A stretch of DNA of 46,262 bases from Candidatus Doudnabacteria bacterium. GTDB lineage: Bacteria > Patescibacteriota > Doudnabacteria > UBA920. Positions within the stretch are counted from its first letter, which is position 1, and each line of letters starts with the position of its first letter. Positions 1 through 46,262 of this stretch are shown here, one piece after another. A program made the translations under genes and the position numbers. The notes below the pieces were generated by a model, which made no database searches, had not been told where the DNA came from, and worked only from the letters and a program-made list of their open reading frames with translations. The DNA is taken from the NCBI GenBank assembly GCA_903908535.1, contig CAIVSE010000039.1, forward strand, positions 1 to 46,262. Direction: 5' to 3'.

Positions 1-61
1 AGTTGGTTAGAGCGCTGCATTCACATTGCAGAGGCCACTGGTTCGAGTCCAGTATCGTCCA
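1..61 (+). tRNA. tRNA-Val (anticodon CAC), 5' end cut by window
   Basis: The anticodon arm CTGCA-TTCACAT-TGCAG reads anticodon CAC, which decodes the valine codon GUG. The T arm ACTGG-TTCGAGT-CCAGT and the 3' acceptor strand ATCGTCC are followed by discriminator A at 61 and an encoded CCA at 62-64. Roughly the first 13 nt (5' acceptor strand and start of the D arm) lie before the window. Confidence 0.93.
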
Positions 62-126
62 CCAAAATGAAACCGAAGCTTTGTGAGGTTTCTAATTTTG
101 GTAGGATGCCGCAACGAAGTTGCGGC
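62..126. repeat. Two palindromes directly after tRNA-Val
   Basis: The first hairpin (62-102) pairs CCAAAAT with ATTTTGG and AAACC with GGTTT around a GAAGCTTTGTGA core. The second (108-126) pairs GCCGCAAC with GTTGCGGC around GAA. The GAAGCTTT core links the first to a palindrome family found elsewhere in this window. There is no U-run, so these are not standard intrinsic terminators. Confidence 0.6.
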
Positions 127-148
127 GCCACCATCTTTCATTTTCCCC

Positions 149-329
149 TGGTCCCTCGCCGACTGGCTTTTTGGGACACTCTCGCGTTTCTCCAGCGGAA
201 ACGTTCGCTCATAACTTTGTCCAAAAAGCCGGGTCTTTTATGAAGTAAAAGTTTTTGGGATAACTGTTGAGTGAGTATTCTCGCAGGAAGAATACAAACG
301 TGTTGACAAAAGGACTTGGCGAGGGACTA
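149..329 (+). ncRNA. Candidate structured RNA of unknown class
   Basis: No gene lies between the tRNA and lepB, but the sequence folds strongly. GTCCCTCGCC (151-160) pairs with GGCGAGGGAC (318-327) and the helix extends with G-U and A-U pairs to 149/329. Inside, 165-178 pairs with 218-230 over about 13 bp with one bulged G, capped by CGTTTC/GAAACG (185-190/198-203). Further small hairpins are CTTTT/AAAAG and GTATTCT/AGAATAC. I looked for RNase P, tmRNA, 6S and SRP signature motifs and saw none. Strand is a guess from flanking transcription. It could be a processed part of the tRNA transcript or a repeat relic. Confidence 0.4.
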
Positions 330-358
330 AGAAAAATTAAGGGTTTGGCAGATAGTAC

Positions 359-386
359 TTGACCGCTTTCTAAATATCAGTACAAT
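359..386 (+). promoter_or_regulatory. Sigma-70-type promoter for lepB
   Basis: TTGACC (359-364), a 16-nt spacer and TACAAT (381-386), about 27 nt before the lepB start codon. Confidence 0.7.
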
Positions 387-412
387 TAGAATACATAATC
401 TAATTTAACAAT

Positions 413-1021
413 ATGGATGGAAACACAAACCAAAAGCCAAACCCACAAGCGCCAAAAGAGCAGTCAGCCTTAAGCGCCATTGGCAACTTTATTTTTGACC
501 TGGTCAAAATTTTGGTTGTGGCGCTGGTGATTATTGTGCCTTTCCGCATGTTTGTGGCCGAACCTTTTGTGGTTAGCGGCAGTTCCATGGAGCCCAACTT
601 CCATGACAAGGATTATTTAATAGTTGACCGCTTAACTTATCATACTTCTTCGCCGCAGCGCGGCGACGTCATAGTCCTAAAATACCCCAAAGATACCAGC
701 CAATTTTTTATTAAGCGCATAATTGGCCTGCCAGGCGATACCATTAGTTTTTCCCAGGGCCACGTGATTATCACCAATACCCAGTATCCGGGCGGCTGGG
801 AGCTTAACGAGCCATATTTGCCCTCGCAAACCGAAACTTTCGGCGGCGCGCCCGTAACTTTGGGCGCCGGCGAGTATTTTGTATTGGGCGACAACCGTAC
901 GGCCAGCAGCGATTCCCGCGTTTGGGGCATTTTACCTGCCGATGACATAGTCGGGAGGGTGTGGTTGCGCGTATTTCCATTTAGTAGATTTGTGCATTTT
1001 ACCACGCCAACATATCAATAA
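413..1021 (+). CDS. lepB: Signal peptidase I
   Basis: Membrane-bound serine protease that removes signal peptides from exported proteins (S26 family). The 202-aa protein has a short hydrophilic N-terminus, one membrane segment at about residues 29-48, then the catalytic box with the nucleophilic serine (S58) before Met-Glu-Pro. The general-base lysine (about K101) lies in the FIKRIIGLPGD box and the conserved LGDNR motif is at about 158-162. Length is normal for a compact bacterial enzyme. It has its own promoter; the next gene starts 5 nt after its stop, so the two are probably cotranscribed. Confidence 0.95.
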   Translation: MDGNTNQKPNPQAPKEQSALSAIGNFIFDLVKILVVALVIIVPFRMFVAEPFVVSGSSMEPNFHDKDYLIVDRLTYHTSSPQRGDVIVLKYPKDTSQFFIKRIIGLPGDTISFSQGHVIITNTQYPGGWELNEPYLPSQTETFGGAPVTLGAGEYFVLGDNRTASSDSRVWGILPADDIVGRVWLRVFPFSRFVHFTTPTYQ

Positions 1022-1026
1022 ATTTT

Positions 1027-2331
1027 ATGGGCCGACCACGCAAAAATCCCGCCGCGACTACTGTGGCGGTTTCGTCCAAAAAAATCCGGAGTTTGGATGG
1101 GATGTTTGACGCGGCCACTGAAACCGACCTGCTGTGGGACGCGCTGCTGCGGCGGCTGTATAAAATGTCCCGCGTTTACGGTTTTAGCCGTTTAGAGACG
1201 CCGCTGCTGGAGGACGTTAGCTTATATAGCCATTTTTACGGCCCAAACAGTCCGGCACTGCAAAGTATTGTCTCTCTGCTGGCCGGCGGCAAACAGGTGG
1301 GCGTGCGCCCGGTTTTTTTGCCTTCCGTATTGCGCGCTTACGCCCAGGATAAAATTTACGAAAAATTGCCAACCAGCAAATGGTCATTTGTGGGACAAAC
1401 CGTCACCCAGGACCCCAAAACTTTAAAGCTATCCCAGGATATGGAGTTTGGCTTTGAAGTTTTTGGCGACTTTAACCATTTAACCGAAGCCCAGGCCATT
1501 TCCGTGGTTTGGGAATTTTTAGCCGGTTTTGGCTTAAGCGATTTAGTTTTGGAAATCAACAATATCGGTTCAACCGAATGCCAGGAAGTTTATAGTGAAA
1601 CCCTGCGCGGGTTTTTGGCGGCCAAAAAATACCAGTTGTGCGACAGCTGTAACGAACATTTGGCCGGCCGCGTGCTCAATGTTTTCCGTTGCGATAATAT
1701 AGACTGCAAAGCCATAGTCAGCGAGGCCCCTGCCGTGCTTGATTTCCTGGACGAAACCGCCAATAAGCATTTTACCAACATTTTGGAAGCTCTGGATGAA
1801 CTGGGCGTGCCTTACCAGCTTAATCCGGCTTATGTGGCGCCAAACGGCCATGGCCAGACCAATTTTTCGGTCAGTTGGCGCGGCAGGGGACAAAATGTTT
1901 TAATCGGCGAAGGCGGTTATCACAACGCTTTAATGCAAAACGTTTGCGGCAAAAATTTATGCTGTTTTGGTTTTAGCGGCAGTTTAAGCGCGGCGCGGAA
2001 AGTTTTGGAACTGGCCAAAGTGGAAGTTGGCCGCGAGCAGAAAAGCGATGTATTTTTGGTGCCATTGGGTGAACTGGCTTCCAAAAAATCCCTGCGTTTG
2101 TTCCGTGATTTAACCGCGCAAAAAATCTCCGTTTATGACCATTTTGGCAATTTAGGCGTTAAGAACCAGCTTAAACAGGCGGAAATATTCAAGGCGCCAA
2201 TTGCCTTAATTATCGGCCAAAAGGAAGCCGTGGATGAAATGGTTATTCTCCGCGACGTGAAAAGCGGTATGCAGGAAATTATTTCTTACGATAAAATAGT
2301 GGAAGAGGTAAAAAAGCGGCTGGGAAGGTGA
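1027..2331 (+). CDS. Histidyl-tRNA synthetase-like protein, degenerate active site
   Basis: The 434-aa protein has the HisRS layout: class II core (residues about 20-330) with a Cys-rich knuckle (CDSC and CDNIDCK, about 205-230), then a C-terminal anticodon-binding domain. Some landmarks remain, for example EFGFEVFG after motif 2. Others are lost: the RPE-type substrate loop is RPV, the motif 2 Phe-Arg-Tyr-Glu arginine is not seen (KWSFVGQTVTQ instead), and the HisA RGLDYYT loop is replaced by WRGRGQN. This suggests a paralogue that may not charge tRNA, as with HisZ/GCN2-type relatives, or a very divergent enzyme. The N-terminus GRPRKNP is AT-hook-like. Family assignment is firm; activity is uncertain. 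Confidence 0.75.
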   Translation: MGRPRKNPAATTVAVSSKKIRSLDGMFDAATETDLLWDALLRRLYKMSRVYGFSRLETPLLEDVSLYSHFYGPNSPALQSIVSLLAGGKQVGVRPVFLPSVLRAYAQDKIYEKLPTSKWSFVGQTVTQDPKTLKLSQDMEFGFEVFGDFNHLTEAQAISVVWEFLAGFGLSDLVLEINNIGSTECQEVYSETLRGFLAAKKYQLCDSCNEHLAGRVLNVFRCDNIDCKAIVSEAPAVLDFLDETANKHFTNILEALDELGVPYQLNPAYVAPNGHGQTNFSVSWRGRGQNVLIGEGGYHNALMQNVCGKNLCCFGFSGSLSAARKVLELAKVEVGREQKSDVFLVPLGELASKKSLRLFRDLTAQKISVYDHFGNLGVKNQLKQAEIFKAPIALIIGQKEAVDEMVILRDVKSGMQEIISYDKIVEEVKKRLGR

Positions 2332-2356
2332 ACAATGGGACCCATTGTGCAAATTA

Positions 2357-2385
2357 TTGACCGATTTTGGCATTTAGGGTATAAT
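2357..2385 (+). promoter_or_regulatory. Promoter for rpsU-yqeY
   Basis: TTGACC (2357-2362), 17-nt spacer, TATAAT (2380-2385). A tight inverted repeat ACAATGG/CCATTGT (2332-2348) lies just upstream, after the previous stop codon. The transcript would have a leader of about 120 nt containing a palindromic repeat. Confidence 0.75.
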
Positions 2386-2430
2386 TTTGGTATAAAGGCT
2401 ACCCGCCGTGAGTGGTGGTGTTGACCTATA

Positions 2431-2487
2431 TTAGCTCCTCGGCTCGTAAATTTATAAATAAATTTACTCGCTCTGCGTCGCTAATAA
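2431..2487. repeat. Dispersed palindromic repeat, family A (copy 1)
   Basis: The outer arms match the copies at 16941, 20711 and 42261: a CTCCTCGGCTCG arm on one side and CTCGC..GCGTCGC on the other. The inner stem is different, an A/T palindrome TAAATTTA..TAAATTTA. It sits in the rpsU leader. Confidence 0.7.
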
Positions 2488-2511
2488 ACTATAAGAAAGA
2501 GGTGATAGTTC

Positions 2512-2751
2512 ATGGTAGAAGTTAAGAAGAAAGATAACGAGTCTTTTGACAGCCTGCTCCGCCGTTTTAACCGCAAAATCCAGCAAAGCGGCGTGCTCAT
2601 CCGCGCGCGCAAGACGCGTTTTTTTGAGCCGCCCAAAAGCCGTAATTTGCAAAAAATCGCCGCCCGCCGGCGCAGCATCATTAAAGCCCAAAAAGAAGAG
2701 CTTAAGAAACAGGGCAAATTAGTGCCTACTAAGAGATATGGCAGAAGATAA
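2512..2751 (+). CDS. rpsU: Ribosomal protein bS21
   Basis: Small-subunit ribosomal protein of 79 aa, rich in Lys and Arg, with the family pattern of an N-terminal ESFDSLLRRF segment, a central R(A/K)RKTRFFEPP stretch and a basic C-terminus ending KRYGRR. A clear GAGGTGAT Shine-Dalgarno lies 7-14 nt before the ATG. The next gene is yqeY, a common bacterial partner of rpsU. Confidence 0.95.
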   Translation: MVEVKKKDNESFDSLLRRFNRKIQQSGVLIRARKTRFFEPPKSRNLQKIAARRRSIIKAQKEELKKQGKLVPTKRYGRR

Positions 2752-2834
2752 ATAAAAATTTTCAATTCGCAATTTTTAATTTTCAAATCCAGGCACTTAT
2801 TGAAAATTGGTAAATGAAAATTGAAAATTATTTT

Positions 2835-3275
2835 ATGGTTACTTTACAACAACTGGAAGCTGATATTGTCACAGCTATAAAATCCAAAGACCAAATTAAA
2901 GTTGATACTTTGCGTGGTTTAAAGGTGCGTCTGCAGAACGAAAAAATTAGCAGGATGGCGGATTTGTCGGAAGATCAGATGGTCAGTTTGGTTAAATCGG
3001 AAATTAAGCGCCGCAGGGAAGCGGCGGAAAGTTTTAGCGCGGGCAACCGGGCGGAAATGGCGGATAAAGAGTTGGCGGAAGCCAAAATTTTACAAGCCTA
3101 CCTGCCGGCGCAAATGTCAGAAGCTGAAATTTTGGCTGCTATAGACCAAGTGGTGGCGGCCGGCGGTTTTACGGCCGCGGATTTTGGCAAAGCCATGGGC
3201 GCGGTAAAAGCCAAAGTCGGCCAGAATGCCGACGGCGCCGTAGTTGCTAAATTGCTGAAAGAAAAACTAAAATAA
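2835..3275 (+). CDS. yqeY: GatB/YqeY-domain protein
   Basis: The 146-aa helical protein belongs to the YqeY family, related to the tRNA-binding tail domain of GatB. It shows DTLRGLKVRLQNEKI near the N-terminus, the KSEIKRRREAAESF helix, and the C-terminal small domain with DFGKAMGAVKAK. I chose the ATG at 2835 because family members start with a short M-x-L-x-x-L-x-x-D segment; an in-frame ATG at 2814 would add seven residues from an A/T-rich spacer. The biochemical role is not established. Confidence 0.9.
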   Translation: MVTLQQLEADIVTAIKSKDQIKVDTLRGLKVRLQNEKISRMADLSEDQMVSLVKSEIKRRREAAESFSAGNRAEMADKELAEAKILQAYLPAQMSEAEILAAIDQVVAAGGFTAADFGKAMGAVKAKVGQNADGAVVAKLLKEKLK

Positions 3276-3287
3276 GCGGTTTTTATA

Positions 3288-4538
3288 ATGCCCAAAGAAC
3301 ACTACATAACCGGCCTAGATGTCGGCACCCAAACCGTGCGCGTCATCCAGGCCAAACGCGATCGCGAAACCGGCGTTTTAAGCGTTATCGGCGCCAGTGA
3401 AGTGCCGTCCGCCGGCTTGCGCAAGGGTGTAATTGTTGACATTGAAGAAGCGGTGTCGGCTATTTCCCAGGCTTTGGAAAAGGTGGAGCGCATGACCGGC
3501 GTGCCGGTAACCGTGGCCAATGTTTCGGTGGGCGGCAACCATATAACCTCTGTGCCCTCGCACGGCGTGATTGCCGTGTCCCGCGCCGACGGTGAAATTA
3601 CGGAAAGCGATATTGTCCGCTGCATAGACGCCTCGCAGGCCATCTCCATTCCCCAAAACCGCGAGGTCCTGCACGTCTTCCCCAAAACTTTTACTTTGGA
3701 CGGCCAAACCGGCATTAAAGACCCCCTGGGCATGAACGGCATCCGCCTGGAAGTCGGCACTTTAATTGTCCAGGCCGGACTGCCGTTTATTAAAAACCTG
3801 ACCAAAGCGGTTTTGCAGGCGGGCCTGGAAATGGAAGATATGGTTTTAGCCCCGGTGGCCGCGGCCGAAAGCGTGCTGACCAAGCGCCAAAAAGATTTGG
3901 GCGTGGTGGTTATAGATCTCGGCGCCGGCACCACCGGCCTGGCCGTGTACGAAGAGGGCGATGTTTTGCACACCCAGGTTTTGCCCATTGGCTGTATGCA
4001 TATTACCAACGATATTGCCATTGGCCTGCGCTGCAGCATAGACACCGCGGAAAAAGTTAAATTACTGTTTGGGCACAGCGACCCTAAATTCATAAATAAA
4101 GAAGATGAAATTGACTTGTCCAAATTAGACGATGCTGAAGAAGAAACGGTTACCCGCCAATATGTGGTGGAAATTATCGAAGCCCGTTTGGAAGAAATTT
4201 TTGACCACGTCAACAACGAACTGAAAAAAATTAACCGCGACGGCAAACTGCCGGCCGGCGTGGTCCTAACGGGCGGCGGCGCCAATTTGCCGGGCCTGGC
4301 CGAATTCGTGAAAAAACATTTGCGTTTGCCTGTGGTCATTGGCAAACCGGAAAACGTTACCACCATTATAGACCGCGTGGATAACCCGGCCTTTGCCACC
4401 TGCGTGGGGCTGATTCTGTGGGGCAACAAATTTTCCGGCGGCGGCAGCGGCGGGGACATGGGCACGTTTGTAAAAGGGTTGCTGAATAATCCGGGAGTAA
4501 GTAAAATGCGGAAGTGGATAAAGTCGTTTTTACCATAG
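3288..4538 (+). CDS. ftsA: Cell division protein FtsA
   Basis: Actin-like ATPase that tethers FtsZ to the membrane. The 416-aa protein begins with the phosphate-1 motif GLDVGTQTVRV and has the SHS2/1C domain at about 85-165. The phosphate-2 motif VVIDLGAGTTGLAVY lies at about 205-220 and the adenosine motif GVVLTGGGANLPGL at about 325-340. It ends in a short basic/hydrophobic helix (MRKWIKSFL) that fits the membrane-targeting peptide. It follows yqeY by 12 nt. In most bacteria ftsZ follows at once; here ftsZ is 12.5 kb away. Confidence 0.95.
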   Translation: MPKEHYITGLDVGTQTVRVIQAKRDRETGVLSVIGASEVPSAGLRKGVIVDIEEAVSAISQALEKVERMTGVPVTVANVSVGGNHITSVPSHGVIAVSRADGEITESDIVRCIDASQAISIPQNREVLHVFPKTFTLDGQTGIKDPLGMNGIRLEVGTLIVQAGLPFIKNLTKAVLQAGLEMEDMVLAPVAAAESVLTKRQKDLGVVVIDLGAGTTGLAVYEEGDVLHTQVLPIGCMHITNDIAIGLRCSIDTAEKVKLLFGHSDPKFINKEDEIDLSKLDDAEEETVTRQYVVEIIEARLEEIFDHVNNELKKINRDGKLPAGVVLTGGGANLPGLAEFVKKHLRLPVVIGKPENVTTIIDRVDNPAFATCVGLILWGNKFSGGGSGGDMGTFVKGLLNNPGVSKMRKWIKSFLP

Positions 4539-4541
4539 TCT

Positions 4542-4573
4542 CCTCCCCTTTACAAGGGGAGGCTGGGAGGGGT
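4542..4573. repeat. G/C-rich hairpin repeat after ftsA
   Basis: CCTCCCCTT (4542-4550) pairs with AAGGGGAGG (4554-4562), followed by CTGGGAGGGG. This has the look of a dispersed repeat and lies directly behind the ftsA stop. Confidence 0.5.
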
Positions 4574-4620
4574 AAAAAAAGTGGATAAACTTTTTAAATC
4601 TTTAATTTTTCCAGTTTTTA

Positions 4621-4640
4621 CCGTCATTGGACGGTTTTTT
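4621..4640 (+). terminator. Intrinsic terminator after ftsA
   Basis: CCGTC-ATTG-GACGG followed by six T. It ends the yqeY-ftsA transcript. Confidence 0.75.
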
Positions 4641-4698
4641 ATTTTGTGATAATATGAATTCAACCCCTTAGCAGCATTCATTAACAATTAAAGTATAT

Positions 4699-4998
4699 AT
4701 GGAAGAAAATATTAAAAAACCAATGACGCTGGAAGATTTGTCGGTTTCTATGGAAAAATCGATGGAAAACCTTGCTGTTATGGTGGCCTCCGGCTTTGAA
4801 GACGTAATGAATAGGATAAATAAAATGGCAACCAAAGAAGAGCTTGCCAAAAGTATAAGTGAGGTTAAGGAAAAAATTGAGTCTGGTGACGCCGCTATTG
4901 AGCGTAAAGTAGAAATTTTAAGTAGGGACCTCCACAATTATATTGAACTTTCCGACCGCCGTTACACCGACCTTAAATTACAAGTAGGAAATATATAG
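4699..4998 (+). CDS. Small coiled-coil protein, unknown
   Basis: The 99-aa protein is rich in Lys, Glu, Ser and Met. Heptad-like spacing of Met, Ile and Leu through residues 15-70 predicts a long coiled coil; no signal peptide or membrane segment is visible. It stands alone between two intrinsic terminators, so it is a single-gene unit. I do not recognise a family. Similar short coiled-coil proteins of unknown role occur widely in small-genome bacteria. Confidence 0.7.
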   Translation: MEENIKKPMTLEDLSVSMEKSMENLAVMVASGFEDVMNRINKMATKEELAKSISEVKEKIESGDAAIERKVEILSRDLHNYIELSDRRYTDLKLQVGNI

Positions 4999-5012
4999 AA
5001 CCAGCAGTCAAG

Positions 5013-5037
5013 TCCCGCCAATTTGGGCGGGATTTTT
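5013..5037 (+). terminator. Intrinsic terminator
   Basis: TCCCGCC and GGCGGGA stem with a short AATTTG loop and TTTTT tail, 15 nt after the stop of the gene ending at 4998. Confidence 0.85.
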
Positions 5038-5064
5038 GCTTAAAAGGAGGTTTTGTTCTATAAT
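5036..5064 (+). promoter_or_regulatory. Promoter for the 75-aa gene
   Basis: TTGCTT (5036-5041), 17-nt spacer, TATAAT (5059-5064). The -35 box overlaps the T-tail of the preceding terminator. Confidence 0.6.
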
Positions 5065-5100
5065 TTATATATTAGTTTGAAGAGAATTAATTTTTAAAAT

Positions 5101-5328
5101 ATGTCACAATCATTGGAATTTGATCCCTCAAGGGGATCCGCAGAGGACCATTTGGAGGTCGCAAGGAACCGTTTGCTTAATGCTCAAACCGAGCTTGAAC
5201 AGGCCCGTGAAAAAGAAAAATCGGAAGTGCAAATTGCTACTTTAGAGAAAACCGTGACCCAGTATCAGGAAGATGTAGATAATCTTCAGAAAGAGATAGA
5301 ACAGAAGTCCTTCGGAGCGGTTGCGTAA
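5101..5328 (+). CDS. Small coiled-coil protein, unknown
   Basis: The 75-aa acidic protein is almost entirely helical, with heptad-type leucines and alanines from residue 15 to 68 and a high Glu/Gln/Lys content. No signal peptide and no known motif are visible. It has its own promoter upstream and a hairpin terminator downstream, so it is probably monocistronic. The role is unknown; a small scaffold or binding protein is possible. Confidence 0.65.
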   Translation: MSQSLEFDPSRGSAEDHLEVARNRLLNAQTELEQAREKEKSEVQIATLEKTVTQYQEDVDNLQKEIEQKSFGAVA

Positions 5329-5349
5329 AGGCAAAAAATAGACTTTGAT

Positions 5350-5384
5350 AAATCCGTTATACTATGAGGTATGCGGATTTTTGG
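5350..5384 (+). terminator. Intrinsic terminator
   Basis: AAATCCG (5350-5356) pairs with CGGATTT (5374-5380), with an inner ATAC/GTAT stem, followed by a T-run. Confidence 0.75.
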
Positions 5385-5387
5385 TAT

Positions 5388-5529
5388 TTGACATAGCTAG
5401 TTATTTATGGTAATATATTATATTCATTCTTTTCCAAATCTTTCGCGTCAATTTTGGCGCGTAAGACCATTAAAGGAATTGATAGTTCCTAAAGTGGTTT
5501 GTACCTTAACTATCTACTATCTAACTAGC
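5388..5529 (+). promoter_or_regulatory. Promoter and paired TAGCTAGTTA sites before the 484-aa gene
   Basis: TTGACA (5388-5393), 17-nt spacer and TAATAT (5411-5416) form a near-consensus promoter. TAGCTAGTTA (5394-5403) lies inside the spacer. Its exact inverse TAACTAGCTA is at 5520-5529, close to the ribosome-binding site. The same pair occurs at the promoter after groEL (39917-39949). The leader of about 125 nt also has a GGAA/TTCC hairpin. Confidence 0.6.
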
Positions 5530-5548
5530 TACCTATAAGGAGGAAGCT

Positions 5549-7003
5549 GTGTTTTTTAACAAAAGAGAAGTAATTACGGAAGTATCGGCTGTGGATTTTT
5601 TTTCCAAGTACATCGGCGAGGTTTCGTCGGTGCCCGGCGGAGACGGTTACGGATTCATCAACATCAAAACCGTGTTCACAGAGGACGGCGCTCCTCATAA
5701 CATCCCGACCACGGAGAACATTTTCATCCACCAGGATGAATGTGGGTCAACGCTCAAAGTTGGGATGCAGGTAATGTTCAGTATCGCCGACGACCAAAAG
5801 CGCGGCGCTGGCACTTTCCGTGCCACCGGCGCCGTTGAGTTTGTAGAAAGCGAACTGATGTCGGAAGAGTCGTCCATTCCGGGACTGGATGTCCCTGCTG
5901 TGAAGCGGAACTTTGAAACCGCTGTCGGATTCGTCCGACAGAGGATTCCATTCCATGCCAACGTCAAAGAGGTTCCCAAGGAAACCGTTGACAAGGTCGT
6001 GGAGAACGCGCCCATGGACAACATCCAGCCGAGCGGCGAGATTACTCCCGAGCAGCAAAAGCAGATCTTGGCGGCATTTCTTCTCATGGCTTACCCCATG
6101 ATGACCCATTTTATGGCCAACTTTGATCCCCTCAACGCGGACGACGCCGCGCTGGACGAGCAGGTCCGGCAAAGCAAAGAGGACATGGAAGCTCTGGGCA
6201 TGAGCGAACAGGTTCCAATTTTGGAACAGCAGGCCAAGTCTTTTAAGAACGTTCGCGATGCTTTGCGGATGATCTTCCAAGAAGGTCTGGTTCGCACCGA
6301 CACCATCATCCCTATCCGCAATCTGCCGGATTTGTTCATGGCAGTTCCGGTGTGGTACTACTGGGTGGAACCTACAGGGCAAGAAGAGATTGACCGACAG
6401 TGGAGTAATACTGACCCGCAAGCTCACCAGGTTACCAAGTGGTTCTGCGAGCTTTTTCCCAACTACAATTGGGTGGATACCTTCCTGACTTTTAACCGCC
6501 GCCTTCGGACGCTGAAAATGTTTAAGGGTGATGTCATTCCGCCCCACGTCAGCCGCCGGATGCGCAAAGCCGTTCAGTTATTCGACTATGTGGTCATTAT
6601 GACCCCGTACCACGACGTTGCCGGTAAGGACTGGCAGGACCTGAAATGGATCCGCATGATTGATCCTTATGTCATCGGGTTCAAAAAGGGCGTGCCGTAT
6701 TTCTTCGTCCTTGGCCGCTTCAGTGATACCGGCCTGTTTCCGCTTTTGCATGAAATGGTGGGGGATACCATTGAGTTCCTCAAGGCCAACAAGCAGAAGC
6801 TGGCAGGGTTCAATATTGCCAACAGTCCATTTTGGTTGGCGCCTGGTTCTACCAGTCAGTATTGTCATCAATCCGATAAGCCGAGATTGGGTGACTACCT
6901 GATACAGAACGCTGACCGTCTCATTCAGGCATTTGAGGCCGGTAATTTGTTCGGTTGGCTCCGCGGCGAAAACCCGCCCGCCGACGACTTGGCCACACGC
7001 TAA
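5549..7003 (+). CDS. Protein with N-terminal cold-shock-like domain
   Basis: The 484-aa protein starts at GTG 5549, fixed by a perfect AAGGAGGA Shine-Dalgarno (5537-5544). Residues about 18-100 resemble a cold-shock/OB fold: G-x-V-x-S..G-Y-G-F-I-N-I, then N-I-F-I-H-Q-D, L-K-V-G-M-Q-V-M-F and a final strand A-T-G-A-V-E-F. The remaining 380 residues match nothing I know; they are rich in aromatic residues and lack membrane segments. Leu codons here favour CTG, CTC and TTG and nearly avoid TTA, unlike the next genes, which suggests a different history or high expression. RNA or ssDNA binding is inferred from the N-terminus only. Confidence 0.7.
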   Translation: MFFNKREVITEVSAVDFFSKYIGEVSSVPGGDGYGFINIKTVFTEDGAPHNIPTTENIFIHQDECGSTLKVGMQVMFSIADDQKRGAGTFRATGAVEFVESELMSEESSIPGLDVPAVKRNFETAVGFVRQRIPFHANVKEVPKETVDKVVENAPMDNIQPSGEITPEQQKQILAAFLLMAYPMMTHFMANFDPLNADDAALDEQVRQSKEDMEALGMSEQVPILEQQAKSFKNVRDALRMIFQEGLVRTDTIIPIRNLPDLFMAVPVWYYWVEPTGQEEIDRQWSNTDPQAHQVTKWFCELFPNYNWVDTFLTFNRRLRTLKMFKGDVIPPHVSRRMRKAVQLFDYVVIMTPYHDVAGKDWQDLKWIRMIDPYVIGFKKGVPYFFVLGRFSDTGLFPLLHEMVGDTIEFLKANKQKLAGFNIANSPFWLAPGSTSQYCHQSDKPRLGDYLIQNADRLIQAFEAGNLFGWLRGENPPADDLATR

Positions 7004-7028
7004 CCAAACACAGCAGTAACTTTAACTT

Positions 7029-7067
7029 GCCGCCGACTTCCTTTGCAGGAGGCCGGCGGTTTTTTTG
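7029..7067 (+). terminator. Intrinsic terminator
   Basis: GCCGCCG..CCGGCGG stem with inner CTTCCT/AGGAGG pairing around TTGC, followed by seven T. Confidence 0.85.
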
Positions 7068-7074
7068 CGCAAAT

Positions 7075-7103
7075 TTGACTTTATTTTTTTATTAGGGCAT
7101 AAT
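7075..7103 (+). promoter_or_regulatory. Promoter for the 1089-aa gene cluster
   Basis: TTGACT (7075-7080), 17-nt spacer, CATAAT (7098-7103), about 42 nt before the start codon. Confidence 0.65.
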
Positions 7104-7145
7104 TTATTTAGATTTAGGTATCAAAAACCTTATATTTGAAACAAA

Positions 7146-10100
7146 ATGGGTAAAACCAATGGCCCTGATAATGGGGATAGGGAAGACGAGCTTTCAGCGC
7201 AGCGGGAGAGCCTTTTAATGCAGGGCGGCAAAAAAAAGAAAAACAACGGGGGCGCTAAGAGTTTTAAGGATTTTTTTGTGGAAAACCATGTTGACCTTAA
7301 GCCTGTCCCTGAACAATCGGAAAGCATTTTACCTGGGCAGTCTCCGGAGCCTCTTTTACCTAATCCCGAGCCGCTTTTAGATTTGCCACCGGCGGAAGAT
7401 CTCCAGGCAGAGCAGCTGCCTCCCGCGCCGGAAGCTGAAAAAGTAGAGACCAAAAAACTTCCGCCAATTTCGCCCAACAGCAGGTTATATCGCCAATTTA
7501 CTCCGGTATTTAGACAGAACAAACATGATGAGCAGATAAATTATCGCGATTTAGATGAATATCTGAAGCACATGATGAATGGCATGGCTACGGGAGAAGA
7601 ATCTTTGCCTTTGGGTTGCCAAAGCCCGGTAGATTTACTGAAGCCCTATTGGGAAACCGAACAAGTTGCCGGAATCCCCATGTCTTCTATGTTTGCTTTG
7701 GAGCACGGTTTGGAATTCCAGCAAAATAAGCAATTGCAGGGAAAATATAAAGGTAAGTTTGAAAGATACTTGCAAACTATTTTAAATCCTGTACTCTCCG
7801 CGCCGGATGCTGCTCCTAATGTAGCGGGTTTGCCGGAGGAGGCTAAAAATTTGCAGGACGCTATACGCCCACTCAACGAAACGGAAGTTAAAAGCTGGTT
7901 TAACAACCGCAAGCGGGATTTGGAAAAGCATTACCAGGAGCAGGGTCATAGGAATTTTAAAAAGTTAGCTTACGAAACTTATTTACATTTAGGATATGAT
8001 AGCTATAAAAAACAGTTCTTCCCGGACCAGGCGCCGGAAACTTTACCGGTAGTTGTTCCCGATCCGGACAGTCAGGCCCATTTTGGTTTGGACAAATCGG
8101 CAGATCACGATTATTTTGCTTTTAATAACAGGAAGACAGAGAAAAAGAACATTCATATTTCTCAAACTAAAAAGGTTGAGAAAGTTACCAAAAGTGTTTT
8201 GGGTAAAGCCAGTGAACCTGTTGAACCTTCCCAGGAATTTTTAGATGAATTTTATGGCAGTAACGGCGAAAACAAATTTGAGGTCGTTGCCGGTGAAGTT
8301 TTACCCATCCGCAAGGCTAAATTTGAACTCCGTGGCAGCCAGCTGACCGTGGAGTTTGACCGGCGACAGGAGAAAAATGGGGTATTTGAATATTTGCCCG
8401 GAGGGCGGGTCAATGTTAATTTGTCTCCGGAAGTGGCGGCAAATTTTACGGCCTGCCAAAAAGAAGCCGAAGAAACTTTAAAGACTCTGGTTATAGAAAA
8501 CAAAGGCAAATGGAAGCCGGAGATTACCAATAAAATTGGCGACTTAAGCTTTGGTTTTGGCGATGATTCTAAAATGCGCGAGGTTTTTAAAATGCCGCCC
8601 TTGCTTTTAAGGCAGTTAAGTCCGGAATTATATAAACGGTATCCCTGGTATATAGACTTAAAAACCAAGCCTAAGAAAAAACTGGACCGGGAAACCGAGC
8701 GTTTGCCAATGTACGCTTATGAGGACCAATTACGGAATTTGCCGGTCAGGAATTCAGTGACCGGACGGGAAACAACTTTATTGCAATATATTTGGGACAG
8801 CGCTTTTACTAAAGATTTAGAAGCAAGGTTAGGAGTGGAGAAACTGGAGGAGTTAAAGCAACAGGTTTTAAATTCTGCGCCAAAAAGCAAGCCTGTCCCT
8901 GACATTCAGTCCCAACAAAAGACTGCTTCTGCAAACGCAGAGAAGTTTAAGGAATTGCCTAAAGCCGATGAGGCGGGATTTATGACGGAACTGGAAACCA
9001 GTTTTGGCACCGACTACCTTGGGTTTTTGCGTTCAGATGCCATGTATGAGGCAGTAAAAAAATACCACTTAAAATACCCAGACGCTTTTTTGGCTGTAGC
9101 TCGCAAGGGGCTAAGTGTGGAGAAATACCGACAGTTTGAAGGTTTAACAGGCTTAACAGAACAGCAGATTGTTGAAGGTTTTTTTAAGGGCGACCCATTT
9201 TACAACAACCGGCACAAAAATGGTTTGCTACACAGAGCTTTAATCAGGTTATTTAGAGAAAATATTCCTGCGTCTAAACCGGTTTCGGCGGGTAAAGCGG
9301 CTCCGTGGAGTTTGTCCCGGCCTGCGACTGCCGCGCCTTCACCGGATCAAGCCGCCAAATTCCCGCCCGGCTTTAAATTCCGCAAAGAACCTAAAACCGA
9401 AAATAAAGTGGAAGGTCAGCAAATTTGGCCGGAAGCCGAATATTATCCGGCTTTCCAGACAGTCCGGAGGATTATGGATAAATACGGACGGCTGGATGTT
9501 GGCGCGCTGAAGCAACAGACTAACCTTAGTGAGCATATGCTTCAACCAATTTTGGAGCATGCTTTGGCCGCCATGGGATTCTTTAAAGATTACCGGGCTG
9601 GGTTAATTGATTATAAGAACAGTCCGGATTATCAGCAAAAATTAGTTAAGCGTGTTCGCAGGTTGCAGGATGAGTGGTTGCGCAACGGCCGAAAGATGGA
9701 CGAGGCAGAAGCTTTTAGGGAAGTAGAAAAAGAAATGGATTTTGAACTTCTAGTCAAAGCCGTGGAAAGTTTTTATCACATCCGTCCCGAAACTTTAAAG
9801 TTTGAGGCGGAAAAGTTAAAAGTGCCGGCAAGTTTTGAGGAAGTTAAATACTTTTCCCAGCCGAAGTGCGTGATCATGCGCGACAAAATCAGCGGCTATG
9901 AATATTTTGGTATTCCCGGGCCGCAGGGTACCTGGGACAAGGTCCCGTTGCCGGACAATGTTAATATAGATGACTCTAAACAGATTGAGGAAATGTATTA
10001 TGTGTTTTCGGATATGACTAAAGATAACAATGCCTGGCCGGCTATCCAGCTTAAGGGGGCGGATGGCGAGAATTTTCGCGACGGGCGTTTTGAAATTTAC

Positions 10101-10415
10101 ATAGACCGCCATTTGGTTAAAACGGTGCCGGTGCGGGATTTTATTAACCGCGACTTGCTCCGGGGCGATGTTAAAGATTTAGACCGTAATAACGAAATTT
10201 ACAAAGAACTTTTGGTAAAGAGCTTTAAACAGCTCCAGCATAACCAGTCTGCCAATTTTGCCCAGCGCGACAGGCGAGTGGAAGCTTTAGAAGATTTGCT
10301 TTTAAACACTCCGCTGCAGGATAATGTTAGTTTTGGCGATGAAGCCATGTTTTTGGCTTTGAAGCGGCGGCTGGCGGCATCAAATGAGCAGCGCGTGCAG
10401 GGCTCGGTTAGGTAA
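7146..10415 (+). CDS. Large uncharacterised protein (1089 aa)
   Basis: No family recognised. Residues about 1-110 are low-complexity: a Lys-rich stretch (KKKKN) followed by a Pro/Glu-rich segment with repeated PEPLL-type units. The rest is mostly charged and helical with no signal peptide and no membrane segment, so it looks cytosolic. A second Pro/Ala-rich linker lies near residues 700-750. It begins a cluster with the 102-aa and 1358-aa genes downstream, all in the same direction and without intervening terminators. The company of ftsA, ftsZ and a membrane-embedded giant suggests an envelope or division-related role, but that is inference from position only. Confidence 0.75.
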   Translation: MGKTNGPDNGDREDELSAQRESLLMQGGKKKKNNGGAKSFKDFFVENHVDLKPVPEQSESILPGQSPEPLLPNPEPLLDLPPAEDLQAEQLPPAPEAEKVETKKLPPISPNSRLYRQFTPVFRQNKHDEQINYRDLDEYLKHMMNGMATGEESLPLGCQSPVDLLKPYWETEQVAGIPMSSMFALEHGLEFQQNKQLQGKYKGKFERYLQTILNPVLSAPDAAPNVAGLPEEAKNLQDAIRPLNETEVKSWFNNRKRDLEKHYQEQGHRNFKKLAYETYLHLGYDSYKKQFFPDQAPETLPVVVPDPDSQAHFGLDKSADHDYFAFNNRKTEKKNIHISQTKKVEKVTKSVLGKASEPVEPSQEFLDEFYGSNGENKFEVVAGEVLPIRKAKFELRGSQLTVEFDRRQEKNGVFEYLPGGRVNVNLSPEVAANFTACQKEAEETLKTLVIENKGKWKPEITNKIGDLSFGFGDDSKMREVFKMPPLLLRQLSPELYKRYPWYIDLKTKPKKKLDRETERLPMYAYEDQLRNLPVRNSVTGRETTLLQYIWDSAFTKDLEARLGVEKLEELKQQVLNSAPKSKPVPDIQSQQKTASANAEKFKELPKADEAGFMTELETSFGTDYLGFLRSDAMYEAVKKYHLKYPDAFLAVARKGLSVEKYRQFEGLTGLTEQQIVEGFFKGDPFYNNRHKNGLLHRALIRLFRENIPASKPVSAGKAAPWSLSRPATAAPSPDQAAKFPPGFKFRKEPKTENKVEGQQIWPEAEYYPAFQTVRRIMDKYGRLDVGALKQQTNLSEHMLQPILEHALAAMGFFKDYRAGLIDYKNSPDYQQKLVKRVRRLQDEWLRNGRKMDEAEAFREVEKEMDFELLVKAVESFYHIRPETLKFEAEKLKVPASFEEVKYFSQPKCVIMRDKISGYEYFGIPGPQGTWDKVPLPDNVNIDDSKQIEEMYYVFSDMTKDNNAWPAIQLKGADGENFRDGRFEIYIDRHLVKTVPVRDFINRDLLRGDVKDLDRNNEIYKELLVKSFKQLQHNQSANFAQRDRRVEALEDLLLNTPLQDNVSFGDEAMFLALKRRLAASNEQRVQGSVR

Positions 10416-10458
10416 AAAGGTGATATAATAAATATATAAGCAGTTTAAGCCAAAATAT

Positions 10459-10767
10459 ATGTACAACAACGTACCCGGTCCGGAACAAATCAGAGCCTTT
10501 TTGGAACAGCTTTTAGAGGAAGCCGGCATTACGCCGGTGCCGGATTTAAAAGAAAGTATGATAGATGATTTGGAAGACCGGTTATCCGTGCATTTGGCCC
10601 AAACGATTGCCGTTAAGCTTACACCGGCGGATTTTGAAGAATTTACTAATATTTCCGGCAGCGACCCGGCGGGCGGCCAGGTATTTTTACAGTCTAAAAT
10701 TAATAATTTGCCCGAAGTCTATCTTGAGGCTTTGGATAGCTTTCGGCAAATGTTTTTAGCCAAATAA
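10459..10767 (+). CDS. Small acidic protein, DUF5663-like
   Basis: The 102-aa acidic protein has a helical pattern of LLEEAGI, then MIDDLEDRLSVHLAQ and KLTPADFEEF. This layout resembles a small family (I believe DUF5663) common in candidate-phylum genomes, and it is echoed by the 101-aa protein at 16553. A TATAAT (10426-10431) lies 27 nt upstream, so an internal promoter is possible. It ends 4 nt before the next gene. The function is unknown. Confidence 0.7.
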   Translation: MYNNVPGPEQIRAFLEQLLEEAGITPVPDLKESMIDDLEDRLSVHLAQTIAVKLTPADFEEFTNISGSDPAGGQVFLQSKINNLPEVYLEALDSFRQMFLAK

Positions 10768-10771
10768 TTTT

Positions 10772-13700
10772 ATGCCAGAACGCGGCGGTTTTTTTGAAAG
10801 AATGTTTGGGGGAAAGAAAGAAAAGGAAAAAGATTTGAGCAAATTAGATGATGCGGAGTTAACAAAGCGGGCGCAATGGACCTTTACCGGTAAACCCGAT
10901 AATGACGCCGCCAGGGTGCTTGAAGCCCGCAAGCAGGCAGCGTCTTCTTCGTCGCGGTCAGAAAAAAAACCTGAACAGCCAAAATTCCATCCCATGACAG
11001 AAGCGGAGTACCTTCCGCCGCGGCCGGTTAAGGGGTTGTTAGAGCAGGGACAAACTAAAGAGGTTGTAAAATGGGAAAAACCAGAACCTATTCCTGAACC
11101 TGTACCCAAGCCTCCAAAAAAGCCGGAAGAAGAGGAAAAATTTGAAAAAAAGTTAGAACGGGTCCAATTGGCAGACATTGACGCCATTGTAGAAAGTTAT
11201 GCCCAGCGCGTAGCGGAAAAAAAGCTGGGCGAACGCAAAGAGGGGGCCAATTTGGCCACCCGGTGGTTTGTACGTTTGGCTGAAGATGGCTACTATAAAA
11301 AGTATTTCGACGAAGCCAAGCAGGAGATAATGAAGAACCATAACCTGCTGTCTCAAATTGAAACGCGCTGGTTTAAAAAGAGCGAAGGCGCGCCGCTTAG
11401 GGCTGATGCCAGCGATATCCATTATGAAATTTTAGATAAAGTCGTAGAAAGTTTTGATAAGCAATTGCTGGAAGAGCGGTCCACGGAAGTTAAAGCCCAG
11501 CATATTCGCAATATGAATGTGGACTTGGAAGCCGGGCGTTTGTTCGCGGATTTTGCTTTGGGCAGAATTACTGACCGCGCCCAGTTTGACCGTTTGGTGG
11601 AAGAAAAAGTTGTGCCAAATGTTCCGGGCGCTAAAAGCGGTGAGCGTATGTATGCTTCTAATCTTTACCGTTTGGCCGAACAATACCGCCAGGAAGTGGA
11701 TAATCACATGCGGACGGTAGGCAAGGAGCTGGGTCCGGAACAGGAAGCTTATGTGAAGAAGTTTTTTGAAAAAACTTTGTCTTTGGATATCCAATTAGGA
11801 GAAAAGAACCGCGACATGGCCCAGCGTTTGCCCGGCGAAGCCATGAAGGGCTACGAAAAATTTGTAGATTTAACCCAAAATGGTTTCTTTAAGGGTAATT
11901 CAAGAGTTGGCAGGACTTTGGGTAAGATTGTGGCTAATCCTGTAACTTATGCTGCCGTAGGAGGTCTTGCTGCCAGAGGTCTGACAAAAGGCGCGGCAGT
12001 GGGTATTGTTAGTGCCTTAACATTTGGTTCTGCCACAGCTGTTATAGTTGGCACCGGTATTGGTGCCGGAATATATATGGGTTTCCGTGCCGCCCGTGAA
12101 CGCCGACGCGATATTATGAAGGGCGAAAAAGAAGCGGTTTTAGGGCAAAAAGAACGCCAGACCCATGAATTAAAAGAGGCTCGCAATTTAATTACCCAGG
12201 TGGAAGCTTTGCAGGCCAAGGGTGTGCCTTTAACCAATGAAGAAAAACAACAGGTGGCGGAAATCCGCGCGACTTTGCGTTTGCAGACTGACCAAAAAGT
12301 AGACTTAATTAGCGTTGGTAAAGATGAAGGAGGTCGGGCCGGCACTAAATTGATTGCTGAAACAGATTTGCGCGCGGCCCTGCAAACGTTTTGGCAGGCT
12401 AAGCGCGGTGAATTTGGCGCTACCGAGGCTGAACAACAGCGTGCTTATGACAGGTTAGTCGGTGTTGCCGAGCAAAGGATGATTCCTGAAATTGAAAGGG
12501 TGAATAAAGAAGTGGCGGATGAAATCAGAAAGCGCGGCATTAAAATGGGTCTTATTGGCGGGGCGGCCGCGGCGGTTATGACGGGTGTTATGGGCGGGTA
12601 TGTAACACGTGGCATAGAACACGCGCATGATAAATTATTTGGCGGAAACTGGAGCGGCAATAAGGCCACTTGGATTGAAGCCTTAAGAGACAGAATAACC
12701 GGAAATCATCACGCGGATTTCTATCATGGCGGAATTTCCGACCACGCGCCAGGCTTTATGAACGGTCACGCGGAATTAAATATGCCAAACGGTTACCAAG
12801 TCCATGAGGTTTTAGATCATGGCAACCATTTTCTTAATTTAACCGGTCCGGACGGGCATGTTATCCCCGGAGCGGATCATATTGCGGTTGGTCCTGACGG
12901 AAAAATTTTAGACGCTGGAGCTTTAAACGTTTTACGTTCCCATGGCTGGAATATTCAGGAGAATGTTACCACCCGTGGCGGCGGCGGAGGGGGCGGTGGC
13001 ACAAGCCCATTTAGTTTAAATAAAATTCATCGCGTGGACTGGCATGATGAGCCCGGCGCGCATTATAGCACTATCCACGGAAAAGACATTTTGTATGAAG
13101 GCAAGCAGCAGGAATTGTTTTTAAATGATACAGGCGGAAATGTTCATGCGGACGTGCATATGGTAGCGAAAAATTTAATAGACAACATCCAGCACAAATT
13201 TGCCGAATTCGGCAAGAATCCCGACAGCTCCGTAGATACCAAACTTTCCGGTTTGGAAGCCAAGCTAATGGAGTGGTATAAGCACGGCGGGGTGGATGAA
13301 GTCCAGTCGCACTTAAAGATAAACATAATCCCTACGGCTGAAAATAACATCCATAATATGGGGATGATGACCGCGGGCGCCCACAATGGTGAAATAGATT
13401 TAAGCCACCTTAATTCCGTATTAAAAGCGCCGGGCACGACTTTGCATGACGGTGGAATTGGTGTTGATAAAATGGAACTGGGGATTGATAATGGCGGTGA
13501 TTGGCATGTACTCGCTACCGCTTCCGGACATGACGCTATCTTGCCACCAAGTGAGGCGGCATCTCATTTTTACCAGTACAACTTGCGTCCGCCCACAGAT
13601 ATAGAATACCCGTTCCCGTTGGCCGGCAACAGGCGTGAACTTGATAAGGATGAGGAGAAAAATACTAATGATCGTTTAAATAGGTTAAACCCCAAGGAGC

Positions 13701-14848
13701 CGGAAGTTGCTAAACGTTCCATTTTGGGGAAAATTCAGGATCGCCTAAATACTAAAAAACCCGCATCTCTTAATACTGTTAAAGTTGTGGAAGGCGCGGC
13801 TGTAGGTACCGCCGCTGGCGTGGCGGCAGGCACAGCAATTGAAGCCGGCCGGGTACCGTTTGACCAGGCCGTGCAGGAAGTTTTCTACGGGCAGAAGCCT
13901 TCGGAGAAAATGGATTGGGATGACGCGGTGCAGGAAGTGTTTTATGGTAAGAAACCGGTACAGAAACCAAGAGCGGTTACCATGGAAGATTTTTATAGTC
14001 CAAACCCCGCGGAAAATAACTCGCCATTGACCGAGCAAACTGAAAGGTCTTCACAAGAAAAAGCCATTGATTCGTTAAAAGCCGGTTTGGATGCCAACAA
14101 TCTTAAAGAGGCGGATATAGATCGTGCAGCCAGGGAATTTAACGTCAGCAAAACAGAAATTTTAACCCGGTGTTTGGAAGCCAAAAGCATTAATTATCAA
14201 CAGCAGGAATCGCAAGCCTTACGTGCCGCGCGACTGGGCCGCAGCGATAAAAACCGTGCTCTAATTTTATGGCAGATTTTAGAGCGTACTATGATGGAAG
14301 GCGTGCCAAAGAGGCCGGCAGCTCCTGAACCGGCTGTAAAGAGAACCGCTCCTAAAGCTACTGCGTCTACAGCAGGCCCGACTCCACGCCGTCCTATGCC
14401 GGGCATGCCCGCGCCTTTAGCTGACAACGCCCCTTCGGAACGCCAGCCCAGGCCGCGGCCTAACCGCATCGAGGCAGCGCCTGCGGCAAGGGAAGAGCGG
14501 GAGCAGGCAGATTTGGCTGAAACCTTAACCGGCAAGTTTAGTAAAATAGACGTTAATGTCACCGGTGATGGGCAAAATAAGTTTGCCGAAATGAGTGAAG
14601 CTAAACGGATTACGACCGTCCGGGCTTATGAGCGGGCTTTAAAGACAATGAATGATAAACTGATTAAAACCGGTAATAAGGGCAAAATTAGGTTAGAAAT
14701 TGGAAGTAAATTCAGCGCCAATTCTAAAGGCATTAGTGTTCCCATCGGAACTACTGAAAAGGGTATTATTAGGTACATGACCGATGAATTAGTTAAACAA
14801 AAAAAGTTGCCCAAAGAAGGTTCTCCTGAAGCTAAAAAAAAAATTTAG
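10772..14848 (+). CDS. Giant membrane-associated protein, 1358 aa, frame ends at a poly-A run
   Basis: No family recognised. A charged N-terminal part includes a proline-rich linker (about 101-120) and long helices. Ala/Gly-rich hydrophobic segments at about 391-438 and 590-612 could form membrane hairpins. A run of eight glycines sits near 735-742. His-rich segments occupy about 640-760. A duplicated AVQEVFYG-x-KP motif lies near 1030-1055, and the C-terminal tail is Pro/Arg-rich. The stop codon comes right after ten consecutive A (14834-14843). Without the stop the protein would continue in the -1 frame into the next ORF, a DHH-like domain, giving about 1715 aa. It may be a true frameshifted fusion, a phase-variable gene or a sequencing error. 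Confidence 0.75.
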   Translation: MPERGGFFERMFGGKKEKEKDLSKLDDAELTKRAQWTFTGKPDNDAARVLEARKQAASSSSRSEKKPEQPKFHPMTEAEYLPPRPVKGLLEQGQTKEVVKWEKPEPIPEPVPKPPKKPEEEEKFEKKLERVQLADIDAIVESYAQRVAEKKLGERKEGANLATRWFVRLAEDGYYKKYFDEAKQEIMKNHNLLSQIETRWFKKSEGAPLRADASDIHYEILDKVVESFDKQLLEERSTEVKAQHIRNMNVDLEAGRLFADFALGRITDRAQFDRLVEEKVVPNVPGAKSGERMYASNLYRLAEQYRQEVDNHMRTVGKELGPEQEAYVKKFFEKTLSLDIQLGEKNRDMAQRLPGEAMKGYEKFVDLTQNGFFKGNSRVGRTLGKIVANPVTYAAVGGLAARGLTKGAAVGIVSALTFGSATAVIVGTGIGAGIYMGFRAARERRRDIMKGEKEAVLGQKERQTHELKEARNLITQVEALQAKGVPLTNEEKQQVAEIRATLRLQTDQKVDLISVGKDEGGRAGTKLIAETDLRAALQTFWQAKRGEFGATEAEQQRAYDRLVGVAEQRMIPEIERVNKEVADEIRKRGIKMGLIGGAAAAVMTGVMGGYVTRGIEHAHDKLFGGNWSGNKATWIEALRDRITGNHHADFYHGGISDHAPGFMNGHAELNMPNGYQVHEVLDHGNHFLNLTGPDGHVIPGADHIAVGPDGKILDAGALNVLRSHGWNIQENVTTRGGGGGGGGTSPFSLNKIHRVDWHDEPGAHYSTIHGKDILYEGKQQELFLNDTGGNVHADVHMVAKNLIDNIQHKFAEFGKNPDSSVDTKLSGLEAKLMEWYKHGGVDEVQSHLKINIIPTAENNIHNMGMMTAGAHNGEIDLSHLNSVLKAPGTTLHDGGIGVDKMELGIDNGGDWHVLATASGHDAILPPSEAASHFYQYNLRPPTDIEYPFPLAGNRRELDKDEEKNTNDRLNRLNPKEPEVAKRSILGKIQDRLNTKKPASLNTVKVVEGAAVGTAAGVAAGTAIEAGRVPFDQAVQEVFYGQKPSEKMDWDDAVQEVFYGKKPVQKPRAVTMEDFYSPNPAENNSPLTEQTERSSQEKAIDSLKAGLDANNLKEADIDRAAREFNVSKTEILTRCLEAKSINYQQQESQALRAARLGRSDKNRALILWQILERTMMEGVPKRPAAPEPAVKRTAPKATASTAGPTPRRPMPGMPAPLADNAPSERQPRPRPNRIEAAPAAREEREQADLAETLTGKFSKIDVNVTGDGQNKFAEMSEAKRITTVRAYERALKTMNDKLIKTGNKGKIRLEIGSKFSANSKGISVPIGTTEKGIIRYMTDELVKQKKLPKEGSPEAKKKI
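14834..14843 (+). other. A10 homopolymer at a frame break (possible slippage site)
   Basis: Ten A in a row occupy the last three Lys codons of the 1358-aa frame. Reading shifts from KKKI-stop to KKKNLE and on into the next ORF by -1 (or by one extra A). Transcriptional slippage, -1 ribosomal frameshifting, an indel or assembly error would all give this picture. Confidence 0.65.
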
Positions 14849-14883
14849 AAACCGAAGCCGCGCCGCGTAATAAGGCGGAGATA

Positions 14884-15924
14884 TTGGATAGGGTGGCGGA
14901 AGTCACGTTTGCCCACAGCCGCAAAGACATCAAAAATAAAAAAGAAGTCCGTAATAACCCGGAACAGCTTCTTAAACTGGCCAGGGAAAACTGGAAAAAA
15001 TTCGCGGTTTCCGGAATATATGACGATAAAAAAGATGAAGTAAGAAAATCTACCGACGTGGACGGTCGGGCGGCTTTGGGTTTGTTTAAATTGGCCGGGT
15101 TTGAGACCGCAGACACCGTATATCTAATGCCTAACCAGCCGGAGAAAGGCCGGGTGCACGTGGATATGGGCAGTAAGGAAGGCTTTATTGTTAATGATGA
15201 CGGCAAGACCGCATATTTTGACCATCATTCCCATTCTTCCAAGCGTGGCAGCAGCGCCACGGAAAAGGTTTACGAAACTCTAACTGCTTTAGGGGCGCTT
15301 AAAAAAACTCCGGAACTGGAAAGTTTGGTTAAATTTGTTAACGCCGAAGATAACAGGTCTTATGCTAAAGAACAGGAATATTTCAGGGATTCTTACCGTA
15401 ATCTTTTGGGGTTGTCGCGTTTTATGAGTTTTAACCAATTATATGATTATTTTAAATCTGGACGTGACGCTGATACTATCTTGACCAAAGCCGAAATTTT
15501 CAAATTAGGGTTAGAAAAACAGAGTAAGATGCTTAAGGGTAATATAGCGCAATCATTTGAAAAATTAAAAGAGCTGGGAAAAAACGGTTTTATTATTAAC
15601 TCTCCCCGCTACGGAAAAATTGTCGTGGATATTGACCGAAAGGTCTCTGAATCTTTCCGGGCCGCTAAAGCATACGGAGCGGGTGGTTACTTAATTTGGA
15701 GTCCTTATAAGAATAGTATGTTCTTTTCAACCGTTGATACGCCTATTGAGGGCCATTTACCACAAGGTCGTTTGATTCGGGAAACTATGTGGATTAAACC
15801 GCGAGGCGATAAGCAGCCATTGACTATGAATTTACAGGAAGTCTTAAATGTTTTGACCCAGGGCAAAGTAAAACCAAGCGGTGAATTGGCAAAATATTTG
15901 GTAAAAGGCGCAACAAAGAAATAA
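14884..15924 (+). CDS. DHH-like domain protein, likely continuation of the 1358-aa protein
   Basis: The 346-aa ORF is counted from a TTG; its frame is open back to the A10 tract, so it is probably the C-terminal part of the preceding protein. The segment around residues 105-130 (VDMGS, then YFDHHSHSS) recalls the DHH motif of DHH/DHHA1 phosphoesterases, where the Asp and two His bind metal. Other DHH motifs (an N-terminal DxD) are not seen: the N-terminal region has only a STDVDGRAALG stretch. Substrate is unknown. If made separately it would need the weak AAGGCGGAG site at 14872-14880. Confidence 0.65.
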   Translation: MDRVAEVTFAHSRKDIKNKKEVRNNPEQLLKLARENWKKFAVSGIYDDKKDEVRKSTDVDGRAALGLFKLAGFETADTVYLMPNQPEKGRVHVDMGSKEGFIVNDDGKTAYFDHHSHSSKRGSSATEKVYETLTALGALKKTPELESLVKFVNAEDNRSYAKEQEYFRDSYRNLLGLSRFMSFNQLYDYFKSGRDADTILTKAEIFKLGLEKQSKMLKGNIAQSFEKLKELGKNGFIINSPRYGKIVVDIDRKVSESFRAAKAYGAGGYLIWSPYKNSMFFSTVDTPIEGHLPQGRLIRETMWIKPRGDKQPLTMNLQEVLNVLTQGKVKPSGELAKYLVKGATKK

Positions 15925-15930
15925 TTGGTG

Positions 15931-15936
15931 TATAAT
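15931..15936 (+). promoter_or_regulatory. -10 box TATAAT giving a near-leaderless mRNA
   Basis: TATAAT ends 8 nt before the ATG at 15945, so transcription would start almost at the start codon. No clear -35 box. Confidence 0.5.
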
Positions 15937-15944
15937 AAATAAGT

Positions 15945-16556
15945 ATGGCGCTTGCGAATTTAGAAACAGAAACTACCAATGAAAATTTAGAATCTTCTTT
16001 AAATACAGAGGCGGTTTTGGCTGGGGTGGATGAGGGCTACGAGGCGGTTAGAGCATGTTTGGATGCCGCTGAACAAGCATTAAATGAAGGCAATAAAGAA
16101 GGATATGACAAAAGGGTGCAAGAGGCAAATTCCGTTTGGGAATTTTTTACTATGGAGCTTAACCAAAAATTGCCTTCGGGATCGGAAGTTCGGGAAGAAG
16201 CCTTAAATTATTGCGGCGATTTAAGTTTAATGATAGACGGCGATGTTGCCTTTATGGATGAAAGGTGGACACAAACACAGCGGTCAGTGCCAGCCGAAAA
16301 GGGGAATAGGCCCCTAATGGATTTGGAAACCGCCAGGAAAAATTACGCGGCAGCCAAAACTAACGTAGAAAGCCTTAGGGGAGTTAAAAATTTATTAACC
16401 TTAAGTTCAAGCAGTGACAGGGTGTCTCAGGAGTTATCAGGCGCTGAAAATAATTTTAGAAATGCCCGCGCGGAATATCTTGGGGCCAGTATAGGTAAAT
16501 TTTTGGAGGAAAAAATTCAATTTGTGGAAGCGGAGTTAAATTCGTATACAACATGA
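15945..16556 (+). CDS. Uncharacterised helical protein (203 aa)
   Basis: No family recognised. The 203-aa acidic protein is predicted mostly helical (many Ala, Glu and Leu; coiled-coil tendency near 120-200) and has no signal peptide or membrane segment. No Shine-Dalgarno precedes it; a TATAAT just upstream suggests a leaderless mRNA. Its stop overlaps the next start in an ATGA, so translation of the two is probably coupled. It belongs to the unknown block that ends before ftsZ. Confidence 0.7.
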   Translation: MALANLETETTNENLESSLNTEAVLAGVDEGYEAVRACLDAAEQALNEGNKEGYDKRVQEANSVWEFFTMELNQKLPSGSEVREEALNYCGDLSLMIDGDVAFMDERWTQTQRSVPAEKGNRPLMDLETARKNYAAAKTNVESLRGVKNLLTLSSSSDRVSQELSGAENNFRNARAEYLGASIGKFLEEKIQFVEAELNSYTT

Positions 16557-16858
16557 ATGTATCAATAGACAGTAAAAACATTATTTCCATCCTCGGCATA
16601 GAAACTTTGCCGGACGAACAAAAACTTGCCATTGTGGAAAAAGTCACCGCGCTGGTGGAGAAGCGGCTGCTGGTGAAGATTTTTGAAAGTTTGGACAGTT
16701 TAAGGCAAAATGACTTTTCCGAACTGCTGGAAAAAAGCGACCAGGCCGCGTTGCAGGATTTTTTGGAGCGCAACGTACCGAATTTAAACCAAATGGCCGA
16801 ACAGGAAATTACCGCGGTTAAAGGCGAATTAGCCTCTTTTGCCGAAAGTTTGGCATAA
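16553..16858 (+). CDS. Small acidic protein, DUF5663-like
   Basis: The 101-aa protein shares its plan with the 102-aa protein at 10459: a short N-terminal helix around ILGIETLP, then a VEKVTALVEKRLLVKI helix and a DFSELLEK segment. It overlaps the upstream gene by four bases (ATGA). The function is unknown. The presence of two such proteins beside the large unknown proteins suggests they act with them. Confidence 0.7.
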   Translation: MNVSIDSKNIISILGIETLPDEQKLAIVEKVTALVEKRLLVKIFESLDSLRQNDFSELLEKSDQAALQDFLERNVPNLNQMAEQEITAVKGELASFAESLA

Positions 16859-16877
16859 ACTGTGGATGTGTTATAAT
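16850..16877 (+). promoter_or_regulatory. Promoter for ftsZ
   Basis: TTGGCA (16850-16855), 16-nt spacer, TATAAT (16872-16877). The ftsZ leader of about 180 nt carries a family A repeat and a perfect hairpin CAAATATGGG/CCCATATTTG (about 16996-17019). Confidence 0.6.
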
Positions 16878-16940
16878 GATTAAAGACAAAAAACAAAAGC
16901 AAAACCTATTCCCGGCAGCCTCTGATATGGTTTTGTTTTT

Positions 16941-17000
16941 TATTTGCGACGTAAGTGAGTCTGTCCTTGCTTGCAAGGACAAGCGAACCGAGGAGCAAAT
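16941..17000. repeat. Dispersed palindromic repeat, family A (copy 2)
   Basis: Arms TTTGCGACGTAAGTGAGTC and AAGCGAACCGAGGAGCAAA match the other copies. The inner palindrome here is GTCCTTGC-TT-GCAAGGAC. It lies in the ftsZ leader. Confidence 0.75.
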
Positions 17001-17065
17001 ATGGGTTTACCCATATTTGTATTTGACTTTTCCCCATAAATCATCCAATATTAAGGTAACCTAAC

Positions 17066-18295
17066 ATGCAAAAACCCCACAAGATGGAAGTAAAACCAAC
17101 AATTGAAACCTTCGCCAGAATTAAAGTTTTGGGTATTGGCGGCAGCGGCACTAACACCGTGAACCGCATGACGGAACTGGGCATTAAGGGCGTGGAGCTT
17201 ATCTCCATAAATACCGATTCCCAGGCCCTGCATAACAACTCTGCCGACCGCAAAGTCCATATTGGCAAGGGCGTCACCAAAGGTTTGGGTAGCGGCATGA
17301 ACCCGGAGCTGGGCAGACAGGCCGCGGAAGAAACCGTGGAAGAATTGGAAGAGGTCATTTCCAATGCGGACATGATTTTTATAACTTGTGGACTGGGCGG
17401 CGGCACAGGCAGCGGCGCTTCGCCGGTCGTAGCGGAAATTGCCAAGAACAAAGGCATCCTTACCGTGGCCGTGGTCACCAAGCCGTTTACTTTTGAAGGC
17501 AGCAAGCGCAAAGAGGTGGCGGAAAACGCTTACGACAACTTAAAAGATAAAGTTGACGCCATAATTTCCATCCATAACGACCGCATTTTACAAATTATAG
17601 ATAAGAAAACTTCGCTGATTGAAGCCTTTAAGACCGTGGATGAAGTTTTGCGGCAGGGCATTTCCGGCATTTCCGATCTAATCACCACCCATGGCATTGT
17701 TAACGCCGACTTCGCGGATGTACGAAGCATAATGCAGGATGCCGGTACCGCACTGATGGGTATTGGCACCGCGGTGGGCGAGAACCGCGCCCAGGAAGCG
17801 GCTAAAATGGCCATCTCATCTCCACTCCTCGAATTGGCCATAGACGGCGCCAAAGGCGTATTGTTCAACATTACCGGCGGCTCTTCTTTAGGTATGTTTG
17901 AAATTGATGAAGCGGCCAAAGTGATTACCAAGAGCATAGATACCGATGCCAAGGTTAAGTTCGGCGCGGTCATAGACGAAAGTTTGGGCGACAGCGTGCG
18001 CATTACGGTTATTGCCACGGGCTTTGAAGAGGGTAATAAGCGGCCGGCCTCTTCCATTATGGATGCCCAGCCCCGCCATACCGCTTCCGTGGAACCAAAA
18101 ATTTTCCAGCCGCAGCAGCCGTCCATGGAAGTGCGCAAGCCGCTGTTTAACCCCGCGCCGGCCCAGCCCGCACAGCAGTATATGCCACCGGTCGCAGTCC
18201 AGCCCATGCCGAAACAGCAGCCGCAAATTCAGCCGGAAAGCCCGGAAGACGACGAGCTGGACATCCCCGCGTTTATCCGCAAGAAGATGAAATAA
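17066..18295 (+). CDS. ftsZ: Cell division protein FtsZ
   Basis: Tubulin-like GTPase that forms the division ring. The 409-aa protein has VLGIGGSGTNTVNRM near the N-terminus, the tubulin signature GGGTGSG at 111-117 and the T7-loop region with NADFADVRSIM. A proline/glutamine-rich linker (about 325-390) follows. The conserved C-terminal peptide DELDIPAFIRKKMK is the docking site for FtsA. It is the gene normally adjacent to ftsA; here the two share the strand but not the operon. Confidence 0.97.
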   Translation: MQKPHKMEVKPTIETFARIKVLGIGGSGTNTVNRMTELGIKGVELISINTDSQALHNNSADRKVHIGKGVTKGLGSGMNPELGRQAAEETVEELEEVISNADMIFITCGLGGGTGSGASPVVAEIAKNKGILTVAVVTKPFTFEGSKRKEVAENAYDNLKDKVDAIISIHNDRILQIIDKKTSLIEAFKTVDEVLRQGISGISDLITTHGIVNADFADVRSIMQDAGTALMGIGTAVGENRAQEAAKMAISSPLLELAIDGAKGVLFNITGGSSLGMFEIDEAAKVITKSIDTDAKVKFGAVIDESLGDSVRITVIATGFEEGNKRPASSIMDAQPRHTASVEPKIFQPQQPSMEVRKPLFNPAPAQPAQQYMPPVAVQPMPKQQPQIQPESPEDDELDIPAFIRKKMK

Positions 18296-18319
18296 TAATT
18301 AATCCAAAGGAAAAAATAT

Positions 18320-18652
18320 ATGGACGAGATAAAAAAAGAGCAGTCTATGGGCCATGGTGACATGTGCAACTGCGGCTGGTGCATGCACAACCACATGCAT
18401 GGCCATTTTGGTTTTTGGATAGTTAAACTGTTAGTCGCCCTGGTAGTGTTATTGTTTGTGTTCTGGCTGGGCGTGAAGGTTGGGGAAGTTAAAAGTTTTG
18501 TGGGTATGGGACGCTACACCACCCGTAGCAATATGATGTATTATGGCGGCTATGGCACGCCAGGCGCCCCGGTAATGCTGCAGCAGGGCACAGTTCCGGG
18601 CGGCATAATGAGGACCCAGACCAACATTGCCACCGGCACCCCGGTTAAATAG
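18320..18652 (+). CDS. Small single-pass membrane protein, His/Met/Cys-rich N-terminus
   Basis: The 110-aa protein has a short N-terminal region rich in His, Met and Cys (MGHGDMCNCGWCMHNHMHGH), then one membrane segment at about 36-56 and a Gly/Thr-rich tail. The metal-binding type residues before the membrane could bind copper or zinc, but this is a guess from composition. A weak AAAGGA site precedes the ATG. It starts 24 nt after ftsZ and probably shares its transcript. Confidence 0.75.
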   Translation: MDEIKKEQSMGHGDMCNCGWCMHNHMHGHFGFWIVKLLVALVVLLFVFWLGVKVGEVKSFVGMGRYTTRSNMMYYGGYGTPGAPVMLQQGTVPGGIMRTQTNIATGTPVK

Positions 18653-18653
18653 T

Positions 18654-20159
18654 TTACAGCGAATTTAAATCTATTGTTTGGTCTATCCGTATTTGGCTGA
18701 CAAAGTCGGGAATGTGAGAGACCATCACAAGCGCTCCTTCATACGAATGGAGCGCTTTTGCTATTACCGGCAAATGCCGGAAGTTTATGTGGTTGGTTGG
18801 CTCATCTAAAATTAGCAGGCCCGGTTGCATCAGGGCTAAGCGGCAGAATGACAGCAGGCCTTTTTGGCCTTCGGACAGCGCCGCTATGGGCTGGTCCAGT
18901 AATTTCCCGTCTAATAAAAAACCGGCCGCGGTGGAACGCAAAATGTGCTCATCAAATTTTTGCATGGCTTCTTTTAAGGCGTCAAAGGCTTTTTGGCTGA
19001 AGTTGAAGTTGCCAAAGTCCTGTTTGTAATATCCAATTTTTACGTCTTTGGCCACTTTAAAGCCCTGGCCATGGCCGGAAGCCAGTTTTTGCAGCATGGT
19101 GGTTTTGCCAATGCCGTTGGGCCCGGTAAATAATAAATGAGTGTTTTTGCGGATGGTCATTTCCACTTCTTTAGTGACCATTCCATGTTCCCTGACCGCG
19201 GAGATTTCCGACAGCTCCAAAATTTTGCCGTCAAAAAACTTGTCAAATTCCTGCATGGAAATGGTAAAGTCGCGGATGGTTTTATCTTCCTGCCTTACGG
19301 TAACCACGGCAGTTTCGGCTTCTTCCGCGGCCTCGCGCATGCGTTTGGCCACGGCGCGCAGTTTGCCGCCTTTGTGGGCAAAAACTTCGGCCTGGGAACG
19401 CTTTTCCTTAATTTCCAGCTGCATGCGGGCGTTTTGCAAATTTTCGCGCTCAATGCGGTTTTTAATTTCTTCCACCGTGTCCAGGTAGTTGCCGCTGTAT
19501 TGTTCCACCTTGTGGGTAAAAACATCTAAATATAACACGCCGTCGGAAAAGGCATTTAAAAAGTCGGCATCGTGAGAAATTACCAGCACGGTTTTTTCGT
19601 ACATCATTAAAAAGCCGGTTAAGTGTTCAATGCCGGCCTGGTCAAGATTATTGGTCGGCTCGTCCAGCAGTAAAATATCCGGGTTTTGGATTAAAGCGTG
19701 GGCCAATAAAAGCCGGGCCTGCTGGCCGCCGGAAAGTTCCGCGACCCTTTTATTTAAAATAGTTGATAGAGTCGCGTCCGCCGAAGCTTTAGCGAAGGCC
19801 GACTGATTGATATTAACGACCTCAAACACGTCTTTAATAAGTTTATCCAGATTATATTTTTTTTCCGTAAAGGCTGTGGCAAAATAGTCGCGCACACTGA
19901 ACCCGGCTAAATCCTGGGGCATAACTTGCCGGGCAATGGCAATACTGGCATCTTTTGGGGTCACAAATACGTCGCCTTCGGCCGGTCTGAGTTCGCCGGT
20001 TATCAGTTTAAACAGGGTGGATTTGCCGGCGCCGTTTTGGCCCATTAAGGTAATGCGGCTGCCGCTATGCACGCTAAAGGAAGCCTCTTCCAAAAGGGGC
20101 TTATTGTGGTGGTATTCAAAAGTAACATCGCTAAACCTTATAATTACATTGTCTGCCAT
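18654..20159 (-). CDS. ABC-F family ATPase
   Basis: Soluble twin ATP-binding-cassette protein of the ABC-F class, which act on ribosomes. The 501-aa protein has Walker A GQNGAGKST (40-48), signature LSGGQQ and Walker B ILLLDEPTNNLD in the first cassette. The second has GPNGIGKTT, LSEGQ and LLILDEPTNHIN. The linker between them is charged and helical. A repeat-derived SAFAKASADA segment is inserted in the first cassette. On the minus strand TATAAT ends 7 nt before the ATG, so the mRNA is probably leaderless. It is convergent with the gene ending at 18652. Confidence 0.93.
   Translation of the reverse strand: MADNVIIRFSDVTFEYHHNKPLLEEASFSVHSGSRITLMGQNGAGKSTLFKLITGELRPAEGDVFVTPKDASIAIARQVMPQDLAGFSVRDYFATAFTEKKYNLDKLIKDVFEVVNINQSAFAKASADATLSTILNKRVAELSGGQQARLLLAHALIQNPDILLLDEPTNNLDQAGIEHLTGFLMMYEKTVLVISHDADFLNAFSDGVLYLDVFTHKVEQYSGNYLDTVEEIKNRIERENLQNARMQLEIKEKRSQAEVFAHKGGKLRAVAKRMREAAEEAETAVVTVRQEDKTIRDFTISMQEFDKFFDGKILELSEISAVREHGMVTKEVEMTIRKNTHLLFTGPNGIGKTTMLQKLASGHGQGFKVAKDVKIGYYKQDFGNFNFSQKAFDALKEAMQKFDEHILRSTAAGFLLDGKLLDQPIAALSEGQKGLLSFCRLALMQPGLLILDEPTNHINFRHLPVIAKALHSYEGALVMVSHIPDFVSQIRIDQTIDLNSL
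19776..19805. repeat. Palindromic repeat inserted in frame in the ABC-F gene
   Basis: Thirty bases with core GAAGCTTTAGCGAA flanked by GTCCGCC and GGCCGAC. They encode FAKASADA in the ABC-F protein between conserved motifs of the first cassette. The same palindrome type occurs in intergenic DNA at 35942-35967 and 43025-43055. Confidence 0.8.
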
Positions 20160-20206
20160 GTCTGTAATTATAAGGTTTTATTGGTTTCAGGTCAATTTAT
20201 GCGGGC

Positions 20207-20692
20207 CTATTTTTCTATGTTGATTTGGCCGGCGCCCCCGCCGTCGCAGGTTAGGTTGTTTAGGCCCAGGACTCCGGCGGTGACAATTTCGTAACCGTAA
20301 GCCGGCAGGTTGTAGGTGTAGGGCCCGACTTTAATGGTGTGAGCCTGGTTATCGCGGTTATCCAGCATGTATTTTTGGCCCTGTGTAACCGTAAGTTTAC
20401 CCGGTATGCCATGGCATTGGGAAATTTCAATGCGATAGCCGTTTGTTTGGTAAATAGCCAAAGCCGCCTGGTAGGCGGCACTGGCCGCGCCGCTGGGGGA
20501 GCTGTTCACGGCCGCCGGTGTGGAAGTGGCGGGTGTGCTGGTGGAATTGTTCTGTGGCGCAGTAGTTGTGGTAACCGCGGTGTTATTTGTTGTGGCGCCG
20601 TGGTTTTGGACGTATATTTGCCTGATAATTAAGACAATTAATACTACTCCAACTATTCCTACTATCCAATAAGCTAAAGTCTTGTTTTGCAT
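20207..20692 (-). CDS. Membrane-anchored cupredoxin-like protein
   Basis: The 161-aa protein begins with an uncleaved-looking anchor (about residues 7-26), then a Thr/Ser/Pro/Asn-rich linker (about 33-68) as in surface proteins. A C-terminal beta domain follows, with ISQCHGIPGKLTVTQG, a DNRDNQAHTIKVG strand and TCDGGGAGQINI. The single His and the two Cys sit where cupredoxin ligands or a disulfide would lie, but a full copper site is not certain. It points away from the HAD gene and probably acts outside the cytoplasmic membrane. Confidence 0.75.
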   Translation of the reverse strand: MQNKTLAYWIVGIVGVVLIVLIIRQIYVQNHGATTNNTAVTTTTAPQNNSTSTPATSTPAAVNSSPSGAASAAYQAALAIYQTNGYRIEISQCHGIPGKLTVTQGQKYMLDNRDNQAHTIKVGPYTYNLPAYGYEIVTAGVLGLNNLTCDGGGAGQINIEK

Positions 20693-20710
20693 ATTTATTC
20701 CTTAATGATT

Positions 20711-20770
20711 ATTCGCGACGTAGGCGAGTCTATCCTTTGCTTGCAAAGGATAAGCGAGCCGAGGAGCTAA
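20711..20770. repeat. Dispersed palindromic repeat, family A (copy 3)
   Basis: Begins ATTCGCGACGTAGGCGAGTC, has inner palindrome TATCCTTTGC/GCAAAGGATA and ends AGCGAGCCGAGGAGCTAA. It is nearly identical, in reverse orientation, to the copy at 42261-42322. The stretch 20771-20930 that follows holds further small hairpins (AAAGGTTT/AAACCTTT, CCCGC/GCGGG) and no gene. Confidence 0.8.
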
Positions 20771-20929
20771 GAAAGGTTTAATACTCCGTTGCTTGCGGCG
20801 GGAAACCTTTATTTTCCCGCGGAGCGGGACCCGGCTTTGCGGGACTTCCCCGTATATTAAGACGGAAAAATTAGAACTAACTTAGTCTATGGTTAGATTA
20901 GTATTTTTGCGCAAAAGCCGCTATTTGGC

Positions 20930-20935
20930 TATACT
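20930..20935 (+). promoter_or_regulatory. -10 box for the HAD gene, leaderless
   Basis: TATACT ends 6 nt before the ATG at 20942, so the predicted transcript begins at the start codon. Confidence 0.55.
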
Positions 20936-20941
20936 AAATAC

Positions 20942-21661
20942 ATGGTTAAGCCTGTAAAACTCGCCTTGTTTGACATTGACGGGACTATTTTCCGTTCCAG
21001 CCTGTTAATAGAGCTTATTAACGGTTTGGTGGACGACCGGATTATGCCGCTCACGGCCAAAAAAGAGGTGGAACGGGAATTTAAAGCCTGGCTGGACCGC
21101 AGGGGGGACTATGAGGATTACATTAAAAAAGTCATTGCCATCCATTTAAAATACATCGCCGGCAAGTCTTTTGTGGAGGTTTCGGCTTCGGCTTCCCAAA
21201 CCATAAAAAATTTGCGTCATCGTGTTTACCGGTTTACGCGCGATTTAATCGCATCCTTAAAAAAACAGGATTACCATTTGGTAACTATTTCCGGCTCGCC
21301 CACATATATTGTATCAATGTACGCCAGGATGATAGGTTTTGACGCCTATTTTGGCAGCGAATACGAAGTTAAGCAAGGCTGTTTTACAGGCGAGGTTTTG
21401 AATTTACAAACTTTTTATAAAAAGGCTTTGGTCTTAAAAGACTATTTGGCGGCCAAAAATATTAAGGTGGATTTTAAACATTCCATTGCCGTGGGCGATA
21501 CGGAAAGTGACATTCCCATGCTGGCCTTAGTCGGCCGGCCCATTGCCTTTAACCCCAATTTGGAGCTGGCTCGTTACGCCAGGCGCAAAAAGTGGGAAGT
21601 GGTGGTGGAACGCAAAGATGTTATTTATAGTTTAAGGGATTTTAAACTGTTAAATAATTAA
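20942..21661 (+). CDS. HAD-superfamily phosphatase (SerB-like, HAD-IB)
   Basis: The 239-aa protein has HAD motif I FDIDGTI with the nucleophile Asp at about 11 and acid/base Asp two residues on. Motif II VTISGSP lies near 118-124, and motif III/IV comprises a late Lys and GDTESDIPML near 183-192. A helical cap lies between motifs I and II. This is the HAD-IB layout of phosphoserine phosphatase-like hydrolases. Substrate cannot be fixed from sequence. It is predicted leaderless, and the next gene, the VWA protein, starts 30 nt downstream; the two may be cotranscribed. Confidence 0.88.
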   Translation: MVKPVKLALFDIDGTIFRSSLLIELINGLVDDRIMPLTAKKEVEREFKAWLDRRGDYEDYIKKVIAIHLKYIAGKSFVEVSASASQTIKNLRHRVYRFTRDLIASLKKQDYHLVTISGSPTYIVSMYARMIGFDAYFGSEYEVKQGCFTGEVLNLQTFYKKALVLKDYLAAKNIKVDFKHSIAVGDTESDIPMLALVGRPIAFNPNLELARYARRKKWEVVVERKDVIYSLRDFKLLNN

Positions 21662-21691
21662 TTTCAAATCAATAGCATCCGATGTTAATCT

Positions 21692-23908
21692 ATGCCTACT
21701 TTAGAAAATCATAATTTTGAACCAGTTTTCCAAACAGAAATAGAACCGCAATATATTTTTAACGCGCTTAAAGAAAATAAGGACAGACAAATTCTGGCAA
21801 ATTTTACTCCTGATCAGCAAACAGAAATTAAACGCAAACAACAGCTTCTTTCGTCCTTAGCCTATTTTATAGGCAAGGATTTCCGCATTCCTGTGGAGTT
21901 AAATGAGCCGGGTCAGGGCTGGCACTGGGATTTTAAAGCCAACATTATCCGGGTTGACCCCAAGGACTTGCTGGAAAAGTCAATGGATTTTTTGCGCTTT
22001 GTGATTTCCCACGAAGGCGGCCACAGGCGCATTACCAGGACCGAATTTATTCCGGCCGAGGTTTGGAAACAGCCGGGCTTTTCTTTTATGATGAATGCCA
22101 TCGAAGACCCGCGTATGAACAATTTTGTGGCTGACGTTTACCCTAAATTTAGGGAACAGATGGCCTTGGCTTATGAACATGATTTGGGTTTTGAGATTGA
22201 AGCGAAAAATAAGGCCAAAGAAAAATTGGGTTACCAGCCAAAATTTATGCAGGCCGGGTTTGAATATATAAGGCAATGGTTTAGGGAAACCCAAAGTCTT
22301 GATTTTGAATTAACCAAGGATTTACCTGATGATGTTAAAGAAGTAGTTAACTCAACTTTAATTTCCGCTCAGGATTCCTGGCTGCGTTACCCTTCCAAGG
22401 CCGAGGCTGACAGCAGTGAACAATTAATTTCTCAATATGCCGAAGTCTCCTATGAAATAAACCGAGACAAGGTTTGGCCTGAATTTAAGAAATTGGTTGA
22501 ACAGGATATGGAAGACCAAAAAATGCAGGAAATGATGAAAGAGTCCCAGCAAAATGGCGAGGAAGAAAATGGTGCTCTATCTGGCGAATCCGCTCCCGGC
22601 AAACAGGGCTTACCACAAGACTTGAAAGATAAATTAACGCCAGAGGAACAGAAGCAACTGGAACAGGCTATTGATAAAGCTATAAAAGACCAGCAGGAAA
22701 AATCCAAACAAGAACAGGGGCAAGCTGGCCAGCCTGCTGCGGATTCATCGGCTGGACAAAAACCTGGCACGGTTGATTTAGATTCTTTATCGGAAGAGTT
22801 AAAACAAAAAATTCGCGACTATATTGATTCGCTACCGGATGACGTAAAAAAAGACTTGGCCAAAAAAGCCAAAGCTGCGCTCCATAAATTTGAAAAAGAT
22901 TTAAACGAGGAGCTCGAGGGTAAGCTTTTGCAGAACCCCGAAGCTACTGCGGAAGCTAAGACAGAGGCAGAAGCCGCGAAACCAACTGAAGACAGTAAAG
23001 CCAAACCAGAAATAAAAAAGCCACGGCGTGAAAAAGCAACCAAGTCACCGGAAGACGAGGCTGAACTGCAAAAGTACCGTGATATGCTGGAAGCCGAAGT
23101 TAAAAAAGATGCCAACGTATATGAGCAATACCGTAAAGAGGTTTTGCCGGTCATTGATAAGCTGGAGCAGGACTTGCGGGAAATATTTGTAGCCCGCAAA
23201 GTCAAAGGTTGGAAATCGGGTTTTAAAGCCGGCAAGCGCATTGACATTAAAAGGCGTATTCAGGAAAAAGCCAAAGACGTGCCGGTAATGGAAAGCCGCG
23301 CCTGGCAAAAACGTGAATTGCCGCACGAGAAAGATTATGCCATTACCCTATTGGTCGACTTATCTGGTTCCATGCAGGGTGAAAAAATTGAGGAAACATT
23401 TAAAGCCGTGATTGTTTTGGCTGAGGTCTTAAACAGGCTATCTATAAATGTTGAGATTTTAGGGTTTAATGACCGCATTTATGAATATGAAAATTTTGGC
23501 GACAAAATTTCCAAAGCCTCCCGCGAAAAAATGGGCGGTATGCTTTTAGAAGTAAGCGATAGCAGTGATACCGGCAAAGCAAGGTGGAATGATGACGGTT
23601 GGGCCCTGCAGCAGGCGTCCCAAAGATTAGCCAAACAAAAGGCTGACCATAAATTTTTAATTGTGCTGTCTGACGGTGTTCCTGAAGAATCGCGCATGCA
23701 TCCGGCTTCTTTATATGGTCTTTCTGATATTATCTCACAAGTTACCGAACAAACCGACCAAAAATTAATTGGATTGGGAATTGGCGAGGGCACAGAGCAC
23801 GTTTCTGAATACTACCCAAATAGTCTAGCTAATGTCCGGTTGCATGAAATGGCCGCTAAATTGGCTGATTTAATCGAGGATGTCATTGCCAATTATGCCA
23901 ATTTTTAG
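21692..23908 (+). CDS. VWA-domain protein with HEGGH motif (CobT-like)
   Basis: The 738-aa protein has three parts. Residues about 1-280 carry HEGGH at 107-111 followed by an IEDPR segment (137-141), a zincin-like arrangement seen in CobT-type proteins, though catalysis is not proven. Residues about 280-470 are a charged Gln/Glu/Lys linker. The C-terminal third is a von Willebrand A domain with a MIDAS motif DLSGS at 556-560 and an LSDG segment near 660. Proteins of this kind pair with MoxR-type AAA ATPases to form metal-insertion or remodelling machines. Two such ATPases follow 0.4 and 3 kb downstream, and the next gene starts 14 nt after its stop, so it is probably the partner of the DGR-diversified ATPases. 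Confidence 0.88.
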   Translation: MPTLENHNFEPVFQTEIEPQYIFNALKENKDRQILANFTPDQQTEIKRKQQLLSSLAYFIGKDFRIPVELNEPGQGWHWDFKANIIRVDPKDLLEKSMDFLRFVISHEGGHRRITRTEFIPAEVWKQPGFSFMMNAIEDPRMNNFVADVYPKFREQMALAYEHDLGFEIEAKNKAKEKLGYQPKFMQAGFEYIRQWFRETQSLDFELTKDLPDDVKEVVNSTLISAQDSWLRYPSKAEADSSEQLISQYAEVSYEINRDKVWPEFKKLVEQDMEDQKMQEMMKESQQNGEEENGALSGESAPGKQGLPQDLKDKLTPEEQKQLEQAIDKAIKDQQEKSKQEQGQAGQPAADSSAGQKPGTVDLDSLSEELKQKIRDYIDSLPDDVKKDLAKKAKAALHKFEKDLNEELEGKLLQNPEATAEAKTEAEAAKPTEDSKAKPEIKKPRREKATKSPEDEAELQKYRDMLEAEVKKDANVYEQYRKEVLPVIDKLEQDLREIFVARKVKGWKSGFKAGKRIDIKRRIQEKAKDVPVMESRAWQKRELPHEKDYAITLLVDLSGSMQGEKIEETFKAVIVLAEVLNRLSINVEILGFNDRIYEYENFGDKISKASREKMGGMLLEVSDSSDTGKARWNDDGWALQQASQRLAKQKADHKFLIVLSDGVPEESRMHPASLYGLSDIISQVTEQTDQKLIGLGIGEGTEHVSEYYPNSLANVRLHEMAAKLADLIEDVIANYANF

Positions 23909-23922
23909 TATATTTAAAGCAG

Positions 23923-24336
23923 ATGCAACAACACCACAATCTTAATGAATTTTTAAAAATTGCTTCCGGCCAGCGTGAGGTGGCTTTAATAATTTCCCGT
24001 GATGACAGCGAGTTACAGGAACAGCAACAGGTATTAAAGAAAAATGGTTTTGTAAAGGTTGACCGCACGGCAGAACTGCTAAAACAAATTCAGCAGCCAA
24101 CTAAATTATATTTTACTGTTTCTGGTACTATAAACAAAAATATTTACGACTTTATAGCCCAATTCCCGACCGGCCAAGTGGAAATTTTTGATAATTCCCA
24201 GATGAAAACTTCCGTATTCACGCCTGATTACGTAAACTTGTCAGTCGCCGCAGTTGTTACTAAAAAAGATTTATTGGCTTTGGAGGCTGTCGGTTTTAGC
24301 CTGAGGCAACATTGTGGAGTGGCTTACCAAGTTTAA
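23923..24336 (+). CDS. 137-aa partner protein A of the DGR target cassette
   Basis: I do not recognise the family. The protein is 137 aa with an alternating helix/strand pattern: an N-terminal helix, the block GQREVALIISRD, then a YDF-x-x-Q-x-PTGQ-x-EIF block near residues 75-90 and a C-terminal GVAYQ. The gene at 26462 encodes a clear paralogue of identical length. Each copy lies 3-5 nt upstream of an AAA ATPase with a variable tail, so each pair is likely co-translated and may form a complex. No membrane segment or signal peptide is seen. Confidence 0.8.
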   Translation: MQQHHNLNEFLKIASGQREVALIISRDDSELQEQQQVLKKNGFVKVDRTAELLKQIQQPTKLYFTVSGTINKNIYDFIAQFPTGQVEIFDNSQMKTSVFTPDYVNLSVAAVVTKKDLLALEAVGFSLRQHCGVAYQV

Positions 24337-24341
24337 AACTT

Positions 24342-26366
24342 ATGCGTTCACCAGAAACACAATTTAACCCTGAATCCGCAAATTCGCCAGAGCCAGTAAA
24401 AGAAACTGAGACCTCGGTTTCCTACTTAGGTGTTGCCTTAGAAAAAGCTACTATCAAAGGTGGAGATTTTGTGCCAAAGCGCGAGCAATACGAGGATTTT
24501 ATCAATGACAAAGAAATTGCCCTACCGCTCCAGCGTGATATTGCCGTAGCCTTTTTAAACGGCGAACCCATGTTAGTAGATGGAGGCACATCTTTGGGTA
24601 AAACTACCACGGTTCGTAAAATGTGTAGTGAGCTTGGATGGGAAGTCCATTACGCAAACTTAAATGGCGCAACCGATGTTGAGGATTTAATGGGCAGGTA
24701 TATTCCGAATCCTCACAAGAGAAATATTGACGACCCTGAATATATCTTTGCCGATGGAAAAGTTACGTCCGGCCTTAGGCAGGAAAAAGGCAAAGTTAAA
24801 GTAATTATTTTAGATGAATTCAACTCCTCGGCCCCGAACATACTTATACGCCTTCATGAAGTTTTGGACGCTTTAGAGCGCGGTGGCGATGTTGTACTGT
24901 CCGAGGATGCTTCCGAGGCCGTAAGTGTTAACAAGCAGCGCACTAAAATTATTGCCTTAATGAACCCGCCAGGAAAAGGTTATTTTGGCCGCGAACCTTT
25001 AGATCCTGCCCAGCTGCGCCGTTGGGTCTACAAAAAATTGCCGACCGAACTACCCGAAGGCACCTTTTCTCACTCTACCGATGCCCTGTTTGGGGCTGAA
25101 TCCTTAACGCAGCAAGTTCCAAAAGAAGCCTTTTTATTGGCGCGCGACCAAGTTTTAACACCAGAGCAATTACAAGAGATCCCCGGCCTGCCGGAAATTT
25201 TAGCCAAATACAAAGAATTTCATAAAGCCGCCAAGGAACTTTTAAAAAATAGGAAGATTGCCGAAGATCAGCCCCAGCCGTTTATGTATGATGACCGTAT
25301 GGAACCACGTCGTGTGCGTGATTTTATTCTCCGTTTTTATAACGGCGATATTAACGAAACTTTTCAAAATGCTTTGGGGTATTACTATGCCAATAAGCTT
25401 GAAACCGCTGATGACCAAAAAAAGTTAACGGAGCTTATCCGCCTTGTGGAATACAAACCTAAAGATGCCGAGTCAAAGCGCCGCCCCTTGGCTGCCCCCG
25501 ATGTTGCCCCGGAAACTGGCGCGGCCACACCAGACCGTCCTGAAACCACCAAAGGAGAAACCAATTACGAAAAAGCTAAGGAAATAATGGAAGAAAACTT
25601 TTTTGGATATGAGGAAATTTTAAAGGCTTGGGGTCCTGAGGTAGCGGATACAATTAAAGATAAAGACGGCTCTCCCCGCCCAGCTTGGAAAGAGGCAGTA
25701 AAGGATACGCCCCCCATACTATATAGCGAGGCGGAACTTAAGGATGCTAATAAAAATGGCGAGATGCTAATTCTTAGGGTCGCGACCGATAAGTCCGGCA
25801 AGCCCTTAACTATGAAGCGGCTTAATGAAATTGGTCAGCCGCGTTTAACTTCGGACGAAGGCAAATTATTATATAAAGTTGACTGGTTCAAAGATGAAGA
25901 CTTTTATAAAAATAAGTCTTTAACTTCGGAATGGGCTTTGGTTAAAAAAGATTTTGTACCCGGTTCAACCGGCAAGGACTATATTGAGCAAACCAGGGTG
26001 CTACGTGATTACCTAAAGGGACTGGGAACCTTAACAAAGGAAGAACTTGGGGAATGCAGCGATGCTATATTAAATAGCATTCGCGATTTAATGAAGTTCG
26101 ACATGAAGGCTGCCTCCCGACAACTTTCCGATTTATTAGTTAACAAAAACCACCGCAGGAGTCCGGGTGAAATTTTATACGACTGGATGCTATTATTCAA
26201 AAATGGGAAAGGCCGTCTGCTGGAAAAAACTTATGACTGGTCAAGCGCCCGTACTTCCGACGGCAGGCTTGTCAACTTTGGCTATGCCGATGCCGGGGGT
26301 GCCTATGTCTACGGGTACCATCCCGTCTATTCCAGCGATTTCTTGGGTGTGGTGTCCGTCCGCTAG
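24342..26366 (+). CDS. MoxR-like AAA ATPase with C-terminal DGR variable region (target 1)
   Basis: The 674-aa protein starts at ATG 24342, matching its paralogue; the GTG at 24312 is rejected. The AAA domain has Walker A GGTSLGKTT (81-89), Walker B VIILDEF (154-160), sensor 1 ALMNPP (205-210) and an arginine pair (226-227), the MoxR/AAA_5 pattern. A charged linker (about 370-410) leads to a C-terminal domain with GEMLILR, MKRLNEIGQPR and HRRSPGEILYDW, then YDWSSART and the 39-residue variable tail (636-674) ending LGVVSVR. The end resembles the C-type-lectin/FGE-like fold of DGR targets. Predicted role: ATP-driven remodeller whose specificity lies in the variable tail. Confidence 0.92.
   Translation: MRSPETQFNPESANSPEPVKETETSVSYLGVALEKATIKGGDFVPKREQYEDFINDKEIALPLQRDIAVAFLNGEPMLVDGGTSLGKTTTVRKMCSELGWEVHYANLNGATDVEDLMGRYIPNPHKRNIDDPEYIFADGKVTSGLRQEKGKVKVIILDEFNSSAPNILIRLHEVLDALERGGDVVLSEDASEAVSVNKQRTKIIALMNPPGKGYFGREPLDPAQLRRWVYKKLPTELPEGTFSHSTDALFGAESLTQQVPKEAFLLARDQVLTPEQLQEIPGLPEILAKYKEFHKAAKELLKNRKIAEDQPQPFMYDDRMEPRRVRDFILRFYNGDINETFQNALGYYYANKLETADDQKKLTELIRLVEYKPKDAESKRRPLAAPDVAPETGAATPDRPETTKGETNYEKAKEIMEENFFGYEEILKAWGPEVADTIKDKDGSPRPAWKEAVKDTPPILYSEAELKDANKNGEMLILRVATDKSGKPLTMKRLNEIGQPRLTSDEGKLLYKVDWFKDEDFYKNKSLTSEWALVKKDFVPGSTGKDYIEQTRVLRDYLKGLGTLTKEELGECSDAILNSIRDLMKFDMKAASRQLSDLLVNKNHRRSPGEILYDWMLLFKNGKGRLLEKTYDWSSARTSDGRLVNFGYADAGGAYVYGYHPVYSSDFLGVVSVR
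26246..26362 (+). repeat. DGR variable repeat VR1
   Basis: 117 nt aligned without gaps to TR (29337-29453). There are 14 differences: 13 fall on template adenines, and the one exception is C to T at 26339, a silent third-position change. The last 22 nt are identical and contain no A. The changes alter 12 residues, mostly Asn to Tyr, His or Ser. Confidence 0.96.
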
Positions 26367-26455
26367 CTTCTTCTCTTTTTGATCCTTTGTTATTTGCCCT
26401 TTGAGCCTTTGGTTTAGTAGTTTTCCCCGCAAGGGGTCGCTTAAAAAATATTTAT
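26363..26455 (+). promoter_or_regulatory. Conserved element downstream of VR1 (homing element candidate)
   Basis: From the stop codon on, this noncoding stretch matches the one after VR2 (29062-29155) with only a few differences. It includes a CCCC-GCAA-GGGG hairpin with a GNRA-type loop at 26425-26436, exactly 63 nt past the VR in both copies. TR has a different 3' flank. Known DGR targets need a 3' hairpin or initiation element to direct cDNA integration. Confidence 0.6.
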
Positions 26456-26461
26456 ACGTAT

Positions 26462-26875
26462 ATGCAACAAAACGATAAATTCCATCATTTTTTAGAAGCT
26501 ACTAAGGGACAACGGGAAGTAGGTTTAATTATTGCTCAGGATGAAAAGGAGTTGGAAACTTTACAGCAACAATTAACTATTGAGGATTTTTCTAATGTAA
26601 AAGATATTAATCAACTTTTAGACCAATTACCTAAAGGCGGCAAGTTTTTTTATATGACCAGCGGCATTTTAAATAAGGATATGTATGATTTTTTGGTGCA
26701 ATACCCAACTGGCCAAATAGAAATTTTTAACAAAGAGATCAGTAAATCCAAAATTATTATCCCCCCTTACAAGGATTCGACAGTGGTTTATTTGCTGACA
26801 AAAAATCAATTATCCGCTTTAAAGCTTTCCGGTAACCTAATTTTAGATAAAGTAGGAATAGCTTATCAATCATAA
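26462..26875 (+). CDS. 137-aa partner protein B of the DGR target cassette
   Basis: Paralogue of the gene at 23923 with the same length and the same landmarks: GQREVGLIIAQD near residue 16, YDFLVQYPTGQIEIF near 75-90 and GIAYQ at the end. Overall identity by eye is moderate, lower than that of the adjacent ATPase domains. It sits 3 nt before the second ATPase. The faster divergence of the small partner fits a protein that matches its own ATPase or its own ligand. The function is unknown. Confidence 0.8.
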   Translation: MQQNDKFHHFLEATKGQREVGLIIAQDEKELETLQQQLTIEDFSNVKDINQLLDQLPKGGKFFYMTSGILNKDMYDFLVQYPTGQIEIFNKEISKSKIIIPPYKDSTVVYLLTKNQLSALKLSGNLILDKVGIAYQS

Positions 26876-26878
26876 TTT

Positions 26879-29065
26879 ATGCATTCACCAGAAACACAAT
26901 TTAACCCTGAAGCCGAAAACCCACCGGAACCAATAAAAGAAACGGAAACTTCTGTTGCCTATTTGGGTGTCGCCTTGGAAAAAGCCACGGTCAAGGGTGG
27001 AGATTTTGTGCCCAAGCGTGAGCAATACGAGGATTTTATAAATGACAAGGATATTGCTTTGCCTTTGCAACGCGACATTGCCGTAGCCTTTTTAAACGGC
27101 GAACCCATGTTAGTAGATGGGGGCACGTCTTTGGGTAAAACCACAACAGTCCGTAAAATGTGCAGTGAACTTGGCTGGGAAGTCCACTATGCAAACTTAA
27201 ATGGCGCAACCGATGTGGAAGATTTAATGGGCAGATATATTCCCAATCCCCACAAAAAACACGCCGATGACCCGGAATATATTTTTGCGGACGGCAAGGT
27301 TACTTCCGGACTTAGGCAGGAAAAGGGGAAAATAAAAGTCGTGATTTTAGACGAATTTAACGCCTCGGCTCCCAATATCCTTATACGTCTGCATGAGGTT
27401 TTGGATGCCTTGGAGCGTGGTGGCGATGTTGTCTTGTCCGAGGATGCTTCTGAAGCGGTGGCGGTAAATAAACAACGTACCAAAGTAATAGCTTTAATGA
27501 ACCCTCCTGGCAAAGGATATTTCGGCAGGGAGCCTTTAGACCCCGCTCAGCTGAGAAGATGGGTATATAAAAAATTACCTTCGGAATTACCCGAGGCCAC
27601 TTTTTCTCATTCTACTGATGTGTTATTTGGAACCGAATTGGCAACACAGGAAATGCCTAAAAAAGAATTTTTAAGCGCGCGGGATAATTTATTGGTTCCT
27701 GAGCAGTTACAGGAAATCTCTGGTATGTCGGAAATTCTAGCCAAGTACAAAGAATTTCACAAAGCTGCAAAGGAACTTTTAAAAAACAGAAAAATTGCCG
27801 AAGACCAGCCTCAGCCGTTTACTTATGATGACCGGATGGAGCCGCGCCGCGTAAGGGATTTTGTCTTACGTTTTTACAATGGAGACATAAATGAGACTTT
27901 TCAACGGGCTTTGCAATATTACTATGTTAATAAACTAGAAAGTAAGGCAGACAAGGATAAACTGGGAGAATTAATTCGCTTAGTTGAATACAAGCCACCT
28001 GTTGAATCCAAACGAAAAGGTTTAGAGCCACTAGGGAATAATGAAGTAATAATAAATGGCGAAAAAATTATTTATGATCCCAATAAACCATTTTTGGGCA
28101 CACCGGTTGGTACTCGCTTTAACGAAAAAGCTACCGGTAAAAAATGGGTTCTCGCCGGCACTTGGACAAAGCGGGATTTAGCAGGAATGACTCCGCAACT
28201 GGCCGGCGTGTTTAAAAGTGGCGAAGAGGCAAGGATGGTGGGGGGCGATGAGTTAAGCAAAGGTTTTGAAAAAATGGCCACCAGGGAAAAAGGCGGCGAG
28301 GTTGCTTATGAAAAGGCTAAAGAGATTATGAAAGAAGACTTTTTTGGCTACGATGAAGTTCATAAAGCATGGGGTATGGATGTAGCCACCGGCTTGCCCG
28401 AGGGTACACCCCCAATCCCCTGGAACGAAGCCGAGCTGCGTGCGGCTAAAACCCAAGGCGAAATGTTAATATTAAGAATTGGTAAAGATAGAACCGGCAA
28501 GCCTTTTACCATGAAAAGGCTTAATGAGATTGGACAGCCCAGAATGACCAAGGACGAGGGCAAGCTACTGTTTGATACTGACTGGTATAAGGACGAGGCT
28601 TTTTATAAAAATGCTGCTTTTGAGACAAAATGGGTTTTGGCTAAAAAAGAATTTGTGCCTGACTCTGCCGGTAAAGACTATATTGAGCAGACGCGTGTTT
28701 TAAGGGATTATTTAAAAGGTATTGACGCAATTCCGGACAGTGAGCTGCGGGAATGCAGCGATGCAGTATTAGACACAATACGAAAAACCATGGGTTCAGA
28801 CTCGAAAAAAGCCTCTCAGCAATTAGCTGATTTATTGATTAATAAAAACCATCGTCGTAGTCCGGCAGAAATACTGTATGACTGGATGTTGCGACTTAAA
28901 AATAGAACAGAATGTACTTTAGAAAATACATATGACTGGTCAAGCGCCCGTACTTCCGGCGGCGGGCTTGTCAGCTTTGGCGATGCCGGTGCCGAGGGTG
29001 CCCTTGTCAGCGGGTACAGTCCCGACAATTCCTACGACTTCTTGGGTGTGGTGTCCGTCCGCTAG
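26879..29065 (+). CDS. MoxR-like AAA ATPase with C-terminal DGR variable region (target 2)
   Basis: The 728-aa paralogue of target 1 keeps Walker A, Walker B, sensor 1 and the arginine pair at the same positions (81-89, 154-160, 205-210, 226-227). The AAA halves are almost identical. After about residue 375 it carries an extra segment of some 50 residues (containing NGEKIIYDPNKPFLGTPVG and GKKWVLAGTW) that target 1 lacks. The C-terminal domain then resumes, with HRRSPAEILYDW, YDWSSART and the variable tail 690-728. The tail differs from that of target 1 and from the template, showing independent retrohoming. It is translationally coupled to the 137-aa gene upstream. Confidence 0.92.
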   Translation: MHSPETQFNPEAENPPEPIKETETSVAYLGVALEKATVKGGDFVPKREQYEDFINDKDIALPLQRDIAVAFLNGEPMLVDGGTSLGKTTTVRKMCSELGWEVHYANLNGATDVEDLMGRYIPNPHKKHADDPEYIFADGKVTSGLRQEKGKIKVVILDEFNASAPNILIRLHEVLDALERGGDVVLSEDASEAVAVNKQRTKVIALMNPPGKGYFGREPLDPAQLRRWVYKKLPSELPEATFSHSTDVLFGTELATQEMPKKEFLSARDNLLVPEQLQEISGMSEILAKYKEFHKAAKELLKNRKIAEDQPQPFTYDDRMEPRRVRDFVLRFYNGDINETFQRALQYYYVNKLESKADKDKLGELIRLVEYKPPVESKRKGLEPLGNNEVIINGEKIIYDPNKPFLGTPVGTRFNEKATGKKWVLAGTWTKRDLAGMTPQLAGVFKSGEEARMVGGDELSKGFEKMATREKGGEVAYEKAKEIMKEDFFGYDEVHKAWGMDVATGLPEGTPPIPWNEAELRAAKTQGEMLILRIGKDRTGKPFTMKRLNEIGQPRMTKDEGKLLFDTDWYKDEAFYKNAAFETKWVLAKKEFVPDSAGKDYIEQTRVLRDYLKGIDAIPDSELRECSDAVLDTIRKTMGSDSKKASQQLADLLINKNHRRSPAEILYDWMLRLKNRTECTLENTYDWSSARTSGGGLVSFGDAGAEGALVSGYSPDNSYDFLGVVSVR
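28945..29061 (+). repeat. DGR variable repeat VR2
   Basis: 117 nt aligned without gaps to TR. All 15 differences fall on template adenines (A to G nine times, to T five times, to C once). The 3' 22 nt are identical to TR and VR1. The changes alter 13 residues. Confidence 0.97.
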
Positions 29066-29155
29066 TTTCTTCTCTCTTTGCTCCTTTGTTATTTGACTTT
29101 TGAGCCTTTGGTTTAGTTGTTTTCCCCGCAAGGGGTCGCTTAAAAAAATATTATT
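29062..29155 (+). promoter_or_regulatory. Conserved element downstream of VR2
   Basis: Close copy of the element after VR1, including the CCCC-GCAA-GGGG hairpin at 29124-29135. It also abuts the promoter of the template RNA. Confidence 0.6.
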
Positions 29156-29164
29156 TGCTACAAT
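29156..29164 (+). promoter_or_regulatory. Extended -10 promoter of the template RNA
   Basis: TGCTACAAT (29156-29164) fits an extended -10; a poor -35 (TCGCTT, 29136-29141) lies 17 nt upstream. Predicted transcription start is near 29171. Confidence 0.5.
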
Positions 29165-29336
29165 AAATTTGGCTAATGCAGGGTCGGAGATTCTCTTGCC
29201 CTCGCCAATGTAAAATTATAGAGAAGAACTGCTTGTCTTTTTCTGGGCAGAACCTCTGCCTCATATTATATACAGTGGCCGCTACCCTGAATAAGGGATG
29301 TGTCCACAGTGACTAGATGGAAAAAGACAAACACCA

Positions 29337-29453
29337 CGCCCGTACTTCCGACGGCAAGCTTGTCAACTTTGGCAATGCCGATGCCAAGGGTGCCAATGTC
29401 AACAGGAACAATCCCGACAATTCCAACGACATCTTGGGTGTGGTGTCCGTCCG
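29337..29453 (+). repeat. DGR template repeat TR
   Basis: 117 nt with 27 adenines. Read in the target frame it contains many AAC/AAT codons (Asn), the classic TR bias that lets adenine mutagenesis reach many residues. Of the 27 adenines, 21 differ in at least one of the two VRs. The A-free 3' end (TTGGGTGTGGTGTCCGTCCG) is invariant. It is not itself part of a credible gene. Confidence 0.96.
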
Positions 29454-29472
29454 AAATTCTTTCTATAAATTT

Positions 29473-29506
29473 AAAAAACCAGCAGTTATTTACCTGTTGG
29501 TTTTTT
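29473..29506. terminator. Bidirectional terminator between TR and avd
   Basis: AAAAAACCAGCAG pairs with CTGTTGGTTTTTT (one G-U) around TTATTTAC. T-runs on both strands would end the template RNA and the converging avd transcript. Confidence 0.85.
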
Positions 29507-29870
29507 GTATGCTAACCATCCAGCCGCCAACCATCTTTCCGATTTCCTGGAGTTGGCCCTCGTATTTTACATACCAAATGGCATCCAGGGCGTGGATATC
29601 TTTGGCAAGGCGAATAAGGATTTTTAAACCTTCAAGGGCAATATTAGCCTCGCTCAGTGTTTCAAGTTTTAGATGTCCATCCTTGGTATGATAGGCCGTT
29701 ACAATTGAGATCAAAATTTCCAGCATGGAATTTTCCACTTTAATACCAATCGTCAGGCGGTCTCTTTTTGGGATAGAATCACACCTAATGTGCCAACTAC
29801 AAAATAACCGATAAAGCTCATCAAATAAGGGAGTGTGGTAAACTGTTTTTGTAAAGGAATTATTAGCCAT
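29490..29870 (-). CDS. avd: DGR accessory variability protein Avd
   Basis: The 126-aa protein has the four-helix-bundle pattern of Avd/23S-intervening-sequence proteins: an N-terminal helix with LFDELYRLF, the PKRDRLTIG turn, a long second helix, L-x-x-ANIALEGLKILIRLAKD and the terminal helix ending EIGKMVGGW. Avd forms a ring that binds the reverse transcriptase and template RNA. Start ATG at 29870 is preferred over 29894, which would overlap the RT gene. It lies on the strand opposite to TR and RT, 6 nt from the RT start, an arrangement unlike the usual avd-TR-RT order. Confidence 0.9.
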   Translation of the reverse strand: MANNSFTKTVYHTPLFDELYRLFCSWHIRCDSIPKRDRLTIGIKVENSMLEILISIVTAYHTKDGHLKLETLSEANIALEGLKILIRLAKDIHALDAIWYVKYEGQLQEIGKMVGGWMVSIQKTNR

Positions 29871-29876
29871 AATCTT

Positions 29877-30872
29877 ATGTTTAATTTTAATCAAATTATT
29901 TCTGTGGAAAATTTATTTTTAGCCTGGGAGGAGTTTAAGTCTGGAAAAACAAGGCGTAAGGACGTAGCTGAATTCGCGCTAAATTTGGAGGATAGCATTT
30001 TCAAATTGCAAAGCGATTTGGCAATGGGACAATACCGACACGGGCCATATCGTTCATTTTTTGTTTGCGACCCCAAGCGTCGCCATATTCACAAGGCAGG
30101 AGTCCGCGATAGGCTGCTGCATCACGCAATAGTCAGAATAATTGAACCTGCGTTTGACCGTATTTTTATTTATGATTCCTGGTCATGCCGCCAAATTAAG
30201 GGAAATCATTGGGCCGTAACAAGATTTCAGCAAATCGTACGGAAACTGTCTTTAAACAATAAACGAAATTTATGGGTCTTAAAACTGGATATTCGCAAAT
30301 TTTTTGATTCAATAAATCCTGTTATTTTAACAAAATTATTGGAAAAAGTCATTACTGACAGTCAAACTATGGAACTGCTCCAAAATATTATTGGGAGCTT
30401 TTCTCCGGGACTTCCCCTCGGCAACCTTACCTCCCAGCTTTTTGCCAATGTGTACATGAATCAATTAGATCAGTTTGTTAAACATGAACTCAAAATTAAA
30501 GGTTATATTCGCTATGCCGATGATTTTGCCTTGATACATACAGATAAAACCCTGTTGTTATCTTATATTCCAATTATAGAAAAATTTTTAAGAGAATGTT
30601 TGGATTTAACAGTTCATCCAGGCAAAAAAATACTCCGGAATTACCGGAGCGGAATTGACTTTTTGGGTTATGTCAATTTTCCCAGCCACAGTGTTTTGCG
30701 AACAAAAACAAAAAAGAGAATTTTCAAAAAAATCAATCCAAAAAATATTTCATCCTATCTTGGCCATTTAAGCCATTGCAGATCCCGTGGCATAAAACAG
30801 TCTTTAATATTAAAGGTTAAAAAACAAAGGAAAGCCGCAATTTTAGCGAGAAAAAAATCTGAACTTTTTTGA
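29877..30872 (+). CDS. DGR reverse transcriptase
   Basis: The 331-aa protein copies the template RNA into adenine-mutagenised cDNA. It shows LDIRKFFDS (137-145, first catalytic Asp), the DGR-specific GLPLGNLTSQ motif (178-187) and the YADDF active site (213-217), then a thumb with LGYVNF and a basic C-terminus. The length is typical of DGR enzymes, which lack RNase H and maturase domains. ATG 29877 gives the usual short N-terminus; the upstream GTG at 29835 is rejected. No Shine-Dalgarno is seen, and CATAAT 29868-29873 suggests a leaderless or short-leader mRNA. Confidence 0.95.
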   Translation: MFNFNQIISVENLFLAWEEFKSGKTRRKDVAEFALNLEDSIFKLQSDLAMGQYRHGPYRSFFVCDPKRRHIHKAGVRDRLLHHAIVRIIEPAFDRIFIYDSWSCRQIKGNHWAVTRFQQIVRKLSLNNKRNLWVLKLDIRKFFDSINPVILTKLLEKVITDSQTMELLQNIIGSFSPGLPLGNLTSQLFANVYMNQLDQFVKHELKIKGYIRYADDFALIHTDKTLLLSYIPIIEKFLRECLDLTVHPGKKILRNYRSGIDFLGYVNFPSHSVLRTKTKKRIFKKINPKNISSYLGHLSHCRSRGIKQSLILKVKKQRKAAILARKKSELF

Positions 30873-30882
30873 TTTTTTATGT

Positions 30883-30888
30883 TACAAT
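30883..30888 (+). promoter_or_regulatory. -10 box for the P-type ATPase gene
   Basis: TACAAT ends 10 nt before the ATG at 30899, leaving a leader of only a few bases. Confidence 0.45.
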
Positions 30889-30898
30889 ATAGGTACTG

Positions 30899-32740
30899 AT
30901 GAATAAAAAGTTTTTAATCTTTTTTGTCCCGGTAGTTGCTTTATTTGGCGTGGCTATGGCCGGGATTTGTTACGCTCTTACTGACGCTTTTGCCGGCAGG
31001 CTGGTTTTGGAGCTCATTTTAGTTTTAGGCTCCCTGCCGCTGCTGTTTAATTTAATTAAAGAACTGTTTAAGGGCCATTTTGGCGTGGATATTATTGCCG
31101 TCACCGCCATTGTGGTTTCGTTTTTGCTCGGCCAGTATTTGGCCGGGGCCGTGATAGTTTTAATGATGTCAGGCGGCGAGGCTTTGGAGGTTTACGCTTT
31201 GGAACGGGCCGGCCGGCAGTTAACCAATTTATTGTCCCGCGTGCCTACAACGGCGCATTTAAAACGCTCCGGCGGCTTGGAGGATATAAACGTTAACGCG
31301 GTAAAGGCCGGAGACATACTGGACATAAAGCCGGGGGAAATTATTCCGGTAGACGGTTTGGTAATGGAAGGCAGTTCGGAAGTGGATGAGTCGGCTGTTA
31401 CGGGCGAAAGCCTGCCGGTGGAAAAACAGGCCCACAGCCACGTTTTTTCCGGGACTTTAAACGGGGAGGGATTGTTAACGGCGCGGGCCGAAAAGCCGGC
31501 GCGTGACAGCCATTATGAGCAAATTGTCAGTTTGGTTAAGCAGGCCCAAGCCAGCCGCGCGCCCATTGTCCGTTTGGCTGACCGTTACGCGATATGGTTT
31601 ACAGTAATTACTTTTGCCATTGCCATTTTGGCCTGGCTGACCACACGCAATAATGTCATTTTTTTGGCCGTGCTGGTGGTGGCCACGCCCTGCCCGCTAA
31701 TTTTGGCCACGCCCATTGCCGTGATGTCCGGAATTTCCAAAGCCGCCGGGCGCGGCATTATTGTCAAAAACGGCGGGGCTTTGGAGCGGCTGGGTGAAGC
31801 CAAAAGTTTTGTGTTTGATAAAACCGGTACGCTCACGCTGGGCAGGCCAAAAGTTTTGGGTATGGAAGGTTCCCTGTTGCCGCCGGAGGAGGTTTTGCGG
31901 CTGGCCGCGTCCCTGGACCAGCTTTCCGCCCACATTTTTGCCCGGGCTTTGGTGAAGCATGCCCGCGAATTAAAATTGGAACTGGCTTTGCCGGAAAATT
32001 TTGAAGAAATTTTGGGGCAGGGGGTTATGGGAATGTTGGACGGTAAAAATTATATTTTAGGCAAATTAAAATTTCTGCAGGCCGGCGGCGTAGTTTTCTC
32101 CCCGGAAATTTTAAACCAGCACGGGAATTTTCAGGACCGCGGAATTATTGCCGTTTATCTGGCCGAGGATAAAAATTTATTGGGCTCGGTCAAGTTTTCC
32201 GACCTGCCACGCCCGGAAATTAAGGGCGTGTTTAATTCCATAAAATTACAGGGCATTAACCGCCTGGTCATGCTGACAGGCGACAAACAGCCGGTGGCGC
32301 AAACTATTGCCGCGGAAGTCGGCTTAACTGAATTTAAAGCCCAGCTGCTGCCCGAACAAAAACTTGAGCAGGTAAAAATTATCCAGCGCGAAAGCGGTCC
32401 TACGGCTTTTGTCGGAGACGGCATTAACGACGCCCCGGCCCTGGCCGCGGCCGACGTAGGGTTAGCCCTGGGTATTAATGGCGCCACGGCGGCTTCCGAT
32501 GCCGGCGATATTGTGGTTACAGTTAACAGCATGGAGCGGGTGAGTGAAGCTTTGTTTATTGCCCGCCGGGTCCTGAAAATTGCCAAGCAAAGCATTTTTG
32601 TGGGCATCGGGCTGTCCATAATTTTAATGCTTATTGCCGCTCTGGGCTACATCCCGCCGGTCTACGGCGCCGTCATTCAGGAGATTGTGGACGTGGGGGT
32701 TATCTTAAACGCCCTACGGGTGGGGATGGGAAAACTCTAA
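30899..32740 (+). CDS. P1B-type metal-transporting ATPase
   Basis: Integral membrane cation pump of 613 aa without an N-terminal metal-binding domain. Membrane segments lie at about 5-27, 34-53, 62-92, 229-248 and 253-280, with two more at the C-terminus. The actuator motif TGES is at 168-171, the ion-binding TPCPL at 263-267, the phosphorylation site DKTGT at 307-311, and GDGIND near 500. The P1B HP dipeptide of the nucleotide domain (SxHP) reads SAHIF (343-347), so the usual proline is missing. The metal is unclear: TPC rather than CPC argues against a standard copper pump. Its stop overlaps the next start (TAATG). Confidence 0.88.
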   Translation: MNKKFLIFFVPVVALFGVAMAGICYALTDAFAGRLVLELILVLGSLPLLFNLIKELFKGHFGVDIIAVTAIVVSFLLGQYLAGAVIVLMMSGGEALEVYALERAGRQLTNLLSRVPTTAHLKRSGGLEDINVNAVKAGDILDIKPGEIIPVDGLVMEGSSEVDESAVTGESLPVEKQAHSHVFSGTLNGEGLLTARAEKPARDSHYEQIVSLVKQAQASRAPIVRLADRYAIWFTVITFAIAILAWLTTRNNVIFLAVLVVATPCPLILATPIAVMSGISKAAGRGIIVKNGGALERLGEAKSFVFDKTGTLTLGRPKVLGMEGSLLPPEEVLRLAASLDQLSAHIFARALVKHARELKLELALPENFEEILGQGVMGMLDGKNYILGKLKFLQAGGVVFSPEILNQHGNFQDRGIIAVYLAEDKNLLGSVKFSDLPRPEIKGVFNSIKLQGINRLVMLTGDKQPVAQTIAAEVGLTEFKAQLLPEQKLEQVKIIQRESGPTAFVGDGINDAPALAAADVGLALGINGATAASDAGDIVVTVNSMERVSEALFIARRVLKIAKQSIFVGIGLSIILMLIAALGYIPPVYGAVIQEIVDVGVILNALRVGMGKL

Positions 32741-33453
32741 TGGCTAATTTTTTTGGGCATGACAGTAAATATCTAATCAGGGAAGACCACGAATATTTGT
32801 TGTGGGCAGTTTTAATAATTTTGGCGCCGCTTCTTATTATTTTTTTACTGGTAAAATTTTCGTCTCCGGCCATTGTCATCAGCGCTGCCGCGGTTTTGCT
32901 GGTTTTTGTCATCAAATGGCTGCAGCCGCTCATCTATTATTTCCAGCACCAGTCCCATAAATTCGCCAAAGGCTTAAGCGGCGAAAAGGACATTAAAAAA
33001 GAACTTTCTGAATTGCCGGACAGTTTTAGCGTCTTCCATGGGGTGGTTTTAAATAAAGACAAGGGCGATATAGATTTTGTTTTAGCCGGGCCCAAGGGTT
33101 TGTTTGTGCTGGAGGTCAAAAGCATTGGCGGTAATATTGGCTACAATGGCAGCCGGCTGACAATAAATGACAGGCCCATGTATGGCAAAAATTATTTGGA
33201 CCAGACGTTTGGCGAAGCCCGGGCCGTGGCCCAGTTTTTGCGCCGGCACCTGGATGTCGACGCCTACATTAAGCCGGTCCTGCTGTTTTCCAGCGCGCAT
33301 GCCGCGGCGCCATTCGGCGACGAGCCCGTTGACGGCGTCTATGTGGCGCAAAAAGATTTTTTGTTTTCTTTAATCCATTCCTTTCCCGACTACCAGTGGC
33401 AGCCGGGGGAGCGCGCCAAGGTGGAGGCCGCGCTACTGACCACGGTAAAATGA
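32740..33453 (+). CDS. NERD-domain membrane protein
   Basis: The 237-aa protein has two membrane segments at about 20-40 and 44-62, then a cytosolic NERD (nuclease-related) domain. That domain shows GLSGEKDIKKEL, GDIDFVLAGPKGLFVLEVKS with the Asp and Glu-x-Lys expected of this nuclease-like fold, and a later QFLRRHL helix. Whether it cuts nucleic acid is unknown. It overlaps the ATPase stop by one base (TAATG), so the two are translated together. Confidence 0.85.
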   Translation: MANFFGHDSKYLIREDHEYLLWAVLIILAPLLIIFLLVKFSSPAIVISAAAVLLVFVIKWLQPLIYYFQHQSHKFAKGLSGEKDIKKELSELPDSFSVFHGVVLNKDKGDIDFVLAGPKGLFVLEVKSIGGNIGYNGSRLTINDRPMYGKNYLDQTFGEARAVAQFLRRHLDVDAYIKPVLLFSSAHAAAPFGDEPVDGVYVAQKDFLFSLIHSFPDYQWQPGERAKVEAALLTTVK

Positions 33454-33456
33454 TGG

Positions 33457-33462
33457 TATACT
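33457..33462 (+). promoter_or_regulatory. -10 box for the FAD oxidoreductase, leaderless
   Basis: TATACT ends 6 nt before the ATG at 33469. Confidence 0.5.
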
Positions 33463-33468
33463 ATATAC

Positions 33469-35118
33469 ATGCTTAACCTGGAAAAACTAAAACAAACATT
33501 TAAGGGCGAAATCTCGCTTACTGACGAGGATTTAGACAAATACAGCCATGACGCCAGCATTTTTACCATTCGCCCGCAGGCTATTGTCTTTCCCAAAAAT
33601 ACCGAGGAAGTTTGTGAATTGGTCAAGTTCGCGGCCGAAGAAAAAGGGTTATGTCCCGATTTATCGCTGACCGCGCGTTCTGCCGGCACGGACATGGGCG
33701 GAGGAGCGGTTAACGAATCGGTGATCATGGACTTCACCAAAAACTTCAATCATTTAATTGAAGTTAACCAAGCTGGCTACGCCATTACTGAACCGGGCGT
33801 GTTTTACCACGACTTTGAACCGGCGACATTGGCCAAAAATTTGCTGCTGCCGTGCTATACCGCGTCCAAGTCCCTAAACGCCATGGGCGGAATGGTGGCT
33901 AACAATTCGGCCGGCGAAAAAACTCTGTCTTACGGCAAAATGGAAGATTATGTGGAAGAACTGTGGGGCGTCCTTTCTGACGGCAAAGAATATCATTTTA
34001 AACCGCTGACCGGGGAAGAGCTAAAGCAAAAAATGGCGCAGAATGATTTTGAAGGCCAGTTGTACCAAAAATTATTTCATTTGATTGACGGCAATTATGA
34101 TGTAATTAAAGCTGCTAAACCCAAGGTCAGCAAAAACTCCGCCGGCTATTATTTATGGAATGTCTGGGATAAAGACAGGCAGGCCTTTAATATCATAAAG
34201 CTTTTGGTGGGTTCGCAGGGCACGCTGGGCATATTTACCAGGGCCAAAATCAAGCTGGTAAAACCCCATACCCATTCCGAAATGCTGATTATCTTTTTAA
34301 ATGACCTCGGCCCTTTGGGGAAAATTGTCAATACAGTAATGAAGTACAAACCGGAAACTTTTGAAAGTTTTGACGACCATACCTTTAGCTTAGCCGTTAA
34401 GTTTTTGCCGGGCCTGCTAAAGAAGATGAAGGGCAATATTTTGAAGCTCGGCTGGCAGTTTATCCCGGAAATGTGGATGACCCTTACGGGTGGTTTGCCC
34501 AAACTTATTTTAATGGCGGAATTTACCGGCGATTCAGAACAGGAAGCCGTGGCTAAGATGAAGCAGGCCCAGGCTGACGTGGAAACAACTTACGGCCTAA
34601 AAACCCACGCAACCAAAAACGCGGAAGAGGAAGAAAAATACTGGACGGTGCGGCGGGAGAGCTTTAATTTATTGCGCCAGCACATAAAAAATATGCACAC
34701 TGCGCCGTTTATAGACGACATTGTGGTCCATCCGGCGGATTTACCGCAGTTTTTGCCGGAGCTGGACGCCATTTTTAAAAAATACCCAAGCTTGATATAT
34801 ACCATTGCCGGCCATGCCGGCGACGCCAATTTCCATATTATCCCGTTAATGGATTTTACCCGCGCCGACCAGCGGGCCATAATCCCCAAACTCTCCGATG
34901 AAGTTTATAGTTTGGTTTTAAAGTACCACGGTTCCATAACCGCCGAACACAACGACGGCCTGGTGCGCGGGCCGTATTTGGAAAAAATGTATGGGCCGCA
35001 AATTTATGACATGTTCAAAGAGGTCAAGCAGATGTTTGACCCCCTGAATATTTTTAACCCCCATAAAAAAACCGACGCCACCGAGCAGTACTTACTGGAC
35101 CATATACGCACGGATTAA
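33469..35118 (+). CDS. FAD-linked oxidoreductase (GlcD/lactate dehydrogenase type)
   Basis: Flavoprotein of the FAD_binding_4 plus FAD-oxidase C layout, 549 aa. The FAD loop is RSAGTDMGGGAV (70-81), followed by GGMVANNSAGEKTLSYGKMEDYV (about 138-160) and the second FAD strand GSQGTLGIFT near 248. The C-terminal domain has the TIAGHAGDANFHI block (metal/substrate histidines) and a TAEHNDGLVRGPYL block where the family usually has EHG(I/D)G. 2-Hydroxyacid or lactate-like substrates are usual for the family; the precise one cannot be told. No membrane segment is evident. Confidence 0.9.
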   Translation: MLNLEKLKQTFKGEISLTDEDLDKYSHDASIFTIRPQAIVFPKNTEEVCELVKFAAEEKGLCPDLSLTARSAGTDMGGGAVNESVIMDFTKNFNHLIEVNQAGYAITEPGVFYHDFEPATLAKNLLLPCYTASKSLNAMGGMVANNSAGEKTLSYGKMEDYVEELWGVLSDGKEYHFKPLTGEELKQKMAQNDFEGQLYQKLFHLIDGNYDVIKAAKPKVSKNSAGYYLWNVWDKDRQAFNIIKLLVGSQGTLGIFTRAKIKLVKPHTHSEMLIIFLNDLGPLGKIVNTVMKYKPETFESFDDHTFSLAVKFLPGLLKKMKGNILKLGWQFIPEMWMTLTGGLPKLILMAEFTGDSEQEAVAKMKQAQADVETTYGLKTHATKNAEEEEKYWTVRRESFNLLRQHIKNMHTAPFIDDIVVHPADLPQFLPELDAIFKKYPSLIYTIAGHAGDANFHIIPLMDFTRADQRAIIPKLSDEVYSLVLKYHGSITAEHNDGLVRGPYLEKMYGPQIYDMFKEVKQMFDPLNIFNPHKKTDATEQYLLDHIRTD

Positions 35119-35185
35119 TGGGGACATGACCCATTTTCGAAATATTAAATTTTTAAATAAAATGGAAATGGGTCATGTCCCCATT
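35117..35185. repeat. 19-bp perfect inverted repeat at the YgjP gene start
   Basis: AATGGGGACATGACCCATT (35117-35135) and its exact inverse (35167-35185) are separated by 31 A/T-rich nt. A half copy with the same GGGGACATGACCCATT lies at 42783-42798. The element contributes three possible start codons of the next gene. Confidence 0.8.
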
Positions 35186-35692
35186 AAGCTGATTTATTCC
35201 AAGCGGCGGACCATTGCCTTAATGGTCAACCGCCGCGGAGAAGTTATTGTGCGCGCGCCCAGGCGCGCGCCTTTAAAATTTATAGAGGACTTGGTGGAAA
35301 AGCGGCGGGACTGGATACAACAGGCTTTGGCCCGGGTTACCATGGGTCCCATCAGGCAGTTTTCCGTGCGCGAAAAACTGGAATTTAAACTTTTAGCGCA
35401 GGAGCGGGCGGAATATTTTGCCTCTTTGATGGGGGTGGAATTTAAAAAGTTAACCGTCCGCAATACTGTATCTCGCTGGGGCTCGTGCTCACGGGCCGGC
35501 AATATCAGTTTTTCTTTGCGCCTAATTTTGGCGCCGCCGGAAATTTTAGATTACGTGATTGTCCACGAACTGGCGCATCTAAAGCATCATAACCATTCCA
35601 ATAGTTTTTGGGCTATGGTAGAAACGTATTGCCCCAAGGCCAAACAAAAAAGGAAATGGCTAAGGGACAATGGGGAAAAATTTGTGCTATAA
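35126..35692 (+). CDS. YgjP-like zinc metallopeptidase-family protein
   Basis: YgjP/SprT-related protein of up to 188 aa. The core begins at KLIYSKRRTIALMV and includes VSRWGSCSRAGNISFS, the zinc motif HELAHLKHHNHSNSFW (about 149-164) with HExxH plus a third His, and a basic C-terminus. The start is ambiguous: ATGs at 35126, 35162 and 35168 are all in frame and all lie in the inverted repeat; the short forms match the family better because members usually begin just before the KR-rich strand. No Shine-Dalgarno. Its stop codon overlaps the -10 box of the following small RNA. Confidence 0.88.
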   Translation: MTHFRNIKFLNKMEMGHVPIKLIYSKRRTIALMVNRRGEVIVRAPRRAPLKFIEDLVEKRRDWIQQALARVTMGPIRQFSVREKLEFKLLAQERAEYFASLMGVEFKKLTVRNTVSRWGSCSRAGNISFSLRLILAPPEILDYVIVHELAHLKHHNHSNSFWAMVETYCPKAKQKRKWLRDNGEKFVL

Positions 35693-35693
35693 T
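35685..35693 (+). promoter_or_regulatory. Extended -10 promoter of candidate small RNA
   Basis: TGCTATAAT overlaps the stop codon of the upstream gene; transcription would begin near 35700. Confidence 0.6.
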
Positions 35694-35699
35694 ATTTCC

Positions 35700-35912
35700 A
35701 TAACCGGAACGTGAACGGTTGTGAGTGCCTATAGCCGCCAATGCATTGTATGCGATTCTTTCGCAAAAGGGGGTGGTCCACAGGCTATAAGTGCTCGGTC
35801 CAGTCACGGGACCATATTGCTACCTTGTTCAGACGAACGTCGCAGCAACGAAGGAGGGTATCATCAAAACCGACAATTTTACAAAGGCGGCGCTTGCACG
35901 GGCCGCCTTTTT
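35700..35912 (+). ncRNA. Candidate small RNA, about 210 nt, with own promoter and terminator
   Basis: The 290-nt gap between the YgjP and nucleotidyltransferase genes has no credible ORF but a full transcription unit: extended -10 upstream and a perfect terminator (AAAGGCGGC 35883-35891, GCCGCCTTT 35902-35910, then T). Inside are a TATAGCC/GGCTATA helix enclosing TGCGA-TTCTT-TCGCA, a GGTCC-AGTCACG-GGACC hairpin, TTGCT/AGCAA around GACG/CGTC, and a single-stranded AAGGAGGG. The class is not recognised; 6S, SRP, tmRNA and T-box motifs were sought and not found. Confidence 0.55.
35883..35912 (+). terminator. Intrinsic terminator of the candidate small RNA
   Basis: Nine-base-pair perfect stem AAAGGCGGC/GCCGCCTTT with a 10-nt loop and T-tail. 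Confidence 0.9.
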
Positions 35913-35941
35913 ACTTACACTTAAAATTTTATAGAAAGTAA

Positions 35942-35967
35942 TCCGCCGTAGCTTTAGCGAAGGCGGA
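35942..35967. repeat. Palindromic repeat with GTAGCTTTAGCGAA core
   Basis: TCCGCC and GGCGGA flank the core; intergenic sibling of the in-frame copy in the ABC-F gene. Confidence 0.75.
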
Positions 35968-35990
35968 CTGTTGTGCTAGAATGAATGTAT

Positions 35991-36905
35991 ATGCTCAAAC
36001 AGCGCATCCTCCAAACCTTAAGGTTTTTTGATCTCCAGGATTATCCTCTCACGCTTTTGGAATTGCACGGTTATTTGCTGGCGGATGCGGATAAAATCCG
36101 GCCGGCCCTGGACAGCCAGTGGGATTTAAACAAAGAACTGGAAGCAGGCGAAAAAGTTGGCATAGATGAAGTCTTAAAATGCCTGGATACCGACTGTTGG
36201 GGCGAAGTGGAAAGCACTATGGGTTTTTATTGCCTTAAAGGGCGGCAGGACATTATTAAAAAACGCCTGCGCAATTACGCTTATGGCATTAAAAGGGAAA
36301 AGCTCATCCGCCGCTATGCCCGTTTCCTAAAATATATCCCTTTTGTGCGCGGCGCGGCTTTGGCCGGCAGCCAGGCCCTGGGCCAGCAAAAGGAAAATTC
36401 AGATATTGACTTATTAATAATTACTGACCAGGAATTTTTGTGGCTGGCGCGGACTTTAGTCACCGGCTATTTCCAATTAATAGGCAAACGCCGTTATGGC
36501 ACAAAAATTACCAACCGGTTTTGCCTGAATCATTATATTGCCGCGCCCCGGGAAGTCACGGATTATAAAAATTTGTACACGGCCGGTGAATACATAAAAT
36601 TGCGGCCGCTGGCTTGCCAGGGCACGGTCTATCGTTTCCAATACAACAACAAAGCCTGGATTTTGGGCCTGTTCCCCAACGCGCAGTTTTTAAAAGGGGA
36701 CATGGCCAATTTCCGGACGCAAAAAATTTTGGAGGGCCTGTTTACCAACCGTTTTGGCTATTGGCTGGAAAAGAAGCTCCAAAATTGGCAGCTGCCAAAA
36801 ATCCGCACCCAGGAGAAATTTATTGTAGTCAAAGGCGATGAGCTGTCGCTCCACCCGCAAAGCAAACAGCAGGGGCTGCTGGAAAGCTTTTTTAAAAGTG
36901 TTTAA
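35991..36905 (+). CDS. Nucleotidyltransferase-superfamily protein
   Basis: About 304 aa. An N-terminal helical region (to about 110) precedes a Pol-beta-type nucleotidyltransferase core with GSQALG followed by SDIDLLII, in which the two Asp bind metal. The C-terminal half is helical and basic. The ATG at 35991 is preferred to 35985: an extended -10 (TGCTAGAAT, ending 35982) leaves 8 nt before 35991, giving a leaderless message starting MLKQ. Substrate is unknown. It is not paired with a HEPN gene, unlike the MNT at 45115. Confidence 0.8.
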   Translation: MLKQRILQTLRFFDLQDYPLTLLELHGYLLADADKIRPALDSQWDLNKELEAGEKVGIDEVLKCLDTDCWGEVESTMGFYCLKGRQDIIKKRLRNYAYGIKREKLIRRYARFLKYIPFVRGAALAGSQALGQQKENSDIDLLIITDQEFLWLARTLVTGYFQLIGKRRYGTKITNRFCLNHYIAAPREVTDYKNLYTAGEYIKLRPLACQGTVYRFQYNNKAWILGLFPNAQFLKGDMANFRTQKILEGLFTNRFGYWLEKKLQNWQLPKIRTQEKFIVVKGDELSLHPQSKQQGLLESFFKSV

Positions 36906-36954
36906 ATAAAAAATCAGAGGCTATCTTTTAAGGCAGAAGAGGGAAGAGCTAAAA

Positions 36955-37083
36955 ATGTCCATAAGGCAGATCCCCCCGGATTTGCCCAAAGACCTATCCC
37001 TTACTTATCTGCCAGGCTATTTTAGGAATGTTCGGAATCTCAAACAATTAAGGTTAAAAGATCTGGGCAAAGATGATCTTTAG
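36955..37083 (+). CDS. Possible 42-aa protein
   Basis: The ORF begins MSIRQIPPDLPKDL and ends LKDLGKDDL, is basic/hydrophilic and has a purine-rich GGGAAGAG before the ATG. It overlaps the end of the minus-strand methyltransferase by 4 nt. Amino-acid composition is protein-like, but the only support is the open frame and a weak ribosome site. It could also be a remnant of a longer gene. Confidence 0.35.
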   Translation: MSIRQIPPDLPKDLSLTYLPGYFRNVRNLKQLRLKDLGKDDL

Positions 37084-37805
37084 CCCCTTTTAAATTCCAA
37101 AAGTAGAATGTGCGGAAACCTATAAAGTTGATAATTTAAATTAAATTTACCGCTATCTTTATCCATTTTTAAGTCTTCAAAATGGGTAAGTGTAAAACCG
37201 GCCGAGAGTGCGTTATTTATTTGTTCCGACAGCGGATAAAAATGCGGCTTCAAATTTTTGCCCCAGACAAAATTTTTTTCCATCAAATTATATGGCCGGA
37301 CTTTGAGCGAGGGTTGTTTAAATAATAATCTGCCGATTATTCCGCGTTTCCATACTCCCACAGGATAAGCGTAATACGGGTTGGCAATAGTTATGATGAA
37401 TTTTCCGCCCGGTTTTAAAACGGTAAAAATATTTTTAAATGCCGCTGCCTGGTCCGGTAAGTCATGCGCCGCCATATTTAAAATTACAGTCTTAAATGAT
37501 TCTCCCGTGCAGGAGAGCGGCTTGGCCAGATCGGCTACGGTAAATTTTCCGCCGGGGTAATGCTGCTTGGCGTAATCAATTAAATATTCCGAGCCGTCAC
37601 AGCCTTGTGCCTGCCCGCATTTTGTCGCAAGTTTGGCCGTCAGCCAGCCCTGGCCGCAGGCGGCGTCCAAAACGGGCCCGCCGGCTTCACCTAGCCGCGC
37701 CGAAACAGCTTCCCATAAAACAGCTTGCTCTATCAAACCATCTTGTGAATTAATAAATCTAATATATTCATCTGCCCCTTCGCGGCTGTTGTAAGAATCC
37801 GCCAT
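37080..37805 (-). CDS. Class I SAM-dependent methyltransferase
   Basis: The 241-aa soluble enzyme has a Rossmann-type SAM site: motif I VLDAACGQG (45-53), an acidic loop in GCDGSEYLIDYAK (about 68-80), motif post-II TVILNMAAHDLPD and motif III LKPGGKFIITIANPYY. The C-terminal third with several aromatic residues probably forms the substrate lid. Substrate is unknown; the pattern resembles small-molecule and ubiquinone-type methyltransferases. It is divergently transcribed from groES. Confidence 0.88.
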   Translation of the reverse strand: MADSYNSREGADEYIRFINSQDGLIEQAVLWEAVSARLGEAGGPVLDAACGQGWLTAKLATKCGQAQGCDGSEYLIDYAKQHYPGGKFTVADLAKPLSCTGESFKTVILNMAAHDLPDQAAAFKNIFTVLKPGGKFIITIANPYYAYPVGVWKRGIIGRLLFKQPSLKVRPYNLMEKNFVWGKNLKPHFYPLSEQINNALSAGFTLTHFEDLKMDKDSGKFNLNYQLYRFPHILLLEFKRG

Positions 37806-37840
37806 ATCCGTTATTATACCATAGCCAATGGTAAGGTTTT

Positions 37841-37867
37841 TTAGCAGTCACTTGACACGACTGCTAA
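37841..37867 (+). promoter_or_regulatory. CIRCE-like HrcA operator before groESL
   Basis: TTAGCAGTC-N9-GACTGCTAA is a perfect 9-bp inverted repeat. The classic CIRCE element is TTAGCACTC-N9-GAGTGCTAA; both arms here carry the same compensating change at position 7. The -35 box lies in the spacer, so a bound repressor would block RNA polymerase. Confidence 0.88.
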
Positions 37868-37881
37868 CGGCGAACTATAAT
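37852..37881 (+). promoter_or_regulatory. Promoter of groES-groEL
   Basis: TTGACA (37852-37857), 18-nt spacer, TATAAT (37876-37881). Confidence 0.85.
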
Positions 37882-37910
37882 AAAATTGTAATTAACTAAG
37901 TAGAATGTTT

Positions 37911-38207
37911 ATGCAAATAAAACCCCTGGGAGACCGCATTTTGGTTAAGGAAGCCTCGGCCGAAACCGTAACCAAAAGCGGCATTGTTTTGCCGGATACG
38001 GCGGAGAAAAAGAAGAGCGGTATTTACCAAGTCGCGGCCGTAGGCGACGGTCCGGAAGCCAAAATTTTTAAGGTCGGCGATAAAGTTATGGCCGGCAAAT
38101 ACAGCGGCGACGAAGTGGAAATGAAGGATGACCGTGACACAGAATATAAAGTTTTATTCGTGGGCAAAGAAAAAAGCGAAAGCGATGTAGTCGCGATAGT
38201 TGAATAA
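37911..38207 (+). CDS. groES: Co-chaperonin GroES
   Basis: Heptameric lid of the GroEL folding chamber, 98 aa from ATG 37911 (MQIKPLGDRILVKEA, the family start); an in-frame ATG at 37905 would add two residues. It has the mobile loop SAETVTKSGIVLPDTA, the GIYQVAAVGDG strand and the GDKVMAGKYSGDEV block. It is followed after 16 nt by groEL and controlled by the CIRCE-like operator, so heat-shock repression by HrcA is likely; hrcA is not in the window. Confidence 0.95.
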   Translation: MQIKPLGDRILVKEASAETVTKSGIVLPDTAEKKKSGIYQVAAVGDGPEAKIFKVGDKVMAGKYSGDEVEMKDDRDTEYKVLFVGKEKSESDVVAIVE

Positions 38208-38223
38208 TTAATTTTTATTTTTT

Positions 38224-39885
38224 ATGGCAAAAATTATTAAATACGGCTATGAAGCCAAGCAGGCCATTAAGGCCGGGGTAGATAAAGCGGCCAATGTGGT
38301 TAAGGTCACCCTGGGTCCCACAGGCAAAACAGTAATTTTAGATAAAGGCTACGGCGGCCCAACCGTTACCGATGACGGCGTTACGGTAGCCAAGGACATA
38401 GAACTGGAAGACAAGTTTGAAAACGTCGGCGCCTCTTTAATCCAGGAAGTGGCCAATAAAACCAACGAAGAAGCCGGCGACGGTACTACTACGGCCACGG
38501 TTTTGGCGCAAAAAATGATAGAAGAAGCTTTTGGCGCCGTGGCCATTAACAGTTCCAGGGCCAATGACATTAAAAAAGGCATGGATAAAGCAGTGGCTTT
38601 TGTGGTGGCGGAACTGCGTAAAATGAAAAAGGATGTTAAAGGTAAGGCCGAAATAGAGCAGGTGGCAACCATTGCTTCTTTAGATGCCGAAGTCGGTAAA
38701 TTAATTGCCGAGGCCATGGAAGAAGTCGGCAACGACGGCGTGATTACCGTGGAAGAAGGCCAGACTATTGGCCTGGAAAAAGAAGTGGTTAAAGGTATGC
38801 GTTTTGATAAAGGTTTTGTATCTCCATATATGATGACTAATACCGAACGCATGGAGGCGGTGTGGGACGACGCCTATATATTGATTACGGACGAAAAAAT
38901 TTCTTCGGTGCAGGACGTTTTGCCTGTGTTGGAAAAAGTCGCCCAAAGCGGTAAAAAAGAAATGGTCATTATTGCCGATGAAGTGGAAGGCGAGGCCTTA
39001 ACCACTTTTATTTTAAACAAGCTCCGCGGCACCTTTAATGTGTTGGCCGTAAAAGCCCCGGGCTTTGGCGACCGCCGCAAGGAAATGCTTATGGATATTG
39101 CCGTATTAACCGGCGGCGCGGTAATTACCAAAGATATGGGCATGAAGCTGGATAAAGTGGAAATTAGCCAGCTCGGCCGGGCCAGAAAAGTTATTGCCAC
39201 CAAAGAGCATACTACAATTATAGAAGGGCATGGTGATAAAAAGGCCATAGAAGACCGCGTCTTACAGTTAAAAAATGAATATAAAGAATCCACTTCGGAT
39301 TTTGATAAAGAAAAGTTGCAGGAACGTATGGCACGCTTATCCGGCGGCATTGGCGTCATTAAAGTCGGCGCTTTTACCGAAACCGAAATGAAGGCTAAAA
39401 AGTTTAAAATAGAAGATGCCTTAAATGCCACGAGAGCGGCCGTGGAAGAAGGAATTATTGCCGGCGGCGGCGCGGCCTTGGCCCGTCTGGCGCCCAAGTT
39501 GGATGTTTTTGGAGCGGATTTTACCGACGGTGAAAAAGCCGGCGTTAAGGTTATCCGCAATTCTTTGGAAGCTCCCTTGCGGCAGATAGCGCTAAACAGC
39601 GGCATAGAAGTTACCGGAATTTTACACCGTATCCAAACCGACGCCAATTCCAATATTGGTTTTGACTTCGGCAAGTATACGGAAAAAGACTGGCAAAAGG
39701 GTATGGTGGATATGGTGGAGCAGGGCATTGTAGACCCGGTCAAAGTGGCCCGTCTGGCTTTGGAAAACGCCGTGTCAATTGCTTCCACCTTAGTCACATC
39801 CGAAGCTATAATTGTAGACAAGCCGGAACCTAAAACTCCCGTGAATACGCCAGATATGGGTGGCGGTATGGGTGGAATGTACTAG
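38224..39885 (+). CDS. groEL: Chaperonin GroEL
   Basis: ATP-driven 60-kDa chaperonin, 553 aa, full length. Landmarks are the nucleotide loop TLGPTGKTVILDK, GDGTTTATVLAQ (about 86-97), the apical-domain segment and the GGG hinge IIAGGGAALARL (about 414-425). The C-terminal Gly/Met tail GGGMGGMY is standard. It is the second gene of the groESL operon. Confidence 0.98.
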   Translation: MAKIIKYGYEAKQAIKAGVDKAANVVKVTLGPTGKTVILDKGYGGPTVTDDGVTVAKDIELEDKFENVGASLIQEVANKTNEEAGDGTTTATVLAQKMIEEAFGAVAINSSRANDIKKGMDKAVAFVVAELRKMKKDVKGKAEIEQVATIASLDAEVGKLIAEAMEEVGNDGVITVEEGQTIGLEKEVVKGMRFDKGFVSPYMMTNTERMEAVWDDAYILITDEKISSVQDVLPVLEKVAQSGKKEMVIIADEVEGEALTTFILNKLRGTFNVLAVKAPGFGDRRKEMLMDIAVLTGGAVITKDMGMKLDKVEISQLGRARKVIATKEHTTIIEGHGDKKAIEDRVLQLKNEYKESTSDFDKEKLQERMARLSGGIGVIKVGAFTETEMKAKKFKIEDALNATRAAVEEGIIAGGGAALARLAPKLDVFGADFTDGEKAGVKVIRNSLEAPLRQIALNSGIEVTGILHRIQTDANSNIGFDFGKYTEKDWQKGMVDMVEQGIVDPVKVARLALENAVSIASTLVTSEAIIVDKPEPKTPVNTPDMGGGMGGMY

Positions 39886-39888
39886 GCC

Positions 39889-39955
39889 TTGACAAAACAG
39901 TAATAATAGCGTACAATAGCTAGTTATGCTCAAGTTGCGTAACTAGCTATTTTTG
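39889..39955 (+). promoter_or_regulatory. Promoter with overlapping TAGCTAGTTA hairpin
   Basis: TTGACA (39889-39894), 17-nt spacer and TACAAT (39912-39917) follow 4 nt after groEL stop. ATAGCTAGTTA (39916-39926) pairs with TAACTAGCTAT (39940-39950), followed by TTTTT, so the element can serve as groEL terminator, but its left arm also overlaps the -10/+1 region. The same two words flank the promoter leader at 5388-5529. Confidence 0.65.
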
Positions 39956-40023
39956 TCCGGTATGTCCTTACAGGACACAATCATGCTCCCATACTCGTTA
40001 ACCCGACTTGGGGGCGCAATAAA

Positions 40024-40089
40024 GCCGTATACTGCCGTACATAGAATATCTTTTATTAGATTCTCACTGTTACTGAAGTATACGGTTTT
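40024..40089 (+). terminator. Long-loop hairpin with T-tail (terminator or attenuator)
   Basis: CCGTATACT (40024-40032) pairs with AGTATACGG (40076-40084), followed by TTTTTAG. It lies in the leader between the promoter at 39889 and the gene at 40142, so it may attenuate it. A small TGTCCT/AGGACA hairpin precedes it (about 39962-39976). Confidence 0.5.
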
Positions 40090-40141
40090 TAGTTTACTTT
40101 CTGCAACAGGCAGGGTAAGATAAATAAAAAGGGGGAAAAGT

Positions 40142-40432
40142 ATGGCGTCATTGTCAGTAGTTCTTTCTGACCCTAATAAGGTTTTTAAACATTTGCGAAG
40201 ACATGGGGTCAATCTGGATTTGGTTTACGAGTTGGCCGGGCCGGGCCAGGTACAGACCGTCATTGAGATTGTCCGGGGATGGGCAGGCTTGCCTTATGGA
40301 ACCCCCGGCGGCCGGATGCGTGTTCTAAGCGATAACTTGGACAATGCCGGCGTGGAAGACACAGACCGCCGCGCGGCAGTCTGGCGCGCAGCCAAATATA
40401 TTGAGAAAATTTTGAAAGGGGGAACGCAATGA
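40142..40432 (+). CDS. Small uncharacterised protein (96 aa)
   Basis: The protein is cytosolic-looking, with an N-terminal helical part and the segment WAGLPYGTPGGRMRVLSDNLD. No family recognised. A strong Shine-Dalgarno (AAGGGGGAAAA) precedes the ATG. It starts a chain of tiny genes and overlaps the next by ATGA. It uses no TTA leucine codon, unlike most genes of the window. Confidence 0.65.
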   Translation: MASLSVVLSDPNKVFKHLRRHGVNLDLVYELAGPGQVQTVIEIVRGWAGLPYGTPGGRMRVLSDNLDNAGVEDTDRRAAVWRAAKYIEKILKGGTQ

Positions 40433-40575
40433 ACCGATATGCACCGCGGCACGAAAGTTGTCCGCTGCCGGACGAAACACCACCCCGTGAAAAGTGGACC
40501 ATATGGTCCTCGGTAGTCGCGATTTTCGCCGGGGCTCTGGTGGCCTATATGATCATTAAATTCATAGGGTGGTAA
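40429..40575 (+). CDS. 48-aa single-pass membrane protein
   Basis: A proline/charged N-terminus (MNRYAPRHESCPLP) is followed by one membrane helix at about 26-46 ending KFIGW. The ATGA overlap with the upstream stop, and the strong AAAGGGGGAACG site before it, support real translation. Confidence 0.6.
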   Translation: MNRYAPRHESCPLPDETPPREKWTIWSSVVAIFAGALVAYMIIKFIGW

Positions 40576-40671
40576 TTTCTGGGGCGCAAGTAAGGTTTCT
40601 GCCTGCTTCCGCCCTACCTTTTTTCTTCCAAACTTGTTAACCACATTGGTTAATAAATTTGGAGGCGAAAA

Positions 40672-40758
40672 ATGTATATAGCAGCAATTATCGTGGCTGT
40701 AATCCTGGGAATTACCCTGGGGGAACTTGCCTATAGGCAAGATAGTACATTCCATTAA
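40672..40758 (+). CDS. 28-aa membrane peptide
   Basis: The reading frame encodes one short hydrophobic helix (IAAIIVAVILGITL) with a charged tail. A good GGAGG Shine-Dalgarno lies 9 nt before the ATG, and a similar gene follows 9 nt later with an equally strong site, which argues for a coding role despite the small size. Confidence 0.5.
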   Translation: MYIAAIIVAVILGITLGELAYRQDSTFH

Positions 40759-40767
40759 GGAGGGGGT

Positions 40768-40902
40768 ATGATAGAGTTGTTTAGCAGGTGCACGGATTTT
40801 TTGTTGGGACTTGATCCGGTTACGGTTTTTGTAACCAGTGTTGTTGTTTTTGTGGTTTTTTTTATTGTTTGGATTAGGTTCGACCACTACCATGAGGGAT
40901 GA
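40768..40902 (+). CDS. 44-aa single-pass membrane protein
   Basis: An amphipathic N-terminus MIELFSRCTDFLLG precedes a valine/phenylalanine-rich membrane helix (about 18-37) and a charged C-terminus FDHYHEG. A very strong AAGGAGGGGG site precedes the ATG. It ends in a terminator stem. Confidence 0.55.
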   Translation: MIELFSRCTDFLLGLDPVTVFVTSVVVFVVFFIVWIRFDHYHEG

Positions 40903-40926
40903 TGCACGTTTGTTTCATCCCTTTTC
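40894..40926 (+). terminator. Intrinsic terminator of the small-gene operon
   Basis: AGGGATGA pairs with TCATCCCT, followed by TTTCTTT; it overlaps the last codons of the 44-aa gene. Confidence 0.75.
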
Positions 40927-40955
40927 TTTACAAATTTTTTTATCGGCAGTACAAT
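40927..40955 (+). promoter_or_regulatory. Promoter and leader hairpin before the 145-aa gene
   Basis: TTTACA (40927-40932), 17-nt spacer, TACAAT (40950-40955). The leader has a strong hairpin (TGCGGTT/AACCGCA, about 40977-41011, with inner GCGC pairing). Confidence 0.65.
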
Positions 40956-41059
40956 GTGGCAAGAGGGATTGTGGATTGCGGTTTGGCGCTTTGCAAAGGC
41001 GCTGAACCGCAGTTTACAGTTTACCTCCCCCCAAAATCACATAAAGAGGAAAAAGAGGA

Positions 41060-41497
41060 ATGAAGACGCAGAAAAAAGTCTCGCACTGGTATAAACGGGG
41101 TGAAGCTTATGCCAAAGAGAGCATCGTGATTGCCAACAGGAATCTTCCGCCGCACGCGGTAGATTTCTATCTTGGGGCTCTTTCCGTTGTGAAGAGCTCG
41201 CCGGGACATCCTCTGAAGGACAATCCCAAGCACCCATTCTGGATGTTGCTTACAGGTCTCGTGGAGGACGGGAAGATTACTCCCAAGCAGCTCGGAATTG
41301 TGGATGGGTCTCGTGCCGACTCTGAAAGCACAGCGGCCGATTCGGATCCGCTTCTGGACGAAAAGTTAGATGTGGTTTTTGTGGCATCCGCATTTGACTG
41401 GGGCTCGTTGAAGCCTCTGACCAAACTCTGCCACGCCCAAACGCAAATTGGCGTGCCGGTGTCGCGTTCGGTTATGAACGCCATGGCCGTTCGGTAG
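41060..41497 (+). CDS. Uncharacterised protein (145 aa)
   Basis: No family recognised. The N-terminal 25 residues are basic, followed by a mixed helical region, a Ser/Asp-rich stretch near 83-97 and a C-terminal helix. No signal peptide. A purine-rich AAAAAGAGGA site precedes the ATG. Leucine is coded by CTT, CTC, CTG and TTG and never TTA, as in the gene at 5549. It forms a single-gene unit between its own promoter and terminator. Confidence 0.65.
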   Translation: MKTQKKVSHWYKRGEAYAKESIVIANRNLPPHAVDFYLGALSVVKSSPGHPLKDNPKHPFWMLLTGLVEDGKITPKQLGIVDGSRADSESTAADSDPLLDEKLDVVFVASAFDWGSLKPLTKLCHAQTQIGVPVSRSVMNAMAVR

Positions 41498-41517
41498 TTT
41501 GTGATATTTCGCCTTTT

Positions 41518-41550
41518 TGGGGTCATCGTTTGCGATGGCCCTCTTTTTTT
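41518..41550 (+). terminator. Intrinsic terminator
   Basis: GGGGTCATCG and CGATGGCCCT stem around TTTG, followed by seven T. Confidence 0.8.
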
Positions 41551-41577
41551 GACTTATTTCCCAATATAAGCTATAAT
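41549..41577 (+). promoter_or_regulatory. Promoter of rpmF-nusB
   Basis: TTGACT (41549-41554), 17-nt spacer, TATAAT (41572-41577). Confidence 0.75.
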
Positions 41578-41629
41578 TTACCTGCTGTCTAAATGTTAAA
41601 TCTTATATTTTAAATTTTAAATAATTCTT

Positions 41630-41800
41630 ATGGGCGTTCCTAAAAAGCACAAAACCCGTAGCGGCCGCGACCAGCGCCGCAGCCACCTTGCCTTAAAAAA
41701 GACCTCTTTCGCCAAATGTAAAAATTGCGGCGGTCCAACCATGCCGCATTTGCCCTGCAAAAATTGCGGTTACTTAAACGGCAGAAAAGTAACAAAGTAA
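41630..41800 (+). CDS. rpmF: Ribosomal protein bL32
   Basis: Large-subunit ribosomal protein of 56 aa. It begins MGVPKKHKTRSGRDQRRSH and keeps the zinc ribbon CKNCG..(9 residues)..CKNCG of the Zn-binding form of bL32. It lies 22 nt before nusB and is probably in the same transcript. Confidence 0.93.
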   Translation: MGVPKKHKTRSGRDQRRSHLALKKTSFAKCKNCGGPTMPHLPCKNCGYLNGRKVTK

Positions 41801-41822
41801 TTATTAGTACCTGCCAAATCTA

Positions 41823-42242
41823 ATGGCTAACAGACATCTTTCCCGCACCATTGCCATGCAATCTTTGTTTGAATGGGATTTTCATGGCGGACACGGAGAT
41901 TTAAAGGAGATTATCCAAAATAACATTGGGCAGTTTGGCGCTAATTTAGACGATACGGCCTTTATTTTTAAGCTGGCCGAAGGGGTGGTGGCTAATTTGC
42001 CGGCCATAGACGAAATTATCACTAAAAACGCCACAGAGTGGCCGGTGGACCAAATTACCCTGGTGGACCGTAATGTTTTGCGTATTGGCATTTATGAGCT
42101 AATGTTTTTAAAGGAAGTTCCGCCCAAAGTGGCTATTAATGAAGCCGTGGAGCTGGCCAAGACCTTTGGCGGCGAAAGCAGCGGTAAATTTTTAAACGGT
42201 GTTTTGGGGACTTTATATAAAGGATTCTCGCAGCAGAGCTGA
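41823..42242 (+). CDS. nusB: Transcription antitermination factor NusB
   Basis: RNA-binding all-helical protein for rRNA antitermination, 139 aa. It shows the N-terminal [13 protein letters not shown], the central [20 protein letters not shown] block and the C-terminal [30 protein letters not shown] block typical of the family. Full length. It follows rpmF. Confidence 0.95.
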
Positions 42243-42260
42243 CGAGGTTTTGAACCCATA

Positions 42261-42322
42261 TTATCTCCTCGGCTCGCTTATCCTTTGCAAGCGAAGGATA
42301 GACTCGCCTACGTCGCGAATAA
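42261..42322. repeat. Dispersed palindromic repeat, family A (copy 4)
   Basis: Nearly identical to the reverse complement of copy 3 (20711-20770) with about two changes. The inner palindrome is TATCCTTTGC..GAAGGATA. It lies behind nusB; the rest of the gap to the HU gene holds only a TATAAT (42448-42453). Confidence 0.8.
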
Positions 42323-42498
42323 AACTTTGCCTCCCGAAGAGCTTGCGGTGAAATAAAAATTATCTTGTTTTTGTAACAATAAATGAGACACAGTTTTGGT
42401 TTTGCCCCGTCATTAGCTTTATACTAGCTAAATTTATAAATTTAGGCTATAATTACAATAGGTAAATATTAAAAAGAAATAATTAATTTATCTCATAT

Positions 42499-42780
42499 AT
42501 GAACAAATTACAACTAACCGAGCAGTTAGCGGCCAAATTAAGTATCACCCATAGCGACAGCGAACGTTTTTTAAATACCTTAATCGCCATGATATACGAG
42601 CAATTGCGTGGCGGAGACAAAGTCAACATTAGCGGTTTTGGCCAGTTTAGCGTCAGCCATCGCCATTCCCGCATTGGCGTCAACCCCAGGAATCCTTCCC
42701 AAAAAATTACCATTCCAGAGCTAAATACCCCCAAATTTAAAGCCGGCGAAGCCTTTAAGGAAGCCATAAAGCTTCGATAA
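42499..42780 (+). CDS. HU/IHF-family DNA-binding protein
   Basis: Dimeric DNA-bending protein of 93 aa, full length. An N-terminal helix pair with LTEQLAAKL precedes the beta-arm region with SGFGQFSVSHRHSRIGVNPRNP; the NPRNP tip carries the DNA-intercalating proline. The KFKAGEAFKEAI C-terminal helix is standard. A TATAAT lies 46 nt upstream. The gene is followed by a half copy of the ACATGACCC repeat and a terminator. Confidence 0.93.
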   Translation: MNKLQLTEQLAAKLSITHSDSERFLNTLIAMIYEQLRGGDKVNISGFGQFSVSHRHSRIGVNPRNPSQKITIPELNTPKFKAGEAFKEAIKLR

Positions 42781-42782
42781 AG

Positions 42783-42798
42783 GGGACATGACCCATTT
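42783..42798. repeat. Half copy of the GGGGACATGACCCATT palindrome element
   Basis: Sixteen bases identical to the left arm of the inverted repeat at 35117-35135, directly behind the HU stop codon; no right arm seen. Confidence 0.6.
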
Positions 42799-42809
42799 TT
42801 TAGCTTTTA

Positions 42810-42842
42810 AATCCCAAAACTGTCCAAGTTTTGGGATTTTTG
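42810..42842 (+). terminator. Intrinsic terminator after the HU gene
   Basis: AATCCCAAAAC pairs with GTTTTGGGATT around TGTCCAA, followed by TTT. Confidence 0.85.
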
Positions 42843-42860
42843 GTACAATAACCCTGATTT

Positions 42861-42931
42861 GCGGGTATCGTATAACGGTAGTACATTAGCCTTCCAAGCT
42901 GATGGCGGGGGTCCGACTCCCCCTACCCGCT
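42861..42931 (+). tRNA. tRNA-Gly (anticodon TCC)
   Basis: Acceptor GCGGGTA/TACCCGC, anticodon arm TTAGC-CTTCCAA-GCTGA (anticodon TCC, codon GGA), T arm GGGGT/CTCCCC region, discriminator T and an encoded CCA at 42932-42934. A TACAAT (42844-42849) lies just upstream. Confidence 0.93.
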
Positions 42932-42963
42932 CCAGCCTTCGCCCCTAAAGGGGCTACGGCTGG
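42932..42963. repeat. Palindrome directly after tRNA-Gly
   Basis: CCAGCC/GGCTGG with inner CCCC/GGGG around TAAA. It begins at the tRNA CCA end. Confidence 0.65.
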
Positions 42964-43024
42964 CTTACGCCTTTTGGTCAAACATAAATAATTATCTTAA
43001 CATTTTATATTTTCAGGCGAAGGC

Positions 43025-43055
43025 TGTCCGACGAAGCTTTATGCGAAGTCGGACA
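43025..43055. repeat. Palindromic repeat with GAAGCTTTATGCGAA core
   Basis: TGTCCGAC (43025-43032) and GTCGGACA (43048-43055) flank the core; the same type as at 19776 and 35942. It overlaps the -35 region of an extended -10 promoter TGCTATAAT (43061-43069) that serves the next gene. Confidence 0.75.
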
Positions 43056-43093
43056 AAAAGTGCTATAATAAAACAAATCCTTAAATAAATCTT

Positions 43094-44170
43094 ATGGAAA
43101 CAGAAACCAAATTCCCCGGTCCAATCGCGCTTTTAAAGCAGGCTTGGCAAATTTATAAAAGCCGTTTTTGGGTTTTAGTGGGTATTTATATTATTCCCGC
43201 GGTGTTAGTAATTGCTTTAACTTTAGTGGCCGGAGGTGGGGCTGTTGCCGGCAGTCTGCTGGGAATAAAAGCCAGTCCGGTTCTTTTAGTTACAGTAATA
43301 GTTTTGGCTGTCCTCATTTATTTAGCCGTAATTTACATTAGTTTGTGGTCGCAAACCGCCCTTTTATTCGCGGTTAAGGGCGCGGACCAAAAAGTGGGCT
43401 TTAAGGAAAGTTTCAGTCAGGCCTCAAATAAAGTCTTTTCCGTGCTTGGTGCCTCCCTTTTGGTGGGATTGGCTATTTTTGGCTTAATGCTGGTTAGTGG
43501 AGCGGTTATTTTTGTTCTCTACATGGTTTTGCCCAAGATGGCTATTCTCTTCTTTGTAGAGGGCATTTTGGGCTTATTAGCGGCATTGTGGGCCATTAAG
43601 CTGGGATTGGAATTTTCTTTGGCCACATATGTAGTGGTTGGGGATAATACCCGGGCACTGTCCGCAATCCAGCGTAGCCGGGATTACGTTAAGGGCCATT
43701 GGTGGGGCGTGTTTGGCCGGATGTTATTTTTGTTGGTTTTGGCCTTGGTTTATATCATTGTCGTGGTTTTAATTACCGCTATTTTTAAAGCCATTCCCGG
43801 CGCGGCCGGCCAAATTTTAAGCATGCTGGTGACTTTAGCTTTGGATGTTATTTTACCGCCTTTGTTTGTGGCTTACGCCTATTTAATTTATTCCCATTTG
43901 CGTGTCGTTAAAGGCGAATCCCAAATTCCGGCAGACAAAAAGAGCGTGGGCTTAATAATTTTGGCGGTAATAGTAATGGTAATTTTTGCACTTGGAATAT
44001 TTTTTGGCCTATCAAGCATAATATATAATTATGGGAATTCGGTTTCAAAAGCGCCTTATTTTCAGAACAATCAGGCTCAAACTTTAAGTCCCCAGCAAAT
44101 GCAGGAGCTCCAGCAGATGGAACAGCAATATCAAATGAGTACCTCCACAGCAACTTCCTCTTACCAATAA
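43094..44170 (+). CDS. Polytopic membrane protein (358 aa)
   Basis: About seven membrane segments (roughly 20-50, 58-88, 118-145, 150-172, 208-236, 240-266 and 283-308), a loop YVVVGDN..ALSAIQRSRDYVKGHWW typical of DUF975/GPDP-membrane-domain-like bacterial proteins, and a Gln/Ser/Thr-rich tail. The role is unknown. It starts behind an extended -10 and ends 4 nt before the DUF2090 gene, so the two form an operon. Confidence 0.75.
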   Translation: METETKFPGPIALLKQAWQIYKSRFWVLVGIYIIPAVLVIALTLVAGGGAVAGSLLGIKASPVLLVTVIVLAVLIYLAVIYISLWSQTALLFAVKGADQKVGFKESFSQASNKVFSVLGASLLVGLAIFGLMLVSGAVIFVLYMVLPKMAILFFVEGILGLLAALWAIKLGLEFSLATYVVVGDNTRALSAIQRSRDYVKGHWWGVFGRMLFLLVLALVYIIVVVLITAIFKAIPGAAGQILSMLVTLALDVILPPLFVAYAYLIYSHLRVVKGESQIPADKKSVGLIILAVIVMVIFALGIFFGLSSIIYNYGNSVSKAPYFQNNQAQTLSPQQMQELQQMEQQYQMSTSTATSSYQ

Positions 44171-44174
44171 TTTT

Positions 44175-45083
44175 ATGGAAAATCTTGGTTACACCCAACC
44201 CCTGTTTATTATGGCCTGCGACCATCGCGCCAGTTTTGCCAAAGGCATTTTTGGCGTCACAAGCGAAGATTGGCCGCCGGAATTAACCGAAGCCATCCGC
44301 GGCTATAAATATTTAATTTATCAGGGTTTATTAAAGGCTATAGAGCAGGGCGTGCCTAAAGACCACGCGGCTATTTTAATTGATGAACTTACCGGCGATA
44401 AAGTGCTCAAAGAAGCCAAACAGGCCGGAATTGCCACAATTTTGACCGTGGAAAGGAGCGGCCAGGCGGAATTTACCTTTGAATATGGGGAAGATTTCCC
44501 CGCGCACATTGTAAAATACGGCCCAACTTTTACTAAGGCTTTAATACGCTATAATCCTGACGGCGACGCGGAACTGAACGCCCGCCAGCGGGAAAAGTTA
44601 AAGGTTTTGGGGGATTATTGCCATCAAAATAATTTAAAGTTTTTAATTGAACCTTTAATTCCGGCTTTACCTCATCAATTAGCAGAAGTGGCGGGAGATA
44701 AACACCGTTACGACGCTGAACTGCGCCCGGATTTAACCATCCGCATGATTAAGGAAATGCAAACAGACGGAGTTGAGGTTGATATTTGGAAAATAGAAGG
44801 TTTGGAAAATCCAGCCTCATACGAAGAAATAATTGCGCAGGCGCGAGAAGGCGGGCGGAATGAGGTTTCGATTGTTGTCCTGGGCAGGGGAGAGAGCGAT
44901 GAAGCGGTACAAAAATGGCTGGAAGCCGGCAAACAAGTTAAGGGCGTTATTGGTTTTGCTATTGGCCGTACCATTTTTATGCAGCCGTTAATGGATCTAC
45001 ATAAGCAAAAAATTACTCAAGATCAGGCAATTAATAAAATTTGTGAGAACTATTTAAGCTTCTACCATATTTTTGCTCATTGA
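44175..45083 (+). CDS. DUF2090-type aldolase-like protein
   Basis: The 302-aa TIM-barrel protein resembles DUF2090, the domain fused to IolC in myo-inositol catabolism. It has the opening IMACDHRASF (Asp-His-Arg of the active site), ILIDELTGDKVL, a central KFLIEPLIP strand, VDIWKIEGLENPASY with the presumed Schiff-base lysine, and a terminal VIGFAIGRTIF strand. A class I aldolase-like reaction is likely; substrate unknown. No inositol genes are nearby. Confidence 0.8.
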   Translation: MENLGYTQPLFIMACDHRASFAKGIFGVTSEDWPPELTEAIRGYKYLIYQGLLKAIEQGVPKDHAAILIDELTGDKVLKEAKQAGIATILTVERSGQAEFTFEYGEDFPAHIVKYGPTFTKALIRYNPDGDAELNARQREKLKVLGDYCHQNNLKFLIEPLIPALPHQLAEVAGDKHRYDAELRPDLTIRMIKEMQTDGVEVDIWKIEGLENPASYEEIIAQAREGGRNEVSIVVLGRGESDEAVQKWLEAGKQVKGVIGFAIGRTIFMQPLMDLHKQKITQDQAINKICENYLSFYHIFAH

Positions 45084-45108
45084 TAAAACTGGCCGGTTTT
45101 GTTAAACT
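45080..45108 (+). promoter_or_regulatory. Promoter of the MNT/HEPN pair, leaderless
   Basis: TTGATA (45080-45085), 17-nt spacer, TAAACT (45103-45108); the -10 box ends 6 nt before the ATG at 45115. Confidence 0.55.
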
Positions 45109-45114
45109 ACCGGT

Positions 45115-45540
45115 ATGGACACGGGAATTGAACAACTAAAGGAAATTATTCAAAATTATCTGGCTGATAAGCCAGCGGCTTTTGTTTATGTTTTCGGCTC
45201 GGTGGCTAAAGGTTTGGCTGATAGGAATAGTGACATTGATATTGCGGTTGGTTTTAGTAAAGAAATGGATTATAATGACGCCCTGCTTGATAATCTGGCC
45301 GGGGAAATTGCCACTAAACTGCAAATACCTCTGGAAAAGGTGGATATTAAGGTTTTTAGCCAATTACCGCTATCTTTGCGTTTCCGCGTGATTCGCGACG
45401 GTATTTTGGTTTATATTAAAGATATTCGGACCCATCGCCTCCAGACTATAAGGACCATGCAGGCCTATGAAGATGAAAAACCGTTTTTTGACCGCGTTAA
45501 CCAGGCTTTTTTTAAGCATTATGCCTCCAAAACTCTATGA
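45115..45540 (+). CDS. MNT-type nucleotidyltransferase (antitoxin candidate)
   Basis: The 141-aa protein has the minimal nucleotidyltransferase motif VFGSVAKGLADRNSDIDIAVG (about 24-44), in which the GS and the DxD bind nucleotide and metal. In MNT/HEPN systems the enzyme AMPylates its HEPN partner and silences it. Its stop overlaps the next start (ATGA), as expected for an antitoxin/toxin pair. Confidence 0.85.
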   Translation: MDTGIEQLKEIIQNYLADKPAAFVYVFGSVAKGLADRNSDIDIAVGFSKEMDYNDALLDNLAGEIATKLQIPLEKVDIKVFSQLPLSLRFRVIRDGILVYIKDIRTHRLQTIRTMQAYEDEKPFFDRVNQAFFKHYASKTL

Positions 45541-45971
45541 GTGAGATAGATAAAGAATTATTGCGGCGCAAACTGGAGATATTAAGGGAGTATATTCAAA
45601 AGCTTCAGGAATTTCGGAGTATGGATGAACAAACTTTTTTAATTGATTATCACAATTTCGGTTTGGCCGAGCATTATTTGCAGCTGGCTATTGAATTGGT
45701 CTTGGATGTTTGCCGGCATTTTATTGTGGCCATGGGTTTGAAAACCTCGGAAGACAGCCGTGGATTTTTTGAGCTTTTGGCTAAGAATGGGATTTTAACC
45801 CAGGATTTTTTTGAAAAAAACAAAAATATGTCCGGTTTCCGTAACCGGCTGGTTCATGAGTATTCGGAAATTAATCATAAAAGGGTTTATCAGTATTTGC
45901 AGGATTATTTTGATGAGTTTGAAAAGTTTATCGTGCTTATTTCTAAATACCTGGAACGACAGGAGAAATAG
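45537..45971 (+). CDS. HEPN-domain protein (DUF86-like toxin candidate)
   Basis: The 144-aa all-helical protein has the catalytic HEPN ribonuclease motif R-x4-H in RNRLVHEY (about 101-108) and helices typical of DUF86. As a putative RNase toxin it is encoded directly with the MNT protein. It lies 7 nt upstream of tRNA-Pro. Confidence 0.85.
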   Translation: MSEIDKELLRRKLEILREYIQKLQEFRSMDEQTFLIDYHNFGLAEHYLQLAIELVLDVCRHFIVAMGLKTSEDSRGFFELLAKNGILTQDFFEKNKNMSGFRNRLVHEYSEINHKRVYQYLQDYFDEFEKFIVLISKYLERQEK

Positions 45972-45978
45972 ACCTTTT

Positions 45979-46049
45979 CGGGCTGTCGTATACCGGTAGT
46001 ACGCGTGCTTTGGGAGCACGTTGACTGGGTTCGATTCCCAGCAGCCCGA
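45979..46049 (+). tRNA. tRNA-Pro (anticodon TGG)
   Basis: Acceptor CGGGCTG/CAGCCCG, anticodon arm CGTGC-TTTGGGA-GCACG (anticodon TGG, codon CCA), T arm CTGGG-TTCGATT-CCCAG, discriminator A and an encoded CCA at 46050-46052. Confidence 0.94.
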
Positions 46050-46105
46050 CCAGACTTCGCTACCGACTTCGTTAAAACTTCGTCGGTCAAGAAAGCTTCG
46101 TCTGG
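46050..46105. repeat. Nested palindromes directly after tRNA-Pro
   Basis: CCAGAC/GTCTGG (46050-46055/46100-46105) encloses ACCGAC/GTCGGT (46062-46067/46082-46087), with GAAGCTTC-type inner sequence. It starts at the CCA end of the tRNA. Confidence 0.65.
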
Positions 46106-46175
46106 CAAGCCATAAGCCAGTTAGTATTTTCCAGTCAAGAGATGATACCTCCGCCGCCAGCGCCAAAAATTGAAA

Positions 46176-46262
46176 TTAAAGTTTAAATTTTTTAAATAAC
46201 TTGGTTTTTTCTTTTTGCAATAGTTCCGCGAAATCGGTGGAACTGTGGGCGGAACAAATATC
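46176..46262 (-). CDS. Possible C-terminal end of a gene entering from the right
   Basis: On the minus strand the frame from the window edge is open for 28 codons and ends at TAA (46176-46178). The tail reads AELLQKEKTKLFKKFKL, a plausible amphipathic C-terminus. Other minus frames here are also short open stretches, so this is tentative. Confidence 0.3.
   Translation of the reverse strand, partial: DICSAHSSTDFAELLQKEKTKLFKKFKL

Follow-up and report, generated by a model that had tools for sequence, protein, structure and literature searches.

AAA ATPases fused to a DGR variable tail have been described in bacteria of the CPR (Paul et al., 2017, as cited in PMC10907252). A second group of relevant systems comprises the MoxR-vWA ternary conflict systems, whose third part is a VMAP, iSTAND, FtsH or beta-propeller protein (Kaur et al., 2020, PMC7159879). 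CobST pairs are also found in phages, where they have been proposed to serve cobalamin synthesis (PMC8651126).

Here, we analysed a 46,262-nucleotide stretch of DNA (hereafter the window) from a bacterium of the Patescibacteria/CPR, Candidatus Doudnabacteria bacterium. An initial annotation had read this DNA as a complete DGR that diversifies two ATPases of the MoxR class, next to a VWA partner. All of these parts were located, that is TR, bAvd, RT and two targets with their variable regions (VR1 and VR2) at the C-termini, and the partner combines VWA and CobT_C domains with an N-terminal HEGGH motif (Table 1).

Table 1. Features of the locus, in coordinates of the window.
Feature	Coordinates	Strand	Evidence or remark
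Insertion	21662..33468	.	Between HAD hydrolase and FAD-oxidase genes; module + P-type ATPase + NERD gene
CobT-like VWA protein, 738 aa	21692..23908	+	CobT_C 3.1e-16, VWA 3.4e-07
137-aa protein, copy 1	23923..24336	+	AlphaFold pLDDT 88, pTM 0.83; Foldseek AAA+ matches; no Walker A
CobS/NorQ-type AAA+ ATPase with C-terminal VR, copy 1	24342..26366	+	AAA_5 1.3e-11
VR1	26246..26362	+	13/14 differences from TR at adenines
137-aa protein, copy 2	26462..26875	+	39% identical to copy 1
CobS/NorQ-type AAA+ ATPase with C-terminal VR, copy 2	26879..29065	+	AAA_5 2.4e-11
VR2	28945..29061	+	15/15 differences from TR at adenines; dS 0.03 vs VR1
TR	29337..29453	+	117-nt repeat family; direction of TR/VR changes A-specific
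Avd accessory gene	29490..~29870	-	bAvd 8.9e-16; antisense between TR and RT
DGR-type RT	~29877..30872	+	RVT_1 5.5e-20; motifs LGNLTSQ, YADD

The RT carries the LGxxxSQ-type motif that characterizes DGRs and lies close to TR. For the accessory protein, the bAvd match exceeds the cut-off of its model, and the score against NCBIfam DivGenRetAVD falls under the cut-off (60.9/80 bits). A second RT of the same genome, on a 3.8-kb contig (G000 contig C3), was considered as the agent acting on VR1 and VR2 and rejected because that contig contains no TR matching either of them.

TR and the VRs were compared over the 117-nt repeat, with adenines counted in TR (27 of the 117 positions). Given this composition, the probability of obtaining the A-specific differences by chance is 6e-8 for VR1 and 3e-10 for VR2. 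Adenines are present in 17/38 codons of TR, and approximately 10^15.7 protein variants can be reached from them; all but one of the 26 codons changed between TR and VR are non-synonymous (25/26). Because the synonymous difference between VR1 and VR2 is near zero while the surrounding genes are saturated, both VRs were rewritten recently. This pattern shows VR1 and VR2 as products of recent rewriting by the DGR from one TR. The VR likewise lies on the ATPase, with A-specific diversification of its tail, at related loci L006, L018, L019, L024, L028 and L051.

For two other loci (L022 and L023), no trans-acting TR was found in the RT-bearing stretches examined. The difference between the tails at L007 and L008 was also considered as a DGR product; neither genome has an RVT_1 match and synonymous sites differ too, so recombination or ordinary divergence is the likelier source. 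As to the fold around the VR, the best PDB profile match is TvpA, which hints weakly (E 0.062) at a C-type-lectin fold, for which Pfam gives no support.

The DGR targets the last ~40 residues of the ATPase. In copy 1, which most likely starts at the ATG at 24342 rather than at the listed TTG, Walker A (GGTSLGKT) and Walker B (VIILDE) are both intact; copy 2 has an extra linker insert of ~90 aa. PDB profile matches are midasin, CobS, NorQ and CbbQ. The full-length model has a mean pLDDT of 57 with confidence confined to the C-terminal half, and a fold search with it therefore recognised only the AAA domain. The two copies are 87% identical over the AAA core (dN/dS about 0.04), and gene conversion was rejected as the cause of this identity, to be set beside the 39% of the 137-aa pair, since in both pairs the synonymous sites have reached saturation. 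One relative, whose genome is 99% complete, keeps the operon and has no RT. Diversification is thus not essential everywhere.

The VWA protein, whose PDB profile matches are CobT and midasin, has a MIDAS-type DLSGSM motif in addition to the HEGGH (zincin-like) motif at residues 107-111. HExxH is kept in 18/18 homologues compared, and nearly all have an EDP motif downstream. Both signatures of a zincin metallopeptidase, HExxH and a downstream glutamate ligand, are present in this putative domain.

The 137-aa protein has no matching family in Pfam, PADLOC or PHROG. The leading Foldseek matches of its model are AAA+ or related P-loop ATPases (TM-scores of 0.38-0.64 on the query), and Walker A is absent from all 18 members of the family. 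Profile-profile comparison was tried for a derivation from AAA proteins and gave no support, so that the predicted fold alone points there. Searching this protein by HMM and structure prediction, as initially suggested, hence yielded a fold but neither a family nor a profile match: we describe it as a predicted AAA+-like core that lacks a P-loop, its TM-scores being moderate and sequence profiles giving no backing. The initial annotation had placed the possible novelty in the duplication of this partner. Instead, one homologue adjoins the VWA gene in nearly all related loci compared, and none was seen on the short contig of L055. The two copies of the window represent an old duplicate, since dS between them is saturated. 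The tandem (137-aa + ATPase) cassette is peculiar to the window.

A search for the same gene set elsewhere, also proposed at the outset, was successful. Both CPR bacteria and phage contigs carry the three protein families as one operon, and the whole set, from VWA protein, small protein and VR-bearing ATPase to DGR, recurs there, the 137-aa homologue included. On viral contigs, the ATPase profile from the first alignment gave no match and the copies were found with other queries; in a phage collection searched with the ATPase, just one distant match (HHTV-2) was obtained. Distribution is patchy, with empty sites: the 11.8-kb insertion holding the set is missing from five genomes of the same family, in which 0.15-1 kb separates the flanking genes. 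Beside the copy at L006 lies a VirB4-like gene cluster, recognised by eye.

Defence genes accompany several related copies, namely HEPN (L018, L019, L049), AbiEii (L024, L051), type III R-M (L028) and type IIG R-M with an SNF2/PLD helicase (L019); this company is an observation on these individual loci. The proposal of a conflict machine made in the initial annotation is in line with these neighbours, but not with those of the window copy, a HAD hydrolase, a P-type ATPase and a NERD protein, among which there are no defence genes. Its view that the set is not the usual surface adhesin is supported, as the proteins look cytosolic: none of the three window proteins has a stretch hydrophobic enough for a transmembrane segment or signal peptide.

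We favour, with a probability of roughly 0.58, the reading that the set is a ternary MoxR/VWA machine that moves horizontally, is diversified by the DGR, and recognises and inactivates foreign proteins or triggers a response. More generally, a putative role in conflict or recognition is likely. The ATPase would assemble into a hexamer with its VWA partner, as NorQ does with NorD (PMC13036017), and up to six variable tails would offer a cytosolic partner a binding site that can be re-aimed. Binding by the tail would be coupled to the use of ATP to remodel either the bound ligand or the VWA protein, whose metallopeptidase-like domain may thereby become exposed; as a result, a foreign (phage or mobile-element) protein would be inactivated or a response triggered. 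The small pseudo-AAA protein may serve as ring adaptor or regulator. This reading draws on the A-specific tails, the collapse of dS in the VRs, the constant trio and its cytosolic features; on the fact that the closest solved relatives, NorQ, CobS, CobT, CbbQ and midasin, are remodellers of the ATPase-VWA kind; and on defence-gene company, patchy distribution, empty sites and phage carriage. Against it stand the non-defence neighbours in the window, the lack of a PADLOC model for the VWA/137-aa/ATPase trio, the one relative without RT and the AAA+ assignment of the small protein, which depends on a predicted fold. We propose more tentatively that the set is a mobile AAA+ machine for remodelling, possibly for proteolysis, that can be re-aimed and has a dedicated, catalytically dead AAA-like subunit; its retroelement-made, immune-repertoire-like recognition would be used by CPR bacteria against phages and by phages against rival phages.

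The set could instead be a phage-derived virion or host-interaction module, in which a late-made ATPase-VR complex aids assembly or is in the particle, the tail binds a changing host or virion component and chromosomal copies are captured phage genes. On phage contigs the set indeed has head and packaging genes around it, with HEPN or restriction-modification genes nearby: at L018 and L019 the set is between the portal and major capsid genes and co-directional with both, L049 has the same portal side and the L028 contig carries TerL. Furthermore, attachment proteins are the targets of most phage DGRs (PMC8144416). We nevertheless consider this module unlikely, given that most copies found are on bacterial contigs without recognised phage genes nearby, that the window copy is flanked by chromosomal genes, that the HEPN gene travelling with phage copies suits cargo, and that an ATP-driven ring is an unusual virion part.

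Less probable still is a chaperone for cofactor insertion or enzyme activation of the CobST/NorQD/CbbQO kind, with a tail that merely adapts to changing client enzymes. The nearest solved relatives are such chaperones, phage CobST has its proposed cobalamin role and a P-type metal ATPase adjoins the window copy; yet the scores fall far short of the equivalog cut-offs for CobS and CobT (13.6/558.55 and 34.4/759.05 bits), genes for a CobN, NOR or Rubisco partner are absent next to the copies, and it is difficult to conceive of a client that would require ~10^15 tail variants. Least probable is a host-attachment or epibiont-host system displaying the tail on, or delivering it to, another cell: reviews propose such roles for CPR DGRs (PMC8867640) and the VirB4-like cluster at L006 would suit, but the window proteins have no signal peptide or TM-like segment and ATP-driven rings depend on cytosolic ATP.

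The set connects one class of CPR DGRs with three defined proteins that would form an ATP-driven machine, and its mobility is displayed by the insertion with empty sites and by phage carriage. CPR cells are tiny and gene-poor, with genomes of ~1 Mb and many DGRs. Should the tail be the sensor, such cells would contain a programmable AAA+ receptor whose diversity is made by reverse transcription. Presence in both CPR bacteria and bacterial viruses suggests a rapidly re-aimed recognition end, probably for fights between microbes and viruses, and the compact operon is amenable to expression and testing.

Compared to known systems, CobS/CobT, NorQ/NorD and CbbQ/CbbO, the nearest solved structures, share the AAA_5 (MoxR) ATPase with a VWA partner; here, in contrast, the ATPase has a variable tail, the VWA protein an HExxH motif, and there is an extra small protein. 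The CobST-like pairs of tailed viruses (ICP2, Gordonia phages, HHTV-2; L029, L030) are likewise virus-carried, but L029 and L030 have neither VR nor DGR, and their VWA protein is without the HEGGH region at the N-terminus.

Like the CPR fusions of Paul et al. (2017), the window ATPases join an AAA ATPase to a DGR tail, and they very probably belong to the same target class, as far as those fusions are described in PMC10907252. Relative to that work as cited there, we add the constant partners (VWA/HEGGH protein and small protein), the carriage by phages, the empty sites and a lineage that has lost the DGR.

The kinship with MoxR-VWA systems with DGRs that was initially suggested is borne out in part. 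As in the systems of Kaur et al. (2020, PMC7159879), a MoxR-type AAA+ ATPase is found with a vWA protein with a metal site and a third protein, DGRs are frequent and intracellular recognition is proposed; iSTAND is likewise a catalytically dead AAA+ protein. However, the VR is on the ATPase here and on the vWA protein there, the third partner, of ~137 aa and with a P-loop-less fold, is not VMAP, iSTAND, FtsH or a beta-propeller, and the hosts, unlike theirs, are CPR bacteria and phages; no EAD, trypsin or caspase parts were seen in the present set. With a different third component and its VR in a different place, the set falls outside the MoxR-VWA ternary systems published so far. AAA-VR fusions in CPR and MoxR-VWA-DGR conflict systems are already published; what is new is the composition with an unmatched third component, together with carriage by phages.

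A complete DGR that diversifies two MoxR-type ATPases beside a VWA partner had been proposed in the initial annotation, and all of the open reading frames, repeats and families listed there were found in the window. A TR, two VRs, bAvd and a reverse transcriptase (RT) make the DGR there complete. Over the 117-nt repeat, TR adenines account for 13 of the 14 differences between VR1 and the TR (p = 6e-8) and for 15 of the 15 in VR2 (p = 3e-10), compared to a chance expectation of 23%. Read in frame, 17 of the 38 codons contain an adenine, 25 of the 26 changed codons are non-synonymous, and the number of protein variants reachable from the TR is computed at about 10^15.7. The TR and RT lie on the same strand with avd antisense between them, in the window (29337-30872) and at the related loci L006, L018, L019, L024, L025, L028, L051, L053 and L055; in this layout avd ends within about 50 nt of the TR and starts at the RT start. 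RNA of the spacer downstream of the TR would be antisense to avd.

Positions of DGR parts in the window and of related features at compared loci
Feature	Locus	Position	Remark
TR	window	29337-29453	117-nt repeat
VR1	window	26246-26362	117-nt repeat
VR2	window	28945-29061	117-nt repeat
bAvd gene	window	29490 to about 29870	minus strand
RT	window		motifs LGNLTSQ, YADD
Stand-alone C-terminal half	L006	12160-13140	
Stand-alone C-terminal half	L024	6206-7171	
Stand-alone C-terminal half	L028	12103-13104	
Stand-alone C-terminal half	L051	16078-17028	
Stand-alone C-terminal half	L081	2797-3726	
Stand-alone C-terminal half	L082	1136-2089	
RT gene with (GA)n/(CT)n tract	L079	4833-5880	
RT gene with (GA)n/(CT)n tract	L024	tract 8870-8907	
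RT gene with (GA)n/(CT)n tract	L083	tract 118-143	
RT gene with (GA)n/(CT)n tract	L080	gene 2540-3643	

The two window ATPase genes are old duplicates. Their cores differ by a dS of about 2.3 and a dN of 0.10 (dN/dS about 0.04); the 137-aa genes, and likewise the ATPase C-terminal halves, are saturated at synonymous sites too. A fall of dS in the VRs alone (dS 0.03, dN 0.20) is the pattern left when both tails are recopied, here recently, from a single template and the remainder diverges under purifying selection. Among phage loci, dS at the VR-bearing end is 0.11 (L018/L019) and 0.09 (L019/L049), compared to 0.9 or more in the rest of the gene.

By profile comparison with solved structures, the ATPase matches midasin, CobS, NorQ and CbbQ, and the VWA protein matches CobT and midasin. 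Both window ATPases have intact Walker A and Walker B motifs; the VWA protein carries HEGGH near its N-terminus, followed by NAIEDPR, and HExxH is kept in 18 of 18 homologues compared. No hydrophobic segment of transmembrane or signal type was found in any window protein, and a cytosolic machine is therefore likely. The last ~40 residues of the ATPase resemble other DGR variable domains, the top PDB profile match being a weak one to the Treponema variable protein TvpA (E = 0.062), too weak to establish a C-type-lectin fold. Since the C-terminal half also exists without the AAA domain at six loci, with a second VR in those copies that adjoin a TR, this domain also functions as a protein in its own right.

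No convincing family match was found for the 137-aa protein, for which the initial annotation had suggested HMM searches and structure prediction. Homologues of 133-155 aa adjoin the VWA gene in nearly every locus, and the ATPase gene wherever the contig includes it. Profile comparison joined near with intermediate members at 99% and intermediate with distant members at 95%, the weakest links being L053 and the truncated L054. AlphaFold2 gave a confident model (pLDDT 88, pTM 0.83), for which AAA+ or related P-loop ATPases, including RuvB, NorQ, CbbQ and MCM, lead the Foldseek matches in both libraries with moderate TM-scores (0.38-0.64). Walker A is absent from every family member, and no match came from comparing the family's profile with that of the ATPase encoded beside it. 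On the predicted fold, we read the protein as a P-loop-less AAA+-like subunit.

The gene set is patchily distributed: full ATPase relatives in the genome-contig collection number only three (L006, L007 and L008), the small-protein profile matches 6 of 380 genomes sampled from the phylum, and the VWA profile matches the window genome alone among 49 genomes of its class; in a second class, 9 of 381 genomes have a VWA match. The set was recovered at other loci, with a complete DGR adjoining at six (L006, L018, L019, L024, L028 and L051). An adenine-specific TR/VR pair, Avd and RT lie beside the VWA gene in L053 and L055 (the L055 RT is a fragment); L050 has Avd and RT with no TR detected, and contig ends interrupt L022, L049 and L052. 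With complete DGRs beside six copies and none at hand in L007/L008, L023 and L057, the link between set and DGR is strong without being obligate. Neither the L007 nor the L008 genome has an RT match, and the latter (G239; 99% complete, about five contigs) has no RVT_1 match at all; their operons are near-identical, with ATPase C-terminal halves (L007:11440-12022, L008:11440-12049) that differ strongly in blocks, synonymous sites included, which probably reflects replacement of blocks by recombination. The genome of L023 has an RT on another contig, split by a frameshift. In L057 (4792-17329) the ATPase lacks a VR. On either side of its VWA-ATPase-small protein trio stand members of a tandem array of nine or more paralogous repeat proteins (MSEKILEF...) whose internal repeats vary, which may be a different route to variable partners.

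The RT genes of other CPR DGRs (L024, L079, L080, L083) contain long in-frame (GA)n/(CT)n tracts of 20-38 nt. The tract in L079 is where its RT breaks into two frames, and tracts of this kind may switch such DGRs by phase variation. The window RT has no such tract. A second DGR-type RT of the window's genome (L078:2-895, end of contig C3) adjoins an MreB-like gene.

The set is mobile. In five same-family genomes 0.15 to 1 kb, sometimes with a glycosyltransferase-like gene, separates the HAD hydrolase and FAD-oxidase genes; in the window the distance is 11.8 kb, taken up by the module and the genes for a P-type ATPase and a NERD protein. In L018 and L019 (both IMG/VR) and L049 the set comes after a portal gene of SU10 type and a TPR-HEPN_LA2681 gene, and a capsid gene follows it in L018 (SU10-type by Pfam) and L019 (same family). 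Its gene company also includes TerL (1.2e-72) and a type III restriction-modification pair (L028), AbiEii genes (L024, L051) and, upstream, type IIG restriction-modification with an SNF2/PLD helicase (L019). Phage contigs L029 (3441-5564) and L030 (1035-3175) hold a related ATPase/VWA pair without HEGGH, VR or DGR.

We give a conflict or recognition role a probability of 0.58. What the loci show is the set's composition, diversification, mobility and gene company; the hexamer, its ligand and the outcome are inferred. In NorQ-NorD structures the VWA protein puts a finger into the hexamer pore and ATP turnover remodels the partner (PMC13036017). By analogy, a hexameric ring would display the variable tails, and its ligand might be a foreign protein whose binding is coupled to its remodelling, or the outcome might be switching of the VWA/HExxH protein.

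According to Paul et al. 2017, as cited in PMC10907252, CPR DGRs most often target AAA-VR fusions. Four MoxR-vWA ternary systems were described by Kaur et al. 2020 (PMC7159879); their third component is VMAP, iSTAND, FtsH-like or beta-propeller, many VMAP copies come with DGRs, and it is mostly the vWA protein that bears the fused variable domain. Since the present set differs in both its third component and the place of its VR, we do not file it as a member; its way of working may well be similar.
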